Shown here piece by piece: positions 1 to 64,000 of a stretch of 64,000 nt of DNA. The number at the start of each line of letters is the position of its first letter. Within the stretch, counting starts at the first letter, position 1. Position numbers and translations under genes: made by a program. This DNA is from Pseudomonadota bacterium (GTDB lineage Bacteria; Desulfobacterota; Syntrophorhabdia; Syntrophorhabdales; Syntrophorhabdaceae): contig JAPLKB010000058.1 of the NCBI GenBank assembly GCA_026388275.1, positions 62,676-126,675 of the forward strand, read 5' to 3'. Under the pieces are notes generated by a model. It searched no databases, was not told the origin of the DNA, and saw only the letters and a list, made by a program, of their open reading frames with translations.

Positions 1-153
1 AAGCAATTTCATTTGTTCAATATTTGCACTACTGGTACTTCTATGGGTATAGAGATAAACCCTGCCAGTACTGAATTGAACAGTGATAGAGTCATCACCA
101 ATTTCATAGGCTAAGACTCCAGAATCTCCCCCTAAGTTCTTGTATCGTTCCAT
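1..153 (-). CDS. KTSC-like small protein, 3' end cut by window edge
   Basis: A minus-strand frame of 51 codons starts at ATG 153 behind AGAGGAAA and stays open to base 1, so the gene continues outside the window. The N-terminus (MERYKNLGGDSGVLAYEIG, then a Y-L-Y-T-H segment and I-E-Q-M) resembles small KTSC-domain proteins, named for the lysyl-tRNA synthetase C-terminal domain; their role as stand-alone proteins is not known. It starts 22 bp after the Shedu gene and is probably the third gene of that operon. Family call by sequence resemblance only. Confidence 0.6.
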   Translation of the reverse strand, partial: MERYKNLGGDSGVLAYEIGDDSITVQFSTGRVYLYTHRSTSSANIEQMKLL

Positions 154-174
154 AATAAATTTCCTCTTGCTAGA

Positions 175-1155
175 TCACTCCCTCAAGCCGTTTTTTACTA
201 TGAATTTGGCTCGTTCAAATAATTCGTCATACAAAACAATATCAATATTTCTCAAATTCCGCCTATACAGCTCAAGCGTCTTCAATTTTACAGCTTTTTC
301 TTTGTCACTTCCCGATAACTCAGACCTGCTACCTATTATCAAAATACATTCAACGTCACGAGTAAGGTCTGTAATTTTGTTGCCTTCTGAAGTGTAATTA
401 TCAGCCTGACTGTTAATCTCCCAATTTGCCTTCTGAGATAAAATCTGGCTGACAGCATCTGATAAATCATTTGATAAACACCATGCATCTGATCTATTTT
501 TTCGATTTTTGAACAATGATGTACTTGGCTTCTTCAATTCTACCAGCTTTGTAAATCTCATGTCTGATAAAAGGAAATCTGATATAACCTCATTTCCTCC
601 ATCTAAATCTGAACCTGAAACATGTGCCTCTCTTTGGAGTATTTTCAGATATCGGTACTTAAGGCCATAGCCAAATATCCATTCATTTTTTTCAAAAAAT
701 ATCTGCCATTCTGGTTCAGTGATACTTTTGCCTTGTGACAATTTATTCTCAAATTCTATCAAAGACTCTTTTCTACCTAAAATAGTATTTATGTCATCTT
801 GCGAAAGCTTGTTTCGGATAATATTCTTCAGGGCAGGAACTAGTGACGCTGTATCTGTAGCAGCAAGGAGGGACAAAATTCCTTCCGTATTGCCTGTTAT
901 TTCTACAAACTTCCCCGTTTCCTTAGGTACGACTGATTTAATCATACTGTATTTATCAAGGTGATAATATAGATTTCCTAAGTCATTAATTGACAGGGAA
1001 CATGTAAACTTAGATACACCAGTAGTAGAATCGTATGCATAGAGATTGGCGGAAACTTCATCAATCTCATTTCCTCCTTTATTCAAGCCAGAAATGTTTA
1101 AGAACAATTTGCATCTTTCATCGCTTCCAATCTCAAAAGCATGGTCAATGCTCAT
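175..1155 (-). CDS. sduA: Shedu antiphage nuclease SduA (DUF4263)
   Basis: Protein of about 326 aa. The C-terminal half carries the Shedu/DUF4263 signature: an E-W-Q-I-F-F-E-K-N-E-W-I-F-G block near residues 149-162, then a PD-(D/E)xK-type nuclease core with Asp near 193 and ELKKP near 206-210. Shedu proteins are single-gene antiphage defences with nuclease activity; the N-terminal part (about 1-140) is the variable sensor region and is not recognised further. ATG 1155 is preferred over TTG 1161 because AAGG lies 7 bases upstream of the ATG and only 1 base from the TTG. It overlaps the upstream WYL-like gene or abuts it within a few bases, so the two are translationally linked. Function inferred from the family. 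Confidence 0.8.
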   Translation of the reverse strand: MSIDHAFEIGSDERCKLFLNISGLNKGGNEIDEVSANLYAYDSTTGVSKFTCSLSINDLGNLYYHLDKYSMIKSVVPKETGKFVEITGNTEGILSLLAATDTASLVPALKNIIRNKLSQDDINTILGRKESLIEFENKLSQGKSITEPEWQIFFEKNEWIFGYGLKYRYLKILQREAHVSGSDLDGGNEVISDFLLSDMRFTKLVELKKPSTSLFKNRKNRSDAWCLSNDLSDAVSQILSQKANWEINSQADNYTSEGNKITDLTRDVECILIIGSRSELSGSDKEKAVKLKTLELYRRNLRNIDIVLYDELFERAKFIVKNGLRE

Positions 1156-1157
1156 TA

Positions 1158-1493
1158 TCAAACCTTCGCTATGACATATTTATATCTATCCGATTCCGGA
1201 TTGTATTCAGGAGACTCCTTGAATGGAGTAACAGGTTCACAAATAGCAACATTTGAGAGATGTTCTATAAAAAACATTCGAAAGCTTGGTAGTATCTTTT
1301 CGCTGGCACTGTCACTAACCCCAGATGTCTGTAAAATGTCAACTTTAGTTGATTCAGTTCCGTCATTTTTGCGCATAATATATATGGCATGTGGATTACC
1401 AATTCGGCTACCAGATGTTTTACCGGGTTTGTTGTACTCAAATGATATTGCCACTTTCCTCTTTATTGCATCCTTAAGTGTTTCGATTATCAT
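1158..1493 (-). CDS. Small WYL-domain-like protein, first gene of the Shedu operon
   Basis: Protein of 111 aa starting at ATG 1493, chosen over the longer frame to 1565 because AGGAGG sits 8 bases upstream. The opening E-T-L-K-D-A-I-K-R-K-V-A-I-S-F-E-Y pattern and the closing Y-N-P-E-S-D-R-Y-K-Y-V-I-A-K-V resemble short stand-alone WYL-type proteins. WYL domains usually bind ligands or nucleic acid and control defence genes, but this protein has no DNA-binding HTH. It directly precedes sduA, so a regulatory or sensing role in the defence operon is plausible (inference). Confidence 0.6.
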   Translation of the reverse strand: MIIETLKDAIKRKVAISFEYNKPGKTSGSRIGNPHAIYIMRKNDGTESTKVDILQTSGVSDSASEKILPSFRMFFIEHLSNVAICEPVTPFKESPEYNPESDRYKYVIAKV

Positions 1494-1540
1494 TATTGTC
1501 CTCCTAGGTGGATCTAATACAAAGTTCACCGGAAGCCGAT

Positions 1541-1569
1541 GGGGATGCTCAAAAATTATTAGCATCCCC
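1541..1569 (-). promoter_or_regulatory. Stem-loop in the leader of the Shedu operon
   Basis: A perfect 8-bp inverted repeat, GGGGATGC...GCATCCCC with a 13-base loop, lies about 50 bases upstream of the WYL-like start codon. It could be an attenuator, an mRNA stabiliser or a terminator for upstream transcription. No poly-T run follows it on the minus strand. Confidence 0.45.
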
Positions 1570-1740
1570 TTGCAGCTGATTTGAAATGCAACGCCGAATA
1601 TTCCGATAGGTCATCGCTCCCCCTGTTAAATGCACTTTATGACCCGCAAAGTTGAATGGAATATTCTATTTAACTACTTTTATTAAGGTTTTATCAATTG
1701 TTTTCTTTTAACGAAAACTGTATTGGCAGGTAGACTCCGA
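1570..1740. other. Intergenic, no feature recognised
   Basis: AT-rich stretch between the Shedu operon leader and the first interspersed repeat copy. No convincing reading frame or RNA gene was seen. It should hold the Shedu operon promoter, but no clear -35/-10 pair was identified. Confidence 0.4.
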
Positions 1741-2060
1741 GAAAAGGATCTCTCAGAATAAGAAGTATGTTGATGAGAATTGATGAAACAAAGACTGGCT
1801 TGGATTTGCATACGATTCTTAATTTTCAGCAACATTTGCTGAGAATTGGATGTCCGAACTATTAATATCTTACCTGCCGTTGGTTGGAGATACTCCAATG
1901 TGCTGTTCCCACCCCCCTCAAAATATTTGCTAACACAGTGTTAGCAAATTCCAATATTCTCGTAGAGCCAATATGGAAGAAGGTTTATACGAATTTACTT
2001 TAGAAACCAAATTTACCGGATTCAAGTCTTTATCCATGACTCAGGAGCTATTATTGCCGG
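1741..2060 (+). repeat. Interspersed palindrome repeat, copy A
   Basis: Full-length copy of an interspersed element of about 300 bp. Order of parts: TCTCAG...GAGA stem (from 1751); conserved GACTGGCTTGG; palindrome 1 at 1827-1841 (CAGCAAC, centre A, then TTTGCTG, one mismatch); conserved TGTCCGAA...CCAATGTGCTGTTCC; palindrome 2 at 1925-1949 (arm ATTTGCTAACAC, centre A, perfect 12-bp arms); then conserved CCAATATGGAAG and TTTATACGAATT. A short frame beginning ATGGAAGAAGGTTTATACGA runs out of the right end. Same orientation as the other copies. Palindrome arms differ from other copies while remaining complementary. Confidence 0.85.
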
Positions 2061-2138
2061 ATGGAAACACCTGTATATCAGGTTTTTTTCAATTGTTCTT
2101 ATTTTTCAATTGTTGTATTGGAAGATACATTTAATTAA

Positions 2139-2167
2139 TTTTCACATTCATATAAAAATGATATACT
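2139..2167 (+). promoter_or_regulatory. Possible promoter of the RelBE-like module
   Basis: TTTTCA (2139-2144) and TATACT (2162-2167) are separated by 17 bases, placing a start site about 25 bases before the antitoxin ATG. The -10 is good and the -35 weak. Prediction only. Confidence 0.35.
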
Positions 2168-2196
2168 TAGACAAATTTGATTAGCGAGGTTTTTAT

Positions 2197-2397
2197 ATGC
2201 TCAGTACCGTGAAAATAGATTTGAGTCGGGGAGACCTGATAAAGGCAATAAAGGCGATGAGAAAGAGCGAAAGAGACGCCTTTATAGAAGATCTTATTGC
2301 ATCCACCTCTCCCGAATATCTGGAAAGTATTAAAGAGGCAAAAGCAGACTATAAAGCCGGGAGGGTTAAAACGCACGCAGAGGTTTTCGGAGAGTGA
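2197..2397 (+). CDS. Antitoxin of a RelBE/ParDE-like module
   Basis: Acidic-tailed small protein of 66 aa with GAGG upstream of ATG 2197. The N-terminal half (T-V-K-I-D-L-S-R-G-D-L-I-K-A-I-K-A-M) looks like a short DNA-binding segment, and the C-terminus (K-A-G-R-V-K-T-H-A-E-V-F-G-E) resembles the toxin-wrapping tail of RelB/ParD-type antitoxins. Its stop overlaps the start of the RelE-like toxin, the usual antitoxin-first order. It should neutralise the toxin and repress the operon. The exact antitoxin family is not assigned. Confidence 0.75.
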   Translation: MLSTVKIDLSRGDLIKAIKAMRKSERDAFIEDLIASTSPEYLESIKEAKADYKAGRVKTHAEVFGE

Positions 2398-2648
2398 AAT
2401 ACAGACTTGTATATACACAAAGAGCAGTGAGGGATATCGGAAAACTTGAAGTAAATGTGAAAAAAAGAATTGGTAAAACACTTATGCGTTATCAGGATGC
2501 CCCCTTAGATTATGCTGAAAGCCTTACGGATTCAAGTCTTGGCAGTTATAGATTTCGAGTAGGAGATTATAGGATTATTTTCGATATAGAAGGCAGGGAT
2601 ATTGTAGTGTTGCGAGTTGGCCACAGGAGAGAGCTTTATAAACGGTAG
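2394..2648 (+). CDS. RelE/ParE-family toxin
   Basis: Protein of 84 aa starting at GTG 2394, overlapping the antitoxin stop by 4 bp. It has the RelE/ParE core: an N-terminal Y-T-Q-R-A-V-R-D-I-G-K-L helix, Y-R-F-R-V-G-D-Y-R-I-I-F-D strand pair and a C-terminal V-L-R-V-G-H-R-R-E-L-Y ending. The conserved GDYRIIF and GHR motifs favour an active RelE-type ribosome-dependent mRNA endonuclease. Intact module between repeat copies A and B. Confidence 0.88.
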   Translation: MKYRLVYTQRAVRDIGKLEVNVKKRIGKTLMRYQDAPLDYAESLTDSSLGSYRFRVGDYRIIFDIEGRDIVVLRVGHRRELYKR

Positions 2649-2725
2649 TTGTATCCGAATGTGCCCATTATTCACCAAAAATAACTTCGGTTTGACAGAC
2701 CCCCCAAGTAAAGTATATCCCATAA
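2649..2725. other. Short intergenic before repeat copy B
   Basis: Contains no recognised gene. The sequence leads directly into the left part of repeat copy B. Confidence 0.3.
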
Positions 2726-2990
2726 CAAAGAGACCGTTACTGAGAATTGATAAAACAACCACTGGCTTGGGTTTGTAGATGATTTCTTAATTTTCAGCAA
2801 CAGTTGCTGAAAATTGGACGTCCGAATTATAAATATCTCCCTGCCGCTGGTTGGAAATACTCCAATGTGCCGTTCCCACCCTCCTTACAAATATTTGTTA
2901 CAACAGTTGTAACAAATGCCAATATCCTCGTAAAGCCAATATGGAAGCAGGTTTATACGAATTGACTTTAAAAAGAAAACTTGCCGGATA
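2726..2990 (+). repeat. Interspersed palindrome repeat, copy B
   Basis: Copy that begins at ACTGAGAATTGATAAAAC (about 2739) and lacks the left TCTCAG half of the first stem. Palindrome 1 is a perfect 13-bp inverted repeat at 2789-2815 (arm AATTTTCAGCAAC, centre A). Palindrome 2 is a perfect 12-bp inverted repeat at 2893-2917 (arm ATTTGTTACAAC, centre A). The conserved flanks ATATCTCCCTGCC, CCAATGTGCCGTTCC, GCCAATATGGAAG and TTTATACGAATTGACTT are all present. The right end has a frame starting ATGGAAGCAGGTTTATACGA that stops after 19 codons. Confidence 0.87.
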
Positions 2991-3013
2991 TGCCGATTAA
3001 CCCTGATATGTCA

Positions 3014-3250
3014 TTATCCAATTTCTTGCAGTTCATACTCAACAGTATCTGCACTGAAATCCTGTTCGTGGGGCCACATGATACCTCCAAAAGCAGGTCT
3101 GACAGAACAAAAATATGATTGCTCCTTTAACTCATTAAAAACACCTTTGTCTATATATGGAGAGACATCAAACACACCTTTTTTGCCGTTTGAAAATTCA
3201 ATTTTGAGTTTATAATCAACCAAAGGCTCAACTGATATGATTTTTACCAT
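3014..3250 (-). CDS. DUF2442 protein, probable toxin-antitoxin partner
   Basis: Protein of 78 aa with the DUF2442 pattern: V-D-Y-K-L-K-I-E-F-S-N-G-K-K-G-V-F-D-V near the N-terminus and F-G-G-I-M-W-P-H-E-Q-D-F-S-A-D-T-V-E near the end. DUF2442 genes commonly follow DUF4160 genes, as here with a 9-bp gap, and the pair is regarded as a putative toxin-antitoxin module. The biochemical role of each partner is not established. Confidence 0.8.
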   Translation of the reverse strand: MVKIISVEPLVDYKLKIEFSNGKKGVFDVSPYIDKGVFNELKEQSYFCSVRPAFGGIMWPHEQDFSADTVEYELQEIG

Positions 3251-3259
3251 GAGTTCACC

Positions 3260-3529
3260 TCATTTTAATGGTTCAATTTTAAATGGCTGCTGGCCTTCAA
3301 CCGACATTCTCCAGTCAGCAATTAATTCGTCTCTGTGTATTTCAATCCATGCCTGAATCAATTTCATTTTTGAAGTAGGAAGATTACCTTCCAGAATTGT
3401 TCCATCGTCTATTCCGATAATAGCCTCATGCTCGGCATACTGGGCATGAATATGTGGAAGATGATGTTTCTTATTATCAAAATAGAACATGAGAACAATA
3501 ATACCATAGAACATCGAGATTATAGGCAT
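3260..3529 (-). CDS. DUF4160 protein, probable toxin-antitoxin partner
   Basis: Protein of 89 aa starting MPIISMFYGIIVLMFYFDN, the typical DUF4160 opening, followed by H-H-L-P-H-I-H-A-Q-Y. ATG 3529 is chosen over 3544 because family members start at this MPxISMFYG and GGTGAA lies upstream. It precedes the DUF2442 gene in the same direction. A cluster of histidines (HHLPHIH) is the most conserved part and may be functional. Confidence 0.82.
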   Translation of the reverse strand: MPIISMFYGIIVLMFYFDNKKHHLPHIHAQYAEHEAIIGIDDGTILEGNLPTSKMKLIQAWIEIHRDELIADWRMSVEGQQPFKIEPLK

Positions 3530-3550
3530 ATTTTCACCATCCATTATCTT

Positions 3551-3667
3551 TTAACTGACAGGTTTCAGACTGTAATCTTCATATCCTATTCGTTCAATTT
3601 ATGACCGGATGCGATGAGCACATTCAATAATATCTTGAATGAGTTCCTGATCGTTTCGTTTAGACAT
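3551..3667 (-). pseudogene. HepT-like (HEPN/DUF86) remnant with nonsense codon
   Basis: Overlapping the 3' end of the mntA-like gene, a frame starting at ATG 3667 encodes MSKRNDQELIQDIIECAHRI and two more residues, then TAA, then continues in frame as I-E-R-I-G-Y-E-D-Y before a second stop. This matches the N-terminus of HEPN-domain HepT toxins, where Tyr normally stands at the nonsense position. The rest of the protein is missing. The RNase toxin is therefore dead while its partner nucleotidyltransferase gene remains. Confidence 0.65.
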
Positions 3668-3962
3668 AGGTCAGGGTGCTTCGTATGTCATCTGCGACTT
3701 TTTTTACGCGTATATTTTCAAGACCGTCACGAGTTAGAAGGTCCACTTTTCTTCCAAGAATTTCCTCAAGGTATTCGACAAGCCTGATAAATTTGAGGCC
3801 CATGGGCCGGCTGAACTCTACAATAAGATCAATATTGCTGCTATCGTTATCGGCTCCCGTAGCGACAGAACCGAAGAGGCCAATCTTCTCAACACCAAAT
3901 TCTGAAGAAAGATAGTCACGCTGTTTTCTTATCTTTTCTATGGTGTCGTTTTTAATAGCCAT
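3660..3962 (-). CDS. MntA-like minimal nucleotidyltransferase antitoxin
   Basis: Protein of 100 aa with the minimal nucleotidyltransferase fold signature: G-L-F-G-S-V-A-T-G then S-N-I-D-L-I-V-E-F. MntA-type antitoxins AMPylate HepT toxins. The usual S-D-I-D-L motif reads S-N-I-D-L here, so the first catalytic Asp is replaced by Asn and activity may be impaired. ATG 3962 has GAGGTG 6 bases upstream and is preferred to GTG 3971. The downstream hepT is a remnant, so this antitoxin appears orphaned. Confidence 0.82.
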   Translation of the reverse strand: MAIKNDTIEKIRKQRDYLSSEFGVEKIGLFGSVATGADNDSSNIDLIVEFSRPMGLKFIRLVEYLEEILGRKVDLLTRDGLENIRVKKVADDIRSTLTYV

Positions 3963-3985
3963 TTTATACACCTCAATTCTTCATT

Positions 3986-4093
3986 CTACGCATAAATAGT
4001 AATGTCGTCAATTTCTTTTTCAAATTTTTCTTGAATATGTTTAGGTAATTCCTCGAAATCTCTTTTAAAGGAATCGGTACGTATTATTTTCAT
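3986..4093 (-). pseudogene. Truncated RelE-family toxin
   Basis: A 35-codon frame from ATG 4093 reads MKIIRTDSFKRDFEELPKHI and a further 15 residues before TAG. It matches the N-terminal helix-strand of RelE-family toxins, which normally run to about 85-90 residues. The ATG overlaps the stop of an antitoxin remnant (ATGA). The catalytic C-terminus is missing, so it is unlikely to be toxic. Confidence 0.55.
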
Positions 4094-4203
4094 GCCTTTA
4101 GGTCGGCAAGGAATTCATCAATTGAAGAAAAGCTTTTAACTCTGCCCTTTTTGATGTCGCTATCAGCTTCCTTTTCCGCTTTATCACAATCATAATTTTT
4201 GAA
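4090..4203 (-). pseudogene. C-terminal remnant of a toxin-antitoxin antitoxin
   Basis: A frame without a visible start encodes K-E-A-D-S-D-I-K-K-G-R-V-K-S-F-S-S-I-D-E-F-L-A-D-L-K-A and ends in TGA overlapping the truncated RelE start. The D-I-K-x-G-R-V-x-S-F...D-E-F-L-x-D-L pattern is common at the C-terminus of type II antitoxins paired with RelE. The N-terminal DNA-binding part is absent. Confidence 0.5.
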
Positions 4204-4259
4204 ATACGGGGGAAAGGATAACGCATACTTAAATTCAGATGTAAGAAAAATCAGGTACA

Positions 4260-4499
4260 TCAGAAAAGCCGGCCTTTGTGATTTTTGTAATCCTCGATCC
4301 CCCGGTTCATCGAATCCTTTAGCGTTGTATTGGAATTTATCTCCGCCATCTCGAATTCATCAACAAATTCAATTTCGTTGATATACCGCAATGCGGCTGT
4401 TTCAATAAAATTAGAGATCGACCTGTTCTCTTGTTCGGCTATTGTCTTAAAGGCGTTATATACCTTATCATTAAGCCTGAGTGTTACTACTTTTGCCAT
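4260..4499 (-). CDS. Ribbon-helix-helix antitoxin-like protein
   Basis: Protein of 79 aa starting MAKVVTLRLNDKVYNAFKTI, an RHH pattern (strand T-L-R-L-N-D, then helix and A-E-Q-E-N-R-S-I-S-N-F-I-E-T-A-A). ATG 4499 is preferred because AAGGTG lies 6 bases upstream. The C-terminus (L-K-D-S-M-N-R-G-I-E-D-Y-K-N-H-K-G-R-L-F) resembles the toxin-binding tail of these antitoxins. No intact toxin follows; the truncated RelE lies downstream after another antitoxin remnant. Confidence 0.7.
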   Translation of the reverse strand: MAKVVTLRLNDKVYNAFKTIAEQENRSISNFIETAALRYINEIEFVDEFEMAEINSNTTLKDSMNRGIEDYKNHKGRLF

Positions 4500-4526
4500 A
4501 TCGCACCTTCTGAAATATATTCTCAA

Positions 4527-4640
4527 ATACTTTGTTAATCAATAATAAAAACTCGTAGAAGGTGATAGAGTTTTGCCTGGATATGGCGTTGAGGGGAGGG
4601 CAGACTATCGAGTTTTGCCGGTTTCGTCCACCTTACCACG
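4527..4640. other. Intergenic between RHH gene and repeat copy C
   Basis: Holds the presumed promoter of the minus-strand 4499 gene. No specific element was recognised. Confidence 0.3.
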
Positions 4641-4980
4641 ATTGCATCTCTCAGAATAAATAAGCTGTTGCTGAGAATTGATAAAACAAAGACTGGCTTG
4701 GGTTTGCAGATGATTTTAAAATTGCCGCAACATTTGCGGCAAATTGGGATGTCCGAATTATTAATATCTCCCTGCCATTGGTTGGTAATACTCCAATGTG
4801 CCGTTCCAAACTTCCCCCAAATATTTGCTGTAACTGTTACAGCAAATATAATTACTCTCGTAAAACCAATATGGAAGCTGGTTTATACGAATTGACTTCA
4901 AAAACAAAATTTATCGGATTTGAATCTTTATTCTTGACGAAGAAGCTTTCTGAACGCACAAAGTCAAAGATTTAACAGCA
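4641..4980 (+). repeat. Interspersed palindrome repeat, copy C (best preserved)
   Basis: Full copy. First stem TCTCAG (4649-4654) pairs with CTGAGA (4671-4676). Palindrome 1 is at 4724-4740: GCCGCAA, CAT, TTGCGGC, extendable outward by AATT on both sides. Palindrome 2 is a perfect 14-bp inverted repeat at 4821-4849 (arm ATATTTGCTGTAAC, centre T). All conserved blocks seen in copies A and B are present in the same order. Two overlapping open frames cover it but are not conserved across copies, except for the short frame from ATGGAAGCTGGTTTATACGA at the right end. Confidence 0.87.
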
Positions 4981-4993
4981 TGTATACACTTAA

Positions 4994-5371
4994 TCAGGCA
5001 ACCTGTATCTCCAGAAGAATTTTTTCGTAATTTACGACAGGAGTATTGCGCTCTCTGCCTTCTTTTGTTTTCTTCAAATCAATAAGACCGAGACCCGCAA
5101 GAAGTTCAACATCATCATAGGTATTTTTAACATCCCTCTTAAGAAACTTTGCAAGTTCATACACTGATGAAGGATGCTCTTTTCTAATGACCTTGAGAAT
5201 CCTGAGGCGGTTTTCTGTGAGGATTTTTCTCATAGCTTCAAGGTTTTCACAGTAGAGTCCTTCATGTTTTTTTACTTTTTCTCCCTGCTCAGCTTTTTCC
5301 CATACAGCATTGACCTCATTAAATAGTTCCTTTTCCGATTTTATTGCAATCTTAATATTTTTAATCTTCAT
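4994..5371 (-). CDS. Winged-helix antitoxin of a TumE/TumA-like module (HVO_A0114 family)
   Basis: Protein of about 125 aa starting MKIKNIKIAIKSEKELFNEV. The region R-K-I-L-T-E-N-R-L-R-I-L-K-V-I-R-K-E-H-P-S-S-V-Y-E-L-A-K-F-L-K-R-D is a winged-helix DNA-binding domain like the HVO_A0114 group. ATG 5371 overlaps the stop of the upstream TumE-like gene (ATGA) and has AAGG upstream, so it is chosen over 5389. It likely counters the TumE-like protein and represses the operon. Confidence 0.75.
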   Translation of the reverse strand: MKIKNIKIAIKSEKELFNEVNAVWEKAEQGEKVKKHEGLYCENLEAMRKILTENRLRILKVIRKEHPSSVYELAKFLKRDVKNTYDDVELLAGLGLIDLKKTKEGRERNTPVVNYEKILLEIQVA

Positions 5372-5625
5372 ATTGCACCTTCCCTGCATCGTTGTATATC
5401 TTTTTTGAAGTCATTCCATAGCTTTTTAAGGTTCTTAAACGTATATTGGGACTCCTTTCCCTCATAATTATCATAGCCTACAACACGTTCACCATTTACG
5501 ATATAGACAAATGAGTATTTCAACCCGTATGGTTTATCTTTTGTTCTGGGTAACTGCCATATTTTAATTTCTTCGATAGAACCATTGGCGTTATATTGCT
5601 TCACGTGATATATAAGCCTTGCCAT
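5368..5625 (-). CDS. TumE-like toxin (DUF6516)
   Basis: Protein of about 85 aa starting MARLIYHVKQYNANGSIEEI, with W-Q-L-P-R-T-K-D-K-P-Y-G-L-K-Y-S and V-N-G-E-R-V-V-G-Y-D-N-Y-E-G-K, the conserved core of DUF6516/TumE-family proteins. These are toxins of a type II module whose partner is a winged-helix protein, as found here directly downstream. ATG 5625 is favoured by family alignment; ATG 5655 would lie inside a palindrome and give an unusual N-terminus. Confidence 0.75.
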   Translation of the reverse strand: MARLIYHVKQYNANGSIEEIKIWQLPRTKDKPYGLKYSFVYIVNGERVVGYDNYEGKESQYTFKNLKKLWNDFKKDIQRCREGAI

Positions 5626-5627
5626 AT

Positions 5628-5660
5628 TGGTATAACTATACCATATATCGGACATATGTC
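5628..5660 (-). promoter_or_regulatory. Two palindromes at the TumE/TumA-like promoter
   Basis: TGGTATA-AC-TATACCA (5628-5643) and the perfect palindrome GACATATGTC (5651-5660) lie immediately before the TumE start. Their position fits operators for autoregulation by the winged-helix antitoxin (inference). Confidence 0.5.
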
Positions 5661-5684
5661 AAGACAGACTGGATATGGAGCCAT

Positions 5685-5880
5685 TTTTCAATATTTCAAT
5701 ATCCCTCTGACCCTGGTTGGAAATATTCCAATGTGCTGCTCCCACCCTCCCTAAAAAATTCGTTAACACTGTGTTAACGAAAACTAATATCTTCGTAAAG
5801 CCAATATGGAAGCTTGTTTATACTAATTGACTTAAAAAAAACTTACCGGATTCAAATCTTTATCCATGACTCAGGAGTCA
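5685..5880 (+). repeat. Interspersed palindrome repeat, copy E (right half)
   Basis: Only the right part is present: TTTCAATATCCCTCTGACCC, CCAATGTGCTGCTCCCACC, palindrome 2 at 5759-5781 (arm TTCGTTAACAC, centre T, perfect 11-bp arms), then GCCAATATGGAAGC and TTTATACTAATTGACTT, ending near CATGACTCAGGAGTCATTA. The small right-end frame seen in copies A-C is broken here by stop codons. The longest frame of the next gene reads back into this repeat. Confidence 0.82.
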
Positions 5881-6006
5881 TTACCTCTGAAATGTCGGCT
5901 CCATAGCCGGGCTTGTGGTCTTGTATACAAATTGGGATTGTTTTTTGCCGGCGGATGTGGTACAGAATATCAAGACTTCCTTGAATACCTTATCGGAGCG
6001 AATGAT

Positions 6007-7404
6007 ATGATGAATCAAGACCTTGCCCGGCTTTTCTCCCCTCTCTCCGTTGCAGTTATTGGAGCATCCAACAGTTTTGACAAATTAGGTTATCATGTAA
6101 TGAAGAGCCTTGCCGGCAATTACCAGGGGAAGATTTTTCCTGTAAATCCAAGAGGCGAAAAGATCTGGGGCCTGGATTCTTACCCCTCCCTGGAAGTGAT
6201 CCCCGGGGATGTCGAATTGGCAGTGATCGTTGTGCCTGCCAACATGGTCCCGGAAACACTTCACGCGTGCGGGCGCAAGGGCGTGAAGGGGGTAGTGCTG
6301 ATTACCGCAGGCTTTCGGGAAATTGAAGATCCTGAGGGTGGGTTTTTAGAAGAAAAGATTGGAGAGATCGCAGAGCAATATGGTCTGCCAATTATCGGAC
6401 CTAATACATTTGGTTTTGTCAATCTGAGCTCCGGAGTAAATGCATCTTTCACGTCGGAATTCTCCATGATCGAAAAAGGGGGCGTTGCCCTGATAAGCCA
6501 GAGCGGAGGCATGTGCCATCTCTGCGGTTTTCTCGCCATTGAACAGAGGGTCGCCATGTCAAAATTGATGAGCCTTGGCAACCGCTGCAACGTTGATTTT
6601 CCCGAGATCTTGCCGTACCTCGTCGAGGATGATAGTTCCACAACGGTAATCGCCCTTTACATAGAGGGTCTTGATGAGCCGAGGAAACTTCTTGAGGTTG
6701 CTAAATCACTGCGCGGAAGAAAGCCTATTATCGCTTACAAGGCAGGAAAAAGCGAAAAGGGCGATAGTGCAAGCCGATTCCACACCGGGTCGCTCGCTGG
6801 AAACCATGCAATATGGAAAGGTGCCCTTCGTCAGGCAGGGATTCTGGAAGTCACATCCGCGGAAGAGTTGCTTGATACGGCAAAAGCCCTCGATGTATGC
6901 CCCTTGCCGGCTGGATCTCGCATAGCCGTGCTTTCCGGCCAGGCGGGTCCGGGAATGATTGCTGCGGACGCCCTGGAGCCTGCGGGACTCAAGCTGTCGA
7001 ACTTTTCGGAGGCAACACAGAGGAGAATCAATGAGCTTTTGCCTCCAATCGCTATTCGCACAAATCCGGTGGATATGGGGCCTGCATGGTATAACCCGAA
7101 GAATATCATTGAGATCATGAAGGCAGTGATCGACGATGAGCACACGGACGGCATTGTTTTTCTTGCAATGTATGCGTCAGCCAATCTGAAGCTGGCGGCG
7201 GGGATGGAAGAATATATGAAGGCTGTAGATCCTTTCCATAAGCCAGTCATCGCCTGCTTTCCCGCTCCTCCAGGCATATGGGATGAGCCGGTAAAGGCAC
7301 TTGACCGGAAGAAAGGGGTAGCGATTCTTCCTACTCCGGAGCGAGCTGTAACAGCCATGGCTAACCTGTGGAAGGTCAGCGTATTATTGAACAGGAAGAG
7401 GTAG
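6007..7404 (+). CDS. ADP-forming acyl-CoA synthetase, alpha subunit
   Basis: About 465 aa, the usual size of the separate alpha subunit of ADP-forming acetyl/acyl-CoA synthetase. N-terminal CoA-binding fold (L-S-P-L-S-V-A-V-I-G-A-S-N-S near residues 9-22), then the succinyl-CoA-ligase-like domain with the phosphorylated His in F-H-T-G-S-L-A-G (His259). The enzyme converts acyl-CoA, ADP and Pi to acid, CoA and ATP, or the reverse. ATG 6007 with GGAG upstream is chosen over 5866, whose extra 47 codons lie partly in repeat copy E and do not look like the family. It forms an operon with the beta subunit, 4 bp apart. Confidence 0.88.
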   Translation: MMNQDLARLFSPLSVAVIGASNSFDKLGYHVMKSLAGNYQGKIFPVNPRGEKIWGLDSYPSLEVIPGDVELAVIVVPANMVPETLHACGRKGVKGVVLITAGFREIEDPEGGFLEEKIGEIAEQYGLPIIGPNTFGFVNLSSGVNASFTSEFSMIEKGGVALISQSGGMCHLCGFLAIEQRVAMSKLMSLGNRCNVDFPEILPYLVEDDSSTTVIALYIEGLDEPRKLLEVAKSLRGRKPIIAYKAGKSEKGDSASRFHTGSLAGNHAIWKGALRQAGILEVTSAEELLDTAKALDVCPLPAGSRIAVLSGQAGPGMIAADALEPAGLKLSNFSEATQRRINELLPPIAIRTNPVDMGPAWYNPKNIIEIMKAVIDDEHTDGIVFLAMYASANLKLAAGMEEYMKAVDPFHKPVIACFPAPPGIWDEPVKALDRKKGVAILPTPERAVTAMANLWKVSVLLNRKR

Positions 7405-7408
7405 AAAG

Positions 7409-8071
7409 ATGGAATCATTGCTCCTCGGTGTAGAAGCTCTCACCTTTCTTAAAAAGCAGGGGTTTTCCGTGCTGGAGAGCCTTCTGGCAAAGACCGAGGA
7501 TGAAGCCGCGAGTAAGGCATCAGAGATAGGTTTTCCTGTGACGCTGAAGCTCTCATCGTCGGATGTGATCCACAAGACCGAGGTCGGGGGCATACGGGTG
7601 TCACTCAAGGATGAAGCGGAAGTGAGACAGGCATTCAGAGAACTCGTTGGAACCTTTAGCTCAGACCATCCTGAAAAGAGGCTCGACGGAGTTATTGTGC
7701 AGAGACAGGGAAGCGGCTTGGAGGTGATCGTCGGAATGCTGAGGGACCCGCAGTTTGGTCCCGTTCTGATGTTCGGATTGGGAGGTGTCTTTGTGGAAGC
7801 AATGAAAGATGTTTCGTTCAGATTGATTCCGATAGAAGCTTCTGACGCGAAAGATATGATAGAAGAACTAAAGGGCTACGGGGTGCTCAGAAATCCTCGA
7901 AGCGGGTCGATAGATCTTCAGACAATTGAGAATCTTCTCTTTCGAATTTCAACGTTTATCAACAATAATCCCGAGGTTCGGGAAATGGACTTAAACCCTG
8001 TATTCATCTCCTCCCGCGGCGGCGTGCATATCTGCGACGCCAGGATCATGGGCCAAAAGGACTGCTCTTAA
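7409..8071 (+). CDS. ADP-forming acyl-CoA synthetase, beta subunit (ATP-grasp)
   Basis: Protein of 220 aa with the ATP-grasp fold of the beta subunit: G-F-P-V-T-L-K-L-S-S-S-D-V-I-H-K-T-E-V-G-G-I near residues 40-62, G-L-E-V-I-V-G-M-L-R-D-P-Q-F-G-P near 108-123, and the closing M-D-L-N-P-V motif near 195. It binds ADP/ATP and exchanges phosphate with the alpha-subunit histidine. Separate alpha and beta genes are typical of archaeal-type enzymes and also occur in anaerobic bacteria. Substrate cannot be told from sequence. Confidence 0.88.
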   Translation: MESLLLGVEALTFLKKQGFSVLESLLAKTEDEAASKASEIGFPVTLKLSSSDVIHKTEVGGIRVSLKDEAEVRQAFRELVGTFSSDHPEKRLDGVIVQRQGSGLEVIVGMLRDPQFGPVLMFGLGGVFVEAMKDVSFRLIPIEASDAKDMIEELKGYGVLRNPRSGSIDLQTIENLLFRISTFINNNPEVREMDLNPVFISSRGGVHICDARIMGQKDCS

Positions 8072-8104
8072 AATCCTGAAATAACAATTCATGATTTTCC
8101 AAAA

Positions 8105-8262
8105 AGGTTTGTCTCAGAATTAAGTATATGTTGCTGAGAATTGATAAAGTAACCACTGGCTTGGATCTGCAAACGATTCAGAATTTGCCGCAACTGTTGC
8201 GGCAAATGGGAATGAGCCGGGATCATCTGAAATTTAAGTATATCCCTGACGTTGATTAATGG
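8105..8262 (+). repeat. Interspersed palindrome repeat, copy D (left half, right half decayed)
   Basis: First stem TCTCAG (8112-8117) with CTGAGA (8134-8139), then CACTGGCTTGG and palindrome 1 at 8183-8207, here a perfect 12-bp inverted repeat (arm ATTTGCCGCAAC, centre T). The arm shares the ATTTGC...AAC frame of palindrome 2 in other copies. After it, TAAGTATATCCCTGACG...TTGATTAATGG is a degraded form of the conserved middle block, and palindrome 2 is missing. Confidence 0.8.
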
Positions 8263-8391
8263 CGGAAAGTAGAATGATAATGATAATGTGAGAGAAATTT
8301 AATGACAGGCATTAAGGCATTTCCTGACCCGGAGGTTCAGGAGAAGGCGGTCTGCCAATTTGCCTTAAAGCTTGATACATAGTTTTTTAAA
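8263..8391. other. Intergenic, short frame only
   Basis: Contains a 26-codon frame from ATG 8302 (MTGIKAFPDPEVQEKAV...) ending TAG at about 8382 and a TCCTGA...TCAGGA stem. No ribosome binding site or family match was seen; it may be a gene fragment. Confidence 0.25.
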
Positions 8392-8841
8392 CTATTTTAT
8401 GCTGTGCAGCTTAGTACGCTTCTCAATTTCTACAATTCCTTTTACCGCGTCTACTCTTACGATATCTCCATCTTTTATTATTTCCGTCAGACCGGGTATA
8501 TTCACCAATGCAGGAATGCCGCATTCCCTGGCAAATATCATGGCATTTGAAGACTGACCACCAATTTCGGTCGCTATCGCATTCACTTTAGATAATATTG
8601 TCGCAAGTTTAGGTGAAGCTGTTTTAGAAATAATCACAGCACCATCTTTTACTTTTAATATATCGTCGTCATTTCTTATTAATGTAGCTCTACCCATTGC
8701 CACTCCTGATGATGCTATTCTTCCACGAATAGGTTTTCCATTCAAATATCCTGCTAAAATACTTGACTTGTTTCTTGAATCTTCTGCATCCGATGTATAT
8801 TCTTCGGATGTAAGGTCATACTGTACTGATTCTGTTTTCAT
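8392..8841 (-). CDS. Stand-alone PEP-utiliser swivelling domain lacking the catalytic His
   Basis: About 149 aa. The core matches the phosphohistidine (swivelling) domain of PEP synthase and pyruvate phosphate dikinase: G-V-A-M-G-R-A, K-T-A-S-P-K-L-A, T-E-I-G-G-Q-S-S-N-A-M-I and G-I-P-A-L-V-N-I-P-G-L-T. The residue normally His in the G-G-x-S-S-H motif is Asn99 here, so phosphotransfer by this residue is not possible. ATG 8841 has GGAG 8 bases upstream. In related anaerobes such stand-alone domains accompany partner subunits for aromatic or pyruvate phosphorylation, but no partner is nearby. It lies downstream of the TetR gene in the same direction. Confidence 0.72.
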   Translation of the reverse strand: MKTESVQYDLTSEEYTSDAEDSRNKSSILAGYLNGKPIRGRIASSGVAMGRATLIRNDDDILKVKDGAVIISKTASPKLATILSKVNAIATEIGGQSSNAMIFARECGIPALVNIPGLTEIIKDGDIVRVDAVKGIVEIEKRTKLHSIK

Positions 8842-8935
8842 TTTGTGTTCTCCTTTTTTTGTTTTGATCGCTTTGTTGCGATTATTTGTTATTTTTATTT
8901 TTAATGCTTCCCATGTTTGCTGCATATCAGCAATC

Positions 8936-9580
8936 CTAATGATTCTGTTGCGGTTGATTCAATATTCCTTTTGCTAACACCATTAAGGCAAGATCATGCG
9001 TAATGCTTAAATGATTTTTCTTGGAAAGGGTGTTCTTGCTTCGTTCGAGATACACAATCCCTAAAAAAGAAGCCCATATGACTTCTGACAGTGTTCTTGA
9101 ATCGACCTCAATAAATACTCCTTCTTTGACTCCGTATTCAACTATCATATGCTGTAGGCCTACTACTTTGGCGCCCGACTTGAATAAAATATTACGTAAA
9201 TCTTCGGGAAGATTACGGATTATTTCTCTATGATGAACATATTGTGAAGCAGCAAAAGTTGAAGGATTCTTTTCATAAATTTGTTTAAAACATCCCCATA
9301 AATCCTCAAATAGTCTATATTTATTTTTCTCCCTATTATCATACAAGCCCTGAAGGAGGGCGGCAAAATCGTCAAAAAACGACACAGTAGCTTTAATCAG
9401 GATTTCCTCTTTGCTCTTAAAATAGAGATACAATGCGGCCCGGCTTAATTCTGAACGTTCCGCTATCCTATCCATTGTAATAGCGTGGTAGCCCTCTTCA
9501 TCATATATAGCCATAGCAGCACTTATTGCCAATTCCTGTCTTAATTCCTTTTCACGTTTCCTCCTTTCCAAAATACCCAT
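8936..9580 (-). CDS. TetR-family transcriptional regulator
   Basis: Protein of 214 aa with a TetR N-terminal HTH (A-A-M-A-I-Y-D-E-E-G-Y-H-A-I-T-M-D-R-I-A-E-R-S-E-L-S-R-A-A-L-Y-L-Y-F near residues 21-55) and an all-helical ligand-binding C-terminal domain. It starts 21 bp downstream of overlapping palindromes that cover its own -10 region, so it probably represses itself and perhaps the following swivelling-domain gene. Effector unknown; acyl-CoA responsive regulators have similar architecture. Confidence 0.88.
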   Translation of the reverse strand: MGILERRKREKELRQELAISAAMAIYDEEGYHAITMDRIAERSELSRAALYLYFKSKEEILIKATVSFFDDFAALLQGLYDNREKNKYRLFEDLWGCFKQIYEKNPSTFAASQYVHHREIIRNLPEDLRNILFKSGAKVVGLQHMIVEYGVKEGVFIEVDSRTLSEVIWASFLGIVYLERSKNTLSKKNHLSITHDLALMVLAKGILNQPQQNH

Positions 9581-9599
9581 TAGACTAATCCTTTATATA

Positions 9600-9645
9600 A
9601 TAGACACTATGTCTATATAATAGACTACATGTTATTATTTGTCAA
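9600..9645 (-). promoter_or_regulatory. TetR gene promoter with overlapping operator palindromes
   Basis: On the minus strand TTGACA (9640-9645) and TATTAT (9617-9622) are 17 bases apart. Two inverted repeats share the sequence GTCTAT: GTCTAT-ATA-ATAGAC (9611-9625), which covers the -10, and ATAGAC-ACTAT-GTCTAT (9600-9616). This layout fits TetR autorepression. Confidence 0.65.
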
Positions 9646-9659
9646 GATATTTCTTTGTG

Positions 9660-9968
9660 ATGGACGCTAAAAGTGTTGGAATCGATGAACCGGACAATAA
9701 TCAGAAATCCAGGGAGATTACTCCTGTTGACATTGCCAGAGCAATTTCTTCGATCCAAATGATTCCCTGCAGCTTGCTGCAGGGTTACTACTTTCCCTCG
9801 CCCCTCCGGGGGAGAGGGCGGGGTGAGGGGGATATGAACCTCTTTCCAGTGATACCCCGCAGCTTGCAGCGGTGAGGTTCATTGTTTTCGGGATACCCTT
9901 AATAACCGGCACAATAGCCATAATTGGTTATGGCATATATACGATATATAAAAGGCTGAAACGATAAA
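9660..9968 (+). pseudogene. Possible small membrane-protein gene split by a REP-like insertion
   Basis: A frame from ATG 9660 (M-D-A-K-S-V-G-I-D-E-P-D-N-N-Q-K-S-R-E-I-T-P-V) runs into a GC-rich palindromic block at 9765-9885. Beyond it, in another frame, G-I-P-L-I-T-G-T-I-A-I-I-G-Y-G-I-Y-T-I-Y-K-R-L-K-R-stop looks like a C-terminal membrane helix with positive tail. Reading both as one broken gene is an inference; no ribosome binding site is clear. Confidence 0.3.
9765..9885. repeat. REP-like GC-rich palindromic cluster
   Basis: Three hairpins in a row: CCCTGCAGC-TT-GCTGCAGGG (9765-9784, perfect 9-bp stem), a CCCTCGCCCC...GGGGTGAGGG hairpin (about 9795-9831) and a weaker CCGCAGCTTGCAGCGG (about 9857-9872). 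It is much richer in GC than its surroundings. Similar blocks are common as extragenic repeats in many bacterial genomes. Confidence 0.65.
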
Positions 9969-10049
9969 ATCCTTTTACTATGTGCTATACGTTTTCCTAC
10001 CCATTCTTCTTATTAAATCTGTCAACTTTTAAAGCTTAACAGATGGTGA

Positions 10050-10706
10050 TCAGGGGGTGGCATCTATTCCGGCGAATCGTTCACCCATCTCAAAGGCTTT
10101 TTCGCAATCAAGGGGGAAGACCTCTGCCCGCCTCTTTGCCTTCTTTTCAGGGTCGAAACGTGGGGCATACACCTTTGAGTAGTCCTCAAACTGGTATGTG
10201 TCATAGCTCATAAGTGATTCAGATTTGCCGAATATGGTCCTGAGGAGCATTTCATTCAGATTGATGTGGTGGTGGAAGCCGCGTTCCCTTGCCAGTTCTT
10301 CGGTAGCGCCAAGCGTATAGATAAAACCCGTTGAAATATTTCCCGGGAAAAGGGACCCCGGAGGGTCGGTATAGGTGCTGTAAGGGAAAAACAGGCGCTC
10401 CATAAAGGATCTCATTTCTCCTGTCACAGTTCCGTAATAGATGGGAGAACCCAGGACCATGGCGCCTATGTGCCCGATTTTTTCTAAAAGCGGGGTAAGA
10501 CCATCTTTTACAGCACACCTTCCGTAGCTTGGGCCATTTTTTGTCTTGCACGCAAAGCAGCTTATGCAACCCCTGTAATTAAGATCATAGAGGTGGACAA
10601 GCTCGGTGTACGCTCCCAGGGATGCGGCTCCTTCCAGGGCTTTTTGGAGAAGGGCTGCCGTGTTCCATTTTTTTCTCGGGCTTCCGTTTATTGCTATCAC
10701 TTTCAT
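10050..10706 (-). CDS. Iron-sulfur flavoprotein / NAD(P)H-dependent oxidoreductase
   Basis: Protein of 218 aa beginning MKVIAINGSPRKKWNT, the FMN phosphate-binding start of the flavodoxin-like NADPH-FMN reductase family. A compact cysteine motif follows (C47, C50, C53 and C64), as in iron-sulfur flavoproteins (Isf) that carry a 4Fe-4S cluster. Such enzymes move electrons or detoxify oxygen species in anaerobes. AGGAGG precedes ATG 10706. The long C-terminal tail (about 165-218) is longer than in the related gene at 11519. Substrate unknown. Confidence 0.82.
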   Translation of the reverse strand: MKVIAINGSPRKKWNTAALLQKALEGAASLGAYTELVHLYDLNYRGCISCFACKTKNGPSYGRCAVKDGLTPLLEKIGHIGAMVLGSPIYYGTVTGEMRSFMERLFFPYSTYTDPPGSLFPGNISTGFIYTLGATEELARERGFHHHINLNEMLLRTIFGKSESLMSYDTYQFEDYSKVYAPRFDPEKKAKRRAEVFPLDCEKAFEMGERFAGIDATP

Positions 10707-10895
10707 AATATCTGCCTCCTTTTCTCTACTTTTTAATATAACACCTGCCGAAGCCTGGGAGCAAGTTTGGTCAGGTTGTTATGAAAATTATTGTTGATAA
10801 TCTCCTGAAGCATAGAGCTCATTCTGAGAAGAGGATAAACCATATCTTACAGGGAAGCAATTGATCTGTTATGGGAGTGTCAGGTTAAACATCGA

Positions 10896-11201
10896 CTAGA
10901 GTATTTCATCCAGGAGGGTGTTCTTGATGACTGCCTTTGCTACGAGTTCGCTTTTTACTTTATATGTGCCGTTTTCTATTGCTGCTCTGATGCTGTTAAC
11001 TTTATCCTCCCTTATTGAAGGCGCTGCATTAACCTTCGCAGTAATCTTAGTTATATCTATATTTTTACCTGACAATTCTACCTTGTCAGATACACCCATA
11101 TTGTGTTTGTCTTCAGTAGCTGTTTGCTTTGGCGACTTAGCCTGGGCAGATTTTGTAAGCGTATCAAGCGGATTAGTTTTTACATCTTTATCAATCCTCA
11201 A
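10896..11201 (-). CDS. flgM: FlgM anti-sigma-28 factor
   Basis: Protein of 101 aa. The C-terminal half (V-N-S-I-R-A-A-I-E-N-G-T-Y-K-V-K-S-E-L-V-A-K-A-V-I-K-N-T-L-L-D-E-I-L) fits the FliA-binding helices of FlgM. It begins at TTG 11201 with a strong AGGAGG 6 bases upstream. FlgM holds the flagellar sigma factor FliA until it is exported. No other flagellar gene is in the window, so it is an orphan copy here or its regulon lies elsewhere. Confidence 0.82.
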   Translation of the reverse strand: MRIDKDVKTNPLDTLTKSAQAKSPKQTATEDKHNMGVSDKVELSGKNIDITKITAKVNAAPSIREDKVNSIRAAIENGTYKVKSELVAKAVIKNTLLDEIL

Positions 11202-11518
11202 AGTACACCTCCTTTTGCCTTTAGAATATACATAGTATAAAGTTATCCATTAAATATCTCAATAAATAATAAGGGGTTCCTCGTGGAGCTTGCTGATTAT
11301 CTGTGAACAAATAGTTTGATGGCCTTCATTAATAGGCCCTGTATCAGCATGAAGAGTTCCCCATGCAAAAAACTTTTATATCATGCAGAATTATCCTCAT
11401 AAGTTTATTTTTATAGGAACGTAATTGTCATTGACAATGTTATTCGTTAAGCATAATACTTTAGAAAATGTAAACAGCAGATTGATCCTTAAACTTGAAT
11501 ATACAAGGAGATCGCAAT
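11202..11518. promoter_or_regulatory. Divergent intergenic region with ATTGTCA palindrome
   Basis: Lies between flgM and the plus-strand flavoprotein gene. The perfect inverted repeat ATTGTCA-T-TGACAAT at 11424-11438, about 80 bases before the flavoprotein start, is a plausible regulator site. A weak GGGG...CCCC hairpin spans about 11271-11355. No gene was recognised. Confidence 0.4.
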
Positions 11519-12094
11519 ATGAAAGCAATTGCTATTAATGGAAGTCCACGTAAAGGCGGGAATACGGAATTCCTGCTGAAAAAAGTACTTGAACCTATTG
11601 CTGCAGCAGGGATAACAACAGAACTGATCCAGATTGGCGGCAAACAGGTGCATGGCTGTATGGCCTGCTATAAGTGCAAGGAAAACAAGGATTCAAAATG
11701 TGCAATTGATACAGATATCATAAATGAATGCATTGGTAAAATGGTTGAATCCGATGCGATTATTTTAGGTTCACCAACATACTTTGCCGGTATGACATCA
11801 GAAATGAAAGCCTTGATAGACCGTGCAGGATTTGTTGCCAATGCTAATGGCCGCCTCTTCTCTCGTAAAATTGGTGCTGCAGTAACTGTGAACAGACGGG
11901 GAGGAGCAACAAGTGTCATAGATTCAATGTACCATATGTTTCTAATGTCCAGAATGATTATTCCAGGTTCTACTTACTGGAATTTTGGTGTTGGAAGGGA
12001 GAAGGGAGAGGTCGAGAAAGACACTGAAGCACTTGAAAATATGAAAGACCTGGGCGAAACAATTGCCTGGCTGGTAAGAAGATTAAAGGTGTAA
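11519..12094 (+). CDS. Iron-sulfur flavoprotein (Isf-like)
   Basis: Protein of 191 aa starting MKAIAINGSPRKGGNTEFLL; ATG 11519 is preferred over 11495 because AAGGAG lies 8 bases upstream. It has the flavodoxin-type phosphate loop (N-G-S-P-R-K-G-G-N-T) and an Isf cysteine motif (C47, C50, C53, C61), then G-S-P-T-Y-F-A-G-M-T-S for FMN contact. Expected to be a dimeric FMN/4Fe-4S electron carrier of anaerobes. It is a shorter relative of the 10050-10706 protein on the other strand. Confidence 0.85.
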   Translation: MKAIAINGSPRKGGNTEFLLKKVLEPIAAAGITTELIQIGGKQVHGCMACYKCKENKDSKCAIDTDIINECIGKMVESDAIILGSPTYFAGMTSEMKALIDRAGFVANANGRLFSRKIGAAVTVNRRGGATSVIDSMYHMFLMSRMIIPGSTYWNFGVGREKGEVEKDTEALENMKDLGETIAWLVRRLKV

Positions 12095-12131
12095 CAATTG
12101 TTTTATTACCTGGCCTGTGGGTAATACCAGA

Positions 12132-12183
12132 TTTCAATATCTCCATGATGTTGATTGGAAATGATTAATATACTGCTCTGTGT
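12132..12183 (+). repeat. Degenerate fragment of the interspersed repeat
   Basis: TTTCAATATCTCCATGATG then TTGATTGGAAATGATTAATATACTGCT resembles the start of copy E (TTTCAATATCCC...GGTTGGAAATATTCCAATGTGCTGCT). No palindrome is left. It suggests the repeat was once more widespread. Confidence 0.45.
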
Positions 12184-12516
12184 TTATGTCCACTCTTTCC
12201 AAACCTCAGGTTCATAGCCCACTGTTATTTTGCGACTGTCTCTTACGATGGGGGTACGGAACAAAAGTGGATGATTAAGAAGTTCCTCCTCCACATTATG
12301 AGTGAGGTATTTCAGGTTGAGCCTGCCGTATTCTTTACTACCTTTATCGATGAGGTTTTCTACTCCTATCACAGCTTTAATGCTATTCAATTCACCTCTG
12401 CTGAGACCTTTTTCTGCAAGATTAACGAACTGAAAGGGGATGCCTCTATCTTTGAAATATCTCTGTGCTTTTCGTGTTTCCTGACATTTGAGTGTGCCGA
12501 AGATCTGGATGCTCAT
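12184..12516 (-). CDS. ArsC/Spx-family thioredoxin-fold protein
   Basis: Protein of 110 aa starting MSIQIFGTLKCQETRKAQRY. The single Cys11 and the following T-R-K-A-Q-R-Y-F match the ArsC/YffB/Spx family, and L-F-R-T-P-I-V-R-D near residue 85 holds the conserved cis-Pro segment. Members are glutathione- or thiol-linked arsenate reductases or RNA polymerase-binding regulators. No ars genes are nearby, so arsenate reduction is not supported by context. Confidence 0.75.
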   Translation of the reverse strand: MSIQIFGTLKCQETRKAQRYFKDRGIPFQFVNLAEKGLSRGELNSIKAVIGVENLIDKGSKEYGRLNLKYLTHNVEEELLNHPLLFRTPIVRDSRKITVGYEPEVWKEWT

Positions 12517-12666
12517 TATTTTACCCTTAAAACTGAATTATTTTTATATTTTCTATGTTTACTTATAGCACATAAACCTGAGAATAGTCTTAGATGGCCG
12601 AAAACAGAACAGTGTGATGCGTCCATGAAATTATAAATATTTTCTTGCTGCAGGAAAAACGAAAAA

Positions 12667-13554
12667 TCATGTTTTTTTACAGTACGGAATGTTGCAGCCC
12701 TCTCTGGTGAGGATGCGGGTTGTGTTGTCAGTCAGAGTTGATATCCTGCCGTGGTCCGTGAAGGTGGAAATATCTCCTTTTTTATGATTGTCATAATCTG
12801 GGTCCCAGGGGAAAATGAGAAAACAGTCATTTGAAATAGTAAGGAGAAGGGGAAGGATAGGTGATTTTTCGCTGGCTTTTGAAAATGAGATCGCTTCTTC
12901 TATGGTGCTGAACCTTGAAAGATCTTCCAGTGTCTTCAAAGTAGGGGGGCTTAATACAAGGATGGTTGCCAGATTTTTTTCAAGTGCCTGTCCTGCGGTC
13001 ATCCAGGCCCCTTCCGTTGTTTCCTTTTCATCAGCACTTGCCTTCTGGCCTTCAGGATAGCGAGCTACAAAAAAATGTGTATTGAAACGCATAGGCCGTG
13101 CTTCAGGGGTAATCCAATAGGCATAGTGATAAAGTTGGTCAAGGGCAAGAAAGAGCCCTTCTTTTTTTACAATTTCTTTCAGAGTGATCAATCTCTTATT
13201 GAGGAGGTCCCTGTATTGATGGATGCGATCATCGGTTGCCTCATCGCGAATAGTGAAAGGCAGGCCGTCCTTATCATAGGCGAGGAAAAGCCCTGATTCT
13301 TCAAAAAGTTCCCTGATGCCAGCAATCATAAACGGGAGAAGTTCTTTTTGTGACTTGTCCGATGGAATACCATTGCAGAAAGAGAGGATTTCAGGATCAC
13401 TGTCGTGCTTGTCTACAACACCGCCGGGGTAAACAAAATTACTGCCCATAAAGGCGCTCTTTTCATGCCGTTTAAGAAGGAATACTTCAAATCCTTCCGG
13501 AGAAGCTTCTTTTAAAACTATTACCGTCGCCGCATTTCTTGGAACAGCAGTCAT
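12667..13554 (-). CDS. NUDIX hydrolase, NUDT19-like
   Basis: About 295 aa. It opens with P-R-N-A-A-T-V-I-V-L and has F-V-Y-P-G-G-V-V-D-K-H-D near residue 38 plus R-E-L-F-E-E-S-G-L near 80, together a NUDIX box interrupted by an insertion as in the RP2p/NUDT19 group, some of which cleave CoA derivatives. The start is uncertain: ATG 13554 is used, while ATG 13569 and TTG 13590 are in frame and none has a good ribosome binding site. It runs divergently from the kinase remnant at 13579. Confidence 0.72.
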   Translation of the reverse strand: MTAVPRNAATVIVLKEASPEGFEVFLLKRHEKSAFMGSNFVYPGGVVDKHDSDPEILSFCNGIPSDKSQKELLPFMIAGIRELFEESGLFLAYDKDGLPFTIRDEATDDRIHQYRDLLNKRLITLKEIVKKEGLFLALDQLYHYAYWITPEARPMRFNTHFFVARYPEGQKASADEKETTEGAWMTAGQALEKNLATILVLSPPTLKTLEDLSRFSTIEEAISFSKASEKSPILPLLLTISNDCFLIFPWDPDYDNHKKGDISTFTDHGRISTLTDNTTRILTREGCNIPYCKKT

Positions 13555-13578
13555 GAGGATACTATACATCAAAAATGA

Positions 13579-13854
13579 CCATTTCTTCAATATTCTTTAG
13601 AAAACATTTATGGGGCGATCTGCCATGAATTGAATCAGCCGCTTCAGGTAATCAGCGGCCGTATTGAAATTTTGTCTGTGGTAAACAAGGATGACCAAAC
13701 ACTTAAAACACTTGAAATAATGAAAAATCAGGTACACAAGATAGGCGCAATAACAAAAAAACTAATGGGATTAAAAAAGTATTCAAACCGTGATTATGCG
13801 GGAACCATCAAGATCACGGATATAGGCCAAACGCCAGAAGACGATGACCAATAG
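13579..13854 (+). pseudogene. Histidine-kinase DHp fragment
   Basis: An open frame without an ATG encodes C-H-E-L-N-Q-P-L-Q-V-I-S-G-R-I-E-I-L, the H-box of a sensor histidine kinase, followed by the second dimerisation helix (I-M-K-N-Q-V-H-K-I-G-A-I-T-K-K-L-M-G-L). There is no sensor domain before it and no ATP-binding domain after it; a stop follows 50 residues later. It is best read as a decayed kinase, though a tiny expressed fragment from TTG 13630 cannot be excluded. Confidence 0.6.
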
Positions 13855-13860
13855 TTCAAA

Positions 13861-15222
13861 TCAACCTATATTCAGCAGCATTCCGGCATAATGCAATGCC
13901 TCTTCTTTTTCCTTAATCTCTCCTGAAATTTGTTTTTCCCTTATAATGTTAAGAGCCTTTCCTATCTCCGGGCCTTGCCTGAATCCCAATTCGATCAGGT
14001 CATAACCGTTTACAAGATTCGGCAGAGGCTCTTTTATCCACTCATCGTATTCATTCAGGATTTCTCCGCATTTGACTTTAACGAGTCTTGTTTGCGTATT
14101 TTCTTTTCCTCCCGAACTCCCATACATATCGCATAAAGTAAGTAATATAAGTGAAGGTGTCAGGTCGCCCATCTTATATACCAGCCTCTTCGTTGCCTTT
14201 TCAGTTGATTCATTGCTGCTGATAAGGAATATTCTCATATGATTTTTGATGAGCTTTTGTATTGATCTTATTTCATAGGAGCTGAATCTGAGCCTTTCCA
14301 TGATTGCCAAAGCTGTTTCACAGGAAAACCGCTCGTGGTAGAAAAAATGTACAAGACCTTTTTGCTCGTCAAAAGAAAAAGTGCAGGCCTTTCCAAGATC
14401 ATGAAAGAGTAGTGCATATCCGACATTTAAAAGCATTTTTTCATCAAGGTTGTATAATTTGTTATATTTCCTCAGATATTTAAACCCGTCAATGGTGTGG
14501 CCGTAAGTTTCAAGGGTAAACTCCTTTTCAATATCCATTTGCCTTAACGCGTATAATTCGGGAAATATTTTAAATATCAGTCCGGTAGACGTCATGGTAT
14601 TTAATCCTGTAAGGACATTGCCGGATATGATTACCTGATCCATTTCATATTTAATCCTTTCCGGGGCTGTCTGATTGATTAAATGTCCTAATTCGGTGAT
14701 GGCATCTTTCAATTCTTTATGAAGCGAAAAGCCTTTTAACACGGATAAGTGACGAATTGCCTTTAACATTCTCAGCGGATCGTCTTTTAACGTGCTTCTT
14801 GAAGGGTATCTTATTATCCTTTTTTCAATATCATGAATGCCGTTTAGAGAATCAATAATCTCATCTCCGTGTACATCATAAGCTATAGCGTTCATAGTAA
14901 AATCTCTTCTCAGGAGGTCTTCTTCTATGTTGGTGTGAAGGATTGTAATGTCAATGGATATTTTGTCCCTTACAATCCTGTATGTTTGTGTTGGCTTTTT
15001 TCCTAATATAAAGGCGCCCGTGCCGAACAATGATTCCAGAACTACTAAATCTTTTTGCTCTGACAGAGCAAAGTCATAATCATTCGGTTTTTGATTGAGA
15101 CACAACTCTCTTATTGCGCCGCCGACAAGATATACCTTGCCGTTGAAAGACTTTCTACGAAGCTCCTTTGCTACCCCTTCTCTTTTTATTCTGTTTTTGA
15201 GAGTCTGAAAGGGAATTTCCAA
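13861..15222 (-). CDS. CCA-adding enzyme / poly(A) polymerase family with HD domain
   Basis: About 453 aa. N-terminal class II nucleotidyltransferase: V-Y-L-V-G-G-A-I-R-E-L near residues 30-40 and P-N-D-Y-D-F-A-L near 47-54 with the catalytic Asp pair, then R-R-D-F-T-M-N-A-I-A-Y, the family's nucleotide-recognition region. A C-terminal HD domain (L-F-H-D-L-G-K) follows, as in bacterial tRNA nucleotidyltransferases with phosphohydrolase activity. TTG 15222, 2 bases after the PhoU-like stop and behind AAAGG, is preferred over 15318, which would overlap that gene. It adds or repairs CCA ends on tRNA. Confidence 0.87.
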   Translation of the reverse strand: MEIPFQTLKNRIKREGVAKELRRKSFNGKVYLVGGAIRELCLNQKPNDYDFALSEQKDLVVLESLFGTGAFILGKKPTQTYRIVRDKISIDITILHTNIEEDLLRRDFTMNAIAYDVHGDEIIDSLNGIHDIEKRIIRYPSRSTLKDDPLRMLKAIRHLSVLKGFSLHKELKDAITELGHLINQTAPERIKYEMDQVIISGNVLTGLNTMTSTGLIFKIFPELYALRQMDIEKEFTLETYGHTIDGFKYLRKYNKLYNLDEKMLLNVGYALLFHDLGKACTFSFDEQKGLVHFFYHERFSCETALAIMERLRFSSYEIRSIQKLIKNHMRIFLISSNESTEKATKRLVYKMGDLTPSLILLTLCDMYGSSGGKENTQTRLVKVKCGEILNEYDEWIKEPLPNLVNGYDLIELGFRQGPEIGKALNIIREKQISGEIKEKEEALHYAGMLLNIG

Positions 15223-15224
15223 TA

Positions 15225-15809
15225 CTATACCTTTTCTGAGAAATCGGTAAGCCCTTCTGAAATCCTTTTTAAAGACTGTATGATGTCTATATAAATGTAC
15301 GATGCCCTGGGTATACAAATACCGGTAATGAGTCTCTGCTGGTGAACAAGGTTGTTTTTTTCTGCCAACTCAATGAGTTTTTCCTTGGAAGCCTTGATCT
15401 CCCTTCTCAAATGTTGATTCTTAGTGGCAATGTAATCTTTTGTGTCGACAAACTGTGTATACATTATATTGAAAAGTTCTTCAATCTCGTCGAGGGCTTT
15501 ATTTGTGAAAACAATGTTCGCCTCTACCTTTTTTTTCATTTTGTTAATAAGATTGTCAAATGAAAGCACGATGTCCTGAAATGAAACGAGCAAACCAACG
15601 TATTTCTTTTGTATCTCGTCCTTGTCTTCTTCCGCCACTACTTTCTTGGCAAAAGTAGCCCTTTCCTTAATTTCTTCTTTAAGTTTCTTTTTATTTTCTT
15701 TTAAAAGATTTACATCTTGTGTAAAAAAACCTTTTTTAATATCTTCAAGTATCAGTGCCATGTATTCAAAGCTGCCATAAAATCTTTGAGTCATTTCTTT
15801 TTCTTCCAT
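15225..15809 (-). CDS. PhoU-like helical protein
   Basis: Protein of 194 aa, nearly all helix with heptad-like charged stretches. The pattern resembles the PhoU-like domain found at the C-terminus of Na/Pi cotransporters: D-I-V-L-S-F-D-N-L-I-N-K-M-K-K-K-V near 80-96. GGGAGG precedes ATG 15809. It directly precedes the CCA enzyme gene. No phosphate transporter is adjacent, so the regulatory target is unknown. Confidence 0.55.
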   Translation of the reverse strand: MEEKEMTQRFYGSFEYMALILEDIKKGFFTQDVNLLKENKKKLKEEIKERATFAKKVVAEEDKDEIQKKYVGLLVSFQDIVLSFDNLINKMKKKVEANIVFTNKALDEIEELFNIMYTQFVDTKDYIATKNQHLRREIKASKEKLIELAEKNNLVHQQRLITGICIPRASYIYIDIIQSLKRISEGLTDFSEKV

Positions 15810-16031
15810 GTTTCCTCCCGGTTCATTCTAAGTTATCTCGGATGATGCATAGACTTTTTAAGCCGGCACTTTAAGCGGATAATAATACTTGAAGACTTTT
15901 AAAATGTCCTGGCATGTTGCAAGTCCGTATCAATTTTTTACAGTAAAAAACCATTATTTTCAATGATGAACCTAATCATCATTTTCATTTTGGTTATATG
16001 CCGGATTTCTTCAGGAGCTGAGAAATCTTAA

Positions 16032-16286
16032 TTATGTTATCAGATATACGGTATCACCTTCTCTTACTCTTTCTTTTGTTTTTATACCGATATCATCGCC
16101 TGCCTTTGCACTTTCCACGTTCATATGCTCTATCTGTATTGACTCTATAACCTGTTCAAAGTCCGTTGTGTGCCCTTTTATTGATATTTTGTCGTCAATT
16201 TTTAATTCACCGTCTGTAATCCTTATTGCAGCTACACCGATTTTTGAAAAATACCTCTCAACTCTCCCAATAAGTTTTTCTTCCAT
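16032..16286 (-). CDS. Translation elongation factor-like small protein (EF-Tu domain 2-type beta barrel)
   Basis: Protein of 84 aa: V-E-R-Y-F-S-K-I-G-V-A-A-I-R-I-T-D-G-E-L-K-I-D-D-K-I-S-I-K-G-H, then a turn and A-K-A-G-D-D-I-G-I-K. The spacing matches the second, beta-barrel domain of EF-Tu-like GTPases as a stand-alone protein, often annotated translation elongation factor-like. AGGAGG precedes ATG 16286. Function unknown. Confidence 0.72.
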   Translation of the reverse strand: MEEKLIGRVERYFSKIGVAAIRITDGELKIDDKISIKGHTTDFEQVIESIQIEHMNVESAKAGDDIGIKTKERVREGDTVYLIT

Positions 16287-16311
16287 ACAATCCTCCTTGA
16301 CTATTATCGGG

Positions 16312-16565
16312 GCTCACGTCGCCCCCTCCACGAACAAAGTCCGTGGAGCCTCCCCTTCTCGCTCACTTTGTGAGCTAAGGGCTTCGCCCACTGAGACACC
16401 CGCAAGCGGGTACCCGGTCGCCCCCTCCGCCAGCTAAGCTGTCGGAGCCTCCCCTTCTCGCTCGCTGTGCGAGCTAAGGGCTTCGCCTAATGGGCCTTAC
16501 ATCGCCCCATCTGTCAGTAAAACTGTCGGAGCCTCCCGCACCTGCAAGTTGGTGTCGGGTACAAC
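16312..16565. repeat. Tandem GC-rich hairpin array
   Basis: Three related units in tandem (about 16319-16418, 16419-16501, 16502-16565), each starting TCGCCCC and containing GGAGCCTCC. Hairpins include CCACG...CGTGG, GCTCAC-TTT-GTGAGC in unit 1 versus GCTCGC-TGT-GCGAGC in unit 2, GGGC-TTC-GCCC and ACCCGC-AAG-CGGGT. The stem bases change in both arms together, so hairpins are kept. It sits between the divergent 16286 gene and ftsH. Confidence 0.7.
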
Positions 16566-16655
16566 AAAATAATAATTATAATAACACGTTGGTTTGAAAA
16601 ATTGAACAGGGAAAAACATATTTAAAAAACAACTTTTTTTTGTTACACTTCACCT

Positions 16656-18575
16656 ATGAAAGAAAAAGTGCCGGAACAGAAAAAGAAAAAAGGGAAAAGC
16701 ATTTTTCTTGAAATAAAAGACAAAGCTAAGACAAAAGATAAAAAAACAAAGAGCTTCACATTCATATATTTTATTTTAGGTATTATTGCGATAGTAATTA
16801 TCAATACGTATTATTTTACAAGCGAAATAAAAAGCATACCCTATAGTGAATTCAAGGAATTGATAACTAAAGGGAAGACCACTGATTTGGTTATAGATTC
16901 AGAGGCTATTCAGGGAAATATTGCCCTTGATAATGGTAAAAAATCAAGGTTTTTAACAAGCAGAGTAGAAGATCCCGACCTTGTAAAAGATCTGCAGAAA
17001 AGTAATATTAAATTTGAAGGGCATTACGAAAATAAAGTTGTTAGAGCAATTGTATCGTGGGTTTTGCCCCTTGCGTTAATTTTCCTGATATGGAATTTTC
17101 TTATGAAGAAGATGGGTGGTGCTCCTTCAAGTGTGCTTAATTTCGGCAAAAGCAGGGGAAAAATATATGGTGAGGATGAAATAAAAATTACCTTCGAGGA
17201 TGTTGCAGGTGTAGATGAAGCTAAAGAGGAATTGAAAGAGATTATTGAGTACCTGAAGACTCCGGAAAAGTTTCTTAACATAGGCGGCAAAATACCGAAG
17301 GGAATATTGCTTGTCGGTCCTCCTGGAACAGGCAAAACATTGCTTGCAAAAGCTGTGGCCGGAGAAGCAAAAGTGCCTTTTTACAGTATGAGCGGCTCAG
17401 ATTTTGTTGAAATGTTTGTAGGCGTTGGTGCTTCCAGAGTAAGAGACCTTTTTGCCCAGGCTCAGGAGAATTCGCCTTGCATTATTTTTATTGATGAGCT
17501 TGATGCACTTGGAAAGGCGAGAGGTATGAACCCGCTTTCATCGCACGATGAGAGGGAACAAACATTGAACCAGCTTCTTTCAGAGATGGATGGTTTTGAG
17601 ACAAAAGCAGGCGTTATAATTATGGGTGCGACAAACAGGCCTGAGATACTTGATCCTGCTCTTTTGAGAGCCGGGAGATTTGACCGGCATGTTCTTGTTG
17701 ACAGACCCGATATTAAAGGGAGGGAGGAGATACTTCAAGTCCATGTTCGCGGCGTGAAAGTGGCAGATAATGTTGATTTGAAGGTAGTTGCAGCACGTAC
17801 TCCCGGATTCGTCGGAGCGGACCTTGCCAACCTGATTAATGAAGCAGCCTTGCTTGCTGCAAGAAAAGAAAAAAAGTCCGTTACCATGGAGGAGTTTGAA
17901 GAAGCGATTGATAGGGTTGTTGCAGGGCTCGAAAAGAAAAAAAGAGTTATGAATAAGAAAGAAAAGGAGATAGTTGCATTCCACGAAACCGGTCATGCAC
18001 TTATGGCTGAATTTCTTGAGACTACGGACCCTGTGCATAAAATATCCATTATACCAAGAGGTATTTCAGCATTAGGGTATACGCTTCAGCTTCCCACGGA
18101 AGACAGATATCTGATGACAAAGAAAGAACTGACTGACAGGTTGGGTGTTCTCCTTGGCGGCAGAATTGCAGAAGAGATAGCCTTCGGTGAAATATCCACA
18201 GGCGCACAAAATGACCTTTTCAGGGCAACGGATATTGCAAAATCCATGGTGAAGGAATATGGAATGAGTGAAAAGCTCGGATACATTACTTTTGAAACAG
18301 AAAGAAAACCGCTTTTTCTGGATATAAATCCGTCATCTGGAACAAAGGATTACAGCGAAGAAACAGCAAGAGAAATTGATAATGAGGTAAGAAAGATAAT
18401 AGATGAATCCTGCAAAAGTGTAAAATTGTTGTTGCTTGATAACAAAGATATTTTAGAGAAAGTAGCAAATACACTTCTTGAAAAAGAATCGATTGACGGG
18501 GAGGAATTGCGTACTTTAATGAACGGAAAAAAAGGTGAAACCGGCGATGACCAACATAGAAAAGAAACAAATTGA
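16656..18575 (+). CDS. ftsH: FtsH ATP-dependent zinc metalloprotease
   Basis: Full-length (639 aa) membrane AAA protease. Two membrane segments lie near residues 37-55 and 128-147 with a periplasmic stretch between them. The AAA module has Walker A G-P-P-G-T-G-K-T at 221-228, Walker B I-I-F-I-D-E-L-D, and the [11 protein letters not shown]. The protease domain carries the zinc motif H-E-T-G-H at 443-447 (most relatives have HEAGH). It degrades unstable and misassembled membrane proteins. Its 3' end overlaps the next gene by about 29 bp. Confidence 0.96.
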
Positions 18576-19431
18576 TCTGATCAAAGAATCGATATGTGTT
18601 TATAAAAAATTTACAGAATGCATAGCACTTTTTAAAGAAGGAAATCTGTTTTTTTTGAATATCGAAGAATTTATTGATGATAAAGGGAATAGTTGTCTTT
18701 TCAGGTTAAAAGAAATGTGTCATGACCTCTTCAGGAATTCCGACGAGGCAAATTATAAAGAAAAACTATACGACATGACAGTAGGATATGTTTTTCACGA
18801 AGCTATGAAATTAAGAGAAAATCTTTACCAGATTGAATATTATAAACCTAATCCCGAAAAGGTATCCAATTCTTTGAGTGAAACAGAAAGAAAGATTGTA
18901 CGGGAAATCGATATACTTACAAAAAAGGCCGAAATAAGGATTAAAGAAGGGGTAAAAGAAGTGAAAACCCTGATTATCGAGCTTATGGGCCAATTAAAGA
19001 GCATGATTGAACTGTATAAGGATAATTATCTGCTGTCCCGTTTTATTCTTGAAAATGAAAAGAGTCTTATATCAATATATGGAAAAAAAGATTTTGGAAA
19101 GATTTTGGACGATTTGTACGGAGATGGGAGAGAGGCTTTGATCTTCAGAACAGCAAAGAGTTATCTTAAAAGTGAATATTTTAACCTTGCCCGTTTATTG
19201 TTTCGTAGAAAACTTGCAAAAGATAAAGAAAATAAGGAGGCATTATTTTTATACGATTACACCTCCGCTTTTCATTTTTATTTTATAAACAGGTTCTCCA
19301 GGTCGTTGATTTTTGCTGAGCAGGCATATGCCATGGATATAGATATTAAAAATATGGACATATACAAGGAATTGCTGCAAAAGCTTATATCCGATCTCTC
19401 AAAAGAGATCAGAAAAACGAAAAGGTTGTAA
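18547..19431 (+). CDS. Helical protein of unknown function between ftsH and fmdB-like gene
   Basis: Protein of 294 aa from ATG 18547 (GTG 18535 is also in frame). It is predicted mostly helical and rich in Lys and Glu. The C-terminal part (Y-F-N-L-A-R-L-L-F-R-R-K-L-A-K-D-K-E-N-K-E-A-L-F-L-Y) resembles a degenerate TPR pair. No family recognised. Overlap with ftsH and tight spacing to the zinc-ribbon gene suggest co-expression with ftsH. Confidence 0.75.
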   Translation: MTNIEKKQIDLIKESICVYKKFTECIALFKEGNLFFLNIEEFIDDKGNSCLFRLKEMCHDLFRNSDEANYKEKLYDMTVGYVFHEAMKLRENLYQIEYYKPNPEKVSNSLSETERKIVREIDILTKKAEIRIKEGVKEVKTLIIELMGQLKSMIELYKDNYLLSRFILENEKSLISIYGKKDFGKILDDLYGDGREALIFRTAKSYLKSEYFNLARLLFRRKLAKDKENKEALFLYDYTSAFHFYFINRFSRSLIFAEQAYAMDIDIKNMDIYKELLQKLISDLSKEIRKTKRL

Positions 19432-19445
19432 GGAGGAAGTTGAAT

Positions 19446-19673
19446 ATGCCAATATACGAGTATATATGTGATAAATGTGGTAATGAGTTCGAGCTTCTGG
19501 TATTTAAAAATGATGAACCAATGTGTCCGTCATGCGGGGCAAATAATCCGACAAAAAAGATGTCGTCATTCGGATTTTCTGTGGGTTCCAAGTATACTTC
19601 ATCATCAATGGATGCAGCAGGATCGTCCTGTGCGAGTTGCGGCTCCTCAAACTGTTCGAGTTGCCATGGATGA
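19446..19673 (+). CDS. FmdB-family zinc ribbon protein
   Basis: Protein of 75 aa starting MPIYEYICDKCGNEFELLV, with C-x2-C (C8/C11 region) and C-P-S-C-G forming the N-terminal zinc ribbon typical of the FmdB/CxxC_CXXC_SSSS family. The Ser/Cys-rich tail (S-S-C-A-S-C-G-S-S-N-C-S-S-C-H-G) is the usual ending. AGGAGG lies 9 bases before ATG 19446. Proposed regulatory role in the family; no direct function known. Confidence 0.88.
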   Translation: MPIYEYICDKCGNEFELLVFKNDEPMCPSCGANNPTKKMSSFGFSVGSKYTSSSMDAAGSSCASCGSSNCSSCHG

Positions 19674-19694
19674 AGCAATTCATGAAGCAAAATT

Positions 19695-21086
19695 GTGAAT
19701 CTTGTCAATAAAGTCAAAAAGATAATTGAAAAAGAAAGGCTGATAGAAGCAGGGGATAGTATCATTATCGGAGTTTCAGGAGGGATTGATTCTACAGCCC
19801 TTGTACATGTTCTGTTTGAAATTTCAAAGAAAATTGATTTTAAGATCGGTCTGGCTCACCTTAATCACCAGCTACGGGGAGAGGAATCCGTGAGGGATGA
19901 AAAGTTTGTTGAAGAGCTTGCCGGAAGCCTCTCTATGCCAATCTATATAAAAAAGGCTGATGTAAAAAGATATGCAAAGAACTGTGGAATTTCTCTCCAG
20001 CATGCCGGGAGGGATTTGAGATATGCTTTTTTTAAAGATGTTTTAGATACACATGACTTTAATAAAATTGCTGTTGCCCATAATCTTGATGATCAGGCAG
20101 AGACATTTTTATTGAGGATGTTGAAGGGTACAGGCATAAGAGGTCTTGCGTCAATACCTGTAAAAAGAGACAGGATAATCAGACCATTCCTTGGTGTTTA
20201 TCGTTTTGAAATAGGAGAGTATATCCGGGAACATTCAATAACATATGTGGAAGATTCTTCTAACAGTAAGACTGTTTATGAGAGGAATTATATAAGGAAA
20301 CGCGTGATCCCGCTAATGGAAGAGAGAAACCCTCTTTTCAAAGAAAAGATTGTCATGCTGCTCCAGGATATTACGGCAATTAACAATATATACGGCAGCA
20401 AGGCTGAAGATTTTTTGAAACAAGAACAGATATTTGAAGATGGAGATATATCCTTTGAGATAGACTCTTTGAAAGAAATAGACGAAGAAACAAGATTCAG
20501 GGTATTTGTAAACACATTTACAAAGATTGAACCGGTATTTATTCCCTTGCGTGAACATGCCCGCTTGATAAACAGTGTCTTGCTGAGCGAAAAGCCGAAC
20601 CTGATGCTTGATATGCCCCGCGGAATCAGGATAAAAAAAGTTTACAACAGACTTATTTTTACAAAAAAGCCTATTCTCCCGAGGATAACGGATATTTTTC
20701 CTGTAAAATCCGGGGAAAATTGGCTGGAATCCTTGGGACTAATGCTTAATGTTTTTCTGCAATTACAGGATACGGGAATACCACATTTACACGATAGATA
20801 TATCGCCCGTTTTGATGGTGATAAGATCGAGGATTTATCTGTCAGAACATTTTTGAAAGGTGACAGGTTTGTTCCACTCGGTATGAAAAATCATGTTAAA
20901 TTGAAGGATTTTTTCATATCTCAGAAGATACCGAAAGAAGAAAGAGGACATGTGCCCCTCCTTGTGTCAGGATATGACATTATATGGGTTATCGGTTACA
21001 GGATTGATGAAAGATTTAAGATAACGGAAGATACAAAAAAGGTGTTGGAGATTTCGGCAAAAAAGATTCAGGAGCATGAAGTATGA
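19695..21086 (+). CDS. tilS: tRNA(Ile)-lysidine synthase
   Basis: Protein of 463 aa with the PP-loop S-G-G-I-D-S at residues 28-33, H-L-N-H-Q-L-R-G-E-E-S and A-H-N-L-D-D-Q-A-E-T, all hallmarks of TilS. It converts the wobble C34 of tRNA-Ile(CAU) to lysidine using ATP and lysine, letting the tRNA read AUA. The C-terminal TilS domain (L-K-D-F-F-I-S-Q-K-I-P-K-E-E-R) is present. Start is GTG 19695 with a weak binding site. TilS often neighbours ftsH, as here. Confidence 0.93.
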   Translation: MNLVNKVKKIIEKERLIEAGDSIIIGVSGGIDSTALVHVLFEISKKIDFKIGLAHLNHQLRGEESVRDEKFVEELAGSLSMPIYIKKADVKRYAKNCGISLQHAGRDLRYAFFKDVLDTHDFNKIAVAHNLDDQAETFLLRMLKGTGIRGLASIPVKRDRIIRPFLGVYRFEIGEYIREHSITYVEDSSNSKTVYERNYIRKRVIPLMEERNPLFKEKIVMLLQDITAINNIYGSKAEDFLKQEQIFEDGDISFEIDSLKEIDEETRFRVFVNTFTKIEPVFIPLREHARLINSVLLSEKPNLMLDMPRGIRIKKVYNRLIFTKKPILPRITDIFPVKSGENWLESLGLMLNVFLQLQDTGIPHLHDRYIARFDGDKIEDLSVRTFLKGDRFVPLGMKNHVKLKDFFISQKIPKEERGHVPLLVSGYDIIWVIGYRIDERFKITEDTKKVLEISAKKIQEHEV

Positions 21087-21096
21087 CGGGTGACTG

Positions 21097-21921
21097 TTGA
21101 TATTCAAGACTTCAAATGAAAAAACATGGCTGTTTCTAATCCATGGACTTGGGGTTTCGGAAAAAAGCTGGTCTGCACCAGATGAAGAAAAGATAAAGTT
21201 TATCTCTTTTAAATCCTTGCTTAAACATGAAAAAGAAAAGATTTCTTTTATAGACAGGTGTGGTGGACACTATAATATTGCAAGCTGGACGCAGAATCCT
21301 TTCAGTTCTGTAGATGATGCTGCTGCAGAGTTGAAAGATCTGGTAAGCAGCATTGAAAGCAGTGATTATATATTGATTGCCCATTCACGAGGCGGACTTG
21401 TTGCAAGACAAGCCTTGCAAAGATACGGCCTTCGGCCAAGGGCTTTGATTTGTCTTGCAACACCCCATTACGGCAGTGGACTTGCCGACTCTGTAATAAA
21501 ATTTATACCTTTGATAAAGATGGCGGTTCCCAACATAGAGCAGAATAGGACTTGTATCGATGAATTGCGCACCAATTCGGAATTTATCCAAAATATAAAC
21601 AGGCCTGAAAACTGTGAACATGAAAGGCATGTGCCCCATTTCGATATATGCGGGAATTCCACGCGATATTTTGATTGGGGTCTCGTAAACGTAATAGGTT
21701 CTGCGCAGTCTGTTTTGGGTAGCCGTGTGATCGATGAATGGAAAGAGGGGAGGGGAGACGGTTTTGTATCAATAAAATCGGCAAAATCGCCGGCAACCCC
21801 TGATGAACATTTTTATATATTGCCGGTGAATCATGCCAATATCCTGGTTAATAGAACGGTATTTGATATTGTATCCGATATCATGGCAAAATCTGGTTCT
21901 TTTGTATTCAAATTGCATTAA
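21097..21921 (+). CDS. Alpha/beta hydrolase, lipase-like
   Basis: Protein of 274 aa from TTG 21097, 10 bp after tilS. It has the oxyanion H-G-L-G (16-19) and the nucleophile elbow A-H-S-R-G-G with Ser97, then A-T-P-H-Y-G-S-G near 121-128 as in triacylglycerol lipases and lipase-like acyltransferases. The catalytic His is probably in P-V-N-H-A-N near residue 243. No signal peptide was seen, so it is likely cytoplasmic. Substrate unknown. Confidence 0.78.
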   Translation: MIFKTSNEKTWLFLIHGLGVSEKSWSAPDEEKIKFISFKSLLKHEKEKISFIDRCGGHYNIASWTQNPFSSVDDAAAELKDLVSSIESSDYILIAHSRGGLVARQALQRYGLRPRALICLATPHYGSGLADSVIKFIPLIKMAVPNIEQNRTCIDELRTNSEFIQNINRPENCEHERHVPHFDICGNSTRYFDWGLVNVIGSAQSVLGSRVIDEWKEGRGDGFVSIKSAKSPATPDEHFYILPVNHANILVNRTVFDIVSDIMAKSGSFVFKLH

Positions 21922-21991
21922 ATTGCATTTACAGTCTCTGATCTTGGGTTTAAGAATCACAGTTTCACTGGTATTATGCCGATTACTCCGA

Positions 21992-22351
21992 TCAATTTTT
22001 TACCTTAATGGACGAGTGGTCTATGCTCGCTTCTAACAGGCTGATTTTCTGAGCAAGGTTCTTCAACTGGTCGCTCAATTGGGATATTTTAATCGCAAAA
22101 TGCAATGAAACAAAAACCAGGAAGATGATACTGAAAATAAACAGGGTAGTCGTCGGCGCTACGGCGCCGATCAACGTAGTCAGTTTGACGAGAAGATCAT
22201 ACCAGACGACGAGAACGAAAACGACAAAACCCGTCAGAAGCCACAACCAGGAATATTCTGCCCGCAGCTTTCGGTTCTGCACGAGGGTAATGATAACTAC
22301 GAAGATGGCAAGACTTACAAAAACCGCGAAGATCTTCTGATGGGGTGTCAT
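21992..22351 (-). CDS. DUF2304 membrane protein
   Basis: Protein of 119 aa with three hydrophobic segments (about 6-24, 34-55, 65-84) and a charged C-terminal helix, the usual shape of DUF2304. GGAGG lies 9 bases before ATG 22351. These proteins generally sit next to a polyprenyl-phosphate glycosyltransferase of the DPM1 type, as here (13 bp downstream of it), and may help in membrane lipid-linked sugar transfer. Confidence 0.85.
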   Translation of the reverse strand: MTPHQKIFAVFVSLAIFVVIITLVQNRKLRAEYSWLWLLTGFVVFVLVVWYDLLVKLTTLIGAVAPTTTLFIFSIIFLVFVSLHFAIKISQLSDQLKNLAQKISLLEASIDHSSIKVKN

Positions 22352-22364
22352 GACCGCTATCCTC

Positions 22365-23075
22365 CTATAATCTTGATTTTTTTCTCAAAAGAACCACGAA
22401 AATTGAAAGAAAAACATTGAATAAATAATAAGTAATTTTAAAAATACCCCGATGCATGCTTCTTCCCTCGGGATTGTGCGCCATCGTTACAGGCAGTTCC
22501 GCAATCTTGAATCCCATGCGATGAAGGTCGATGATGATATCTGCATCAGGGTAATCCCAGGGAAAACTATCCGTTGTAAAATACTGAAAAACATTTTGAT
22601 TCATACACCGGTATCCGGAAGTAGGATCTGTAATAGGCTCTCCTGTAATTATCATTACAATTTTTCTGAATAACCTAATCCCTACAGATTTCAGAACCCC
22701 TGTTTTATATTTGCTGTTTTTTAGAAAACGGGAGCCGATCACCAGGTCGTACTTCTTATTTTCAATCATCGAGAACAGATCAGGAATATGTGCGGGATGA
22801 TGCTGTCCGTCACCGTCGATCTGAAGGAGGAAGTCATAGTGGTTTTCAGATGCGTATTTAAATCCTGTTTGAATAGCCACGCCAGCCCCCATATTGAAGG
22901 GATGCCTGATCACGAAAACGCCCGCTGACTTGGCGCGCTCACATGTCCGGTCAACGGAGCCGTCATCGATCACCACGATATCGGCGCTGCTGTATCGCCT
23001 TATACCTTCAATGACTGAGGCGATCTGTTTCTCTTCGTTGAAAGCGGGAATGATAATGCATCTTTTTGAGCTCAA
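22365..23075 (-). CDS. GT2 glycosyltransferase, DPM1/polyprenyl-phosphate type
   Basis: About 236 aa. GT-A fold with I-I-I-P-A-F-N-E-E, V-I-D-D-G-S-V-D-R-T and Q-I-D-G-D-G-Q-H-H-P, the metal-binding D-x-D. It probably moves a hexose onto polyprenyl phosphate; C-terminal hydrophobic helix near 210-230. TTG 23075 with GGAG 7 bases upstream and a TTGA overlap with the previous gene's stop is preferred to TTG 23123, which would overlap that gene by 52 bp. Confidence 0.87.
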   Translation of the reverse strand: MSSKRCIIIPAFNEEKQIASVIEGIRRYSSADIVVIDDGSVDRTCERAKSAGVFVIRHPFNMGAGVAIQTGFKYASENHYDFLLQIDGDGQHHPAHIPDLFSMIENKKYDLVIGSRFLKNSKYKTGVLKSVGIRLFRKIVMIITGEPITDPTSGYRCMNQNVFQYFTTDSFPWDYPDADIIIDLHRMGFKIAELPVTMAHNPEGRSMHRGIFKITYYLFNVFLSIFVVLLRKKSRL

Positions 23076-24145
23076 TGGATTGCTCCGGGTTTCATAATCA
23101 TTATCCACTTTATGATGCGCCAATATACATTCAGGATTTGATTTGCCAAACGAAGCTTCCGATTCCCCACTTCGTCATACCAGATCAGCCCACTGAAAGT
23201 TTCTATAATATCCCAATCCTTCACCCGGCGCAATGCCTGTGATTTACGCCGGGCGCTTACAATATATTGCCAATTTTTGCGGCTTAAAAAATACTTATAC
23301 ACATTCAGCTTATCCTTTAGCCATCCTTTCTGAAAAGCGAACAACAACAAGCCGCACTCCATGAAGACAAAGGCCGGAGAAATCAACAGCAGCGTAGCCA
23401 GCTGGTAGTTTTTGATAACGGTCAAGGTACGGTTTCTGTCCAGCCAATAATATTTCCGGGAATTTCCAGAAAATTCATACTTGTGATAGACAACTGCCTG
23501 AGATGCCAATACACATCGCCAGCCAGCCAGCCATGTCCGCCAGCCCAGATCCTGATCCTCATTATAGATCAGGAATTCTTCATCAAAAAGGCCTATTCTC
23601 TCAAGCACTTCTTTTTTGTACAGTGCTGCCGCACCGGATGGAAAGCCGATATCCCGGATAACGGGAAGTGAATGCCTGGACCATTCTTCACCGTATCCAT
23701 CGCAATACCCGAATCCCAAAAAATGTGTCACATTCCCCAGGCTGTTAATCTTATCCTTCTCGGGCCAAAGCATTAGTCTGGCCTGCACGGCCCCTATTGC
23801 GCCGTCGCTTTCCGCCGCACTCACCAAATGGCTAATACAATCGGCCTCGACAATGGTATCCATGTTAAGCAAGACGAGATAATCGTACTCTCCCTGCAGT
23901 GCCAATCTCATAGCATCGTTGTTCCCCTTGGCGAAACCATCGTTTTTTTCGTTCCGGATAATCTCAACTTCAGGAGCGGCTTCTTTCAAGAACGCTAAAC
24001 TCTCTGCCGTGGACTGATTATCCGTGATGAAGATCTTCTGCTCTCCGGCCCAGTCCTGCCTCCTCAAACTTTCAAGACAATCCTTCAAATATCTTTGGGC
24101 GTAATTCTTATAGTTGGGGCTGATGATAATGGCGACTTTGTTCAT
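23072..24145 (-). CDS. GT2 glycosyltransferase, rhamnosyltransferase-like
   Basis: Protein of 357 aa. N-terminal GT-A domain: I-I-I-S-P-N-Y-K-N, I-T-D-N-Q-S-T, N-D-G-F-A-K-G-N-N and L-L-N-M-D-T, the pattern of the WbbL-type rhamnosyltransferase group. E-D-Q-D-L-G-W-R near 190 is the acceptor-base region. The C-terminal 100 residues hold a hydrophobic stretch that may tether it to the membrane. Probably makes surface polysaccharide with the next two genes. Confidence 0.87.
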   Translation of the reverse strand: MNKVAIIISPNYKNYAQRYLKDCLESLRRQDWAGEQKIFITDNQSTAESLAFLKEAAPEVEIIRNEKNDGFAKGNNDAMRLALQGEYDYLVLLNMDTIVEADCISHLVSAAESDGAIGAVQARLMLWPEKDKINSLGNVTHFLGFGYCDGYGEEWSRHSLPVIRDIGFPSGAAALYKKEVLERIGLFDEEFLIYNEDQDLGWRTWLAGWRCVLASQAVVYHKYEFSGNSRKYYWLDRNRTLTVIKNYQLATLLLISPAFVFMECGLLLFAFQKGWLKDKLNVYKYFLSRKNWQYIVSARRKSQALRRVKDWDIIETFSGLIWYDEVGNRKLRLANQILNVYWRIIKWIMIMKPGAIH

Positions 24146-24566
24146 AATCCTCGATGCCGTGATTCAAAAATGACCAATGCTTCCATGAATTTTATATTCT
24201 CTCTGACTCCTCTTTCCAGTCATTGAGTTATAACCTACTTCGTAAAATTCTGCAATAAAGTTAAGTTATTATCGCTGTCCTTAATGTTTGCAATCACGTA
24301 CTGCTTATGGTAGAAATGATACCGTTATTATGATGTGTTGCATCGCAAAAGAATTCCAGGCACCTGAATATGGCGCTGGCCCGGGAATTGAGAGGGCGGA
24401 GCTTTATTTCAAGGAGAGTAGATAACATGGGGAATAAACGGGAACACTCCGAGACCTTTGCATAGCTGACCATGTTTATCAACCTTTTTCACTATGTCCT
24501 TGCGGGAAAGAGGCCTCATTACTCAAAGCTCTTGAGAAAGTGTGATAGGGGGAAATAAGGATTGTA
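24146..24566. other. Divergent intergenic region at the start of the glycan locus
   Basis: About 420 bases between the minus-strand glycosyltransferase group and the plus-strand glycan genes. Promoters for both directions should be here, but no clear box pair, RNA or gene was identified. GGGCGGAGCTT at about 24398 faintly resembles an ops element but lacks its core. Confidence 0.4.
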
Positions 24567-26105
24567 ATGATGAGAGATAGGGGTTATTTCTGCGGCCAGG
24601 ACAAAATCATTAGATTCATAAAGATTAAGGATAGATACTTCCTTTCAATTTTAGTTATTCTTTTAGCTTTCTATTGGCTACTCTTTCATTATCCAAGTCT
24701 TAATTACTATTGGTCCAGTGATGACCTGCATTTAGTACGTCAATTCTCAAAAACAGAAATTATCCAGGTATTTTCATCTACTTGGGATGTAGATAAAATA
24801 GAAACACCGGGATTTAGGCCCTTTACACTTTTATTCAATCATTTCCGATTCATCTTAATTGGTGAATCACCTGCAAATCATCGCCTATTCATTTTATCTT
24901 TGATGACAGGTCTGTTGTGGATGATTGGATGGATTAGTATAAAACTAGGACTGCAACGGGGCATAGTCGTATTTGCGTTACTTATTTTGGTATCTACAAA
25001 ATCACTTACAGGGGACATAGTTTGGATTGCAGACGGAATTCACATTTTTCAGCACTGTCTGATTGCTATCAGTATAATCTTCATGATTTTATTTATTGAT
25101 TATCAGTCATTATGGTCTGGTTTCCTTTCGTTAATTTTTGTCTGGATAGCTTTATGGACGCGTGAAGACAGCCTGATTTTATTATTTCTAATGCCTGTTC
25201 TTTTCACGGTGTATTACTGTCAAGGCTATGGATTAAACAAATTAAAGGAGATTTTCTTATACAAAAGAAAGTTCCTGGTTTTTTTTATTTTTTTGTATTG
25301 TATTGCCGGAGTTACTTTCCTATATAGATCATATGTAGTAACCGGCACTCCCGAAATTGGCTCAATAACTGGTTTTCTGAACCATGTAAAATGGAGTGTG
25401 TGGATTGTTGGCGATTATATTCCCGAGATCATGAGTCTGAGTCCAGAATGGGGAGTCCAGACAGGGGGACAGTTATTAGCATTAATGACAATTTTGTGGG
25501 GTGTACTAATCGGTGCACTTACTGTATTTTTTTTATTGCTGGCTCGTATAAATGTGAAAAAACAAGTGAGTATTTGTCTTCTTGGTTTATTCCTTACCAG
25601 TACTCCTGGATTGTATTTTTCACGCTCAAATTTACTATTTATGCCTACAATGTTTTTTTCAATTGCTCTTGCAATCTCGTTGTTCGAAATATTAAATTTT
25701 AGATTTGAAAGTAACAAGGTATGCGGGTTTTCTCGGACAAATAAGTCCTGTTACAGAGTTCTCCATTTACTGCTTGTTTTAATATGTATCCTTGCTGTTG
25801 GAGGTTCTTTATACCGCTCAATTATACAGCGCTTAGACATGCATCCTCTTAGCATCAATCAGATTATAAGCGACTATGATGCCCTATATGGAGAGTATGC
25901 AGAAGCAATTGTTCCTATTGAGCGACGAACTTATTTAATTGAGAAACTAAGCAGAGTTGGAATTGATGCGAGAAGCAAATCAGACATAAACATAATCTTT
26001 CATGAGTTGTATTATAAAGCAAAAATCATTGAATTGTGGTCCGTATTTTGGGCTGATAATACGAAAAGTGTATTCATTCCTATAGTTGCATTTCTGCATC
26101 CATAG
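24567..26105 (+). CDS. Multi-pass GT-C-like membrane protein
   Basis: Protein of 512 aa with about ten hydrophobic helices from residue 25 on. Just after the first helix, Y-W-S-S-D-D-L-H-L-V-R lies in the first outer loop, where GT-C glycosyltransferases carry catalytic acids; R-P-F-T-L-L-F-N-H-F and a following His-rich loop resemble the TMTC/O-mannosyltransferase-like group. AAGGA precedes the ATG. It probably transfers a sugar from a polyprenyl carrier outside the membrane. Family assignment is tentative. Confidence 0.7.
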   Translation: MMRDRGYFCGQDKIIRFIKIKDRYFLSILVILLAFYWLLFHYPSLNYYWSSDDLHLVRQFSKTEIIQVFSSTWDVDKIETPGFRPFTLLFNHFRFILIGESPANHRLFILSLMTGLLWMIGWISIKLGLQRGIVVFALLILVSTKSLTGDIVWIADGIHIFQHCLIAISIIFMILFIDYQSLWSGFLSLIFVWIALWTREDSLILLFLMPVLFTVYYCQGYGLNKLKEIFLYKRKFLVFFIFLYCIAGVTFLYRSYVVTGTPEIGSITGFLNHVKWSVWIVGDYIPEIMSLSPEWGVQTGGQLLALMTILWGVLIGALTVFFLLLARINVKKQVSICLLGLFLTSTPGLYFSRSNLLFMPTMFFSIALAISLFEILNFRFESNKVCGFSRTNKSCYRVLHLLLVLICILAVGGSLYRSIIQRLDMHPLSINQIISDYDALYGEYAEAIVPIERRTYLIEKLSRVGIDARSKSDINIIFHELYYKAKIIELWSVFWADNTKSVFIPIVAFLHP

Positions 26106-26159
26106 TACCAAATGAGAATTATATCCAATTGAGGTGCAAATATCGCTCAACAGAATTTT

Positions 26160-27329
26160 ATGATGGATTTTAAGGGACTTAAATATTTAGTTGTTGGCGC
26201 AGGTTTTTTCGGATCAGTAATTGCCGAAAGAATTGCGAGTGATATTAATGGAGAAGTAGTGGTCCTCGACAAATATCCGCATGTCGGTGGTCTTTGTTTG
26301 TCAGCGGTTGATGTTGAAACGGGGATTGAATTTCATAAATACGGTACCCATATATTCCACACATCAAATGAAAAAGTATGGAAGTACATTAACTCCTTCA
26401 CAGATTTCAACGGGTATCGGCACCAGGTTCTCTCCACGTATAAGAACAAAGTTTACCAGATGCCAATAAATTTAGAGACAATCAATTCTTTTTATGGAGT
26501 TAATTTGAGGCCATATGAAGTAGATGCCTTCCTAAAGGTGGAGATTGCAAAAGAAAAAATAGTAAATCCGCAGAATATAGAAGAGAAGGCCATTTCACTC
26601 ATTGGACGTCCCTTGTACGAGGCATTCATAAAGGAGTACACTGAGAAACAGTGGCAGAAAGATTGCGATCAGTTACCATCGTCAATAATAGAGCGCTTGC
26701 CCGTTAGAAAGAATTATGATGAAAATTACTTTTTTGATCTATGGCAGGGGATCCCCTTAGAAGGATACACAACTATATTTACAAGGTTATTAAGTCATAA
26801 GAATATTAAAGTTTACCTGAATATAGACTTTTTTGATATAAAAGATCAACTCCCTTCGTCATGTTTAATTGTTTACAGTGGGCCAATAGATCGGTTTTTT
26901 GAATATAAGTTCGGAAGGTTTGAGTGGATAACTCTTGAGTTTAAAAAGGAAATAATAGATATTGAGGATTTCCAGGGAACATCTGTCATGAATTACCCTG
27001 AGCACTCCATTCCATATATTAGAATTCACGAACCACGGCATTATCACCCTGAAAGAAATTATCCAAAACAAAAAACTCTTATTTTTAAAGAGTATCCTAA
27101 AAAAGATGATGGTAATAATCCTTATTATCCTGTAAATTCACGCGAAAATCAGGAGATGCTTCAGAAGTATAAAGAGGAAAGAAAAAAATGTTCAAATATC
27201 ATTTTTGGAGGGCGATTGGGTGATTACAAATATTATAATATGGATCAGGTTATCGCTTCAGCATTGGACACCTATGAAAATAAAATAAAGAAGAGAAATG
27301 CCTGTGACTGTCCAGGGACGGTAAAATGA
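26160..27329 (+). CDS. glf: UDP-galactopyranose mutase
   Basis: Protein of 389 aa. N-terminal FAD motif V-V-G-A-G-F-F-G-S-V near residues 11-20, then K-Y-G-T-H-I-F-H-T-S-N near 60 and the C-terminal G-R-L-G-D-Y-K-Y-Y-N-M-D, all hallmarks of Glf. It interconverts UDP-galactopyranose and UDP-galactofuranose with reduced FAD. Its presence implies galactofuranose in the surface glycan. The stop overlaps the next ATG (ATGA). Confidence 0.95.
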   Translation: MMDFKGLKYLVVGAGFFGSVIAERIASDINGEVVVLDKYPHVGGLCLSAVDVETGIEFHKYGTHIFHTSNEKVWKYINSFTDFNGYRHQVLSTYKNKVYQMPINLETINSFYGVNLRPYEVDAFLKVEIAKEKIVNPQNIEEKAISLIGRPLYEAFIKEYTEKQWQKDCDQLPSSIIERLPVRKNYDENYFFDLWQGIPLEGYTTIFTRLLSHKNIKVYLNIDFFDIKDQLPSSCLIVYSGPIDRFFEYKFGRFEWITLEFKKEIIDIEDFQGTSVMNYPEHSIPYIRIHEPRHYHPERNYPKQKTLIFKEYPKKDDGNNPYYPVNSRENQEMLQKYKEERKKCSNIIFGGRLGDYKYYNMDQVIASALDTYENKIKKRNACDCPGTVK

Positions 27330-28030
27330 AAAAGGTTGAATTATCCGTCGTAATGCCTGTTTATAATGAGGCAGAGATTATTAGCAATGTAGTAAGTAAA
27401 TGGACTGAAGCTCTTCATAAACTTGAGATTAATTTTCAGATTCATGCTTATAATGATGGGTCTACAGATAATACACTGCAGATTCTCAATAAACTTTCCT
27501 TAGAAAATAAAAACCTGGTTGTACATGACAAATTAAACAGCGGGCACGGACCTACCATTCTACAAGGATACCGGGAGAATTCTAATGCAGAGTGGATTTT
27601 GCAAATAGACTCTGATGATGAAACTTTTCCTGAGGAATTTGAAGTTTTGTGGAAGAATAGAGCAAAATATGATTTTCTGTTAGGTCAAAGAATTCGTTTG
27701 CACCAGCCGCTTGCAAGAAGATTAATAAGTTTAGCATCCAGAGTAATTATCAGGATATTTTACGGGACTAAAGTGGTTGATGTTAACTCACCTTACAGGT
27801 TAATGAAATCATGTTCATTAAAAGATATCTTCTTTTCACTACCAGATAATATGTTTTCGCCAAACATTGTAATTTCGGGTCTCGTTTCGATGAATAATTT
27901 AAAAGTTTACGAAATTGCAGTGAGACAAAAAGAGAGGGCAACAGGTGCGGTTTCAATTAAAAAATTAAAATTAATCAAAGCAGCCTTGAAATCTTTTCAG
28001 CAAACAATCACCTATCGTTTTAAGAAATGA
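27326..28030 (+). CDS. GT2 glycosyltransferase
   Basis: Protein of 234 aa: V-V-M-P-V-Y-N-E-A-E near residue 9, Y-N-D-G-S-T-D-N-T and Q-I-D-S-D-D-E as the metal-binding D-x-D. Q-x-x-R-x-x-x-G-A-V-S-I at the end is typical of dolichyl-phosphate-hexose synthase-like enzymes. No membrane domain. Overlaps glf and the next gene by 4 bp each, so it belongs to one operon. Sugar unknown. Confidence 0.87.
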   Translation: MKKVELSVVMPVYNEAEIISNVVSKWTEALHKLEINFQIHAYNDGSTDNTLQILNKLSLENKNLVVHDKLNSGHGPTILQGYRENSNAEWILQIDSDDETFPEEFEVLWKNRAKYDFLLGQRIRLHQPLARRLISLASRVIIRIFYGTKVVDVNSPYRLMKSCSLKDIFFSLPDNMFSPNIVISGLVSMNNLKVYEIAVRQKERATGAVSIKKLKLIKAALKSFQQTITYRFKK

Positions 28031-29763
28031 AGATCCGGGATTTCGTCAAACGCTTTCGCTTCACAGCCATTCTGATTCTTTGGGGCACGATTGGAGCGTT
28101 CCTGCGTCTCTATCTGATCACTGATCAGGTTCTCCTTGATGATGAATGGCATGGCCTCTTCTATGCTACAGAGCATCCGCTTGCCTACCTTCTCCGTTAC
28201 ACGACGGCCGATGCCACCTGTGCTCCCATGAATGCATACGCATGGATTCTGCTTCATACGACAGGCTGGTCCGAGATGGCCTTACGCCTGCCGTCACTTG
28301 TTACCGGCCTTCTGGCGCTCGTCTTCCTCCCGTTGCTGGTTCGAAAAATTCACGGAGAAGCAGTGGCTTGCATCTTTGCGGCCTTTCTCGCGCTGTCGCC
28401 TTTTCTCACGTTTTACAGCCGGATCTTTCGGCCTTATAGCGCTCTGGCTTTTCTTGAGTTCATAGCGATTTATTCGGCTGGTATATGGTTGTACGCCGGG
28501 GGAAAACGATTTCGCCTGCTATACATCTTTGCTTCCACAGCAGCCCTCTATTTTCACCCTGTTGCGGCAATCGGCATCATGGCGCCCTGGGCAGTTGCCG
28601 GAGTGCTATATTTTTGGAGCAGGAAGAGCGCGCCCAGCACCCGCATCCCGAACTTCCGCCCCGGCTGGCAGAGCGTTATACTGACGGTGGGACTTATAGT
28701 ATCTGTCTTTGCTTTGACCGTACAGCCGACGGTTATCGCAGAAAACATGGTGCCTGGACTTCCTCCCACGATTGAGACCTGGAAGCAATTTCTGCTGATG
28801 CTTTTCGGCACGTCGAGTGTAGTGCTGGCGGGCGGTCTCACGTTGATGTGTCTATTGGGATTATGGATTCTTTTCCGAAAAGACCTTTTCTGGGGAGCAG
28901 TATTCGCGCTCGTGGCTTTTCTCCATCTTCTGATGATCGCCGTATGCCGCTTTGCGGGCATCGAGGCACCGGTAGTCCTGGCGCGTTATCTGACGATTCT
29001 TTTTCCCTTAGCACACGTTTGCGCAGCTATCGGGCTGATACAAATCGCCTCCAGGATCGGCGGACTTGCCGAATTCAGGAAACCGCTTATCCGTGGACTT
29101 TCCTTTGCTCTGATGATCCTTGTCTTCGCTTCATGGATTCTCACTAATCCACTGCGGTACGCCTACGGGGCGCCGAACAATTTCACCAATCATTCGGCAT
29201 TCATCGAGTCCGGCCAATTCGGGGGATGGGACACTCTTTATCACTCATGGTTCTTACCCCAATCCGTCTCCTCCGCATTGCCGCGCATGTCCGCGTTCTA
29301 CCGTGGCCTGCCGCCGCGAACGCGGCGGCTAATCGAATACCCTATGATGCTGGGTGATCATTACAATTACTATTATTTCTATCAGCACCATCACGGCAAA
29401 CAGATCGTGATCGGATACACGGATATAGTCGACGTTATGCCGCTCAACCGGGATTGTGTATATACGGATTTTTTTGTTGATCACGTTATTTGTGCGGTGG
29501 ATGACACGCGGCGCATACGGTTCCGAAACATGGTGGATATCCTGGATATCGAGGCGATTAGCCGCTCCCAGGCTGACTACCTGATCTGCCATAAAGATCT
29601 GCTCAGAGAGTTTCTGCCTGGAATCCAGCCGTCTGCAAAGGTCCTCTTGCCAGGGTTGAAGAAATGCGTCGAGCAGTCAACGAACCATTTTGGTCCACCA
29701 ATATTCGAGGATGAAACCATTGTTGTTTTCGATGTGGCGGGTTCACGGCAAGCGCCCCGTTGA
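28027..29763 (+). CDS. GT39/ArnT-like membrane glycosyltransferase
   Basis: Protein of 578 aa with about ten membrane segments in the first 390 residues. L-L-D-D-E-W-H-G-L near residues 36-44 is the acidic motif of the first periplasmic loop in PMT/ArnT-family GT-C enzymes. A soluble C-terminal region follows. It should use a lipid-linked sugar at the outer face. Codon use is clearly richer in G and C than in the genes before it, as is the next gene. Confidence 0.82.
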   Translation: MKIRDFVKRFRFTAILILWGTIGAFLRLYLITDQVLLDDEWHGLFYATEHPLAYLLRYTTADATCAPMNAYAWILLHTTGWSEMALRLPSLVTGLLALVFLPLLVRKIHGEAVACIFAAFLALSPFLTFYSRIFRPYSALAFLEFIAIYSAGIWLYAGGKRFRLLYIFASTAALYFHPVAAIGIMAPWAVAGVLYFWSRKSAPSTRIPNFRPGWQSVILTVGLIVSVFALTVQPTVIAENMVPGLPPTIETWKQFLLMLFGTSSVVLAGGLTLMCLLGLWILFRKDLFWGAVFALVAFLHLLMIAVCRFAGIEAPVVLARYLTILFPLAHVCAAIGLIQIASRIGGLAEFRKPLIRGLSFALMILVFASWILTNPLRYAYGAPNNFTNHSAFIESGQFGGWDTLYHSWFLPQSVSSALPRMSAFYRGLPPRTRRLIEYPMMLGDHYNYYYFYQHHHGKQIVIGYTDIVDVMPLNRDCVYTDFFVDHVICAVDDTRRIRFRNMVDILDIEAISRSQADYLICHKDLLREFLPGIQPSAKVLLPGLKKCVEQSTNHFGPPIFEDETIVVFDVAGSRQAPR

Positions 29764-29793
29764 TCGGTGAACTCGATGAAGGAAATTTAGCGT

Positions 29794-31176
29794 ATGGAGG
29801 CGACGGAGCGCATGCACATCATTATTCTCGGCGGCGGCATCAGCGGCCTGTCATTAGCCTGGAAACTCTGCGAAAGCGGCCAAGAGGTCACGATCATTGA
29901 AAACTCGGGATTTGTTGGAGGCTTGGCGGGTACGCAATCGGATAACGGCTATTATCTTGACTTTGGCCCTCACTCGTTTTTTTCCGAGGACCCTGAGATC
30001 CTCAAGACTGTCCTTGACCTCTTCGACAGTACCCTGTTGCCCAGACGGCGCGATGTGAAATTCTATTTCCGGGGAAAGTACCTCAATTATCCATTGACGC
30101 CGGGAGATGTGCTAATCCAGATGGGGCTGGTCCAAGGGATACGGTCGGGCTTGAGCTTTCTCAAGGGGAAGATTGGCCGCAGAGAGAAACGAAACTCAGC
30201 GACGCCTGAGGAGATGACGGTCGAGGAATGGGCGTTGGAAAACTTTGGCGAGCATCTATATTCATCATTTTTCAAGCCCTATACAGAGCAATTCTGGAAG
30301 TTGCCCTGTTGCGAACTGTCGGCGCGCACCATTCCTTATCATACGCGAACCAATTTCATTAATACGTTGAAAGTGCTATTAGGAAGACGGGCGACCCGCC
30401 AGGGGGATTCGCTGATCGAACGTGAGCAGCTTCCCACCTACTATCCCACCACCTGTTTTGGGGAGATCGCCTATCGTATTGCAGACAAAATCCGGGCGGC
30501 TGGTGGAAAGATTCTTCTCAACTCCACAGCTTGTGAGGTGGTTCTGAATGGGGATCGTTCAGTCTTGGTTCGATATTTTTGCGGTAGAGAGACTGCAAGC
30601 CTGGAGTGCGAACGCCTGATATCCACGATTCCACTGCCGCTGTTTGTAGACATGGTCAAGCCACGGCCGCCCGCTGATGTCCGGACCTCGGCCGCACGTC
30701 TGGAGTTTCGGGTGCTCGTAGTGCTCGGAATGGTCACTGAGAGAAAGAACATTCTGGGGGGCAGCTATATGTACGTTCTTAACCGTCCTTACAATCGTAT
30801 CAGCGAGATGAACAAATTCAGTCCGGGAACCAGCCCTCCATCGGACAATATTATTGCCATCGAGATGCCGTGTCTCGAAGACTCACCGATTTGGAGCGCC
30901 TCAAAGGAAGAGATCTTTCAGATGTCATCCGGAAACCTGGCCCACGATGGAATCTTGCTTCCGGGCGATGTTAAGAAACTCCTGCTTGTGAAGGCTCCCT
31001 ATGCTTACCCGGTTTACCGAAAAGATTATGCGCCGCACCTTAAAAAGGTTCTTGCCCATGTTCGTTCCTATCCTCAACTCGAGACTTTGGGACGATCCGG
31101 GGAATTCCTGTACCTGGATGCCGATATGTGCATGCGGAGGGCATTTGATCTCGCGGCAGGGCTTCTGAAATCCTGA
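29794..31176 (+). CDS. FAD-dependent oxidoreductase, protoporphyrinogen oxidase / mutase-like
   Basis: Protein of 460 aa with I-I-L-G-G-G-I-S-G-L-S-L-A-W near the N-terminus and E-N-S-G-F-V-G-G-L-A-G, the Rossmann FAD motif and glycine box of the amine oxidase/PPO superfamily. Y-T-E-Q-F-W-K-L-P near 165 recalls the UDP-galactopyranose-mutase-like proteins common in polysaccharide loci. GC-rich like its upstream neighbour. ATG 29812 is an alternative start. Likely a sugar-nucleotide mutase or desaturase (inference). Confidence 0.72.
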   Translation: MEATERMHIIILGGGISGLSLAWKLCESGQEVTIIENSGFVGGLAGTQSDNGYYLDFGPHSFFSEDPEILKTVLDLFDSTLLPRRRDVKFYFRGKYLNYPLTPGDVLIQMGLVQGIRSGLSFLKGKIGRREKRNSATPEEMTVEEWALENFGEHLYSSFFKPYTEQFWKLPCCELSARTIPYHTRTNFINTLKVLLGRRATRQGDSLIEREQLPTYYPTTCFGEIAYRIADKIRAAGGKILLNSTACEVVLNGDRSVLVRYFCGRETASLECERLISTIPLPLFVDMVKPRPPADVRTSAARLEFRVLVVLGMVTERKNILGGSYMYVLNRPYNRISEMNKFSPGTSPPSDNIIAIEMPCLEDSPIWSASKEEIFQMSSGNLAHDGILLPGDVKKLLLVKAPYAYPVYRKDYAPHLKKVLAHVRSYPQLETLGRSGEFLYLDADMCMRRAFDLAAGLLKS

Positions 31177-31249
31177 CAGTAAGAAAGTTGGTTCACCCCT
31201 AAATCCTTGCGGATGCAGTGTGAACTGTGAGATAATAATAAAACAATTT

Positions 31250-32317
31250 ATGATACCGCTATTCAAACCATTCATTAATAAGGGCTGTATAAATGAACTG
31301 AAGAAAGTTCTTTATTCAGGATATATTGGTGAGGGTTCTAAGGTCAAAGAGTTTGAGAGACTCCTTAGTGTTTACTTAGATGGGTATGTTGTTTTAGTGA
31401 ATAGTGGAACATCTGCACTTCACCTTGCTTTACATATCGCTGAAGTTAACAATAAAAACGTTATCTCTACACCTATGACGTGTCTTGCGACTAATACACC
31501 TATAGTCCAGAACGGTGGAAGGATAGTATGGGCAGATGTGGACCCCCAGACAGGCAACATAGACCCGGTTTCTGTATCCAAGAAAATTACTATGAATACT
31601 AAGGCAATTATGGCAGTCCATTACGGCGGGAATCTATGCGACCCTATTCTTACTGAGATATGCAGGAGCAAAGGATTAACCCTGATAGAAGACTGTGCTC
31701 ATCTTAACGGCCCGGGTCTTGGCGGGATGCAGTGCTACTCTTTCCAGGCTATAAAGCATTTAACCACAGGAGACGGTGGTTGCCTTGTTACTAAAGACAA
31801 GAAGATTTGTGATAGGGCAAAACTGCTTAGATGGTACGGTATAAACCGTGAATCCGGGCAGACTATGAGGAGCATGGATTCTATATATGAAGCAGGATAC
31901 AAGTTCCATATGAATGATATTGCTGCAACCATAGGAATATCAAACTTCGATAAACTTGGTGATATAATATCAAAGACTGAGAAACACGCACAATATTACA
32001 ACGATGCTTTTATAGACTTAGATAATATTAAACGGGTCCCGGTTCTATATAGAAACGATTATTGGTTATACATAATCCTGGTAGAAAAAAAGAACAAATT
32101 CATGGAGTATATGAAAGATAATGGTATAGAGACCTCCCTGGTCCATGCCAGGAACGATATACAGCCTATTTTCAAGAGTTCCCGGTGCAAACTTCCGGGT
32201 CTGGAGAAATTCTGGCAGAAACAAATCTGTATACCGGTAGGATGGTGGTTAACTGATAAACAGGTAAAGTTCATAGCAGACAAAGTAAGGTGTTTTAATG
32301 AAATTTGCTCTTGTTAG
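31250..32317 (+). CDS. DegT/DnrJ/EryC1 family PLP aminotransferase
   Basis: About 355 aa from ATG 31250, starting MIPLFKPFINKGCINELKKV. Family motifs: N-S-G-T-S-A-L-H-L-A near residue 55, E-D-C-A-H near 150 and the PLP lysine Lys169 in Q-A-I-K-H-L-T-T-G-D-G-G. Such enzymes transaminate keto-sugars of nucleotide sugars. It is followed, with a 20-bp overlap, by a radical SAM enzyme, so the two probably act on one substrate. It is clearly AT-richer than the gene before it. Confidence 0.9.
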   Translation: MIPLFKPFINKGCINELKKVLYSGYIGEGSKVKEFERLLSVYLDGYVVLVNSGTSALHLALHIAEVNNKNVISTPMTCLATNTPIVQNGGRIVWADVDPQTGNIDPVSVSKKITMNTKAIMAVHYGGNLCDPILTEICRSKGLTLIEDCAHLNGPGLGGMQCYSFQAIKHLTTGDGGCLVTKDKKICDRAKLLRWYGINRESGQTMRSMDSIYEAGYKFHMNDIAATIGISNFDKLGDIISKTEKHAQYYNDAFIDLDNIKRVPVLYRNDYWLYIILVEKKNKFMEYMKDNGIETSLVHARNDIQPIFKSSRCKLPGLEKFWQKQICIPVGWWLTDKQVKFIADKVRCFNEICSC

Positions 32318-33629
32318 TTTCGGTAATGAGGAGAACTACGGACTTCTGTTTGCAGGAACAGAGTTCAAGAAGCATGGAGAGATTAAATTCTTCGATGCCG
32401 AGATGACTGATCCTTTACAGGATATTGCTGAATATAAACCGGACTATATATGTTTCTCTCCTCTGACAGCGTTTTATCCCCAAGCTAAGCATATAGAGAG
32501 TATGTTAAGGCCTAAATTAAAATTTATCTCAATATATGGGGGGCATCATGCAACAAATTGCGGGGAGCACATTGGAGATATCACTGTTGTTGGTTCTGTT
32601 CATAATATGGACCTTAACCATCTTGGAATACAGAAGACCGGGCCAACTAAACCGGAGAATCTCAAAAATCCGGCACGCGTTGAGTACTTTCAAGATATAC
32701 CTCATTTCAAAAACAGGTACCGTAAAATCATGCTCTCAGTTACAGGATGTCCCTGGACCTGTACATACTGTTCCTCTTCCTCCCAAGTAACCAGAAAACT
32801 ATATGGAAGAACATCCTGCCATCTGCAACATCGCAATATAGAAGATATAATCAATGAAGCCAATTTTATTAAAGACTGTACCCAAGAAATAGAGTGGGTA
32901 GATGATGATGTATTTGTTGGAGATCAGGATTGGCTAAAGGCGTTTTACAAGAGGTGGGTTAGTGAGATCGGAATGCCTATGTATGTATCAACTACGTCCG
33001 TAAGTGCTTTAAAAGCCTCTCCTGACCTTCTTATGCTTATGCGCAATGTAGCCAATGTAGTAGGATTGGGAGTCCAGGCAACAAATCCCGAATCTCTCAA
33101 ACTCCTGGGACGAGGATGGGATAATGAAGCACAAATTAAGGCAGCATATGACCGCCTCACTTCTTTTGGATTCAAGGTTAATCTGCAGTGCATTATAGGC
33201 CTTCCAATTCCAGACCCGGTAAGTGATGCTTTAAATACTATTGAGGGAATGAAGCGAATCGGTGCCGGAAGCGTTGTATCGTGCTATCCTTTACAGATTT
33301 ATCCTAATACGGCTCTGGAACAGCATTCGAAAGATAATCTGTACTTACTTAATGCAGAATGTAACGGCGATACAAATAGCGGATTACCTGCCATCGATTT
33401 TGGACATCTGGTTAACAATAGAATTCGCAATATATGTAAGCTCGCGACTATGGTTGTTAAGTACAATGTACCCAACCAGTGGCTGGAAGCTATGATGGAT
33501 TTGGATTTAAGTGCTTCAAGCCAACCAATGTCTTTAGTCAGATACTATGAATGTATCAGGGATAGGCTCCCTGATAAAGCTGATAAGATTTTTCATGACA
33601 TAGTGAAAGGTATGAATGTCAGGTATTAG
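32298..33629 (+). CDS. B12-binding radical SAM enzyme in the glycan locus
   Basis: Protein of 443 aa. N-terminal cobalamin-binding-like domain (D-Y-I-C-F-S-P-L-T then G-G-H-H-A-T), without the D-x-H-x-x-G motif, as usual in B12 radical SAM proteins. The cluster motif C-P-W-T-C-T-Y-C has Cys151, Cys155 and Cys158. The following V-D-D-D-V-F-V-G and L-Q-C-I-I-G-L-P-I are typical SAM-domain strands. Class members methylate unactivated carbons or rearrange rings. Coupled to the DegT aminotransferase, so it may build an unusual amino- or C-methyl sugar (inference). Confidence 0.85.
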   Translation: MKFALVSFGNEENYGLLFAGTEFKKHGEIKFFDAEMTDPLQDIAEYKPDYICFSPLTAFYPQAKHIESMLRPKLKFISIYGGHHATNCGEHIGDITVVGSVHNMDLNHLGIQKTGPTKPENLKNPARVEYFQDIPHFKNRYRKIMLSVTGCPWTCTYCSSSSQVTRKLYGRTSCHLQHRNIEDIINEANFIKDCTQEIEWVDDDVFVGDQDWLKAFYKRWVSEIGMPMYVSTTSVSALKASPDLLMLMRNVANVVGLGVQATNPESLKLLGRGWDNEAQIKAAYDRLTSFGFKVNLQCIIGLPIPDPVSDALNTIEGMKRIGAGSVVSCYPLQIYPNTALEQHSKDNLYLLNAECNGDTNSGLPAIDFGHLVNNRIRNICKLATMVVKYNVPNQWLEAMMDLDLSASSQPMSLVRYYECIRDRLPDKADKIFHDIVKGMNVRY

Positions 33630-33645
33630 CGGAAGTGAATGAAAG

Positions 33646-35541
33646 ATGAAACTCCACGCTGTCCTTCGGAAAATTCCTATACTCGGCAAAAGGCTCGACC
33701 GTATACTAATCCTGGAGAGTGGTCTCTTCGATTCCGGCTACTACCTTGAGCGTTATCCCGACGTCGATTCCGATCCTCTCGGTCATTACCTTCAGCAAAG
33801 TGCCTTTGAGATGCGCGACCCATCGCCATTTTTTAGAACGCGCTATTATCTTGAAAACAACCCCGATGTGGCAGCCTCCGGAATCAATCCCCTCATCCAC
33901 TTCATCCTGTGGGGGGCACTGGAAGGCCGTGACCCGAATCCCTATTTTGACAGCAGCTTTTATCTGGAATCCAACGCAGACGTGCGTGACTCCAGAGCTA
34001 ATCCACTCGTGCATTTCCTCTCGCAGGGGCGACGGGAAGGCAGGGATCCGTCTCCGCGCTGCGGGCCTCGCATTCACCTCTATGCGACGTGCTGGAACGA
34101 GGTGCGTTTGCTTGGATTTTTTTTCAGGCACTACGACAGTATTGTGCAAAGGTACGTGATTTATGACGAGGGATCAAACGATGGTTCACTCGATCTCCTT
34201 CTCGGGCATCCCAAGGTCGAGGTCCGAAGATTTATCCGCAGGGATCAGGATTCTTTCATTCTTTCGGAGCTCGATCTTTTCAACAACTGCTGGAAGGAGA
34301 GCCGAGGATTTCGTGGGAGCCCGATTGCCGATTTGGTGATCATATGCAACATCGACGAACATCTCGTTCATCCCGATCTCGGCGGCTATTTGTCGAGATG
34401 CCTGGAAGCAGGAATAACCGCAATCCCGGCGCTCGGTTACCAGATGTTAGTCGAGGAATTTCCGCGACCGGGTGAACATCTTTGCGAAAAGCGGACGCAT
34501 GCATTGCCAGATCCGACCGATTGCAAATTGATCGTCTTCTCGCCGACATCCATCAAGGAGATCAATTTTGCAGTAGGAGGACATGCTGCTGCGCCGGTCG
34601 GATGCGTGGTCGCACCCGCTCGGGACGAACTTTTGCTCCAGAACTATCAGATTCTCGGGATTGATTACACACTGGAACGCTTTGCTGAGCTGCGATCAGG
34701 GCTCGGTCCGTTTGATCATACTCAGGGCTGGGGTTTTCACTACGGATGGATTCGCGACGATCTGAACCGGATGTACGCCGGGCTTCCTGAACAAGGGGTC
34801 AATACTGCGGCCATATCAGAGAAAAAGTGGAAAAATTATCCGCGTCCGGAATGGTGGAGAAGTCTTCCCAGAAAGCATATCCACTCGTCTCCCCCGTTAC
34901 TAAGTATCGTCACCACGGTTTATGACCGAGTGGATTGTTTAGCGTCATGCATCAAGTCGGTCAGGAACCTGAATTTCCAGGATTACGAACATATCATAGT
35001 GGCAGATCACCCTCCTCAGGACATTTTTTTGAGATTCGAGAAAATTATTGCGACTGCCGGCGACTCAAGGATTTTCCTGTATAATCTGCCCAAGAGAACC
35101 AATGATTTGGGGATATCGCCTGCTGAATTCGGGCTGAAGAGATCAACTGGAAAGTATATCGCCTTTTTAGACGATGACAATGGGTATTTGCCAAATCATT
35201 TTGATATTCTCATCGATTGTTTGGAAGATAAGTCAACCATAGGATTTGTGTATAGTTCGTGTCTTTGGAACAATGAAATGATCCTCAATTACTCAACTCC
35301 GGCTTTGGGCAAGATCGATCTGGGTCAGGTGCTTTTCCGCAGGGAGACCTTTTGGAACTGCATCGATGACGAACTGGACTATTCAGGTTACGCCTGGGAC
35401 TGGTATCTGATTGACGATCTTATCAGCAAGGGCGTTACATATACACATATTGACCAGGAGACGTTCATATTCAGGTTAAAACAATATCCTAAGTTCGCTC
35501 CACATGAAAGCTTTCTTTACAGCAAATCGAGTACAACATAA
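33646..35541 (+). CDS. Multidomain glycosyltransferase with N-terminal PDV repeats
   Basis: Protein of 631 aa. Residues about 25-140 hold three copies of a repeat with Y-L-E-x-x-P-D-V, then N-P-L-x-H-F-L and G-R-D-P-S-P, known from multidomain glycosyltransferases. Residues 145-390 form a GT-A-like domain opening H-L-Y-A-T-C-W-N-E-V-R-L-L-G (Glyco_tranf_2_4-like). Residues about 410-620 are a second GT2 domain: S-I-V-T-T-V-Y-D-R-V-D-C-L, then F-L-D-D-D-N-G. GC-richer than neighbours. Two catalytic domains may add two sugars in turn. Confidence 0.8.
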   Translation: MKLHAVLRKIPILGKRLDRILILESGLFDSGYYLERYPDVDSDPLGHYLQQSAFEMRDPSPFFRTRYYLENNPDVAASGINPLIHFILWGALEGRDPNPYFDSSFYLESNADVRDSRANPLVHFLSQGRREGRDPSPRCGPRIHLYATCWNEVRLLGFFFRHYDSIVQRYVIYDEGSNDGSLDLLLGHPKVEVRRFIRRDQDSFILSELDLFNNCWKESRGFRGSPIADLVIICNIDEHLVHPDLGGYLSRCLEAGITAIPALGYQMLVEEFPRPGEHLCEKRTHALPDPTDCKLIVFSPTSIKEINFAVGGHAAAPVGCVVAPARDELLLQNYQILGIDYTLERFAELRSGLGPFDHTQGWGFHYGWIRDDLNRMYAGLPEQGVNTAAISEKKWKNYPRPEWWRSLPRKHIHSSPPLLSIVTTVYDRVDCLASCIKSVRNLNFQDYEHIIVADHPPQDIFLRFEKIIATAGDSRIFLYNLPKRTNDLGISPAEFGLKRSTGKYIAFLDDDNGYLPNHFDILIDCLEDKSTIGFVYSSCLWNNEMILNYSTPALGKIDLGQVLFRRETFWNCIDDELDYSGYAWDWYLIDDLISKGVTYTHIDQETFIFRLKQYPKFAPHESFLYSKSSTT

Positions 35542-35543
35542 CT

Positions 35544-37706
35544 ATGCAGCACATGGGGAAGTATCAGAAAACAGTAGAAAAACTATTACCTCCGGTGACG
35601 CAAAGGCGATATTATTACGAACTGATACTAAATGGTATCAGGATTATTTTCAGCGAGGGCTGGCAAAGCTTCTTTAGACAAGCGAAAGACCGTTTAGGAT
35701 ACATCAAGTCCCCTTCAAAACAAAAGAATGTCCTCGCCTCTTCGCCAGTGGCTTGGTTATCGAGGAAAGAAGAGGAGCTAATATTTCCCGGTACTTCGCA
35801 ACCGGAAGTATCCATAGTGATCCCCGTACATAATAAGTGGGAGTATACAATTCAGTGCCTAAGGTCGCTCTACGAAAATACCACGGGTAACTATGAGGTT
35901 ATCATTGTTGATGATGCTTCGACTGATGAGACAGAGGGGAAGCTATCGAAAGTCAGGAATATACGTTTGGTACGAAATACGGAGAATACCGGCTTCATTG
36001 ATTCATGTAATCGAGGAGCCGCACTAAGTAAAGGCGACCACATCTTATTCCTGAACAACGATACAATAGTTAACAATGATTGGCTTCCGCCTTTGTTAGA
36101 AACGATAAGGAAAGAAGGTGTTGGTGCCGTCGGGTCAAAACTTGTTTACCCGGATGGTACGCTGCAGGAAGCAGGTGGAATAATATGGAGCGATGGTTCA
36201 GGGTGGAATTATGGTCGCAGTGATAACGCCGACAAACCGGAATACAACTACGTTAGAGAAGTCGATTACTGTTCCGGCGCTTGTCTGCTGGTGAAGAGGA
36301 AACTGTTTGAGAAAGCAAGTGGTTTTGACATTAAATTTAAGCCCGCCTATTATGAAGATACTGACATTTGCTTTTCGCTTAGAAACAATGGGTATAAAAT
36401 CCTATACCAGCCAAAATCGGTTGTTACGCATTTTGAAGGTGTGACATCCGGCACGGAAACTTCCGGTGGTGTTAAAAAATATCAGGAAATAAATAAGCTT
36501 AAGTTTGTAGAAAAGTGGGCAGATATTCTGCAAAAGGACCATTACAAACCAGACCCAAACAAAGTCTTATGGGCCAGGGATCGACGGTCAGGAGAACGGG
36601 TTCTCGTTATAGACCATTATCTCCCGGCATATGACCGGGATTCCGGTTCCCTGAGAATGTTCAACATGCTCGATATACTAACTGAACTTGGTCATAAAGT
36701 CACTTTTATCGGTGACAATCTGCTGAGGACTGAACCTTATGCACAAGAACTTCAGCAGAAAGGGATAGAGGTCATTTACGCCCCCCACGTCCTTTCCGTG
36801 AAAAACTATATCAAAGCATTTGGAAGATATTTTTCTGTGGTTATGCTGAGCAGACCTCATATAGCGATACAATACATAAATTCTGTAAAGAGGCGTTGCC
36901 CTGCATCCAGAATTATATATGATACTGTGGACCTTGCTTTCCTGAGAGAAACCAGGAGGGGGTTGGTCGAAAACAACAAAGAAGCTTTGAAAGAAGCTGA
37001 GAACTTCAAAAGAACGGAGATGTACCTGGTGAAAAATAGCGATATTACGTTAGTAGTCAGCCCTGAGGAGAAAGATGTACTACTGAAGGAAGACTCTTTT
37101 CTAAATATAGAGATTGTGAGTAACATTCACCGAATTACGAAACCTCAGACACCTTTTTCTGGTAGAAAGGATATTCTGTTTGTAGGAGGGTTCGACCATC
37201 CCCCGAACACCGATGCAGTCATGTTCCTAATAAATGAAGTATTCCCTCTGATAAAGCGGTTGCTGCCGAGTCTACGCGTTTATATTGTCGGGAGCAATCC
37301 AACAAGGCAAGTGGAGGAATTGAAATCCGAAGATGTAATCGTGACCGGATACGTACCTGATTTGGTTCCTTACTTTGAGAAGTGCAGAGTATTCGTTGCA
37401 CCGCTGCGATATGGAGCCGGCGTCAAGGGGAAAATAAATCAGAGTATGAGTTACGGTCTTCCAGTCGTTACCACTTCCATCGGTGCTGAGGGTATTGGAT
37501 TGGTCGATGGGGTGGATGCATTGATTGCCGATGAACCAGATGATTTTGCTGAAAAGGTAGCTATGATTCACGAGAACGAGGAATTGTGGAATGCGCTTTC
37601 AATTAATTCAATTGAGAATGTCAGGACACACTTCTCGCCGGAAGTTGCTAAAGAAAAACTGAAAACCGTAATGGATGTGGTTGCCAACAAGGAGCGTTAT
37701 CATTGA
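35544..37706 (+). CDS. Bifunctional GT2-GT4 glycosyltransferase
   Basis: Protein of 720 aa. After a 90-residue N-terminal part, a GT2 domain spans about 90-330 (S-I-V-I-P-V-H-N-K-W, D-D-A-S-T-D-E-T, N-N-D-T-I-V, Y-Y-E-D-T-D-I-C). A GT-B (GT4-like) domain follows from about 355: D-H-Y-L-P-A-Y-D-R-D-S-G-S near 365, then F-V-G-G-F-D-H-P-P-N and, near the end, P-L-R-Y-G-A-G-V-K-G-K with the donor-binding Glu-type helix. The enzyme probably adds two residues in series to a growing glycan. Confidence 0.88.
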   Translation: MQHMGKYQKTVEKLLPPVTQRRYYYELILNGIRIIFSEGWQSFFRQAKDRLGYIKSPSKQKNVLASSPVAWLSRKEEELIFPGTSQPEVSIVIPVHNKWEYTIQCLRSLYENTTGNYEVIIVDDASTDETEGKLSKVRNIRLVRNTENTGFIDSCNRGAALSKGDHILFLNNDTIVNNDWLPPLLETIRKEGVGAVGSKLVYPDGTLQEAGGIIWSDGSGWNYGRSDNADKPEYNYVREVDYCSGACLLVKRKLFEKASGFDIKFKPAYYEDTDICFSLRNNGYKILYQPKSVVTHFEGVTSGTETSGGVKKYQEINKLKFVEKWADILQKDHYKPDPNKVLWARDRRSGERVLVIDHYLPAYDRDSGSLRMFNMLDILTELGHKVTFIGDNLLRTEPYAQELQQKGIEVIYAPHVLSVKNYIKAFGRYFSVVMLSRPHIAIQYINSVKRRCPASRIIYDTVDLAFLRETRRGLVENNKEALKEAENFKRTEMYLVKNSDITLVVSPEEKDVLLKEDSFLNIEIVSNIHRITKPQTPFSGRKDILFVGGFDHPPNTDAVMFLINEVFPLIKRLLPSLRVYIVGSNPTRQVEELKSEDVIVTGYVPDLVPYFEKCRVFVAPLRYGAGVKGKINQSMSYGLPVVTTSIGAEGIGLVDGVDALIADEPDDFAEKVAMIHENEELWNALSINSIENVRTHFSPEVAKEKLKTVMDVVANKERYH

Positions 37707-38491
37707 AGAATAGATTTATCGCCACTCACAGCAATGGAGCCTATCTGCCTGGTTTGATTTGGACGCTCGTCCGTACGGATTTCAAGACGCGGTATCACGG
37801 GACTCTGGGAGGGTATCTTTGGGCTCTTGTGAAGCCCCTGACGATGTTTGTGGTTCTTTATACCGTGTTTTCTGTCATCTTTTCAATGGATACCTATTAC
37901 GCCTTGAATTTGATTATCGGACTGTTTCTTTATGATTTTTTTTCTGATTCCACAAAGACGGGGCTCATGTCTCTTCAGGCTAAAACCTTCTTGCTGACAA
38001 AAACGAAATTTCCATCGTGGGTTGTCGTATTGACATCTGTCTCGAGCGCATTGATTACCGTAGTTATTTTCAGTATTGCCGTATGTGCCTACATTTCCAT
38101 TTTTAAACGGCATTTAAGTTTGTTGGAAATAAGCTGCTTCAGTCTGTATGTGTTTCTTTTTCTGATCATTATCATCGGAATCTCGCTTGCCGGAAGCGTC
38201 CTTTTTCTTCGCTACCGTGATATTAATCAGATATGGGAATTGCTGATGCAGGCTGGCTTTTTTTTCACCCCGATTATCTATCCTCTTGATATTGTGCCGC
38301 ATAAATATCATTTTTATCTTTATGCGTGGCTGCCCACTGCAGTGATTCAATTTTCACGGTCTGTCATTGTCAAAGGAGAGATTCCAACCATTACGGCCCA
38401 TCTCATGCTGCTGGGAAGCACAGCAGCGGTTTTGTTTGCAGGCTTAGCTTTATATTGCAGGCTTGTGCCCCGTTCTCTGGAAAGGTTGTAG
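37703..38491 (+). CDS. wzm: ABC-2 type polysaccharide exporter permease (Wzm-like)
   Basis: Protein of 262 aa from TTG 37703 with AAGGAG upstream and a TTGA overlap with the previous stop. It has the ABC-2 hallmark opening (L-V-R-T-D-F-K-T-R-Y-H-G-T-L-G-G-Y-L-W) and six membrane segments. It forms the channel that moves the finished polysaccharide or teichoic-acid-like polymer across the inner membrane together with the next gene's ATPase. Confidence 0.88.
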   Translation: MKNRFIATHSNGAYLPGLIWTLVRTDFKTRYHGTLGGYLWALVKPLTMFVVLYTVFSVIFSMDTYYALNLIIGLFLYDFFSDSTKTGLMSLQAKTFLLTKTKFPSWVVVLTSVSSALITVVIFSIAVCAYISIFKRHLSLLEISCFSLYVFLFLIIIIGISLAGSVLFLRYRDINQIWELLMQAGFFFTPIIYPLDIVPHKYHFYLYAWLPTAVIQFSRSVIVKGEIPTITAHLMLLGSTAAVLFAGLALYCRLVPRSLERL

Positions 38492-38495
38492 CGCT

Positions 38496-39266
38496 ATGGT
38501 TGCCCTGGAAGTTCGTGAGATTAACAAAAGCTTTTTTATCCCCACGGTAAAACTGGATACCGTTCGGGAACACATTCTCAAAAGTTTAAAATTGAGAAAA
38601 TATTTAAAAGAGGGTCGGGAACTCAGGGTTTTGAGCGGCGTGAGCTTTTCCATAGAAGCCGGTGAAACATTGGGGATCATGGGCAGAAATGGGTCCGGGA
38701 AAAGCACATTGCTTAAAATCATCACAGGCATATACCAGCCGGACCGGGGGACAGTTAAATGTGCCATGCCGATTACACCGATTCTGGATCTGGGCGTGGG
38801 TTGGAATCAGGAGCTGGATGCAATTGACAACATTTATCTGTTGGGTACTGTGATGGGCCTGACGCTCCGCGAGTTGAAAACCGCCAAAGACGAAATTCTG
38901 GAGTTTGCGGACCTGCAGGAGTTTTCGCGGCTTGAGCTTAAGCATTATTCGTCGGGAATGGCCATGCGACTTGCCTACTCTGTTGCCTTTCGGGCGGTCC
39001 GTGGTCTGCTTATTCTCGATGAAGTGTTTGCTGTAGGGGACATGGAATTTAAAGAGCGATGCTACAAGCGATATGAAGAGATTCGTCAGGCTGGTCATAC
39101 AGTGCTGATGGTCAGTCACAATCCTCTTGATATCGAGCGATTTTGCGACCGAGCCATTCTTATCGAAGGAGGCAAGATCGTTCAGGCAGGAAGCGGGCAG
39201 GAGATCGCCCGCGCCTATGTTCGCTCATTGACCGGTGAAAATGTCAATAACGATTATAATCATTAA
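38496..39266 (+). CDS. wzt: ABC exporter ATPase (Wzt-like, short form)
   Basis: About 256 aa. Walker A G-R-N-G-S-G-K-S near residue 65, signature H-Y-S-S-G-M-A-M-R-L and Walker B L-L-I-L-D-E-V. The N-terminus (S-F-F-I-P) and the D-L-G-V-G-W-N segment are typical for O-antigen/teichoic-acid ATPases. It lacks the C-terminal carbohydrate-binding domain of long Wzt forms, so export should not require recognition of a glycan terminus by that domain. ATG 38496 is used, just after the permease stop. Confidence 0.88.
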   Translation: MVALEVREINKSFFIPTVKLDTVREHILKSLKLRKYLKEGRELRVLSGVSFSIEAGETLGIMGRNGSGKSTLLKIITGIYQPDRGTVKCAMPITPILDLGVGWNQELDAIDNIYLLGTVMGLTLRELKTAKDEILEFADLQEFSRLELKHYSSGMAMRLAYSVAFRAVRGLLILDEVFAVGDMEFKERCYKRYEEIRQAGHTVLMVSHNPLDIERFCDRAILIEGGKIVQAGSGQEIARAYVRSLTGENVNNDYNH

Positions 39267-40224
39267 CTGGAATAGTGGGGAGTTGCTGACAGAATGCTTG
39301 CGACGCCTCAAAGCACAGACTATTCAGCCGGAGCGTGTGCTGGTGGTGGACAATACCAGTGCTGACGACTCCTTGATCAATGCCGGGAAATTTGCCAAAA
39401 ACGTTACCGTGCTTCGAATGAATACCAACCTCGGCTTTGCTGCCGGCAACAACCACGCTTTAGCAAAGTGCGACACCGAGTTTGTGGCCATGCTTAACCC
39501 CGATGCCTTTCCGGAGATCGACTGGCTCGAGCGTTTGCTTGAGGCGGCTCATACCTATCCGGGAGTGGCCGCATTTGGCTCCAGGCAATTATGCCATGAC
39601 AATCCTGAAGTTCTGGACGGCATCGGCGACAACTATCACATAAGCGGGTTGGCCTGGCGTGAGTGTTATGGAATGCGGCAACAGTTGCGAGACCTTGTTT
39701 CGCAGGAGATATTTTCACCCTGTGCAGCAGCAGCCCTGTATCGGCGGCAGGCTTTAGTAGATGCCGGCGGGTTTGACGAGGATTTTTTTTGCTATCTGGA
39801 GGATGTGGACCTTGGCTTCCGCCTGCGCCTATCAGGGCATAAAGCCATATATGTGCCGGATGCTGTGGTTCATCATGTGGGCTCAGCATCCACAGGGGGG
39901 GAGTTGAGTGATTTTGCTGTTTATCATGGGTTTCGAAACCCGGTATGGGTATTTATCAAGAACATGCCCGGTATCCTGTTTTGGCTGCTGCTGCCTCTGC
40001 ACATTGCTCTCAATTTGGTGTCTATCCTACTGTTTTCAATGCGGGGTCAGAGTGGAGTGATCCTCAAAGCAAAGAAGGACGCATTTCTTGGCATTTCCCG
40101 TATGTGGCGGAAGCGGCGCAACATCCAAAAGAACCGCGTCGCCTCCATCGGTACGGTATGGAAAGCTTTGGACAAACGGATCTTTATTCCGGTTCAAACG
40201 CATGTTAGAAGGGTAAAATGTTAA
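39241..40224 (+). CDS. GT2 glycosyltransferase, rhamnosyltransferase-like
   Basis: About 327 aa: I-I-I-I-N-W-N-S-G-E near residue 4, V-V-D-N-T-S-A-D-D, N-L-G-F-A-A-G-N-N and M-L-N-P-D-A as D-x-D equivalent, then E-D-V-D-L-G-F-R-L near 192. This is the WbbL-type pattern shared with the minus-strand gene at 23072. A hydrophobic segment near 240-265 may anchor it. ATG 39241 lies inside the end of the ATPase gene. Confidence 0.87.
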   Translation: MSITIIIINWNSGELLTECLRRLKAQTIQPERVLVVDNTSADDSLINAGKFAKNVTVLRMNTNLGFAAGNNHALAKCDTEFVAMLNPDAFPEIDWLERLLEAAHTYPGVAAFGSRQLCHDNPEVLDGIGDNYHISGLAWRECYGMRQQLRDLVSQEIFSPCAAAALYRRQALVDAGGFDEDFFCYLEDVDLGFRLRLSGHKAIYVPDAVVHHVGSASTGGELSDFAVYHGFRNPVWVFIKNMPGILFWLLLPLHIALNLVSILLFSMRGQSGVILKAKKDAFLGISRMWRKRRNIQKNRVASIGTVWKALDKRIFIPVQTHVRRVKC

Positions 40225-40270
40225 AGTGCCAGTTGGAACACAGCTGCGATTTCATGCAGTATAATTTCTC
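40225..40270. other. Intergenic
   Basis: Short spacer between the last glycosyltransferase and the transposase remnant. Nothing recognised. Confidence 0.3.
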
Positions 40271-40418
40271 TTATTTCGGACATGAAAAGAAACTATTCCC
40301 GGGAAAGTCGATAGCAATAGCATGTATTCCCTTATCCATATCGAAATCTATCTTTTTCACTGTCCACGGCGGCTTCTGATTGAGAGCCTTTTCAAACAAT
40401 GAGATATCGTAAGATCCA
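40271..40418 (-). pseudogene. N-terminal remnant of an ISL3-like transposase
   Basis: One minus-strand frame reads Y-D-I-S-L-F-E-K-A-L-N-Q-K-P-P-W-T-V-K-K-I-D-F-D, then I-D-F-P-G-N-S-F-F-S-C-P and a stop. This matches the N-terminus of ISL3-family transposases (S-L-F-E-x-A-L-x-L-x-P-P-W ... I-D-F ... F-x-C-P-x-C). The only ATG (40418) is in another frame, so a frameshift also separates them. The rest of the transposase is missing. Confidence 0.6.
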
Positions 40419-40442
40419 TAGTTATGCTATCCTTTCTATTTA

Positions 40443-40566
40443 ATACCAATTCGGATTCATACATAGAACGAGGCGACGACAACGAGCCGACGCAGGCGTA
40501 CTTCCAGTACGTCGAGGAGCGCGAGGAGGAGGCAACAAAGTTATATGATTGAAGGCGAATTGGTAT
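40443..40566. mobile_element. MITE-like element with ATACCAATTCG terminal inverted repeats
   Basis: A 124-bp block with perfect 11-bp terminal inverted repeats, ATACCAATTCG at 40443-40453 and its complement at 40556-40566. The inside is GC-rich (GAGGCGACGACAACGAGCC, GCGTACTTCCAGTACG) and has no gene. The shape fits a non-autonomous miniature element. No target duplication was clearly recognised. Confidence 0.7.
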
Positions 40567-40644
40567 AAGGTATGAAGCAGTATATCTCATATTACCAACT
40601 CAATGTGAGAAAGAGCCGGAAACAAAAACCGGCTATGCTAACTA

Positions 40645-42585
40645 ATGATGAATATTAGCCCAGATATTAATAAAAAATATAATCTTTTATTTATTTTTAT
40701 TATCTTAATAGCAGGAGCTATTGCCTATTCCAATTCTTTTGACTGCTCGTTTCATTTTGATGACGAAAGGGTTTTAGACAGCAGTATTAAGACATATTCC
40801 ACGAGCATCAATGAAGTGATTCGTATCAACCCCACCCGCCCAATAGGTATGCTCACATTTGCCATTAACTACAATATCCACAGATTTGATGTCCGTGGAT
40901 ACCATCTGGTCAATCTGATAATTCACCTGATAAACGCACTTTTAGTCTGGCAGCTGACCTCTATTACCTTTTCCACTCCGGTCATGAAAGATGCGCCAAT
41001 CAGCAGAAACAAGACCATAATTGCCTTTTTGACCGGTTTACTTTTTGTAACCCATCCGCTGGCCACGCAGTCGGTTACATACATATCTCAACGTTTCACC
41101 TCGCTGGCAACATTATTTTACTTTTTATCTTTGATTTTATTTATCAGGGGAAGGCTCCGGCAGGGGAATAAGGGGATCGCTCTGTTTTTATTCGGTTCTT
41201 CACTTTTATCCGCTGTTTGCGGCATACTGACCAAAGAGATTGTCTTTACTCTGCCTTTTGCTGTTATTTTGTATGATTACTGTTTTTTTAAAACCTTTCC
41301 ATGGAAGTTGGAAGCTAACGATAAAATCCTCTTCTTTTCTTTTATTATTCTGGTAATCTTTATCTTCTTTTTGTTCAGGCATTTTTCGCTGAAAATATTC
41401 GATATTGTCCCGCCTGATCATGGATATTCATATGCCATATCAATGAAAGAATATTTTCTTACACAGTTCAGAGTAATCCTGACCTATATACGGCTTTTCC
41501 TTCTGCCTGTTAATCAGAATCTGGATTATAATTATCCGGTATCTGCCGGTTTTTTTCAGTTAAAGACTTTTTTCAGTTTTTTGGTATTGCTGGGAATTTT
41601 ATCTGCCGGTGTTTTGCTATTTAAAAGATACAGATTGATTTCTTTCGGGATATTCTGGTTTTTCCTGACTTTGTCCGTGGAATCAAGTATTATTCCGATT
41701 TCTCAGGATGTGATTTTTGAGCACCGCACCTATCTTTCGGGATTTGGTTTTTTTCTTGTCCTGACTGGAGTGTCATTTTATTTTATCAGAGAAAAACATC
41801 TTGGAATTGTCTTGATTCTTATCCTGATGATTGCCGTTCAATACACGGCACTGACATACCAGCGCAACAAAATATGGAAGGATGATTACACGCTGTGGGG
41901 TGATTGCATTAAAAAATCACCGGATAAGGCAAGGGTGAATCACAGTTTTGGTATTGCTCTGTCTCATATTAAAGGAAATGCCCGGGAAGCTATTTATTAT
42001 CATAACAAGTCCATCAGTCTGAGTAAGAATTATGCCGAACCTTATGACGGCAGGGGTTTTGCTTATTATATGCTTGGTCAGTATCAGCGTGCTGTTGAGG
42101 ATTACAATGAGGCCATTCGATTGAAGCCGCATATGGCTGAACTTTACAACAACAGGAGCTTTAGTTACTTAGCGCTTGGTCAGTATCAGCGTGCTGTTGA
42201 GGACTACAATAAAGCCATTCGATTGAAGCCGCATATGGTCGAACCCTACAACAACAGGGGCTTTGTTTACTACATTCTTGGTCAGTATCAGCGTGCCATT
42301 GAGGACTACAATAAAGCCATTTCTCTGAGACCGGATTATGCCGATTACTACAACAACAGGGGAAATACTTACGCTGAAATAGGACAGTATCAACATGCGT
42401 TTGAAGACTTTAATAAAGCCATACACCTGAGACCGGACTATGCCGGAGCCTACTACGATAACAGAGGAATGACCTATTTTAAACAAGGCAATAAGGAGCT
42501 TGGCTGTCGCGATGCACGAAAAGCATGCGAATTAGGAAATTGTAAAGCATTGGAAGTCGCTAAAGGCAAGGGAGACTGCCAATAA
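40645..42585 (+). CDS. TMTC-like membrane protein with C-terminal TPR repeats
   Basis: Protein of 646 aa. About ten hydrophobic helices fill residues 10-405, with F-H-F-D-D-E-R-V-L near 36-44 in the first outer loop, the GT-C acidic motif. R-P-I-G-M-L-T-F-A-I-N-Y and G-Y-H-L-V-N-L-I-I-H are typical of TPR-containing TMTC/PMT relatives. The tail (about 430-620) holds at least five 34-residue TPRs; three share nearly the same G-Q-Y-Q-R-A-V-E-D-Y-N-x-A-I text. Likely a glycosyltransferase or glycan-export accessory. Confidence 0.78.
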   Translation: MMNISPDINKKYNLLFIFIILIAGAIAYSNSFDCSFHFDDERVLDSSIKTYSTSINEVIRINPTRPIGMLTFAINYNIHRFDVRGYHLVNLIIHLINALLVWQLTSITFSTPVMKDAPISRNKTIIAFLTGLLFVTHPLATQSVTYISQRFTSLATLFYFLSLILFIRGRLRQGNKGIALFLFGSSLLSAVCGILTKEIVFTLPFAVILYDYCFFKTFPWKLEANDKILFFSFIILVIFIFFLFRHFSLKIFDIVPPDHGYSYAISMKEYFLTQFRVILTYIRLFLLPVNQNLDYNYPVSAGFFQLKTFFSFLVLLGILSAGVLLFKRYRLISFGIFWFFLTLSVESSIIPISQDVIFEHRTYLSGFGFFLVLTGVSFYFIREKHLGIVLILILMIAVQYTALTYQRNKIWKDDYTLWGDCIKKSPDKARVNHSFGIALSHIKGNAREAIYYHNKSISLSKNYAEPYDGRGFAYYMLGQYQRAVEDYNEAIRLKPHMAELYNNRSFSYLALGQYQRAVEDYNKAIRLKPHMVEPYNNRGFVYYILGQYQRAIEDYNKAISLRPDYADYYNNRGNTYAEIGQYQHAFEDFNKAIHLRPDYAGAYYDNRGMTYFKQGNKELGCRDARKACELGNCKALEVAKGKGDCQ

Positions 42586-42629
42586 ATAAAAACCTGGCGG
42601 GGCAAAAGGGTATGTGTAATAAAACTTCC

Positions 42630-42658
42630 TTGACAAAAAACTGACCGATACATAAGAT
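42630..42658 (+). promoter_or_regulatory. Promoter of the flavin reductase gene
   Basis: TTGACA (42630-42635) and TAAGAT (42653-42658) are separated by exactly 17 bases, about 40 bases before ATG 42699, which has AGGAGG upstream. Confidence 0.6.
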
Positions 42659-42698
42659 TTAAACGAATAAATTCAAATAATTCATAAAGGAGGATATT

Positions 42699-43271
42699 AT
42701 GGCAAAAATTGAATTAGGCAGCGACCGCTTACTTTTATCCTACCCGATGCCCTGTGCAATTGTTGGAGCAAAAGTTGAAGAAAAAGTAAATTATATTACG
42801 ATAGCCTGGTTAAGTATGGTAAATCCTGCGCCGCCATATCTGGCCCTTGCAATGAATAAGAACCATTATACAAATACCGGGATAAAAGCCAACGGGACCT
42901 TCAGCGTCAATATTCCATCTTCTGATCTGGTTGAGAAGACTGATTATTGCGGTATTGTTTCGGGCCGGAAGTTCGACAAGTCCGTTGTCTTCGAGACATT
43001 CTACGGCAAACTTGAAACAGCGCCGATGATCAGGGAATGCCCCTTTAACGTCGAATGCAGGCTGGTGCAGACAGTTAATCTGCCTGCCGAAGATCTTTTC
43101 ATCGGAGAAATTGTCGCAGCCTATTGCGATGATAAATGCCTCACCGAAGGCGTACCTGATTTGAGCAAAATAAACCCCTTTGTTCTTATCATGTCAGAAA
43201 GGAAGTACCGGGGACTCGGGCAGGATGTGGGTGCGGCCTGGGAGATGGGAAGGAAACTGATAAATAAATAG
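42699..43271 (+). CDS. Flavin reductase domain protein
   Basis: Protein of 190 aa of the FMN-binding split-barrel flavin reductase family: P-C-A-I-V-G-A-K-V near 18, N-Y-I-T-I-A-W-L-S-M-V-N-P-A-P-P near 31 and the middle F-S-V-N-I-P-S motif. Such proteins bind FMN and in anaerobes act as ferric/flavin reductases or High-potential electron carriers. Good ribosome binding site and promoter of its own, so it is likely transcribed alone or with the following remnant. Confidence 0.85.
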   Translation: MAKIELGSDRLLLSYPMPCAIVGAKVEEKVNYITIAWLSMVNPAPPYLALAMNKNHYTNTGIKANGTFSVNIPSSDLVEKTDYCGIVSGRKFDKSVVFETFYGKLETAPMIRECPFNVECRLVQTVNLPAEDLFIGEIVAAYCDDKCLTEGVPDLSKINPFVLIMSERKYRGLGQDVGAAWEMGRKLINK

Positions 43272-43326
43272 ATTTTCAAGGAAAAATCACAGGCAATGAA
43301 CAAATGGTGCATCCGGGGAGACAACA

Positions 43327-43500
43327 ATGAAACTGAAAAAAGACGACAAAGCACCATCCTTTGAATTATACGACCAGGATAACAGAATAGTAAAACTTAT
43401 TGATTTCGAGGGGCATAAATTGCTTCTTTATTTTTATCCGAAGGCCCTCACATTTTTAACAGGTAGTTATGGCAGACAGATCAATATTAGGAATCAATAA
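43327..43500 (+). pseudogene. Truncated peroxiredoxin (Bcp-like)
   Basis: A 57-codon frame starts MKLKKDDKAPSFELYDQDNR and reaches L-L-L-Y-F-Y-P-K-A, the segment just before the peroxidatic Cys in Bcp-type peroxiredoxins, then departs into unrelated sequence. The catalytic Cys is missing. The 3' end overlaps the start of the ABC ATPase gene by 32 bp, so a deletion or recombination has joined them. Confidence 0.7.
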
Positions 43501-44221
43501 TCTCACCAAGCATTACGGTGCAATTAAAGCCGTTGATGACGTTTCCCTTGAGGTCAACCCCGGTGAAATAGTCGGCCTTCTGGGTCCCAACGGGGCAGGG
43601 AAGACCACAATCATCAACATGATTCTTGGCATTCTCAAGCCCACGAGCGGATCTGTAGTGATATTGGGAAAGGATATTAAAAATCACCGGTCTGAAGTAA
43701 GCTCAAAAATGAATTTTGCCGCTGTTTATGCGCACCTGCCTGCAAATCTCACTGTTCGACAAAACCTTCTTGTCTTTGGCATGTTATATGGACAAAAAAA
43801 CCTGAAAGAAAAAATATCGCTTTTTTTACAGGACTTCGGTCTGCAGAAATTTGCCGATACTAAAGCAGGACTGCTCTCTTCGGGAGAGACCAGCCTTCTA
43901 AGTCTTGCCAAAGCTGTTATTAACAATCCCAGTCTGCTTTTACTCGACGAACCCACGGCTTCACTTGACCCGAGCATAGCCCGTGTTATTCGTGAAAAGA
44001 CAAAATCTTATGCAGTCAGTACCGGCGCAGCAATACTCTGGACATCACATAATATGAGCGAAATTGAGGCTGTCTGCGACAGAGTCCTTTTTCTCTCGCA
44101 CGGCAAAATCCTTCTCAGCGGCAATCCAACAACCCTTCCTGAACAATACGGAAAGAAAAACCTGGAAGAACTTTTTATTGCCGTTGCCCGCGAGCCTCTA
44201 CGTCTGGAACAAACTTTATGA
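43469..44221 (+). CDS. ABC transporter ATPase
   Basis: Protein of 250 aa. Walker A G-P-N-G-A-G-K-T near 39-46, a variant signature L-S-S-G-E in place of LSGGQ, and Walker B L-L-L-L-D-E-P-T-A-S-L-D. N-terminal order and length fit CcmA/NodI-type ATPases for drug, lipid or multidrug export. It overlaps the permease gene (ATGA). Substrate unknown. Confidence 0.87.
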   Translation: MADRSILGINNLTKHYGAIKAVDDVSLEVNPGEIVGLLGPNGAGKTTIINMILGILKPTSGSVVILGKDIKNHRSEVSSKMNFAAVYAHLPANLTVRQNLLVFGMLYGQKNLKEKISLFLQDFGLQKFADTKAGLLSSGETSLLSLAKAVINNPSLLLLDEPTASLDPSIARVIREKTKSYAVSTGAAILWTSHNMSEIEAVCDRVLFLSHGKILLSGNPTTLPEQYGKKNLEELFIAVAREPLRLEQTL

Positions 44222-45027
44222 ACCTTGCAAGAATCAAGGCCATTTTTCTCAGACAGTTGTTTCTGTTCAAAAGCAATCCAACAAGACTGGCCGGAATTTT
44301 TCTGTGGCTTGTCATCGATATTGTACAGTGGGGTTTCATAAGCAAATACCTCGGCTCTTTAGGAAAAGACACCTTCAGTTTTATTACCGTAATTCTCGGT
44401 GCAATAATCCTTTGGGAGTTTGCAACACGTATTCAGCAGGGGATTATGATGGCTTTTTTGGAAGACATCTGGACGCAGAATTTTTTGAATTTTTTTGCTT
44501 CACCTCTTACAATACTGGAATATCTCGGCGGACTGGTTTTGACAAGCATAACAACCGGTATGGCCGGTTTCGGCACCATAGCTTGTATTGCAGGTATGTT
44601 TTTCGGTTATAATGTACTGAAGATTGGCCTGCTGTTATTGCCTTTTATGCTTATACTACTTATATTTGCCGTTGCCATGGGGGTTTTTGTATCTGCCATG
44701 ATTTTCCGTCTCGGTCCTTCCGCGGAATGGCTTGGCTGGCCTATACCACTCATTATTTCAATTTTTGCAGGGGTTTATTATCCTGTCTCAACCCTTCCTG
44801 AGTCTATAAGAGGTATTGCAAGAATAATCCCGCCGGCATATGTTTTTGAAAGCTTGAGGAGAGTGCTCTACCCGGGTGTTTTGGGAGACAAGTTTATGCC
44901 GGATCTTCTTGTTGGTACTGTACTTGCGTTATTATACCTTGTTGCAGCATCCTTCTATTTTGTCAAAGTATACCAAAGGAACCTGATTACCGGAAGTATC
45001 GCCCGCTTTAATGCCGAATCACTTTAG
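44218..45027 (+). CDS. ABC-2 type transporter permease
   Basis: Protein of 269 aa with six hydrophobic segments from about residue 27 onward and the ABC-2 pattern F-A-G-V-Y-Y-P-V-S-T-L-P near 182. Its start overlaps the ATPase stop. The two form an export pair; nothing nearby identifies the cargo. Confidence 0.85.
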   Translation: MNLARIKAIFLRQLFLFKSNPTRLAGIFLWLVIDIVQWGFISKYLGSLGKDTFSFITVILGAIILWEFATRIQQGIMMAFLEDIWTQNFLNFFASPLTILEYLGGLVLTSITTGMAGFGTIACIAGMFFGYNVLKIGLLLLPFMLILLIFAVAMGVFVSAMIFRLGPSAEWLGWPIPLIISIFAGVYYPVSTLPESIRGIARIIPPAYVFESLRRVLYPGVLGDKFMPDLLVGTVLALLYLVAASFYFVKVYQRNLITGSIARFNAESL

Positions 45028-45066
45028 AATGATTTTAACTACCTGTCAACCATTCAACTAATTTGA

Positions 45067-45096
45067 TTGACAGCGATATCGTGAATATTGTAAATA
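45067..45096 (+). promoter_or_regulatory. Possible promoter of the aminotransferase gene
   Basis: TTGACA (45067-45072) and TAAATA (45091-45096) with an 18-base spacer, about 77 bases before ATG 45173. The -10 is imperfect. Confidence 0.35.
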
Positions 45097-45172
45097 GTAT
45101 CGTTCTGCCCTTGGTCAGAAAGAAGTAACACAACGATGATAGATATATAAATGAATCAAAGGAGGCTTCAAT

Positions 45173-46363
45173 ATGTTATCAAAAAGAGCAGAAATGTTGA
45201 AACCATCACCGACATTGGCAATTACCGCAAAGGAAAAGGCTCTCAAAGCAGAGGGTCTGGATATTGCCGGGTTCGGGGCAGGAGAACCGGATTTTGATAC
45301 TCCGGACCATATAAAACAGGCGGGGATAAAGGCTATTAATGATAATTTCACGAGATATACCCCTGCAACCGGAATTGATCCATTGAAGGACGCTGTCATT
45401 GAAAAATTTAAAAGAGATAATGATCTTGTATATAAACGGGATGAGGTCATAATATCCTGCGGCGGCAAACATACCCTGTACAATCTTTTTCAGACAATAT
45501 TTCAGGAAGGCGACGAAGTGCTGATACCTGTTCCTTACTGGGTTTCATACCCTCCTATGGTTGAGCTTGCAGGGGCAAAGCCGGTGTTTGTAGAAACATA
45601 TGAGAATGAAGATTATCAACTTACAGATGAGATGCTGAAGAAATATATAAATAAAAATACAAAAGGGATAGTCCTTAATTATCCTTCAAACCCTGTCGGT
45701 TCAATCTTTTATCGAGAAAATTTGGAAAAGATCGGGAAACTGGCAGTTGAAAATGACTTTTATATTATCTCCGATGAGATTTATGAAAAGCTTGCCTATG
45801 ATGAATATGTCCACATGAGCATTGCATCGATGGATCCTTCTTTTAAAGAAAAAACCATCATCTGCCACGGCGTTTCAAAAACATATGCAATGACGGGGTG
45901 GAGAATCGGTTTTGCTGCCGGTCCGGCGCCAGTCATAAAGGCAATGGGCAATATCCAGAGCCAGAGCACGTCCAATCCCACATCAATTGCGCAGGTTGCC
46001 GCAGTTGCAGCCTTGAACGGTCCGCAGGATAGTATTGCCTTAATGGTAAAAGAGTTTAAAAAAAGACGGGACTATCTTGTGAATGAATTGAGAGGCATAG
46101 ACGGAGTGACCTGCTACAGCCCAGGCGGTGCCTTTTATGTATTCCCCAATTTTAATACCATACTCGGTAAAAATTATAAGGGCAAGGTAATCGAAAACTC
46201 TTCGGTATGGACAGAAGTGCTGCTCGAAGGATTTCACACGGCAGTGGTGCCGGGAGTCGAATTCGGTAAAGAGGGCTATATAAGGCTGTCCTTTGCAACA
46301 TCCATGGAAGTTATCCAAAAAGGAGTAGAGAGAATAAAACATGCAGTTTCATTGCTTAAATAG
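45173..46363 (+). CDS. Class I/II aspartate-type aminotransferase
   Basis: Protein of 396 aa, normal length. Key positions: G-A-G-E-P-D-F-D-T-P near 38, S-D-E-I-Y-E near 200 and the PLP lysine in S-K-T-Y-A-M-T-G-W-R-I-G near 235. Typical of the aspartate/2-oxoglutarate group (AspC/AspB family). AGGAGG lies 7 bases before ATG 45173. It stands alone with its own terminator downstream. Confidence 0.92.
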   Translation: MLSKRAEMLKPSPTLAITAKEKALKAEGLDIAGFGAGEPDFDTPDHIKQAGIKAINDNFTRYTPATGIDPLKDAVIEKFKRDNDLVYKRDEVIISCGGKHTLYNLFQTIFQEGDEVLIPVPYWVSYPPMVELAGAKPVFVETYENEDYQLTDEMLKKYINKNTKGIVLNYPSNPVGSIFYRENLEKIGKLAVENDFYIISDEIYEKLAYDEYVHMSIASMDPSFKEKTIICHGVSKTYAMTGWRIGFAAGPAPVIKAMGNIQSQSTSNPTSIAQVAAVAALNGPQDSIALMVKEFKKRRDYLVNELRGIDGVTCYSPGGAFYVFPNFNTILGKNYKGKVIENSSVWTEVLLEGFHTAVVPGVEFGKEGYIRLSFATSMEVIQKGVERIKHAVSLLK

Positions 46364-46430
46364 TGGTAAGTGAAGCTATTAAGCTATTATATTAGATATA
46401 TATAACAAAATATTAAAGTAATATCTTAAT

Positions 46431-46483
46431 AAAAAACCATATCCTATTGATACTAAAGTAAATATAGATATGGTTTTTTATTT
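46431..46483. terminator. Bidirectional terminator between convergent genes
   Basis: AAAAAACCATATC (46431-46443) pairs with GATATGGTTTTTT (46467-46479) around a 23-base loop, with T runs on both strands. It serves the aminotransferase gene and the convergent methyltransferase gene. Confidence 0.85.
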
Positions 46484-46493
46484 ATGATGTGTT

Positions 46494-47375
46494 TTAAAGC
46501 TCTAACCACGAATCAGAATACAGAGTCTGACCGAGAAGTACTCTTGTGGTTTTCACGTAATTCATCTCTTCTTTTGAAAACTTTGAAATATCAATTTCCT
46601 CCCCGTCCATTACTTTGTGCACAAGTGCTTCGAGTTCAGGCCTTTTACCTTTTACGATAGCCCTCAGTTCCGTATCAAAGGCATCGACGATTGCCGAATA
46701 AATACCGTATCGCTTTATCATAATGAGATAAGTTCTGTTGAGAATCCCCCTGAGGTTGTTGGGCGTCCCGTTTGATACATTAGAAAGTCCGCAGGTTGAC
46801 TTGGAAGAAGGCGAAAGGTCGGGGAGCATCATGACAAATTCAGTGCAGCCCTGTAGCTGAGCCTGCTGAGTGTTGATAGGCAGTACAATAGGGTCGAACC
46901 ATATATCTTCTTCTTTTAAGTCGTACCCTGCTGCTTCTGCCATAATCTGAGCGGCAAGTAACCCTCTTTCATTTGAATCCCTTGGAATACCTTCCGGTCC
47001 GAGGGTGAGCCCGATAAAATAAGCGCCGTATTGTTTTGCCAGGGGCATAAGGGCTGCCATTCTTTCGGGCCGTGCGGAAATAGAGTTAATTAATGCCTTA
47101 CCCTTGTGTGCCCGCAACCCGGCCTCTATGGCTTCTATATTCATAGTGTCCAGAGAAAGAGGGATGTCAGTTACCTCCTGCACTGTTTTTACAACCCACT
47201 CCATAAGTTCAGGCCCTTCTTTACGGGCAGGCCCGAGATTTATGTCTATCAAATCCATACCGGCCTCAGTTTGAGCTTTTGCCATGGCCCTGATGGGTAC
47301 AGGGTCTCTTTGCTTCAGAGCTTCCCCGATTTTTTTAGACATGACATTAAGGTTTTCCCCTATAAGTTTCATCAT
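46494..47375 (-). CDS. Pterin-binding methyltetrahydrofolate methyltransferase, AcsE-like
   Basis: Protein of 293 aa with the pterin-binding TIM-barrel fold: L-I-G-E-N-L-N near the start, D-L-I-D-I-N-L-G-P near 43, P-L-S-L-D-T-M-N near 73 and N-S-I-S-A near 95. Members move methyl between tetrahydrofolate and a corrinoid protein. The C-terminal 60 residues extend past the usual end. Second ATG 47372 has the better-spaced GAGGAG. It lies next to the corrinoid gene set but on its own transcript. Confidence 0.85.
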   Translation of the reverse strand: MMKLIGENLNVMSKKIGEALKQRDPVPIRAMAKAQTEAGMDLIDINLGPARKEGPELMEWVVKTVQEVTDIPLSLDTMNIEAIEAGLRAHKGKALINSISARPERMAALMPLAKQYGAYFIGLTLGPEGIPRDSNERGLLAAQIMAEAAGYDLKEEDIWFDPIVLPINTQQAQLQGCTEFVMMLPDLSPSSKSTCGLSNVSNGTPNNLRGILNRTYLIMIKRYGIYSAIVDAFDTELRAIVKGKRPELEALVHKVMDGEEIDISKFSKEEMNYVKTTRVLLGQTLYSDSWLEL

Positions 47376-47731
47376 TATCTCCTCTTTCTAATTTGGTCCA
47401 ATGCACTATGCAAGATCTATGGTAACATATAATATATAAAAGCGTGTCGAGACGCAACATTTTGTATTTCTGTAAATGAGACTCCATCATGTGGCAAGGA
47501 TGTTGCATTTTAGTAAAGTTACGATGACATCTTCTTCTGAAGCTTAAGAAACTTCAAAAACAACAGGTAAAGGTTATAAGACATTGAAATTATGGATTGT
47601 GTTATAAGTATTTTAAAGGAACTATTGAATTAATCCGGGATAGAACTTATTCTTCAAGTGGCGGGTCATGTCTTATTGACCCTTGAGAATCAGGATGTTA
47701 GACTGAATGGATATGCTAAAGGCGGTAATAG
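47376..47731. promoter_or_regulatory. Divergent intergenic region with a hairpin before the activator gene
   Basis: About 356 bases between the AcsE-like gene and the activator gene. It contains GGGTCA...TGACCC (47663-47682) with TCAAG/TTGA outside, about 50 bases before ATG 47732. No cobalamin riboswitch consensus was seen. Promoters in both directions are expected but not clearly resolved. Confidence 0.4.
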
Positions 47732-49606
47732 ATGCAAGTTGATTTTGAACCCATTGGAAAGCGTGTGATATGCGAAGGTGGAACGACGCTGCTCGAGGCG
47801 GCACAGAAGGCAGGTGTGATGCTGACGGCAATATGCGGCGGCGAAGGTTCCTGCGGAAGGTGTATTGTGCGAGTAATGGAGGGGGATGTCTCGCCCCCGA
47901 CAGTCAGCGAAAAGTTGTTATTGGGCGACGATTCAACTCTTGATCTGCGACTGGCCTGTCAGACCAGAATCGTAGGCGATGTGCGTGTCCATGTCCCACC
48001 GGACTCCCTGGTATCGGCACAGCGCATTCAGACTGAAGGACAGATGCCTGTTATTGAAATGCATCCGGCCGTGCGTGCCATTGATGTTTGTATCGAGACG
48101 CCCTCCATGTCTGATCCACGTTCTGATGCAAGACGATTGGTGGACGCATTGGAATGTCATATATCCGGGGCTGATGATAATCGCATGTGCATTGATATAC
48201 AGGCGATGCGTGATATGCCTGTAGATTTACGCGCATGGAATTGGCAGGCCTGTGCATTTGTGCGAGACCCCGAAAGCCCTAAGATCGCTGTTGACCCGGC
48301 TGACAGGTGTAATAACGACAACCCCGCAGGCACGAAGCTGCTGCCTGAGGTAATCGCCTTGCGTCCTGCCGGCACAGTACCCCTGGGACTGGCAGTTGAC
48401 ATCGGAACGACCAAGATTGCTGCGTACCTTGTTGACTTGGTAAGCGGGGACATACTGGCGTCAATGGGGGCAATGAACCCGCAGATTGCCTATGGTGAAG
48501 ACGTGATAGCTCGTATTAATCATGCAGTCAGTAAACAAGATGGAGCACGGCAACTGGCTGAAGCTGTTGTTGAAGCAATAAACGGCCTGTCGGATGATCT
48601 CTGTGCACATGCCGGACGTAACGCGGCAGATATTGCAGACGCGGTTTTTGTCGGCAACACAGCAATGCACCACATATTTCTGGGCTTACCTGTCAGGCAG
48701 CTGGGGCTGGCTCCGTATGTTCCAGCATGCACTGACCCCATCGATGTTAAGGCACGGGAAGTTGGACTTAAATTTGCCTCAGGCGCCTATATTCATTTAC
48801 TGCCCAACATTGCCGGGTTTGTGGGTGCGGACCATGTTGCAATGCTGCTTGCAACAGAACTGGCAGAACATGACGGCGTCGTGTTGGGTATAGACATCGG
48901 CACCAACACTGAAATCAGCTTGCGTGCCCGTGGACGACATTTAACATGTTCAACGGCATCCGGTCCGGCTTTTGAAGGTGCGCACATCCGCCATGGTATG
49001 CGTGCCGCACCAGGAGCTATTGAAAAAGTAATGATCCGTGATGGACATGTGTACTTCAGAACTGTTGACAATGCGCCGCCTGTTGGATTGTGTGGCTCAG
49101 GTATCCTTGACGTAATGGCGCAATTATTGCGTGCAGGCATACTTGATAAGCGCGGCGGCATGAAAGATCATCCTCTTGTCAGACGTGGAAATGCCGGTGC
49201 TGAGTTTATCGTTGTATCTGGTGAAGAAAATAATGGAAGCGAAATTAGCTTCAGCCGTTCAGATGTTACAGAGATTCAATTAGTCAAAGCAGCGATTCGT
49301 GCAGGAATTCACATCCTGTTAAATCATGCTGATGTTTCTGAAGCAGACATTGACGAGGTAATTATTGCCGGGGCCTTCGGGACATATCTTGATGTGCAGA
49401 GCGGCATTGACATAGGCATGTTCCCTTCTGTAGATCGTTATCGTTTTCGGCAGGTGGGCAATGCTGCAGGTGCAGGCGCATGTATGGCCCTTCTTTCGGT
49501 TGTAGAGCGCGAACATGCAGCACGGATAGCGAAGCAGATCGAATATGTTGAATTAAGCTCTGAAAAAGGATTTCAGTCTGAATTTACGCGTGCATTGTTT
49601 TTTTAA
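47732..49606 (+). CDS. Corrinoid activating protein, RACo/RamA type (DUF4445)
   Basis: Protein of 624 aa. The N-terminal 2Fe-2S ferredoxin domain has Cys35, Cys41, Cys44 and Cys76. The following middle and C-terminal domains (from about 215: L-G-L-A-V-D-I-G-T-T-K-I-A, then V-F-V-G-N-T-A-M-H and V-L-G-I-D-I-G-T-N-T-E) form the ASKHA ATPase-like fold of reductive activators. It uses ATP and low-potential electrons to return Co(II) corrinoid proteins to Co(I). It faces the corrinoid cluster and very likely serves it. Confidence 0.92.
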   Translation: MQVDFEPIGKRVICEGGTTLLEAAQKAGVMLTAICGGEGSCGRCIVRVMEGDVSPPTVSEKLLLGDDSTLDLRLACQTRIVGDVRVHVPPDSLVSAQRIQTEGQMPVIEMHPAVRAIDVCIETPSMSDPRSDARRLVDALECHISGADDNRMCIDIQAMRDMPVDLRAWNWQACAFVRDPESPKIAVDPADRCNNDNPAGTKLLPEVIALRPAGTVPLGLAVDIGTTKIAAYLVDLVSGDILASMGAMNPQIAYGEDVIARINHAVSKQDGARQLAEAVVEAINGLSDDLCAHAGRNAADIADAVFVGNTAMHHIFLGLPVRQLGLAPYVPACTDPIDVKAREVGLKFASGAYIHLLPNIAGFVGADHVAMLLATELAEHDGVVLGIDIGTNTEISLRARGRHLTCSTASGPAFEGAHIRHGMRAAPGAIEKVMIRDGHVYFRTVDNAPPVGLCGSGILDVMAQLLRAGILDKRGGMKDHPLVRRGNAGAEFIVVSGEENNGSEISFSRSDVTEIQLVKAAIRAGIHILLNHADVSEADIDEVIIAGAFGTYLDVQSGIDIGMFPSVDRYRFRQVGNAAGAGACMALLSVVEREHAARIAKQIEYVELSSEKGFQSEFTRALFF

Positions 49607-49612
49607 ACGCAG

Positions 49613-50314
49613 CTAAGAATTGGGAAAAAAGTCTTCGAACCTTATGGATTGACCCGGCTTGACAACAATGAACTCATCATCCCAGGGTCCGTTAAGTATT
49701 TTATTTACCATGATTGTCGATCCTTCGATCTCTTCGTACCTCAATCCGAATCGCTGAGCGGTGTTGCGCGCATATTCCCGATAAGATTCCATAGAATGCT
49801 GTCCTGTATTAATGAGTGCGAGACGCTTATAGTTGTTTAGCATAAGATGCATTATCCGATCAGCGTGTTTTTGGCCACGGCTTGCCACCATGCGTTCATA
49901 CTCGGAGAAGGGGCTCTCGCCCACCTCAATCCAGCCTTTAGTAAGGTAATATGTTCCCGGCTCAGACCTGGACTGCTGGTGGTAGGCTGAGCATGAGCCA
50001 AGAAAAATAGCAATGCAGTCATCTACACGCGGCACAACCAGCGTACAGTTTTTTGAGTGTAATCCAATTACACCCTGTGAACAAAGTCCATAGCCCAGGA
50101 TAATAGTATCGAACTGGCCTTCTGATTCATTAATGGTATCCTGAAGTGCCTGGCGAAGTTTGGAGGGATTTACATGGAGGCCGAAATCAAGAATCCTGTA
50201 TTCCACATCAGGCGGCAACAGAGGTAACATCTCTTCAATAACAGTGGCACAGGCTATGACTAACTTTCTTGTTTTGGTTATTGCAAATTTGTTTTCTGTA
50301 CAATGCGCTGACAA
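49613..50314 (-). CDS. DUF1638 protein of the corrinoid cluster
   Basis: Protein of 233 aa. Family pattern: L-V-I-A-C-A-T-V near residue 18, G-Y-G-L-C-S-Q-G-V-I-G-L near 74, and C-I-A-I-F-L-G-S near 99. DUF1638 genes often accompany corrinoid methyltransferases, but their function is unknown. The start overlaps the corrinoid protein gene by 37 bp; internal alternatives cannot be ruled out. Convergent with the activator gene. Confidence 0.82.
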   Translation of the reverse strand: MSAHCTENKFAITKTRKLVIACATVIEEMLPLLPPDVEYRILDFGLHVNPSKLRQALQDTINESEGQFDTIILGYGLCSQGVIGLHSKNCTLVVPRVDDCIAIFLGSCSAYHQQSRSEPGTYYLTKGWIEVGESPFSEYERMVASRGQKHADRIMHLMLNNYKRLALINTGQHSMESYREYARNTAQRFGLRYEEIEGSTIMVNKILNGPWDDEFIVVKPGQSIRFEDFFPNS

Positions 50315-50940
50315 ATCCGCACTCCCTCCATAGCGTCAGTAACCCAGAAATCTGCACCGACAAAACGACAGATCTCCTCGCTTAATGTACTCCCGCCGAT
50401 AATAATAGGTATAGCAGTTTGCCTTGATATACTGTGCTCTTTTATCAAATGTGTCGTTTCTCTCATGCTTTCATAGGCAACTGATACCAGTCCTGAAAGA
50501 CCAATGATATCGGGGGGATTTTTTTGTATATTTTCAATAAATTTTTGCGGCGGCACATCTATGCCGAGGTCTTCAACGGTAAATCCATAACAACGAAGAG
50601 CCAGTTCAACAATATCTTTGCCGATGTCGTGAATATCGCCCTGAACCGTTCCCAGCAAAACTCTCCCCGAAGCATTGCCCACTAAGCGTTGTTCCATAGA
50701 GGGTTGACTGATTGCCATTACTTCACGAAAGATCTCTCCGGCCATGATAAATGCAGATAAGTAATACTCCCGCTTCTCATAACGTTCGCCTACCAGTCGC
50801 ATAGCATGTTCGCAGTCCTGAATAATGTCCAGCGGATCCTGCCCTTTATCCAGTAAGTGCCGGACGGCCTTAAGGACATAAGTTTCATCAAGGTCAGCGA
50901 GATGTGCGATCAGTTCTTTTCTGCTATTTTTTTCTGTCAT
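50278..50940 (-). CDS. Corrinoid (B12-binding) methyl-carrier protein 1
   Basis: About 220 aa: an N-terminal helical cap (methionine synthase B12-binding cap), then a Rossmann B12 domain with D-I-H-D-I-G-K, His104 being the lower cobalt ligand, and L-S-G-L-V and I-I-I-G-G-S. ATG 50940 with AGGAG just upstream is preferred to TTG 50970. Methyl groups are carried between two methyltransferases on this protein. Operon with the GntR gene upstream and DUF1638 downstream. Confidence 0.92.
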   Translation of the reverse strand: MTEKNSRKELIAHLADLDETYVLKAVRHLLDKGQDPLDIIQDCEHAMRLVGERYEKREYYLSAFIMAGEIFREVMAISQPSMEQRLVGNASGRVLLGTVQGDIHDIGKDIVELALRCYGFTVEDLGIDVPPQKFIENIQKNPPDIIGLSGLVSVAYESMRETTHLIKEHSISRQTAIPIIIGGSTLSEEICRFVGADFWVTDAMEGVRICQRIVQKTNLQ

Positions 50941-50947
50941 ATCTCTC

Positions 50948-51706
50948 CTAAAGATCGGCGCCGGCGCCAATATAAGTTGTGAGCTTGAAATAATCAGCCC
51001 GACAGATAAACCCTCCCCAACTTACAAGTTGGTCATTGAAATCATAGAAAAAATGCTCAAGGTAAAATGCTGCTGTTCCAACAGGAATTTTAAGCTGTTC
51101 GGACTCTTCCTCTCTGATATTGACCGGTTCAATAGTCAGATGACCTCGACTCAACCCTCCGCTGCTTTGTCCCTGCAGCAAACCCTCCAATAATGTTATC
51201 TGGAGCTGTGCCTCCAACAGAGGACGTTTAGGATCGTAGACCACATATTCACGGTGATACATGGTCGGTACATTTTCATTTAATACAAGCCTCCTCAAAT
51301 AGACGGTTCGCTCACCGGGTGCAATAGCCAGTTTACGGGCCACGCGTTCGTCAGCAGACACTATACGTGCCTCCAATAACCGAACGGTTGTACTATCCCC
51401 CTGAGACCAGTTATTCTTTAATTCCTGGAGCCGGAAAACTGCCTCGCCAATGTTGAGAGATTTGACAAATGTGCCCTTTCCCTGGGTGGCGCTGACAAAT
51501 CCTCTTTCAACAAGGATGTTTATGGCACGACGTACGGTCATGGGACTGATGTTATATTGTGTGCAGAACTGGGCTTCTGCAGGCAGTTGATCGCCTGAGC
51601 GTAAAATGCCTGAGGCAATCTGCTCGCTTACAATGCGCACGAGCTGCATATAGGCAGGTTCATAGGAGCTGCGGTCAATGATTTTAGTCTTGGTATCCTG
51701 GTTCAT
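50948..51706 (-). CDS. GntR-family regulator with UTRA domain
   Basis: Protein of 252 aa. Winged-helix N-terminus: Y-M-Q-L-V-R-I-V-S-E-Q-I-A-S-G, P-A-E-A-Q-F-C-T-Q-Y-N-I-S-P-M-T-V-R-R-A near 40-60, then the UTRA ligand-sensing domain (about 90-245) as in the HutC subfamily. It is transcribed with corrinoid protein 1 and away from corrinoid protein 2 across an AT-rich palindromic region, so it likely controls both in response to a substrate or product. Confidence 0.9.
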   Translation of the reverse strand: MNQDTKTKIIDRSSYEPAYMQLVRIVSEQIASGILRSGDQLPAEAQFCTQYNISPMTVRRAINILVERGFVSATQGKGTFVKSLNIGEAVFRLQELKNNWSQGDSTTVRLLEARIVSADERVARKLAIAPGERTVYLRRLVLNENVPTMYHREYVVYDPKRPLLEAQLQITLLEGLLQGQSSGGLSRGHLTIEPVNIREEESEQLKIPVGTAAFYLEHFFYDFNDQLVSWGGFICRADYFKLTTYIGAGADL

Positions 51707-52004
51707 TAAGGTACCGGTTTCCTTTTAATAAATTTATATATATAAATATAGAGCATTATGCTTGACAATTTATATATATAATATACAATATAAAAAAATA
51801 TAGGTCAAGAGGAACGGAAAAACGTTATATTGTCCCGATATACACAAACATAGCACTTGACAGATAAGAAGTTTTTTCAGTTTTATCTTTTTGTCCGACA
51901 ACGTTGATATGCTCGAGAACGCTGAATCAAGGGGGTGACAAGAGAGGCAAAAGTATTTACTACTGAATACTGAAGAACCTAATTTAAAGTGAGGAGGTAA
52001 AGGC
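51707..52004. promoter_or_regulatory. Divergent promoter region with AT palindromes
   Basis: Toward corrinoid protein 2: TTGACA (51762-51767) and TACAAT (51784-51789), spacer 16. Toward gntR: minus-strand TTGTCA (51763-51768) and TTATAT (51740-51745), spacer 17. The perfect palindrome ATTTATATATATAAAT lies at 51732-51747 and a close second copy AATTTATATATATAATAT begins at 51768. These two blocks would let the GntR protein govern both promoters. The plus transcript would have a leader of about 210 bases. Confidence 0.55.
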
Positions 52005-52634
52005 ATGGCCGAAGATATGGTTAACGCGTTAGCTGATTTAAAAGAAGATGAAGTTTTAAAAATGGTTCAGGACAGATTGAATGCCGGCGAAGAGCCGCTA
52101 AAAATTCTTGATGATGCAAGACGTGCACTGGAAATTGTTGGAGAACGTTTTGCTGCCGGCGAGTATTTCATACCCGATCTGCTATATTCCGGCGAGATAC
52201 TGAAAGGTATCACTGCTATAGTTAAACCGGAACTATCGAAGACAACTGAAGCAAAAAAACTGGGTAAGATTGTTTTTGGCACTGTTGCAGGCGACATACA
52301 TGATATTGGCAAAGACATTGTAGCTTTTATGCTTGATGTAAATGGTTTTGAGGTTTATGACCTTGGAGTTGATGTTCCTGTGCCGACATTTGTGGAGAAA
52401 ATAAAGGAAACCGGCGCCACTATTGTTGGTTTAAGCGGGTTCTTAACACTGGCCTTTGATTCGATGAAACAGACAATACAAGCCATAAAAGATGCAGGTT
52501 TGAGAGATAAAGTAAAGATTATGATTGGTGGCGGTCAGATTGATGAACAGGTAAGAGGCTATGTTGGGGCAGATGCATATGGGAAAGATGCTATCGAAGC
52601 CGTAAATCTGGCAAAATCCTGGATAGGGGGGTAA
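52005..52634 (+). CDS. Corrinoid (B12-binding) methyl-carrier protein 2
   Basis: Protein of 209 aa with the same cap plus B12-domain layout as carrier 1: A-G-E-E-P-L-K-I-L-D-D-A-R near 28-40, then D-I-H-D-I-G-K with His99 and L-S-G-F-L and I-G-G-G. GGAGG precedes ATG 52005. It is directly followed, 4 bp on, by the URO-D-like methyltransferase gene, its probable methyl donor partner. Confidence 0.93.
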   Translation: MAEDMVNALADLKEDEVLKMVQDRLNAGEEPLKILDDARRALEIVGERFAAGEYFIPDLLYSGEILKGITAIVKPELSKTTEAKKLGKIVFGTVAGDIHDIGKDIVAFMLDVNGFEVYDLGVDVPVPTFVEKIKETGATIVGLSGFLTLAFDSMKQTIQAIKDAGLRDKVKIMIGGGQIDEQVRGYVGADAYGKDAIEAVNLAKSWIGG

Positions 52635-52638
52635 GTCA

Positions 52639-53976
52639 ATGGAGAAGAAATGGGAAGAGATGTCAGCAGCAGAAAAGAGAGCATCGAGATTTGAAACATG
52701 GCTGGCTGCCACAGGTATCGAGTTTCAGAACGCTGAGGCTGAAGCCAACTTTAAAGCAGCCGTCACAAGATTTAAGGACATCGTACTCATGGAAAAGGTT
52801 CCGGACAGGGTGCCTGTGCTGCCTTTCGGAATATTTATGCAAACCAACTTATATGGTGTAACGCCATATGAATCAATGTACGATACTGACAAAATGCTTT
52901 CAACTCAAGCAAGCTTTATTAAGGATTATGGGCCTGACTATTATACTACACCAGCCCTTGTCGGTTACGGAAAAATCTTTGATATTCTTGATTATAAACA
53001 GTACAAGCTGCCGGGACATGGGATCTCGGAAAAATCTGCCTACCAGTACGTGGAAGGCGAATACATGCTGGCAGAGGAGTACCCGTTACTCATCAATGAT
53101 CCAACAGATTTCTGGATCAGATGCCTGATGCCTCGCGTTTACGGAGCACTCGATCCATTGAAAATGATTACCCCCTTTACTGATAATTGGGAGGTAGTAA
53201 CAGTCTCGGCACAAATGATACCCTTTGGTATCCCACCGGTTCAGAACGCCTTAAAGGCGCTATTGGAAGCAGGAAATGAGGCCATGGCATGGATACAGAA
53301 AGTTATAGGCTTTGAGATGCAAGCCAGGGGTATGGGCTGCCCAGGTTGTTTTGGAGGCGCAACAAAAGCTCCCTTTGATATTCTCGGGGACACCCTGAGG
53401 GGGACACGCGCTGCAATGATGGACATGTATCGGCGTCCGGACATGGTTTTGAAAGCTGTTGAAAGGCTCACGCCCCTTGCTATCAGCCAGGGTGTGAGAG
53501 GTGCAACGATGCAGGGCTGTCCGGTTGTGTTTATCCCTCTACATAAGGGTGCTGACGGGTTTATGTCGGATGCACAGTTCAGAGAATTTTACTGGCCTAC
53601 TTTAAAGGCAGTTATCCTTGGGCTGGCAGCCGAGGGGTGCGTGCCCTTCCTGTTCTGTGAGGGGTCATACAACACTCGGCTTGAGTATCTGAAGGAACTC
53701 CCGGAGACCTCCTGTATGTGGGTATTTGATCGCACAGATATGGCTGTAGTGAAAGAAAAGATTGGAAAGAAGTTATGCATTGGCGGAAACATTCCATCAG
53801 GGTTGCTGCTGACCGGCACCGCTGACGATGTAAGGGCATATTGCAAAAACCTTATCGATATAGCAGGAAAAGGCGGCGGATATCTTATGTGCACAGGGAC
53901 AGCTATGGATGAAGGTAAAGCCGAGAATGTCCACGCAATGATTGATTTCACAAAAGAATATGGGGTATACAAATAA
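52639..53976 (+). CDS. URO-D/MtaA-like methyltransferase or O-demethylase (substrate:corrinoid)
   Basis: Protein of 445 aa, uroporphyrinogen decarboxylase fold but larger than HemE. P-D-R-V-P-V-L-P-F-G near 56-65, G-V-T-P-Y-E-S-M-Y near 76, C-V-P-F-L-F-C-E-G near 330 and C-I-G-G-N-I-P-S near 380 fit the MtaA/CmuA/demethylase branch. The Zn-ligand His-x-Cys of MtaA is not evident; Cys in L-F-C-E-G is in that place. It likely transfers the methyl group of a methoxylated or methylated substrate to corrinoid protein 2. Confidence 0.82.
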   Translation: MEKKWEEMSAAEKRASRFETWLAATGIEFQNAEAEANFKAAVTRFKDIVLMEKVPDRVPVLPFGIFMQTNLYGVTPYESMYDTDKMLSTQASFIKDYGPDYYTTPALVGYGKIFDILDYKQYKLPGHGISEKSAYQYVEGEYMLAEEYPLLINDPTDFWIRCLMPRVYGALDPLKMITPFTDNWEVVTVSAQMIPFGIPPVQNALKALLEAGNEAMAWIQKVIGFEMQARGMGCPGCFGGATKAPFDILGDTLRGTRAAMMDMYRRPDMVLKAVERLTPLAISQGVRGATMQGCPVVFIPLHKGADGFMSDAQFREFYWPTLKAVILGLAAEGCVPFLFCEGSYNTRLEYLKELPETSCMWVFDRTDMAVVKEKIGKKLCIGGNIPSGLLLTGTADDVRAYCKNLIDIAGKGGGYLMCTGTAMDEGKAENVHAMIDFTKEYGVYK

Positions 53977-54002
53977 AAAATGGGGTAGGGACCCTGATAC
54001 CG

Positions 54003-54043
54003 GAGGAGAGACTATGATATATAAGACGATCAGGTCTCTCCTC
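54003..54043 (+). terminator. Stem-loop after the methyltransferase gene
   Basis: GAGGAGAGAC (54003-54012) pairs perfectly with GTCTCTCCTC (54034-54043) around a 21-base loop. Few T residues follow, so it may be an attenuating or RNA-processing hairpin between the two parts of the operon rather than a strong terminator. Confidence 0.5.
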
Positions 54044-54188
54044 GCTGTAGTTTAAAATACCCCTTGTTATCTTGTCAGTGTGAAACCCCCTAATTTATGT
54101 CATAAACATGTTGGGCAGCATTGGTGGGATTAATTTGATGACAATTGTTTTTTTGCTTTTTACTGAATAAATTATAAAGGAAGGATAT

Positions 54189-54992
54189 ATGCAAATCATC
54201 GGAGAAAAAATCAATGGTACGCGCACGCAGGTCCGTACTGCCATAGTCAACAGAGATGTAGAATTTATTAAAAGCCTTGCAAAAGATCAGGTCAACGCAG
54301 GAGTGGACTTACTGGATGTGAATGCCGGTACGACTCCGGACAGGGAACCCGATGATTTAGTCTGGTTAGTGACGATGGTGCAGGAAGCAGTCGATGTCCC
54401 TTTGTGTATAGACAGCACCAACGTTGTTGCTTTAACCGAAGCGTTAAAGTATGCAAGGCAGGTGCCGATGATCAATTCTATAAGCGGTGACCCTGAACGG
54501 TTGGAAAATATGCTTCCTATTGTTGCAAAGCATAATTGTGCAGTCATTGCATTGGCTCTTGACGAATCAGGTATTCCGAAAAGCGTAGAAGACCGCATGA
54601 AGGTATTAAAAAGGGTTTTCAATGCTACTCGTGATGCAGGAATATCCGACGAAAAGATTTATACAGACCCTTTGATTATGACTATCGGCACTGATACACG
54701 GGCTGGATTGATAGCGTTGGAATCGATGAGGGCTATTAAGAGGGAGTATCCTAAAGCACACATAACAAGCGGTCTGAGTAACATATCATTTGGTTTGCCG
54801 GGCCGTGCCTTAATTAACAGAACTTTTCTGACATTGGCACTGGAAGCCGGTCTTGATTCTGCCATAATGGACCCTACGAACCAGGGTCTTCGTGAATCTC
54901 TGCTTGTATCAGAACTTTTATTGGGAAAGGATTCCTTCTGCAGGAAATATACACAAGCCTTCAGAGCAGGTTTGATAGCAAAAAACAAATAA
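54189..54992 (+). CDS. Pterin-binding methyltetrahydrofolate:corrinoid methyltransferase
   Basis: Protein of 267 aa, normal for the AcsE/MtvC-like MT2 group: I-I-G-E-K-I-N near the start, D-L-L-D-V-N-A-G near 41-48, L-C-I-D-S-T-N near 77 and I-N-S-I-S-G near 97, the pterin-binding barrel. It should move methyl from the corrinoid protein to tetrahydrofolate. AAGGAAGG lies upstream. It completes the three-component set with the genes at 52005 and 52639. Confidence 0.88.
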   Translation: MQIIGEKINGTRTQVRTAIVNRDVEFIKSLAKDQVNAGVDLLDVNAGTTPDREPDDLVWLVTMVQEAVDVPLCIDSTNVVALTEALKYARQVPMINSISGDPERLENMLPIVAKHNCAVIALALDESGIPKSVEDRMKVLKRVFNATRDAGISDEKIYTDPLIMTIGTDTRAGLIALESMRAIKREYPKAHITSGLSNISFGLPGRALINRTFLTLALEAGLDSAIMDPTNQGLRESLLVSELLLGKDSFCRKYTQAFRAGLIAKNK

Positions 54993-55328
54993 GTATTATG
55001 CAAGAAAAAAGATTGCAACAGCAGATTTTTAAATGGATTTCCAGAAAGTGTTCACATGAACTATGCCGGAAGATGCCCTGAAGACTATTGAAGCAAAATT
55101 AGCTGAATTTTCAATAGGACCGAAGTTTTGACGAGTTCTTTCTCGTTATTATCATAACCCGTATTAATACTGCCATTAGCCCATATTTTCGATTAAATTA
55201 AGTATAGGTGTCGGTCCGCCAATGATATATCCTGGATTATTTAGTGCGGCCATTATTTCGTTGACACAGAAGGCCGCCGGTTGTATAATTCCCGACATAG
55301 AAGGAGTGTTTCCCGTAATATTTCCAAA
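54993..55328. other. Intergenic, nothing recognised
   Basis: About 336 bases without a convincing gene or hairpin; short frames such as M-N-Y-A-G-R-C-P-E-D-Y are not supported. Confidence 0.35.
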
Positions 55329-56498
55329 ATGAAAAGATACTATTTTTTCTATCAGGCATTGATCTGCATTGCCCCAGTGCTATTGTTGATCCTTTTCCAT
55401 AAACCTGTTATTGCGTTTTCTCCAGTAACAGACACTCCAATATCTGTCAATGATGCCGCAATGAAGCTGGTGCAATTTTGTGTTGAACCAAAAGCAGGTC
55501 TTGACGAACAAGCTGTTGCCGTCCTCGTAGACTATGTTCTTGGTTCGAAGCAAAGCAAGGAATATGCTTTACCGAAATCCATGGACAGTACCGGGGCTTA
55601 TTTTGAATTTGACACAAAAATATCTTTCCCCCGATTTATAGAATATTCATATCACCCCTTTATCCCGCCAGTGGTCACAAGACCGTCTTCTCTTCGGTAT
55701 TCTATCTGGACAAACTCCCGAGGTGAATCTCAGAAGTTGCCGAACAGTTGGAAGCCGGTTCCTTCCGGTGGAGTTCCGGTTGTTATTCACGGCATACAGC
55801 ATGAATCAGACACACCAGACCTCAATACCGGCATCTACCATGAATACGATTTGAAACGAACTTTTATCTTACTCAATTACAAAGGACGACAGGTAATGGT
55901 CTCCGTATCAAAACAGATCAGTAAATCCAATGTAGGAAAAAAAGGGATTATTCTGGGCAATGACAATAGCTGGAACTACTACTACTCTGGAGAACCGGGT
56001 TCTGCAAGAACAGGTCTTGGATGGGTCAAATCATATATTTACGATTTTTTTTCAGTTGGTGTCTATGTAGAATCAGGTGCTGCGCCTGTCATGGTCAGGA
56101 CCGGTGTTTTCCAGTGGTTACGCGCCGGCTGGTCAGGAATAAATTTTGTTAAACCAAATCATATTATTGAAGGGTTAAGACGCTTTTCGCGTGACTGCAG
56201 AATGAACCTTGAATCCCCTCGTATGCCTGCTCCGAACCAGATAGCTTCCGTCTACGAATGGCTTTCTAATATGCCGGCAGAAGATTTAAACAAAAAATAT
56301 GCTTCCCTACAGCAGGAGCAGCGGTCTTTGGCTGTCCAGACAGGTAAAATCAGCAAGCCTGAATCAGATGAACAAATTTCTTTTGCCGCCAATATACCAA
56401 AAGAGCAGATGCTTCAAGAGCTTATGCTGGAATACCTCAAAAAAATATTTGGAAAACCAACATTGTTCGGCATGAACTTGAGCGATACCGGAACATAA
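55329..56498 (+). CDS. Exported protein of unknown function
   Basis: About 389 aa from ATG 55329 (the frame is open from 55281). The start has a signal peptide or membrane anchor: K-R, then a hydrophobic stretch of about 20 residues and a polar A-F-S-P-V-T site. Many Tyr, Trp and Pro residues and no recognised domain; the middle P-V-V-I-H-G-I-Q-H-E-S-D motif is notable. A C-terminal charged helix precedes the end. AGGAG lies too far upstream (about 25 bases) to be decisive, so the start is uncertain. Confidence 0.65.
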   Translation: MKRYYFFYQALICIAPVLLLILFHKPVIAFSPVTDTPISVNDAAMKLVQFCVEPKAGLDEQAVAVLVDYVLGSKQSKEYALPKSMDSTGAYFEFDTKISFPRFIEYSYHPFIPPVVTRPSSLRYSIWTNSRGESQKLPNSWKPVPSGGVPVVIHGIQHESDTPDLNTGIYHEYDLKRTFILLNYKGRQVMVSVSKQISKSNVGKKGIILGNDNSWNYYYSGEPGSARTGLGWVKSYIYDFFSVGVYVESGAAPVMVRTGVFQWLRAGWSGINFVKPNHIIEGLRRFSRDCRMNLESPRMPAPNQIASVYEWLSNMPAEDLNKKYASLQQEQRSLAVQTGKISKPESDEQISFAANIPKEQMLQELMLEYLKKIFGKPTLFGMNLSDTGT

Positions 56499-56535
56499 GA
56501 CTATATCCCTTAAAAACTGTTGTTATAAAATAAAT

Positions 56536-57468
56536 TCAAGGTCCCTCTTCGACAAGCAAAGGGTCCTGTTTGCTATTATACCATCTTACCACCCGTCCGG
56601 CTTCAAAATCGACGTATGAGAATCCATAGCTCCACCTGCTTCCTGAAATTTGTGTCGGAGTCCCCTGTATTGCCAGTACATCGTCCGTTGTAGAGCCTAA
56701 TGTAAAGTATTCTTTTTGTATGTCAGGTGTCTTGAGGGGCGCCATCTTGATATGCAGGGGTTCAAGCTTGCTGTTATACCATCTTACCACCCGTCCGGCT
56801 TCAAAATCGACGTATGAGAATCCATAGCTCCACCTGCTTCCTGAAATTTGTGTCGGAGTCCCCTGTATTGCCAGTACATCGTCCGTTGTAGAACCTAATG
56901 TAAAATATTCTTTTTTTGCTAATATATTGTTTTTCATTTTAGTAGTAGTTGTTTTGACTGAAGGTTTACCATGAACCGCTGGTTTTACGGTTGATGGTTC
57001 AACGACATCGGATTTGGAAGATTTTATCTGATCCGGCATTAAAATAGCGGGGGATGTATTGGACTCAGGCCGTTTATTTAGATGGATTATTACGATAATT
57101 GTCAGTATGACCAAAACACAAATTACCGTAATCCATGCTAAAAGACTATAATCTTTGGCGTTGGTTCCGGTATTGCCAATCTGTGCCTCAGGATATTGCT
57201 CAGCAATTACTTCTTCCTGTGTTGCATCTGGATAAAGATGTGTGTCTAAAGTGTTATTCTTGTTTTCATAAAAGGATAATAGCTTTTCATAAGCGATATT
57301 TATTTCTTTGAGTTTTTCGGTTGCTTTTTTCTGTAAGCGGGGGTTTTCAATAAATCGGTCAGGATGCCAAACCCTGGCCAGGTCCTTATATGCCTGTTTC
57401 GTCTCTTCAAGTGAAGCATGTATGGAAATTCCGAGAACCTGAAAATATTTCTTAATCAGTGGATCCAA
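56536..57468 (-). CDS. Membrane J-domain protein with duplicated C-terminal module
   Basis: Protein of 310 aa. J-domain at 1-68 (Y-F-Q-V-L-G-I near 8, W-H-P-D-R near 34 with the HPD motif), a membrane helix near 110-130, a Pro/Thr/Lys-rich linker, and two nearly identical 49-residue modules (F-T-L-G-S-T-T-D-D-V-L-A-I-Q-G-T-P then Y-G-F-S-Y-V-D-F) near residues 190-240 and 255-305, which resemble small beta modules after SmpA/OmlA-like proteins. The J-domain should recruit DnaK at the cytoplasmic face. Confidence 0.8.
   Translation of the reverse strand: MDPLIKKYFQVLGISIHASLEETKQAYKDLARVWHPDRFIENPRLQKKATEKLKEINIAYEKLLSFYENKNNTLDTHLYPDATQEEVIAEQYPEAQIGNTGTNAKDYSLLAWITVICVLVILTIIVIIHLNKRPESNTSPAILMPDQIKSSKSDVVEPSTVKPAVHGKPSVKTTTTKMKNNILAKKEYFTLGSTTDDVLAIQGTPTQISGSRWSYGFSYVDFEAGRVVRWYNSKLEPLHIKMAPLKTPDIQKEYFTLGSTTDDVLAIQGTPTQISGSRWSYGFSYVDFEAGRVVRWYNSKQDPLLVEEGP
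56569..56915 (-). repeat. 198-bp internal tandem duplication in the J-domain gene
   Basis: Two blocks of about 148 bp (near 56569-56717 and 56767-56915), offset by exactly 198 bases, differ at only a few positions. The 198-base period keeps the frame and encodes one 66-residue unit (49-residue module plus 17-residue spacer). The near identity points to a recent duplication. Confidence 0.8.
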
Positions 57469-57552
57469 TTTATTCCCTGTACTTGAATATGTTTCCTTTT
57501 TTTAAAGCAGTAGACTTATTATACATTATGGTGTTATTCGTATGACGATTCT

Positions 57553-57966
57553 TTAATCCGGTTTTTTATTTGTTCGAATATATGTAAAATAATCCAGGAT
57601 AATTTGAGGGTGATCAAAGGCGATATTCACGGGTAATTCATTTTCAGAAAATGCTTCTGCTTTTTTTGCATCATCCTTCCCCTGAAGATCACCTTGTCCA
57701 TTACCGATGAATACCACTGAAACGGTGTGGAAACGGGGGTCTCTGCCAGGTTTTGAGTAAACATGGAATTGTTCGGTTAATGTTACATCAAGGGATGTTT
57801 CTTCCTTTGCCTCCCTAATTGCCGCATATTCAACAGATTCACCGATTTCAACGAACCCTCCAGGGAGTGCCCATCCCGGCGGAGGGTTTTTTCGTTCAAC
57901 AAGGACAATCCCTCCTTTATATCGAATAATTATATCAACGGTCAACAAAGGGGTTTTTAAATCCAT
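57553..57966 (-). CDS. NUDIX hydrolase, ADP-ribose pyrophosphatase-like
   Basis: Protein of 137 aa with a full NUDIX box, [11 protein letters not shown]...R-E-A-K-E-E-T-S-L near residues 36-58, and the W-A-L-P-G-G start. It is a small stand-alone enzyme of the type that hydrolyses ADP-ribose or other nucleoside diphosphate compounds. Substrate is not predictable. Confidence 0.88.
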
Positions 57967-58133
57967 TATTACTCTTTTTCAAGGACTTGCGTCCGTTTTT
58001 TTATATAGTTTGTTATTCATAGCGTTAAAGAAATGCATTGTCCTTAATAAAATACACAAAGGATCGCCGGCTCTTCTCCGGGCTATGCAAAGCTTTACAA
58101 CACAATATCATTTATGCTATGCATCTTTCAACA

Positions 58134-58877
58134 ATGAATTTTGAGATTATCATAGACAGTCATTCACACTGGGGACCTTCTATATCAATGAGCATAGATG
58201 TAACCACAGAGGAACTCCAAAGACAGCAAAAAGAATCGGGTGTGACGCATGTAGTTATCATACCGTTCCCGTCTACTGCAATTGCGGATAATGGGATTAA
58301 TGTGAAGCTTCTTGACGAGACTAAGAGAATTTCAAAGTTCATACCCTACCATTATATAAGGGAAGATTATGATAAATATGGTTTTGATCCCATACCTGAC
58401 TCATATTCCGGAGGAAAATGGCACTGGATGAGAGGGTGGCAGGATATGGCTTCAAATTATGATGTTCTGAATGATGAGTTTCTTCCCGGACTTATAGAAA
58501 AAATTAAAATGATAGGAAAACCTGTTATTATTGAGGAAGAGCTTAACTTTACAGAACGTTTCGTTGAGATGGCAGAGGGGATTTCCCTTATCATTCCGCA
58601 TCTTGGCATGCTCGATGGTGATCCTCATTCGTTTTTGCGGAGCTTTAAAAACAAAGACAACATATACTTTGACACAGCCCTTGCTTCTCAGGATACGATT
58701 TCAAGGTTTGTACAAACAATAGGTCCGGAAAGAGTTCTCTTTGGTTCAGATGTACCTTTTGGCTCAATGAAAAGCGAGCTTTCAAAGGTGCTTGCATTGC
58801 CGATATCTTATGAAGAAAAGGAACTGCTCCTTTATAAAAATTTTATAAGGCTAACGGATTACAAATTAGAACCGTAA
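58134..58877 (+). CDS. Amidohydrolase-family metal-dependent hydrolase
   Basis: About 247 aa from ATG 58134, starting MNFEIIIDSHSHWGPSISMS. The D-S-H-S-H motif (His10, His12) is the first metal site of the TIM-barrel amidohydrolase_2 family; L-I-I-P-H-L-G-M-L near 160 and V-L-F-G-S-D-V-P near 205 are the later metal and catalytic positions. Family members hydrolyse or decarboxylate ring compounds and acid intermediates. Convergent with a DUF2569 gene (19-bp overlap). The ORF is open back to 58038. Confidence 0.8.
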   Translation: MNFEIIIDSHSHWGPSISMSIDVTTEELQRQQKESGVTHVVIIPFPSTAIADNGINVKLLDETKRISKFIPYHYIREDYDKYGFDPIPDSYSGGKWHWMRGWQDMASNYDVLNDEFLPGLIEKIKMIGKPVIIEEELNFTERFVEMAEGISLIIPHLGMLDGDPHSFLRSFKNKDNIYFDTALASQDTISRFVQTIGPERVLFGSDVPFGSMKSELSKVLALPISYEEKELLLYKNFIRLTDYKLEP

Positions 58878-59323
58878 GTAGCCATTACCCTTCTTGATTT
58901 TTTCAAATATAGATACCATGCCGATGCATAAAGAACAGTCAGCAGGCTGTTCAATACATTATTACCGGAAATGCCTTTGATTGTTTCCGCCTGGAGACCT
59001 ACCAATGTGGGGATAAATATTGAAAAGATCGAATAGAGCGAAATAGCAAGGAGATATTTTTTTGCAGTGGTTACTGCATTGGGAAGGATTTTCCATAAGG
59101 ATAACCCTGCATATACACTGAAAACTGCCAATCCTATGCTGCATATCCCGTTTATGAGTACCATCTTTAATAACTCCGGATGTTTATTAAAAAAAGGTTT
59201 TGTCAGATTGGTTATAATAATAAGATTTAAAAAGATAGAGGAAGGATCAAGAATTGTCAGGCTTATGCACATAAGCAAGAGCCAGCCTTTTACGCCTTTT
59301 AGCTGCAAGTTTATTTCGTCCAA
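58859..59323 (-). CDS. DUF2569-like membrane protein
   Basis: Protein of 154 aa from TTG 59323 with GAGG about 10 bases upstream. It opens G-V-K-G-W-L-L-L-M-C and has four hydrophobic segments; A-W-Y-L-Y-L-K-K-S-R-R-V near the end is characteristic of DUF2569. Function unknown. It overlaps the end of the amidohydrolase gene on the other strand. Confidence 0.75.
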   Translation of the reverse strand: MDEINLQLKGVKGWLLLMCISLTILDPSSIFLNLIIITNLTKPFFNKHPELLKMVLINGICSIGLAVFSVYAGLSLWKILPNAVTTAKKYLLAISLYSIFSIFIPTLVGLQAETIKGISGNNVLNSLLTVLYASAWYLYLKKSRRVMATYGSNL

Positions 59324-59351
59324 CAGATTAAAACCTCATTCAATATGTATT

Positions 59352-60110
59352 TCATAATATCAAATTCTGAGGATCTACTTCTTCCCGCAATATCCTGAGT
59401 TCTTCAGAAGTCGGCCTTGCTGCTTCCACTGCTCTTGAAGTATCAATGTAGAAGCCTGTGTTTTCAGCGATGCTGTTGATGCTTATTCCGGGATAATATT
59501 CGGCAAGATACATCTGCTTTGTCTCTTTGTCGAATTTCATAATACAGAGATTTGTGACTACCGCCAGTGTCCCGCCTCTTTGCAGTCCGAGCCTTTCCCG
59601 TGAATCGCCTCCTTTATACCAACCAATACTTGTCATATAGTCGAGTTTTTCTACAAATCTCATTTTATCATGCTGCATAAAAACAATAACTCCTGATGCC
59701 AATGAAGCGACATCACAAGCGCCGCCGCTTCCGGAAAATCTTGTTACAGGTTTATGGTAGTCCCCTATAACAGTTGTATTTAAATTACCGTATTTATCAA
59801 TTTGGGCAGAACCGAGAAAGGCAATGGTGCGGAGCTTTCTGTGTCCCACAATCGAAAAGGCCTCAATGAGCCCGGAATTTAAACAAGTTCTACTCATAAC
59901 CCTTAAGTCAGATACAGCCATAGGGATTTCATCAAGGGTAGGGTCAATACCGCCTGTTTCAAAGAAAATAACTGCCTTCGGGGCACTGATTTTTTTTGCC
60001 GCAGTAGCAGCAAGCATTGATAAACCTGTTCCGGCAAATATAATGTCTCCATCTTTTATAAGCCTTCCGGCGTTGATTGCCATTATTTCATTATCGCTGT
60101 AATCCGCCAT
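59352..60110 (-). CDS. Class I CoA-transferase, subunit B
   Basis: Protein of 252 aa with the beta-subunit layout of the GctAB/ketoacid CoA-transferase group: D-I-I-F-A-G-T-G-L-S-M-L near residue 20, F-E-T-G-G-I near 50, and G-S-G-G-A-C-D-V-A-S near 127. The catalytic Glu expected in F-E-T-G-G-I is visible. CoA is moved between carboxylic acids, no ATP used. Follows subunit A by 16 bp. Context with a TRAP transporter suggests activation of an imported acid. Confidence 0.88.
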   Translation of the reverse strand: MADYSDNEIMAINAGRLIKDGDIIFAGTGLSMLAATAAKKISAPKAVIFFETGGIDPTLDEIPMAVSDLRVMSRTCLNSGLIEAFSIVGHRKLRTIAFLGSAQIDKYGNLNTTVIGDYHKPVTRFSGSGGACDVASLASGVIVFMQHDKMRFVEKLDYMTSIGWYKGGDSRERLGLQRGGTLAVVTNLCIMKFDKETKQMYLAEYYPGISINSIAENTGFYIDTSRAVEAARPTSEELRILREEVDPQNLIL

Positions 60111-60126
60111 ATTTATTCAATCTCCA

Positions 60127-61104
60127 CTATCTTCTGTCAAGACCAGGTGCATACCCGAGTACAGGATTGGCTTTAATCCTGAGAAGTGTTGAAATGCCGA
60201 TTTTATCAAGATATTCATCGTGCGAAGAGATGCTATACACCCATTCGTCAAGATATTGTCTGAAAAGATCGTCATCTTTTGCAGCTTTTTTGAAGATATT
60301 CAGGTGTTTAGGATCATAATCATAAAAGCCGTAACATGATGTTGGGTGTGCACCATAGGGTATTTTTACGATTGCATCAACAAAGAAAGGCGGCAGCGAA
60401 TTCTGGTCCGGATCTGTACGGATGAATGTTGCAGGAACAATCTCCTCGCATGTGACGATAACAATATCTGCAGATTTAGCTTGTTCTATATCGGCAAAGG
60501 TTAATCCTTTAATGCGGACGGTGCCGTCATCCCCCACATATTGGGCATGAATTAAGGCGACATCAGGATTTAATGCAGGGAGTAGCACTATCTTATCATC
60601 ATCTTCGTTAAAAGGATTTTGTGCAATAACCAGTTTCTTTTTTGCCACCTTTCTTTCTTTTCTTGTTTCTTTTGAAAATCCTTCCAGATTGACTATGTCG
60701 GTGCCTAGTCCGGATTTTGTCGCCATAAAAGGAATTCCGAGAGCGCCTGCAAAAAAACGCAAACTCATCTGATAATTTGAATAATCCTCAACTTCAATTT
60801 CGCCTTTTTCAACCGCATTCTTGAACCTTATACAGGTAGGCGCATACCTTCCATTGCCCCCGTATGCAATCTCCAGCCTCTTTACGCAGCCTGCACCAAT
60901 AAGCACATCAAGCGCCTGACCATTGGAGTGGCACACAAGATGTATATTTTTTATATGTTGTCGGGTGATCTCGTATGAAAGGGCCATCGGATTCCTTGAT
61001 ACTGTAAACCCTCCAATAGCCAACTGGCAGCCGTCTTTGATAAACCTTGCAACGGCTTCTTTCAGAGTCATAAGTTTATCGGAAATATCATGAAAATTAT
61101 CCAT
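60127..61104 (-). CDS. Class I CoA-transferase, subunit A
   Basis: Protein of 325 aa, longer than ketoacid subunits and close to GctA-like subunits. A-I-G-G-F near residue 32 is the CoA-binding start, with C-H-S-N-G near 58 and L-A-L-I-H-A-Q-Y-V-G-D-D-G-T near 190. With the downstream subunit it forms an alpha2beta2-type enzyme. A strong terminator separates it from the upstream TRAP genes, so it may have its own promoter at 61105-61145. Confidence 0.88.
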   Translation of the reverse strand: MDNFHDISDKLMTLKEAVARFIKDGCQLAIGGFTVSRNPMALSYEITRQHIKNIHLVCHSNGQALDVLIGAGCVKRLEIAYGGNGRYAPTCIRFKNAVEKGEIEVEDYSNYQMSLRFFAGALGIPFMATKSGLGTDIVNLEGFSKETRKERKVAKKKLVIAQNPFNEDDDKIVLLPALNPDVALIHAQYVGDDGTVRIKGLTFADIEQAKSADIVIVTCEEIVPATFIRTDPDQNSLPPFFVDAIVKIPYGAHPTSCYGFYDYDPKHLNIFKKAAKDDDLFRQYLDEWVYSISSHDEYLDKIGISTLLRIKANPVLGYAPGLDRR

Positions 61105-61145
61105 GTTATTGTATATACACCTTTATATCGGGGGGCTGTTTATTT

Positions 61146-61188
61146 AAAAGGCCACGCTCCATCATTTTCCGGTGAAGCGTGGCCTTTT
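61146..61188. terminator. Strong bidirectional terminator
   Basis: AAAAGGCCACGCT (61146-61158) pairs with AGCGTGGCCTTTT (61176-61188), 13-bp stem and 17-base loop, flanked by A/T runs on both sides. It ends the TRAP binding-protein transcript before the CoA-transferase genes. Confidence 0.9.
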
Positions 61189-61212
61189 ATTAAAGATCAA
61201 AGTTGAAAATAA

Positions 61213-62268
61213 TTAATACTGATAAGCAGTAGGAATTTTCTTAGCCTTTTCCTGTTTTGTCCAGTATTCGATGCGCTCTTTTACAAATTTTATCCAGCCG
61301 TCAATCTCAGCAGCCTTAAAACCCTTGGAAGTCAGATCCTTCTTATAGTCTTCGATAACAGGCTGAGCGGCCGCTATCCATTTACTATTTTCTACTTCAT
61401 TGAGAGGTATGATTTTGCCGCCCTGTTTGAGAAAATATTCTTTGCCTTCAATGTCTATATTATTCCACTCAACAGTCCAGCGTTCAGTAAACTCTTTGGA
61501 AAACTCGGTAATGGTCTTCTGCACGTCCGGGGGAAGACTGGCCCATTTCTGTTTATTCATGACAACATAGAAACAATATGCACTTCCTACCCTCCATGAC
61601 GCAGTGCTGTATCTCATGACTTCGCCTGTTTTAAAACCTTTCAATGTTTCAAGCGGTAGCAATGCGCCTTCAATGACACCCTTTTTGAGCGAATCATACA
61701 TTTCTGGCGTAGAAACAGGAATTGGAGTGCCGCCAAAGGCTTTTACAATATCACCGAGTCTTCCTGTGCCCCTCAGTTTTAATCCTTTGACGTCTTCCGG
61801 TGTATTAACAGGTTTTTTAACAGTCTGGACTACATTTATCGGAGATGTACTGAGCATAATCACCTGATATTTATCAAATTCTTTTGGTTTATATTTGCTG
61901 TAAAAGTCATTGGCCACATGACCCGCAATCCAGGCGCTGGGAAAACCAAGAGGCAGTTCCATGATTTCCATAACCGGAAAACGTCCCCTTGTATAAGATA
62001 GATTTGAAAGTCCCATGTCGGCAATACCGGTTAGTACCCCGGCAGCCATCTTATCAGCGCTGAGCAAGGTGCTTCCTGTATACTGTGTTAACTCCACTTT
62101 ACCGGCAAGCTTTTTATTAAGCTCCTCACAGTACTTACCCATCATTATTGAATTCATATGCATAGGGGGAAAATAATTAGCCATTTTAAGCTTAATGACA
62201 TCGGCTGAAGCATGTGTTGAAAATAAAAACAAAACGATAAAAATAAGTAATATGCTCTTCCTTTTCAT
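61213..62268 (-). CDS. dctP: TRAP transporter substrate-binding protein (DctP)
   Basis: Protein of 351 aa. A Sec signal peptide (K-R-K-S then about 15 hydrophobic residues, cleavage near A-S-A-D at 21-24) directs it to the periplasm. L-K-M-A-N-Y-F-P-P-M-H opens the mature fold and K-L-R-G-T-G-R-L near 163-170 holds the Arg that usually binds the substrate carboxylate. It feeds the DctQM permease encoded just upstream. GGAGG precedes the ATG. Confidence 0.93.
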   Translation of the reverse strand: MKRKSILLIFIVLFLFSTHASADVIKLKMANYFPPMHMNSIMMGKYCEELNKKLAGKVELTQYTGSTLLSADKMAAGVLTGIADMGLSNLSYTRGRFPVMEIMELPLGFPSAWIAGHVANDFYSKYKPKEFDKYQVIMLSTSPINVVQTVKKPVNTPEDVKGLKLRGTGRLGDIVKAFGGTPIPVSTPEMYDSLKKGVIEGALLPLETLKGFKTGEVMRYSTASWRVGSAYCFYVVMNKQKWASLPPDVQKTITEFSKEFTERWTVEWNNIDIEGKEYFLKQGGKIIPLNEVENSKWIAAAQPVIEDYKKDLTSKGFKAAEIDGWIKFVKERIEYWTKQEKAKKIPTAYQY

Positions 62269-62387
62269 TGTGCTGCCTCCTTATAGTTTATTATATTTAC
62301 TGTATTGTAACACATTGCCGCCTTTGTTCAAGTATATCTAAGTAACCACTACACTGCAACTTATGACTTTCTTAATGCTCATCTCTT

Positions 62388-63689
62388 TTATTTATAAAAA
62401 AGTGATGGCAGCCAGAGGGCGAGTTGAGGAAAAACAAAAAGAAGTCCCCAGACAGTTACAAGAGAAAGCAGAAACGGTGTTACACCCTTATATATCCGGC
62501 CCATAGGCTCCTTGGTTATGTTCTTTACAACGAATACACAGACAGCTACGGGCGGAATAACCACGCCGATCATGACAACAACGCCGATTACTATGCCGAA
62601 CCATATAGGATCGAAGCCGAGCTTTTGTACAGCCGGGTAAAAGATAGGAGTTGCAAGGATCATAAATGCCAGGTCATCTATAAAAGACCCCCCGATCTCG
62701 TAAACAAAGCAAATCATAATCATGATAATATAACGGTTCAAGGGCAGCGACACAAGCCAGTCTGCTGTGTTTTGGGGAATATTTGTAACAGCGATAAAAT
62801 GGCCAAGTATCACAGAGCCGGTTATGAGCATGAGAATCATCCCGGCAGTACGAAGAGCGTCTGAGACGGATTTGACGTATCCTTTAAAATTTAAGTTTCT
62901 TTTAGCTATTGCCAGAACAAGCACAGCAAAGGTGCCCATTGCCCCTGCTTCGGTGGGTGTGAAAAAACCTGCCATGATTCCGCCGACGACAAGGCAAAAA
63001 ATAAGCAATATCCATGCAACCTCCGGCAGTGAGCGTATTCTTTCCTTCCATGTTGACCGTTCCGACATGGGTGCGATCTTTGGATTAATCTTTGCCCATG
63101 CATAAATAATCCCGAGAAAGAAAAAGGCTATAATGAGTCCAGGTATTATCCCGGCCAGGAAAAGCTTTCCTATGGATTGTTCGGTAATAACGCCGAATAG
63201 AATGAGCACTACACTGGGTGGTATGATGCACCCCAGCGTTCCTACTGTTGCGACTATACCTGTTGATAATCTTCTGTCATAACCGTAACGGTCCATCTCA
63301 GGGACCGCAACGCTGGCAAAAGTGGCCGAGGTAGCGGCAGAGGATCCGCAAATGGCCTTGAAACCGGTAGCCCCAATTACAGTGGCCATGGCAAGACCGC
63401 CGGGTATGTGGCCGACAAATTTATGCGCAGAATCGTACAATCTTACTGCAATGCCTGCGTTAAAACCTATTTGACCCATAAGGATAAAGAGAGGAAAAAC
63501 CGTATATCCATAACTCGTTATGACGTCATAAATATCTCTGCCTACGAGTTGCATGGCAGGCTGGAAGCCGTTTAAGTAAGCGAAACCTGCAAAACCTATT
63601 AAGGCCATTCCGAAGCCAAGTTCTATACCTGTTGTGAAAAGAAGGAGCAGTGCAACCAGTGCTATAATACCTGCGGTGATTTCATTCAT
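62388..63689 (-). CDS. dctM: TRAP transporter large permease (DctM)
   Basis: Protein of 433 aa with about twelve membrane helices, G-I-E-L-G-F-G-M-A near 22-30 and P-P-S-V-V-L-I-L-F-G near 155, all typical for DctM. It is the Na+-coupled symporter subunit. GGGGGG lies 6 bases before the ATG; its start overlaps the small permease gene by 8 bp. Works with the binding protein at 61213. Confidence 0.93.
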   Translation of the reverse strand: MNEITAGIIALVALLLLFTTGIELGFGMALIGFAGFAYLNGFQPAMQLVGRDIYDVITSYGYTVFPLFILMGQIGFNAGIAVRLYDSAHKFVGHIPGGLAMATVIGATGFKAICGSSAATSATFASVAVPEMDRYGYDRRLSTGIVATVGTLGCIIPPSVVLILFGVITEQSIGKLFLAGIIPGLIIAFFFLGIIYAWAKINPKIAPMSERSTWKERIRSLPEVAWILLIFCLVVGGIMAGFFTPTEAGAMGTFAVLVLAIAKRNLNFKGYVKSVSDALRTAGMILMLITGSVILGHFIAVTNIPQNTADWLVSLPLNRYIIMIMICFVYEIGGSFIDDLAFMILATPIFYPAVQKLGFDPIWFGIVIGVVVMIGVVIPPVAVCVFVVKNITKEPMGRIYKGVTPFLLSLVTVWGLLFVFPQLALWLPSLFYK

Positions 63690-64000
63690 ATTGACCCCCC
63701 CAGACTTTCACGATGTCGGAGATAAAGACCAGGCACTCGACAAAGCAGCATATTCCCACGGTGTATGCAATGGGGAAAAAGGGTATCTTGAGCGTGGATG
63801 AGACTTCGCCTGATGCATGAAATTCGTTGCCGACCATGAAAAGGTTATATCCTATAAGGGCAAATAGAAAGATGCACAGAACCCGTGAAAAGGTGTTCAT
63901 TATGGCCTTGCCATTCTTGGGTAGTCTATCCAGGAGAATTTCCATATATACATGCCCGCGATCCAACGATACCTGGGGGATGGTAAAACCGATCACAATC
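63682..64000 (-). CDS. dctQ: TRAP transporter small permease (DctQ), 5' part cut by window edge
   Basis: The minus-strand frame is open to base 64000. The visible part has two helices (about F-S-R-V-L-C-I-F-L-F-A-L-I-G and P-I-A-Y-T-V-G-I-C-C-F-V) and ends G-Q-Y-E, the C-terminal portion of DctQ. The Met at 63996 is probably internal, because the first helices expected in a DctQ are absent. It overlaps dctM. Confidence 0.85.
   Translation of the reverse strand, partial: IVIGFTIPQVSLDRGHVYMEILLDRLPKNGKAIMNTFSRVLCIFLFALIGYNLFMVGNEFHASGEVSSTLKIPFFPIAYTVGICCFVECLVFISDIVKVWGGQYE

Follow-up and report, generated by a model that had tools for sequence, protein, structure and literature searches.

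The window, a 64,000-nucleotide stretch of DNA from an anaerobic sediment bacterium, contains a group of eight genes that raises the question of which methylated compound is used by the corrinoid system they appear to encode, and how that system is regulated. No 16S sequence was detected in the genome, and its lineage is based on relatives, including a same-family genome deposited under the name Syntrophorhabdaceae. The original prediction for this region was a complete system for corrinoid-dependent methyl transfer, with two carriers and a GntR regulator of its own, possibly acting on a new substrate. Domain and family searches agree with the first part of this proposal. We consider it reasonably likely that the locus encodes a self-regulated three-component corrinoid O-demethylase.

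Organization of the locus

All eight ORFs are intact and lie where they had been predicted (46494-54992). On the forward strand, the gene for a corrinoid carrier, CP2 (52005-52634), is followed after 4 nt by that for MT1 (52639-53976), a URO-D-like protein of 445 aa (PF01208, 74 bits), and after a further 212 nt by the gene for MT2b (54189-54992), a methyl-corrinoid:tetrahydrofolate methyltransferase that scores above the cut-off of PRK07535 (335 bits). A divergent group on the reverse strand encodes a regulator with GntR and UTRA domains (50948-51706), a second, GntR-linked corrinoid protein, CP1 (50278-50970), and a DUF1638 protein (49613-50314; PF07796, 161 bits). As called, the GntR and CP1 ORFs overlap, as do those of CP1 and DUF1638. 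Both CP1 and CP2 have a B12-binding cap and a B12-binding domain. The remaining genes encode a RACo/RamA-type ATP-dependent corrinoid activator (47732-49606, forward strand), which has the full RACo domain set plus Fer2, and a Pterin_bind protein, MT2a (46494-47375, reverse strand), most similar to AcsE, the CH3-THF:corrinoid/iron-sulfur protein methyltransferase. The activator gene is convergent with the DUF1638 gene and divergent from the MT2a gene; therefore, the ORF strands and spacings bear out the four transcription units implied earlier.

CP2, MT1, and MT2b make up an MT1/carrier/MT2 set, to which a dedicated RACo-type activator belongs. The components by which three-component O-demethylases of the Mtv/Odm/Mto type are recognized, namely a URO-D-fold MT1, a carrier, a pterin-dependent MT2, and a RACo-type activator, are all present. 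Because the entire gene order is kept in a genome of the same genus (L038), and the URO-D-CP2 / GntR-CP1-DUF1638 / RACo order is kept in one of the same family (L039), this layout is not due to chance. Of 80 named loci, 54 have a CP gene immediately 5' of the URO-D gene, and wherever GntR is present (11 loci), its direct neighbor is a CP gene. The long ORFs on the opposite strand in GC-rich relatives (cluster c20) were left out as non-genes.

MT1 belongs to a separate subfamily

The subfamily of MT1 is large and occurs in uncultured anaerobes, both Asgard archaea and bacteria from several phyla. Its 421 relatives, among which no characterized member was found, come from Desulfobacterota, Chloroflexota, Bacillota, Spirochaetota, and Asgard archaea, and include the halophilic or alkaliphilic Frackibacter and Natroniella. 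In a phylogenetic tree, the subfamily forms its own clade (support 100/97), and the MtvB-type proteins form another (100/100). Thus, MT1 does not cluster with any of the reference proteins, which were the two MtvB-type proteins of Moorella thermoacetica and CdmB, with OdmB, VdmB, and MtoB outside the comparison. Two proteins considered as relatives were set aside: the supposed URO-D at 7144-8484 of locus L055 is a transporter and was removed from the alignment, and bathyarchaeal MtgB is a different protein of about 300 aa with no homology to known MT1 proteins (PMC10989822).

Family searches and the tree also confirm the expectation that MT1 is neither MtaB nor MttB and falls outside the Moorella MtvB clade. 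Only URO-D matches MT1 in Pfam, and no MtaB or MttB model appears in the NCBIfam results. Features of the MtaA/CmuA/MtbA type are missing as well, in that MT1 has no zinc HxC motif and scores 28 bits on TIGR01463, for which the cut-off is 235. The zinc motifs for comparison with OdmB, VdmB, and MtoB are E-X14-E-X20-H and D-X27-C-X39-C, and both are absent from the MT1 sequence. The Moorella enzyme is likewise without zinc (PMC13222342).

Fold searches with MT1 return UroD, MtbA, and MetE relatives. In the AF2 model (pLDDT 94.8), residues H302, K303, G304, and E341 sit just past the C-terminal ends of barrel strands. This signature, H302-K303-G304...E341, fits the MtvB-type pattern LH[KR]GA..F.S plus Glu at position 341. 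His302, Gly304, and Glu341 are invariant in the MT1 subfamily and in MtvB, and position 303 is mostly Arg in MtvB. The vanillate O-demethylase of M. thermoacetica, MtvABC, resembles the window system also in combining a URO-D-fold MT1 with a corrinoid carrier and a CH3-THF methyltransferase. However, MtvB is 35-37% identical to MT1, which is longer by about 55 residues, and MtvC and CP2 belong to different carrier groups. Because R347, D306, N384, and Y401 of the MT1 subfamily correspond to Tyr, Tyr, Gly, and Cys in MtvB, and because MT1 lies outside the MtvB clade, its specificity may differ from that of MtvB.

The sole sequence relative of MT1 in the PDB is CdmB (9rui), from the chloromethane dehalogenase CdmBCA of Acetobacterium dehalogenans, a system that has the same make-up of URO-D-fold MT1, carrier, and MT2 (PMC13222342). 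The window system could, then, be a haloalkane dehalogenase in which MT1 merely guides chloromethane to Co(I). We regard this as extremely improbable, as the identity to CdmB is about 28-32% and confined to the C-terminal half, which is below the level of at least 40% that the authors of CdmB set for close homologues. Moreover, the positions of His302 and Glu341 are occupied in CdmB by Trp and Gln, whereas MT1 keeps polar His, Lys, and Glu in place of a hydrophobic active site. A gaseous substrate would also make no sense of the organic-acid transporters described below.

Substrate class

M. thermoacetica DSM 521 (G072) has a member of the MT1 subfamily, 48% identical to MT1, inside its mtv locus. 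The cluster comprises an MT2, an MtvB-type URO-D, a carrier, an MFS transporter, DUF1638, GntR, and CP1. Its tag order and spacing fit mtvC2 (c12950), "mtaB2" (c12980), and mtvC3 (c13000) of a published description (PMC13391211), and the tag order assigns the subfamily member to Mothe_c12980, the "mtaB2" of that work. Like MT1, Mothe_c12980 lies beside GntR, CP1, and DUF1638. Unlike the window, the Moorella locus continues with the MFS transporter and mtvCBA-type genes, and has no CP2-MT1-MT2b operon of its own.

The MtvB-type signature of MT1, which CdmB lacks, and the presence of a subfamily member in the Moorella mtv locus suggest that MT1 is probably an O-demethylase whose substrates are methoxylated acids of plant origin, probably aromatic ones. 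Transporters of organic-acid type that adjoin the relatives point the same way. These are LIV-type ABC transporters in 19 of 80 loci and TRAP transporters in 7 of 80, together with an aromatic-acid/H+ symporter beside one relative (L055). In locus L139, a DctP 50% identical to that of the window resides within a CP2-DctPQM-URO-D-MT2 cluster with divergent GntR-CP1, and a URO-D paralogue elsewhere in the genome of the window (C59) adjoins a 51% identical DctP. The window itself carries genes for CoA transferase A/B and TRAP DctP, DctM, and DctQ (59352..63999, reverse strand) that are candidates for uptake and activation. Unrelated genes fill the 5 kb that separate these TRAP genes from the operon, and their link to the demethylase system is a possibility. 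The operon itself contains no genes for aromatic degradation. Because the types of neighboring transporters vary, the substrates may vary among the relatives. A new substrate, as originally suggested, is possible, but the MtvB-like residues, the mtv-locus member, and the transporters favor methoxylated acids over new chemistry.

The same machinery might instead act on a non-aromatic methyl donor, such as an O-methylated aliphatic acid or a methylated amine or sulfur compound. Transporters of the LIV-type ABC and TRAP classes also carry non-aromatic anions, the residues that distinguish MT1 from MtvB would accommodate this idea, and other methyl compounds may be met by the halophilic or alkaliphilic members of the subfamily. 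The MtvB-like signature, the Moorella gene, the aromatic-acid symporter, and the lack of MttB and MtaB family matches make this alternative rather unlikely.

The preferred assignment as an aromatic O-demethylase has counterparts in MtoABCD of Methermicoccus shengliensis, which acts on methoxybenzoate, and in OdmABCD/VdmB of A. dehalogenans. Compared by description, these systems resemble the window in their make-up with an activator, an MFS transporter, and a regulator (PMC8630106), but Mto uses tetrahydromethanopterin. M. thermoacetica is culturable, and knowledge of the substrate class of its subfamily gene would extend to hundreds of genomes and show how syntrophic and sediment bacteria channel methoxyl groups from lignin into the Wood-Ljungdahl pathway.

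Activator, DUF1638, and the two MT2 proteins

The activator scores 373 bits against RACo (3zyy). A separate AcsV is encoded on contig C28 of the same genome and gives 669 bits on NF040756, versus 416 for the activator. In Phaeobacter, cofitness links DUF1638 to RamA-like genes and to those of the split methionine synthase (PMC5764234), and by analogy, the window DUF1638 protein is a probable helper of corrinoid reactivation.

This precedent also raises the possibility that CP1, MT2a, DUF1638, and the activator form a module that donates methyl groups or works as a split methionine synthase, passing them from CH3-THF via CP1 to homocysteine. MetE is absent from the 99.5% complete genome, as is MetH, whose profile finds pterin and B12 domains only. 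The MtgC/MtgD/DUF1638/RamA module of marine alphaproteobacteria resembles the window in having a carrier beside DUF1638, a RamA-like activator, and a pterin methyltransferase (PMC5764234, PMC12478193), and carrier sharing is known in Ruegeria (PMC12478193). However, the MetH profile finds no homocysteine-methyltransferase domain in the genome; the window MT1 is URO-D-type, and the module is tied to GntR and URO-D genes across phyla. MT2a, moreover, is closest to AcsE and is absent beside the module in genome G009. Such a role for these genes is therefore very unlikely.

The two MT2 proteins differ in their closest relatives. MT2b matches 4o0q best (233 bits; same set as 4o1e/4o1f) and AcsE less well (180 bits), whereas MT2a scores 192 bits against AcsE (2yci) and 115 against 4o0q. 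AcsE is the best match of MT2a, but on the curated AcsE model MT2a reaches 207 bits, below the curated 370. The genome has only three PF00809 genes, which encode FolP, MT2a, and MT2b. MT2a had been described as a second MT2 of the demethylase. Because it is closest to AcsE, is the only such gene found, and occurs in a genome with CODH and ACS, MT2a is probably the downstream link to the Wood-Ljungdahl pathway rather than a demethylase component. Alternatively, MT2a could serve CP1 as a true second MT2, with the real AcsE lost in an assembly gap. MT2a adjoins the system in two genomes, and the AcsD-bearing contig C28 ends right after AcsD, so a gene could be missing. Given the 77-bit preference for AcsE, the Wood-Ljungdahl genes, and the short list of PF00809 proteins, we find this somewhat unlikely. 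It concerns MT2a alone and is compatible with O-demethylation.

In the proposed O-demethylase, MT1 would bind a methoxylated compound, probably a carboxylated aromatic one, and present its O-methyl group to Co(I) on CP2, with His302, Lys303, and Glu341 activating the leaving oxygen or holding the substrate. MT2b would transfer the methyl group from CP2 to tetrahydrofolate. The resulting CH3-THF would enter the Wood-Ljungdahl pathway, where MT2a could hand the methyl group to the corrinoid/iron-sulfur protein. The activator, presumably aided by DUF1638, would return Co(II) to Co(I) by using ATP and a low-potential electron.

The two corrinoid proteins

Both CP2 (169 bits) and CP1 have as their best PDB match 4jgi, the carrier of a putative O-demethylase. 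CP2 has a cap domain and an intact B12 motif (GDxHDxGK...S...GG). The proposal of two carriers holds in that both proteins are present, but they are not interchangeable duplicates, as CP1 falls in a separate conserved group of GntR-linked corrinoid proteins marked by Cys53, Cys201, and Cys220. Translation of CP1 may instead begin at the in-frame ATG at position 50940, a likely second candidate start. Loss of B12 binding in CP1 was considered and rejected, because its B12 motif is intact and the key residues are intact in 19 of 19 proteins. Nor do we claim a metal site formed by the three cysteines; by reasoning only, the helices bearing Cys201 and Cys220 are expected on opposite sides of the flavodoxin-type fold.

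CP1 may be a second carrier or a sensor. In a stronger version, CP1, marked by Cys53, is the signaling partner of GntR and not a methyl carrier, and its methylated or oxidized state (or its DUF1638-dependent recharging) reports to GntR that methyl donor is available. We consider this doubtful; if true, the state of the corrinoid would switch the divergent operons in addition to the substrate.

Predicted regulation by GntR

The GntR protein is 37% identical to that of the M. thermoacetica mtv locus. Two predicted operators lie between its gene and CP2. The first, the perfect palindrome ATTTATATATATAAAT (51732..51747), is located between the GntR start and the divergent promoters. The second, ATTTATATATATAAT (51768..51782), overlaps both of these promoters, which are the two best predicted in the region. 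The predicted promoter of CP2-URO-D-MT2b (51762..51789, forward strand; TTGACA-N16-TACAAT) matches 11 of 12 positions and is the best of all, and that of GntR-CP1-DUF1638 (51780..51808, reverse strand; TTGACC-N17-TATATT) matches 10 of 12. The 3.5-Mb genome contains exactly two exact operator copies, both in this gap, and the operator block is 89-90% conserved, compared with 52-72% in the remainder of this intergenic region.

Judging from these motifs, it is very probable that GntR acts at the two predicted operators as a repressor of both divergent operons. Binding of the substrate (or product) in the UTRA domain would then release GntR from the palindromes. Regulation of such systems in Acetobacterium is largely unexplored (PMC13222342), and the GntR-CP1-DUF1638 module with its defined predicted operator is a testable candidate for regulation. 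Operator-like TATATA palindromes also occur in other loci, which is no more than suggestive.

A conserved corrinoid methyltransfer system

The original prediction of a complete eight-gene corrinoid methyltransfer system was borne out: all genes lie at the predicted positions and match the expected families by profile. The gene for a corrinoid carrier (CP2; 52005-52634, + strand) ends 4 nt before that of a substrate methyltransferase (MT1) with the URO-D fold (52639-53976, +), and a pterin methyltransferase gene (MT2b; 54189-54992, +) begins 212 nt after the latter. On the opposite strand, genes for a GntR/UTRA regulator (50948-51706), a second corrinoid protein (CP1; 50278-50970) and a DUF1638 protein (49613-50314) overlap as called. 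The activator gene, RACo (47732-49606, +), converges on DUF1638 and diverges from a second pterin methyltransferase gene, MT2a (46494-47375, -). The whole gene order recurs in a congeneric genome (L038) and, minus MT2a, in another member of the family (L039), showing that the URO-D core is real and conserved.

The system is thus real, complete, conserved, and of a known kind. A search for a characterized member of the MT1 subfamily or of the GntR-linked carrier group found none. The best reading, and a fairly likely one, is that the system carries out O-demethylation of methoxylated acids.

An alignment-based scan of named genomes revealed 421 places encoding the URO-D family, from which 80 loci were kept (88% to about 46% identity). 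Their hosts are Deltaproteobacteria (Desulfobacterota and others), Dehalococcoidia, Anaerolineae, Spirochaetota, Asgard archaea, and Bacillota (Desulfovirgula, Moorella mulderi, Frackibacter, and Natroniella). Because contig ends cut loci, neighbor counts are minimum values: a carrier lies immediately 5' of URO-D in at least 54 of the 80 loci, with MT2 in at least 27, an activator in at least 20, two or more LIV-type ABC genes in at least 19, and TRAP genes in at least seven. One locus (L055) has an aromatic-acid/H+ symporter after URO-D.

In another (L139), CP1-GntR is divergent from CP2-DctPQM-URO-D-URO-D-MT2, and its DctP shares 50% identity with that of the window. The CoA transferase A/B and TRAP DctPMQ genes near the system (59352-63999) are therefore plausible, although unproven, partners of it. 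The window genome also encodes a URO-D paralogue (43% identity) adjoining TRAP DctP.

A ~242-aa protein without a match in Pfam or NCBIfam (cluster c10; L076:6562-7290 and 14 other loci) is often encoded directly 3' of URO-D. Order-level relatives (L043:12768-13640, L044, L045, and L046) have a short URO-D-like protein (~290 aa) between RACo and MT2.

Relation to known methyltransferases

MtvB-type proteins (389/390 aa), named after the MT1 of vanillate demethylase, share 35-37% identity with the window URO-D protein. In a tree of 59 MT1 rows, they form one clade (100/100) and the window family another (100/97), beside which TRAP-linked paralogues sit. The chloromethane enzyme CdmB, represented by its C-terminal half, falls outside, but its long branch makes this placement unsure.

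A Moorella genome, presumably that of M. thermoacetica DSM 521 given its locus-tag order, carries a cluster at 1.25 Mb ordered MT2 (265 aa), URO-D (390), CP (207), MFS, URO-D (447), DUF1638, GntR, CP1, and GntR. The 447-aa protein (L182:9530-10873) is 48% identical to the window URO-D protein. Genes mtvC2 (c12950), "mtaB2" (c12980) and mtvC3 (c13000) have been reported in this organism (PMC13391211), and gene spacing equates Mothe_c12980 with the 447-aa protein. By tag order, the product named mtaB2 appears to be a URO-D-type MT1, not a methanol methyltransferase.

Residues H302, K303, G304, A305, D306, and E341 are invariant in the window family. The corresponding MtvB residues are H, R in most cases, G, A, Y, and E, whereas CdmB has W and Q in place of the H and E. 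In an AF2 model of the window protein (pLDDT 94.8), each of residues 302, 341, 364, 384, and 420 comes immediately after a barrel strand (296-301, 335-340, 360-363, 380-383, and 415-419, respectively), on what is usually the catalytic face. The leaving oxygen in ether cleavage needs help, whereas chloride does not. The retained His and Glu thus argue for O-demethylation and disfavor haloalkanes as substrates. R347, invariant in the window family and replaced by Tyr in MtvB, may bind a carboxylate group. Non-aromatic methyl donors are possible substrates.

Pterin methyltransferases and activator

MT2b best matches 4o0q, presumably the D. hafniense demethylase MT2 (233 bits, versus 180 for AcsE). 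MT2a has the reversed preference (192 bits for AcsE versus 115). Entries 4o1e and 4o1f, from the same set as 4o0q, have been used in MTII ligand modelling (PMC13222342). The window genome has only three pterin-binding genes (FolP, judged by its score, MT2a, and MT2b), and also encodes CODH, ACS, AcsD, and an AcsV. MT2a is therefore probably AcsE, although another AcsE gene may have been missed, since the AcsD-bearing contig breaks off shortly beyond AcsD. RACo is distinct from AcsV (416 versus 669 bits with NF040756) and is probably the demethylase's own activator.

Methionine synthesis was examined as an alternative function, because the whole 3.5-Mb genome (99.5% complete) has no match to MetH (TIGR02082) or MetE (PF01717), and because DUF1638 and a RamA-like protein work elsewhere with a split methionine synthase (PMC5764234). 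However, a genome search for a homocysteine domain found none, and linkage of GntR to URO-D argues for catabolism.

The second corrinoid protein

In a tree of 73 carriers, the 19 GntR-linked proteins group with MtvC, apart from nearly all URO-D-linked carriers, although long branches leave the exact joins unsure. Their labels require two changes, versus a mean of 16.9 after shuffling (0 of 500 shuffles were as low). Core B12 residues are intact in all 19. Cys53 is likewise universal, and Cys201 and Cys220 occur in 84% and 89%; URO-D-linked carriers mostly have Ala or Arg there. Such Cys-bearing proteins are encoded in the window (50278-50970) and at L107, L116, L119, L123, L126, L132, L139, and L182. 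At L183, the sole carrier adjoining URO-D is GntR-linked, and hence proteins of this group may act as carriers.

Regulation

A GntR of this type adjoins a carrier on the same strand in all 11 loci having it. The GntR/CP2 gap contains two putative operators, ATTTATATATATAAAT (51732-51747) and ATTTATATATATAAT (51768-51782), and AATTTATATATATAA occurs exactly twice in the genome, both times within this gap. Conservation is 89-90% in the operator block, versus 52-72% in the remaining gap. The two best promoter matches of the 8.9-kb region are divergent and both overlap operator 2; promoter-like sites across the region as a whole are no more numerous than expected by chance. The natural reading of this arrangement is that GntR would repress both divergent operons.

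Other features of the genome

A second corrinoid cluster (L054; contig C28, about 42236-47423) encodes a molybdopterin oxidoreductase, a carrier, and two MtaA/CmuA-like URO-D proteins. Within the window, a long block of glycosyltransferase, nucleotide-sugar, and ABC export genes (22365-40224) resembles a surface polysaccharide locus, and a DnaJ-like protein (56536-57468) has in its C-terminal half a near-exact tandem copy of a ~45-residue segment (YFTLGSTTDDVLAIQG...).
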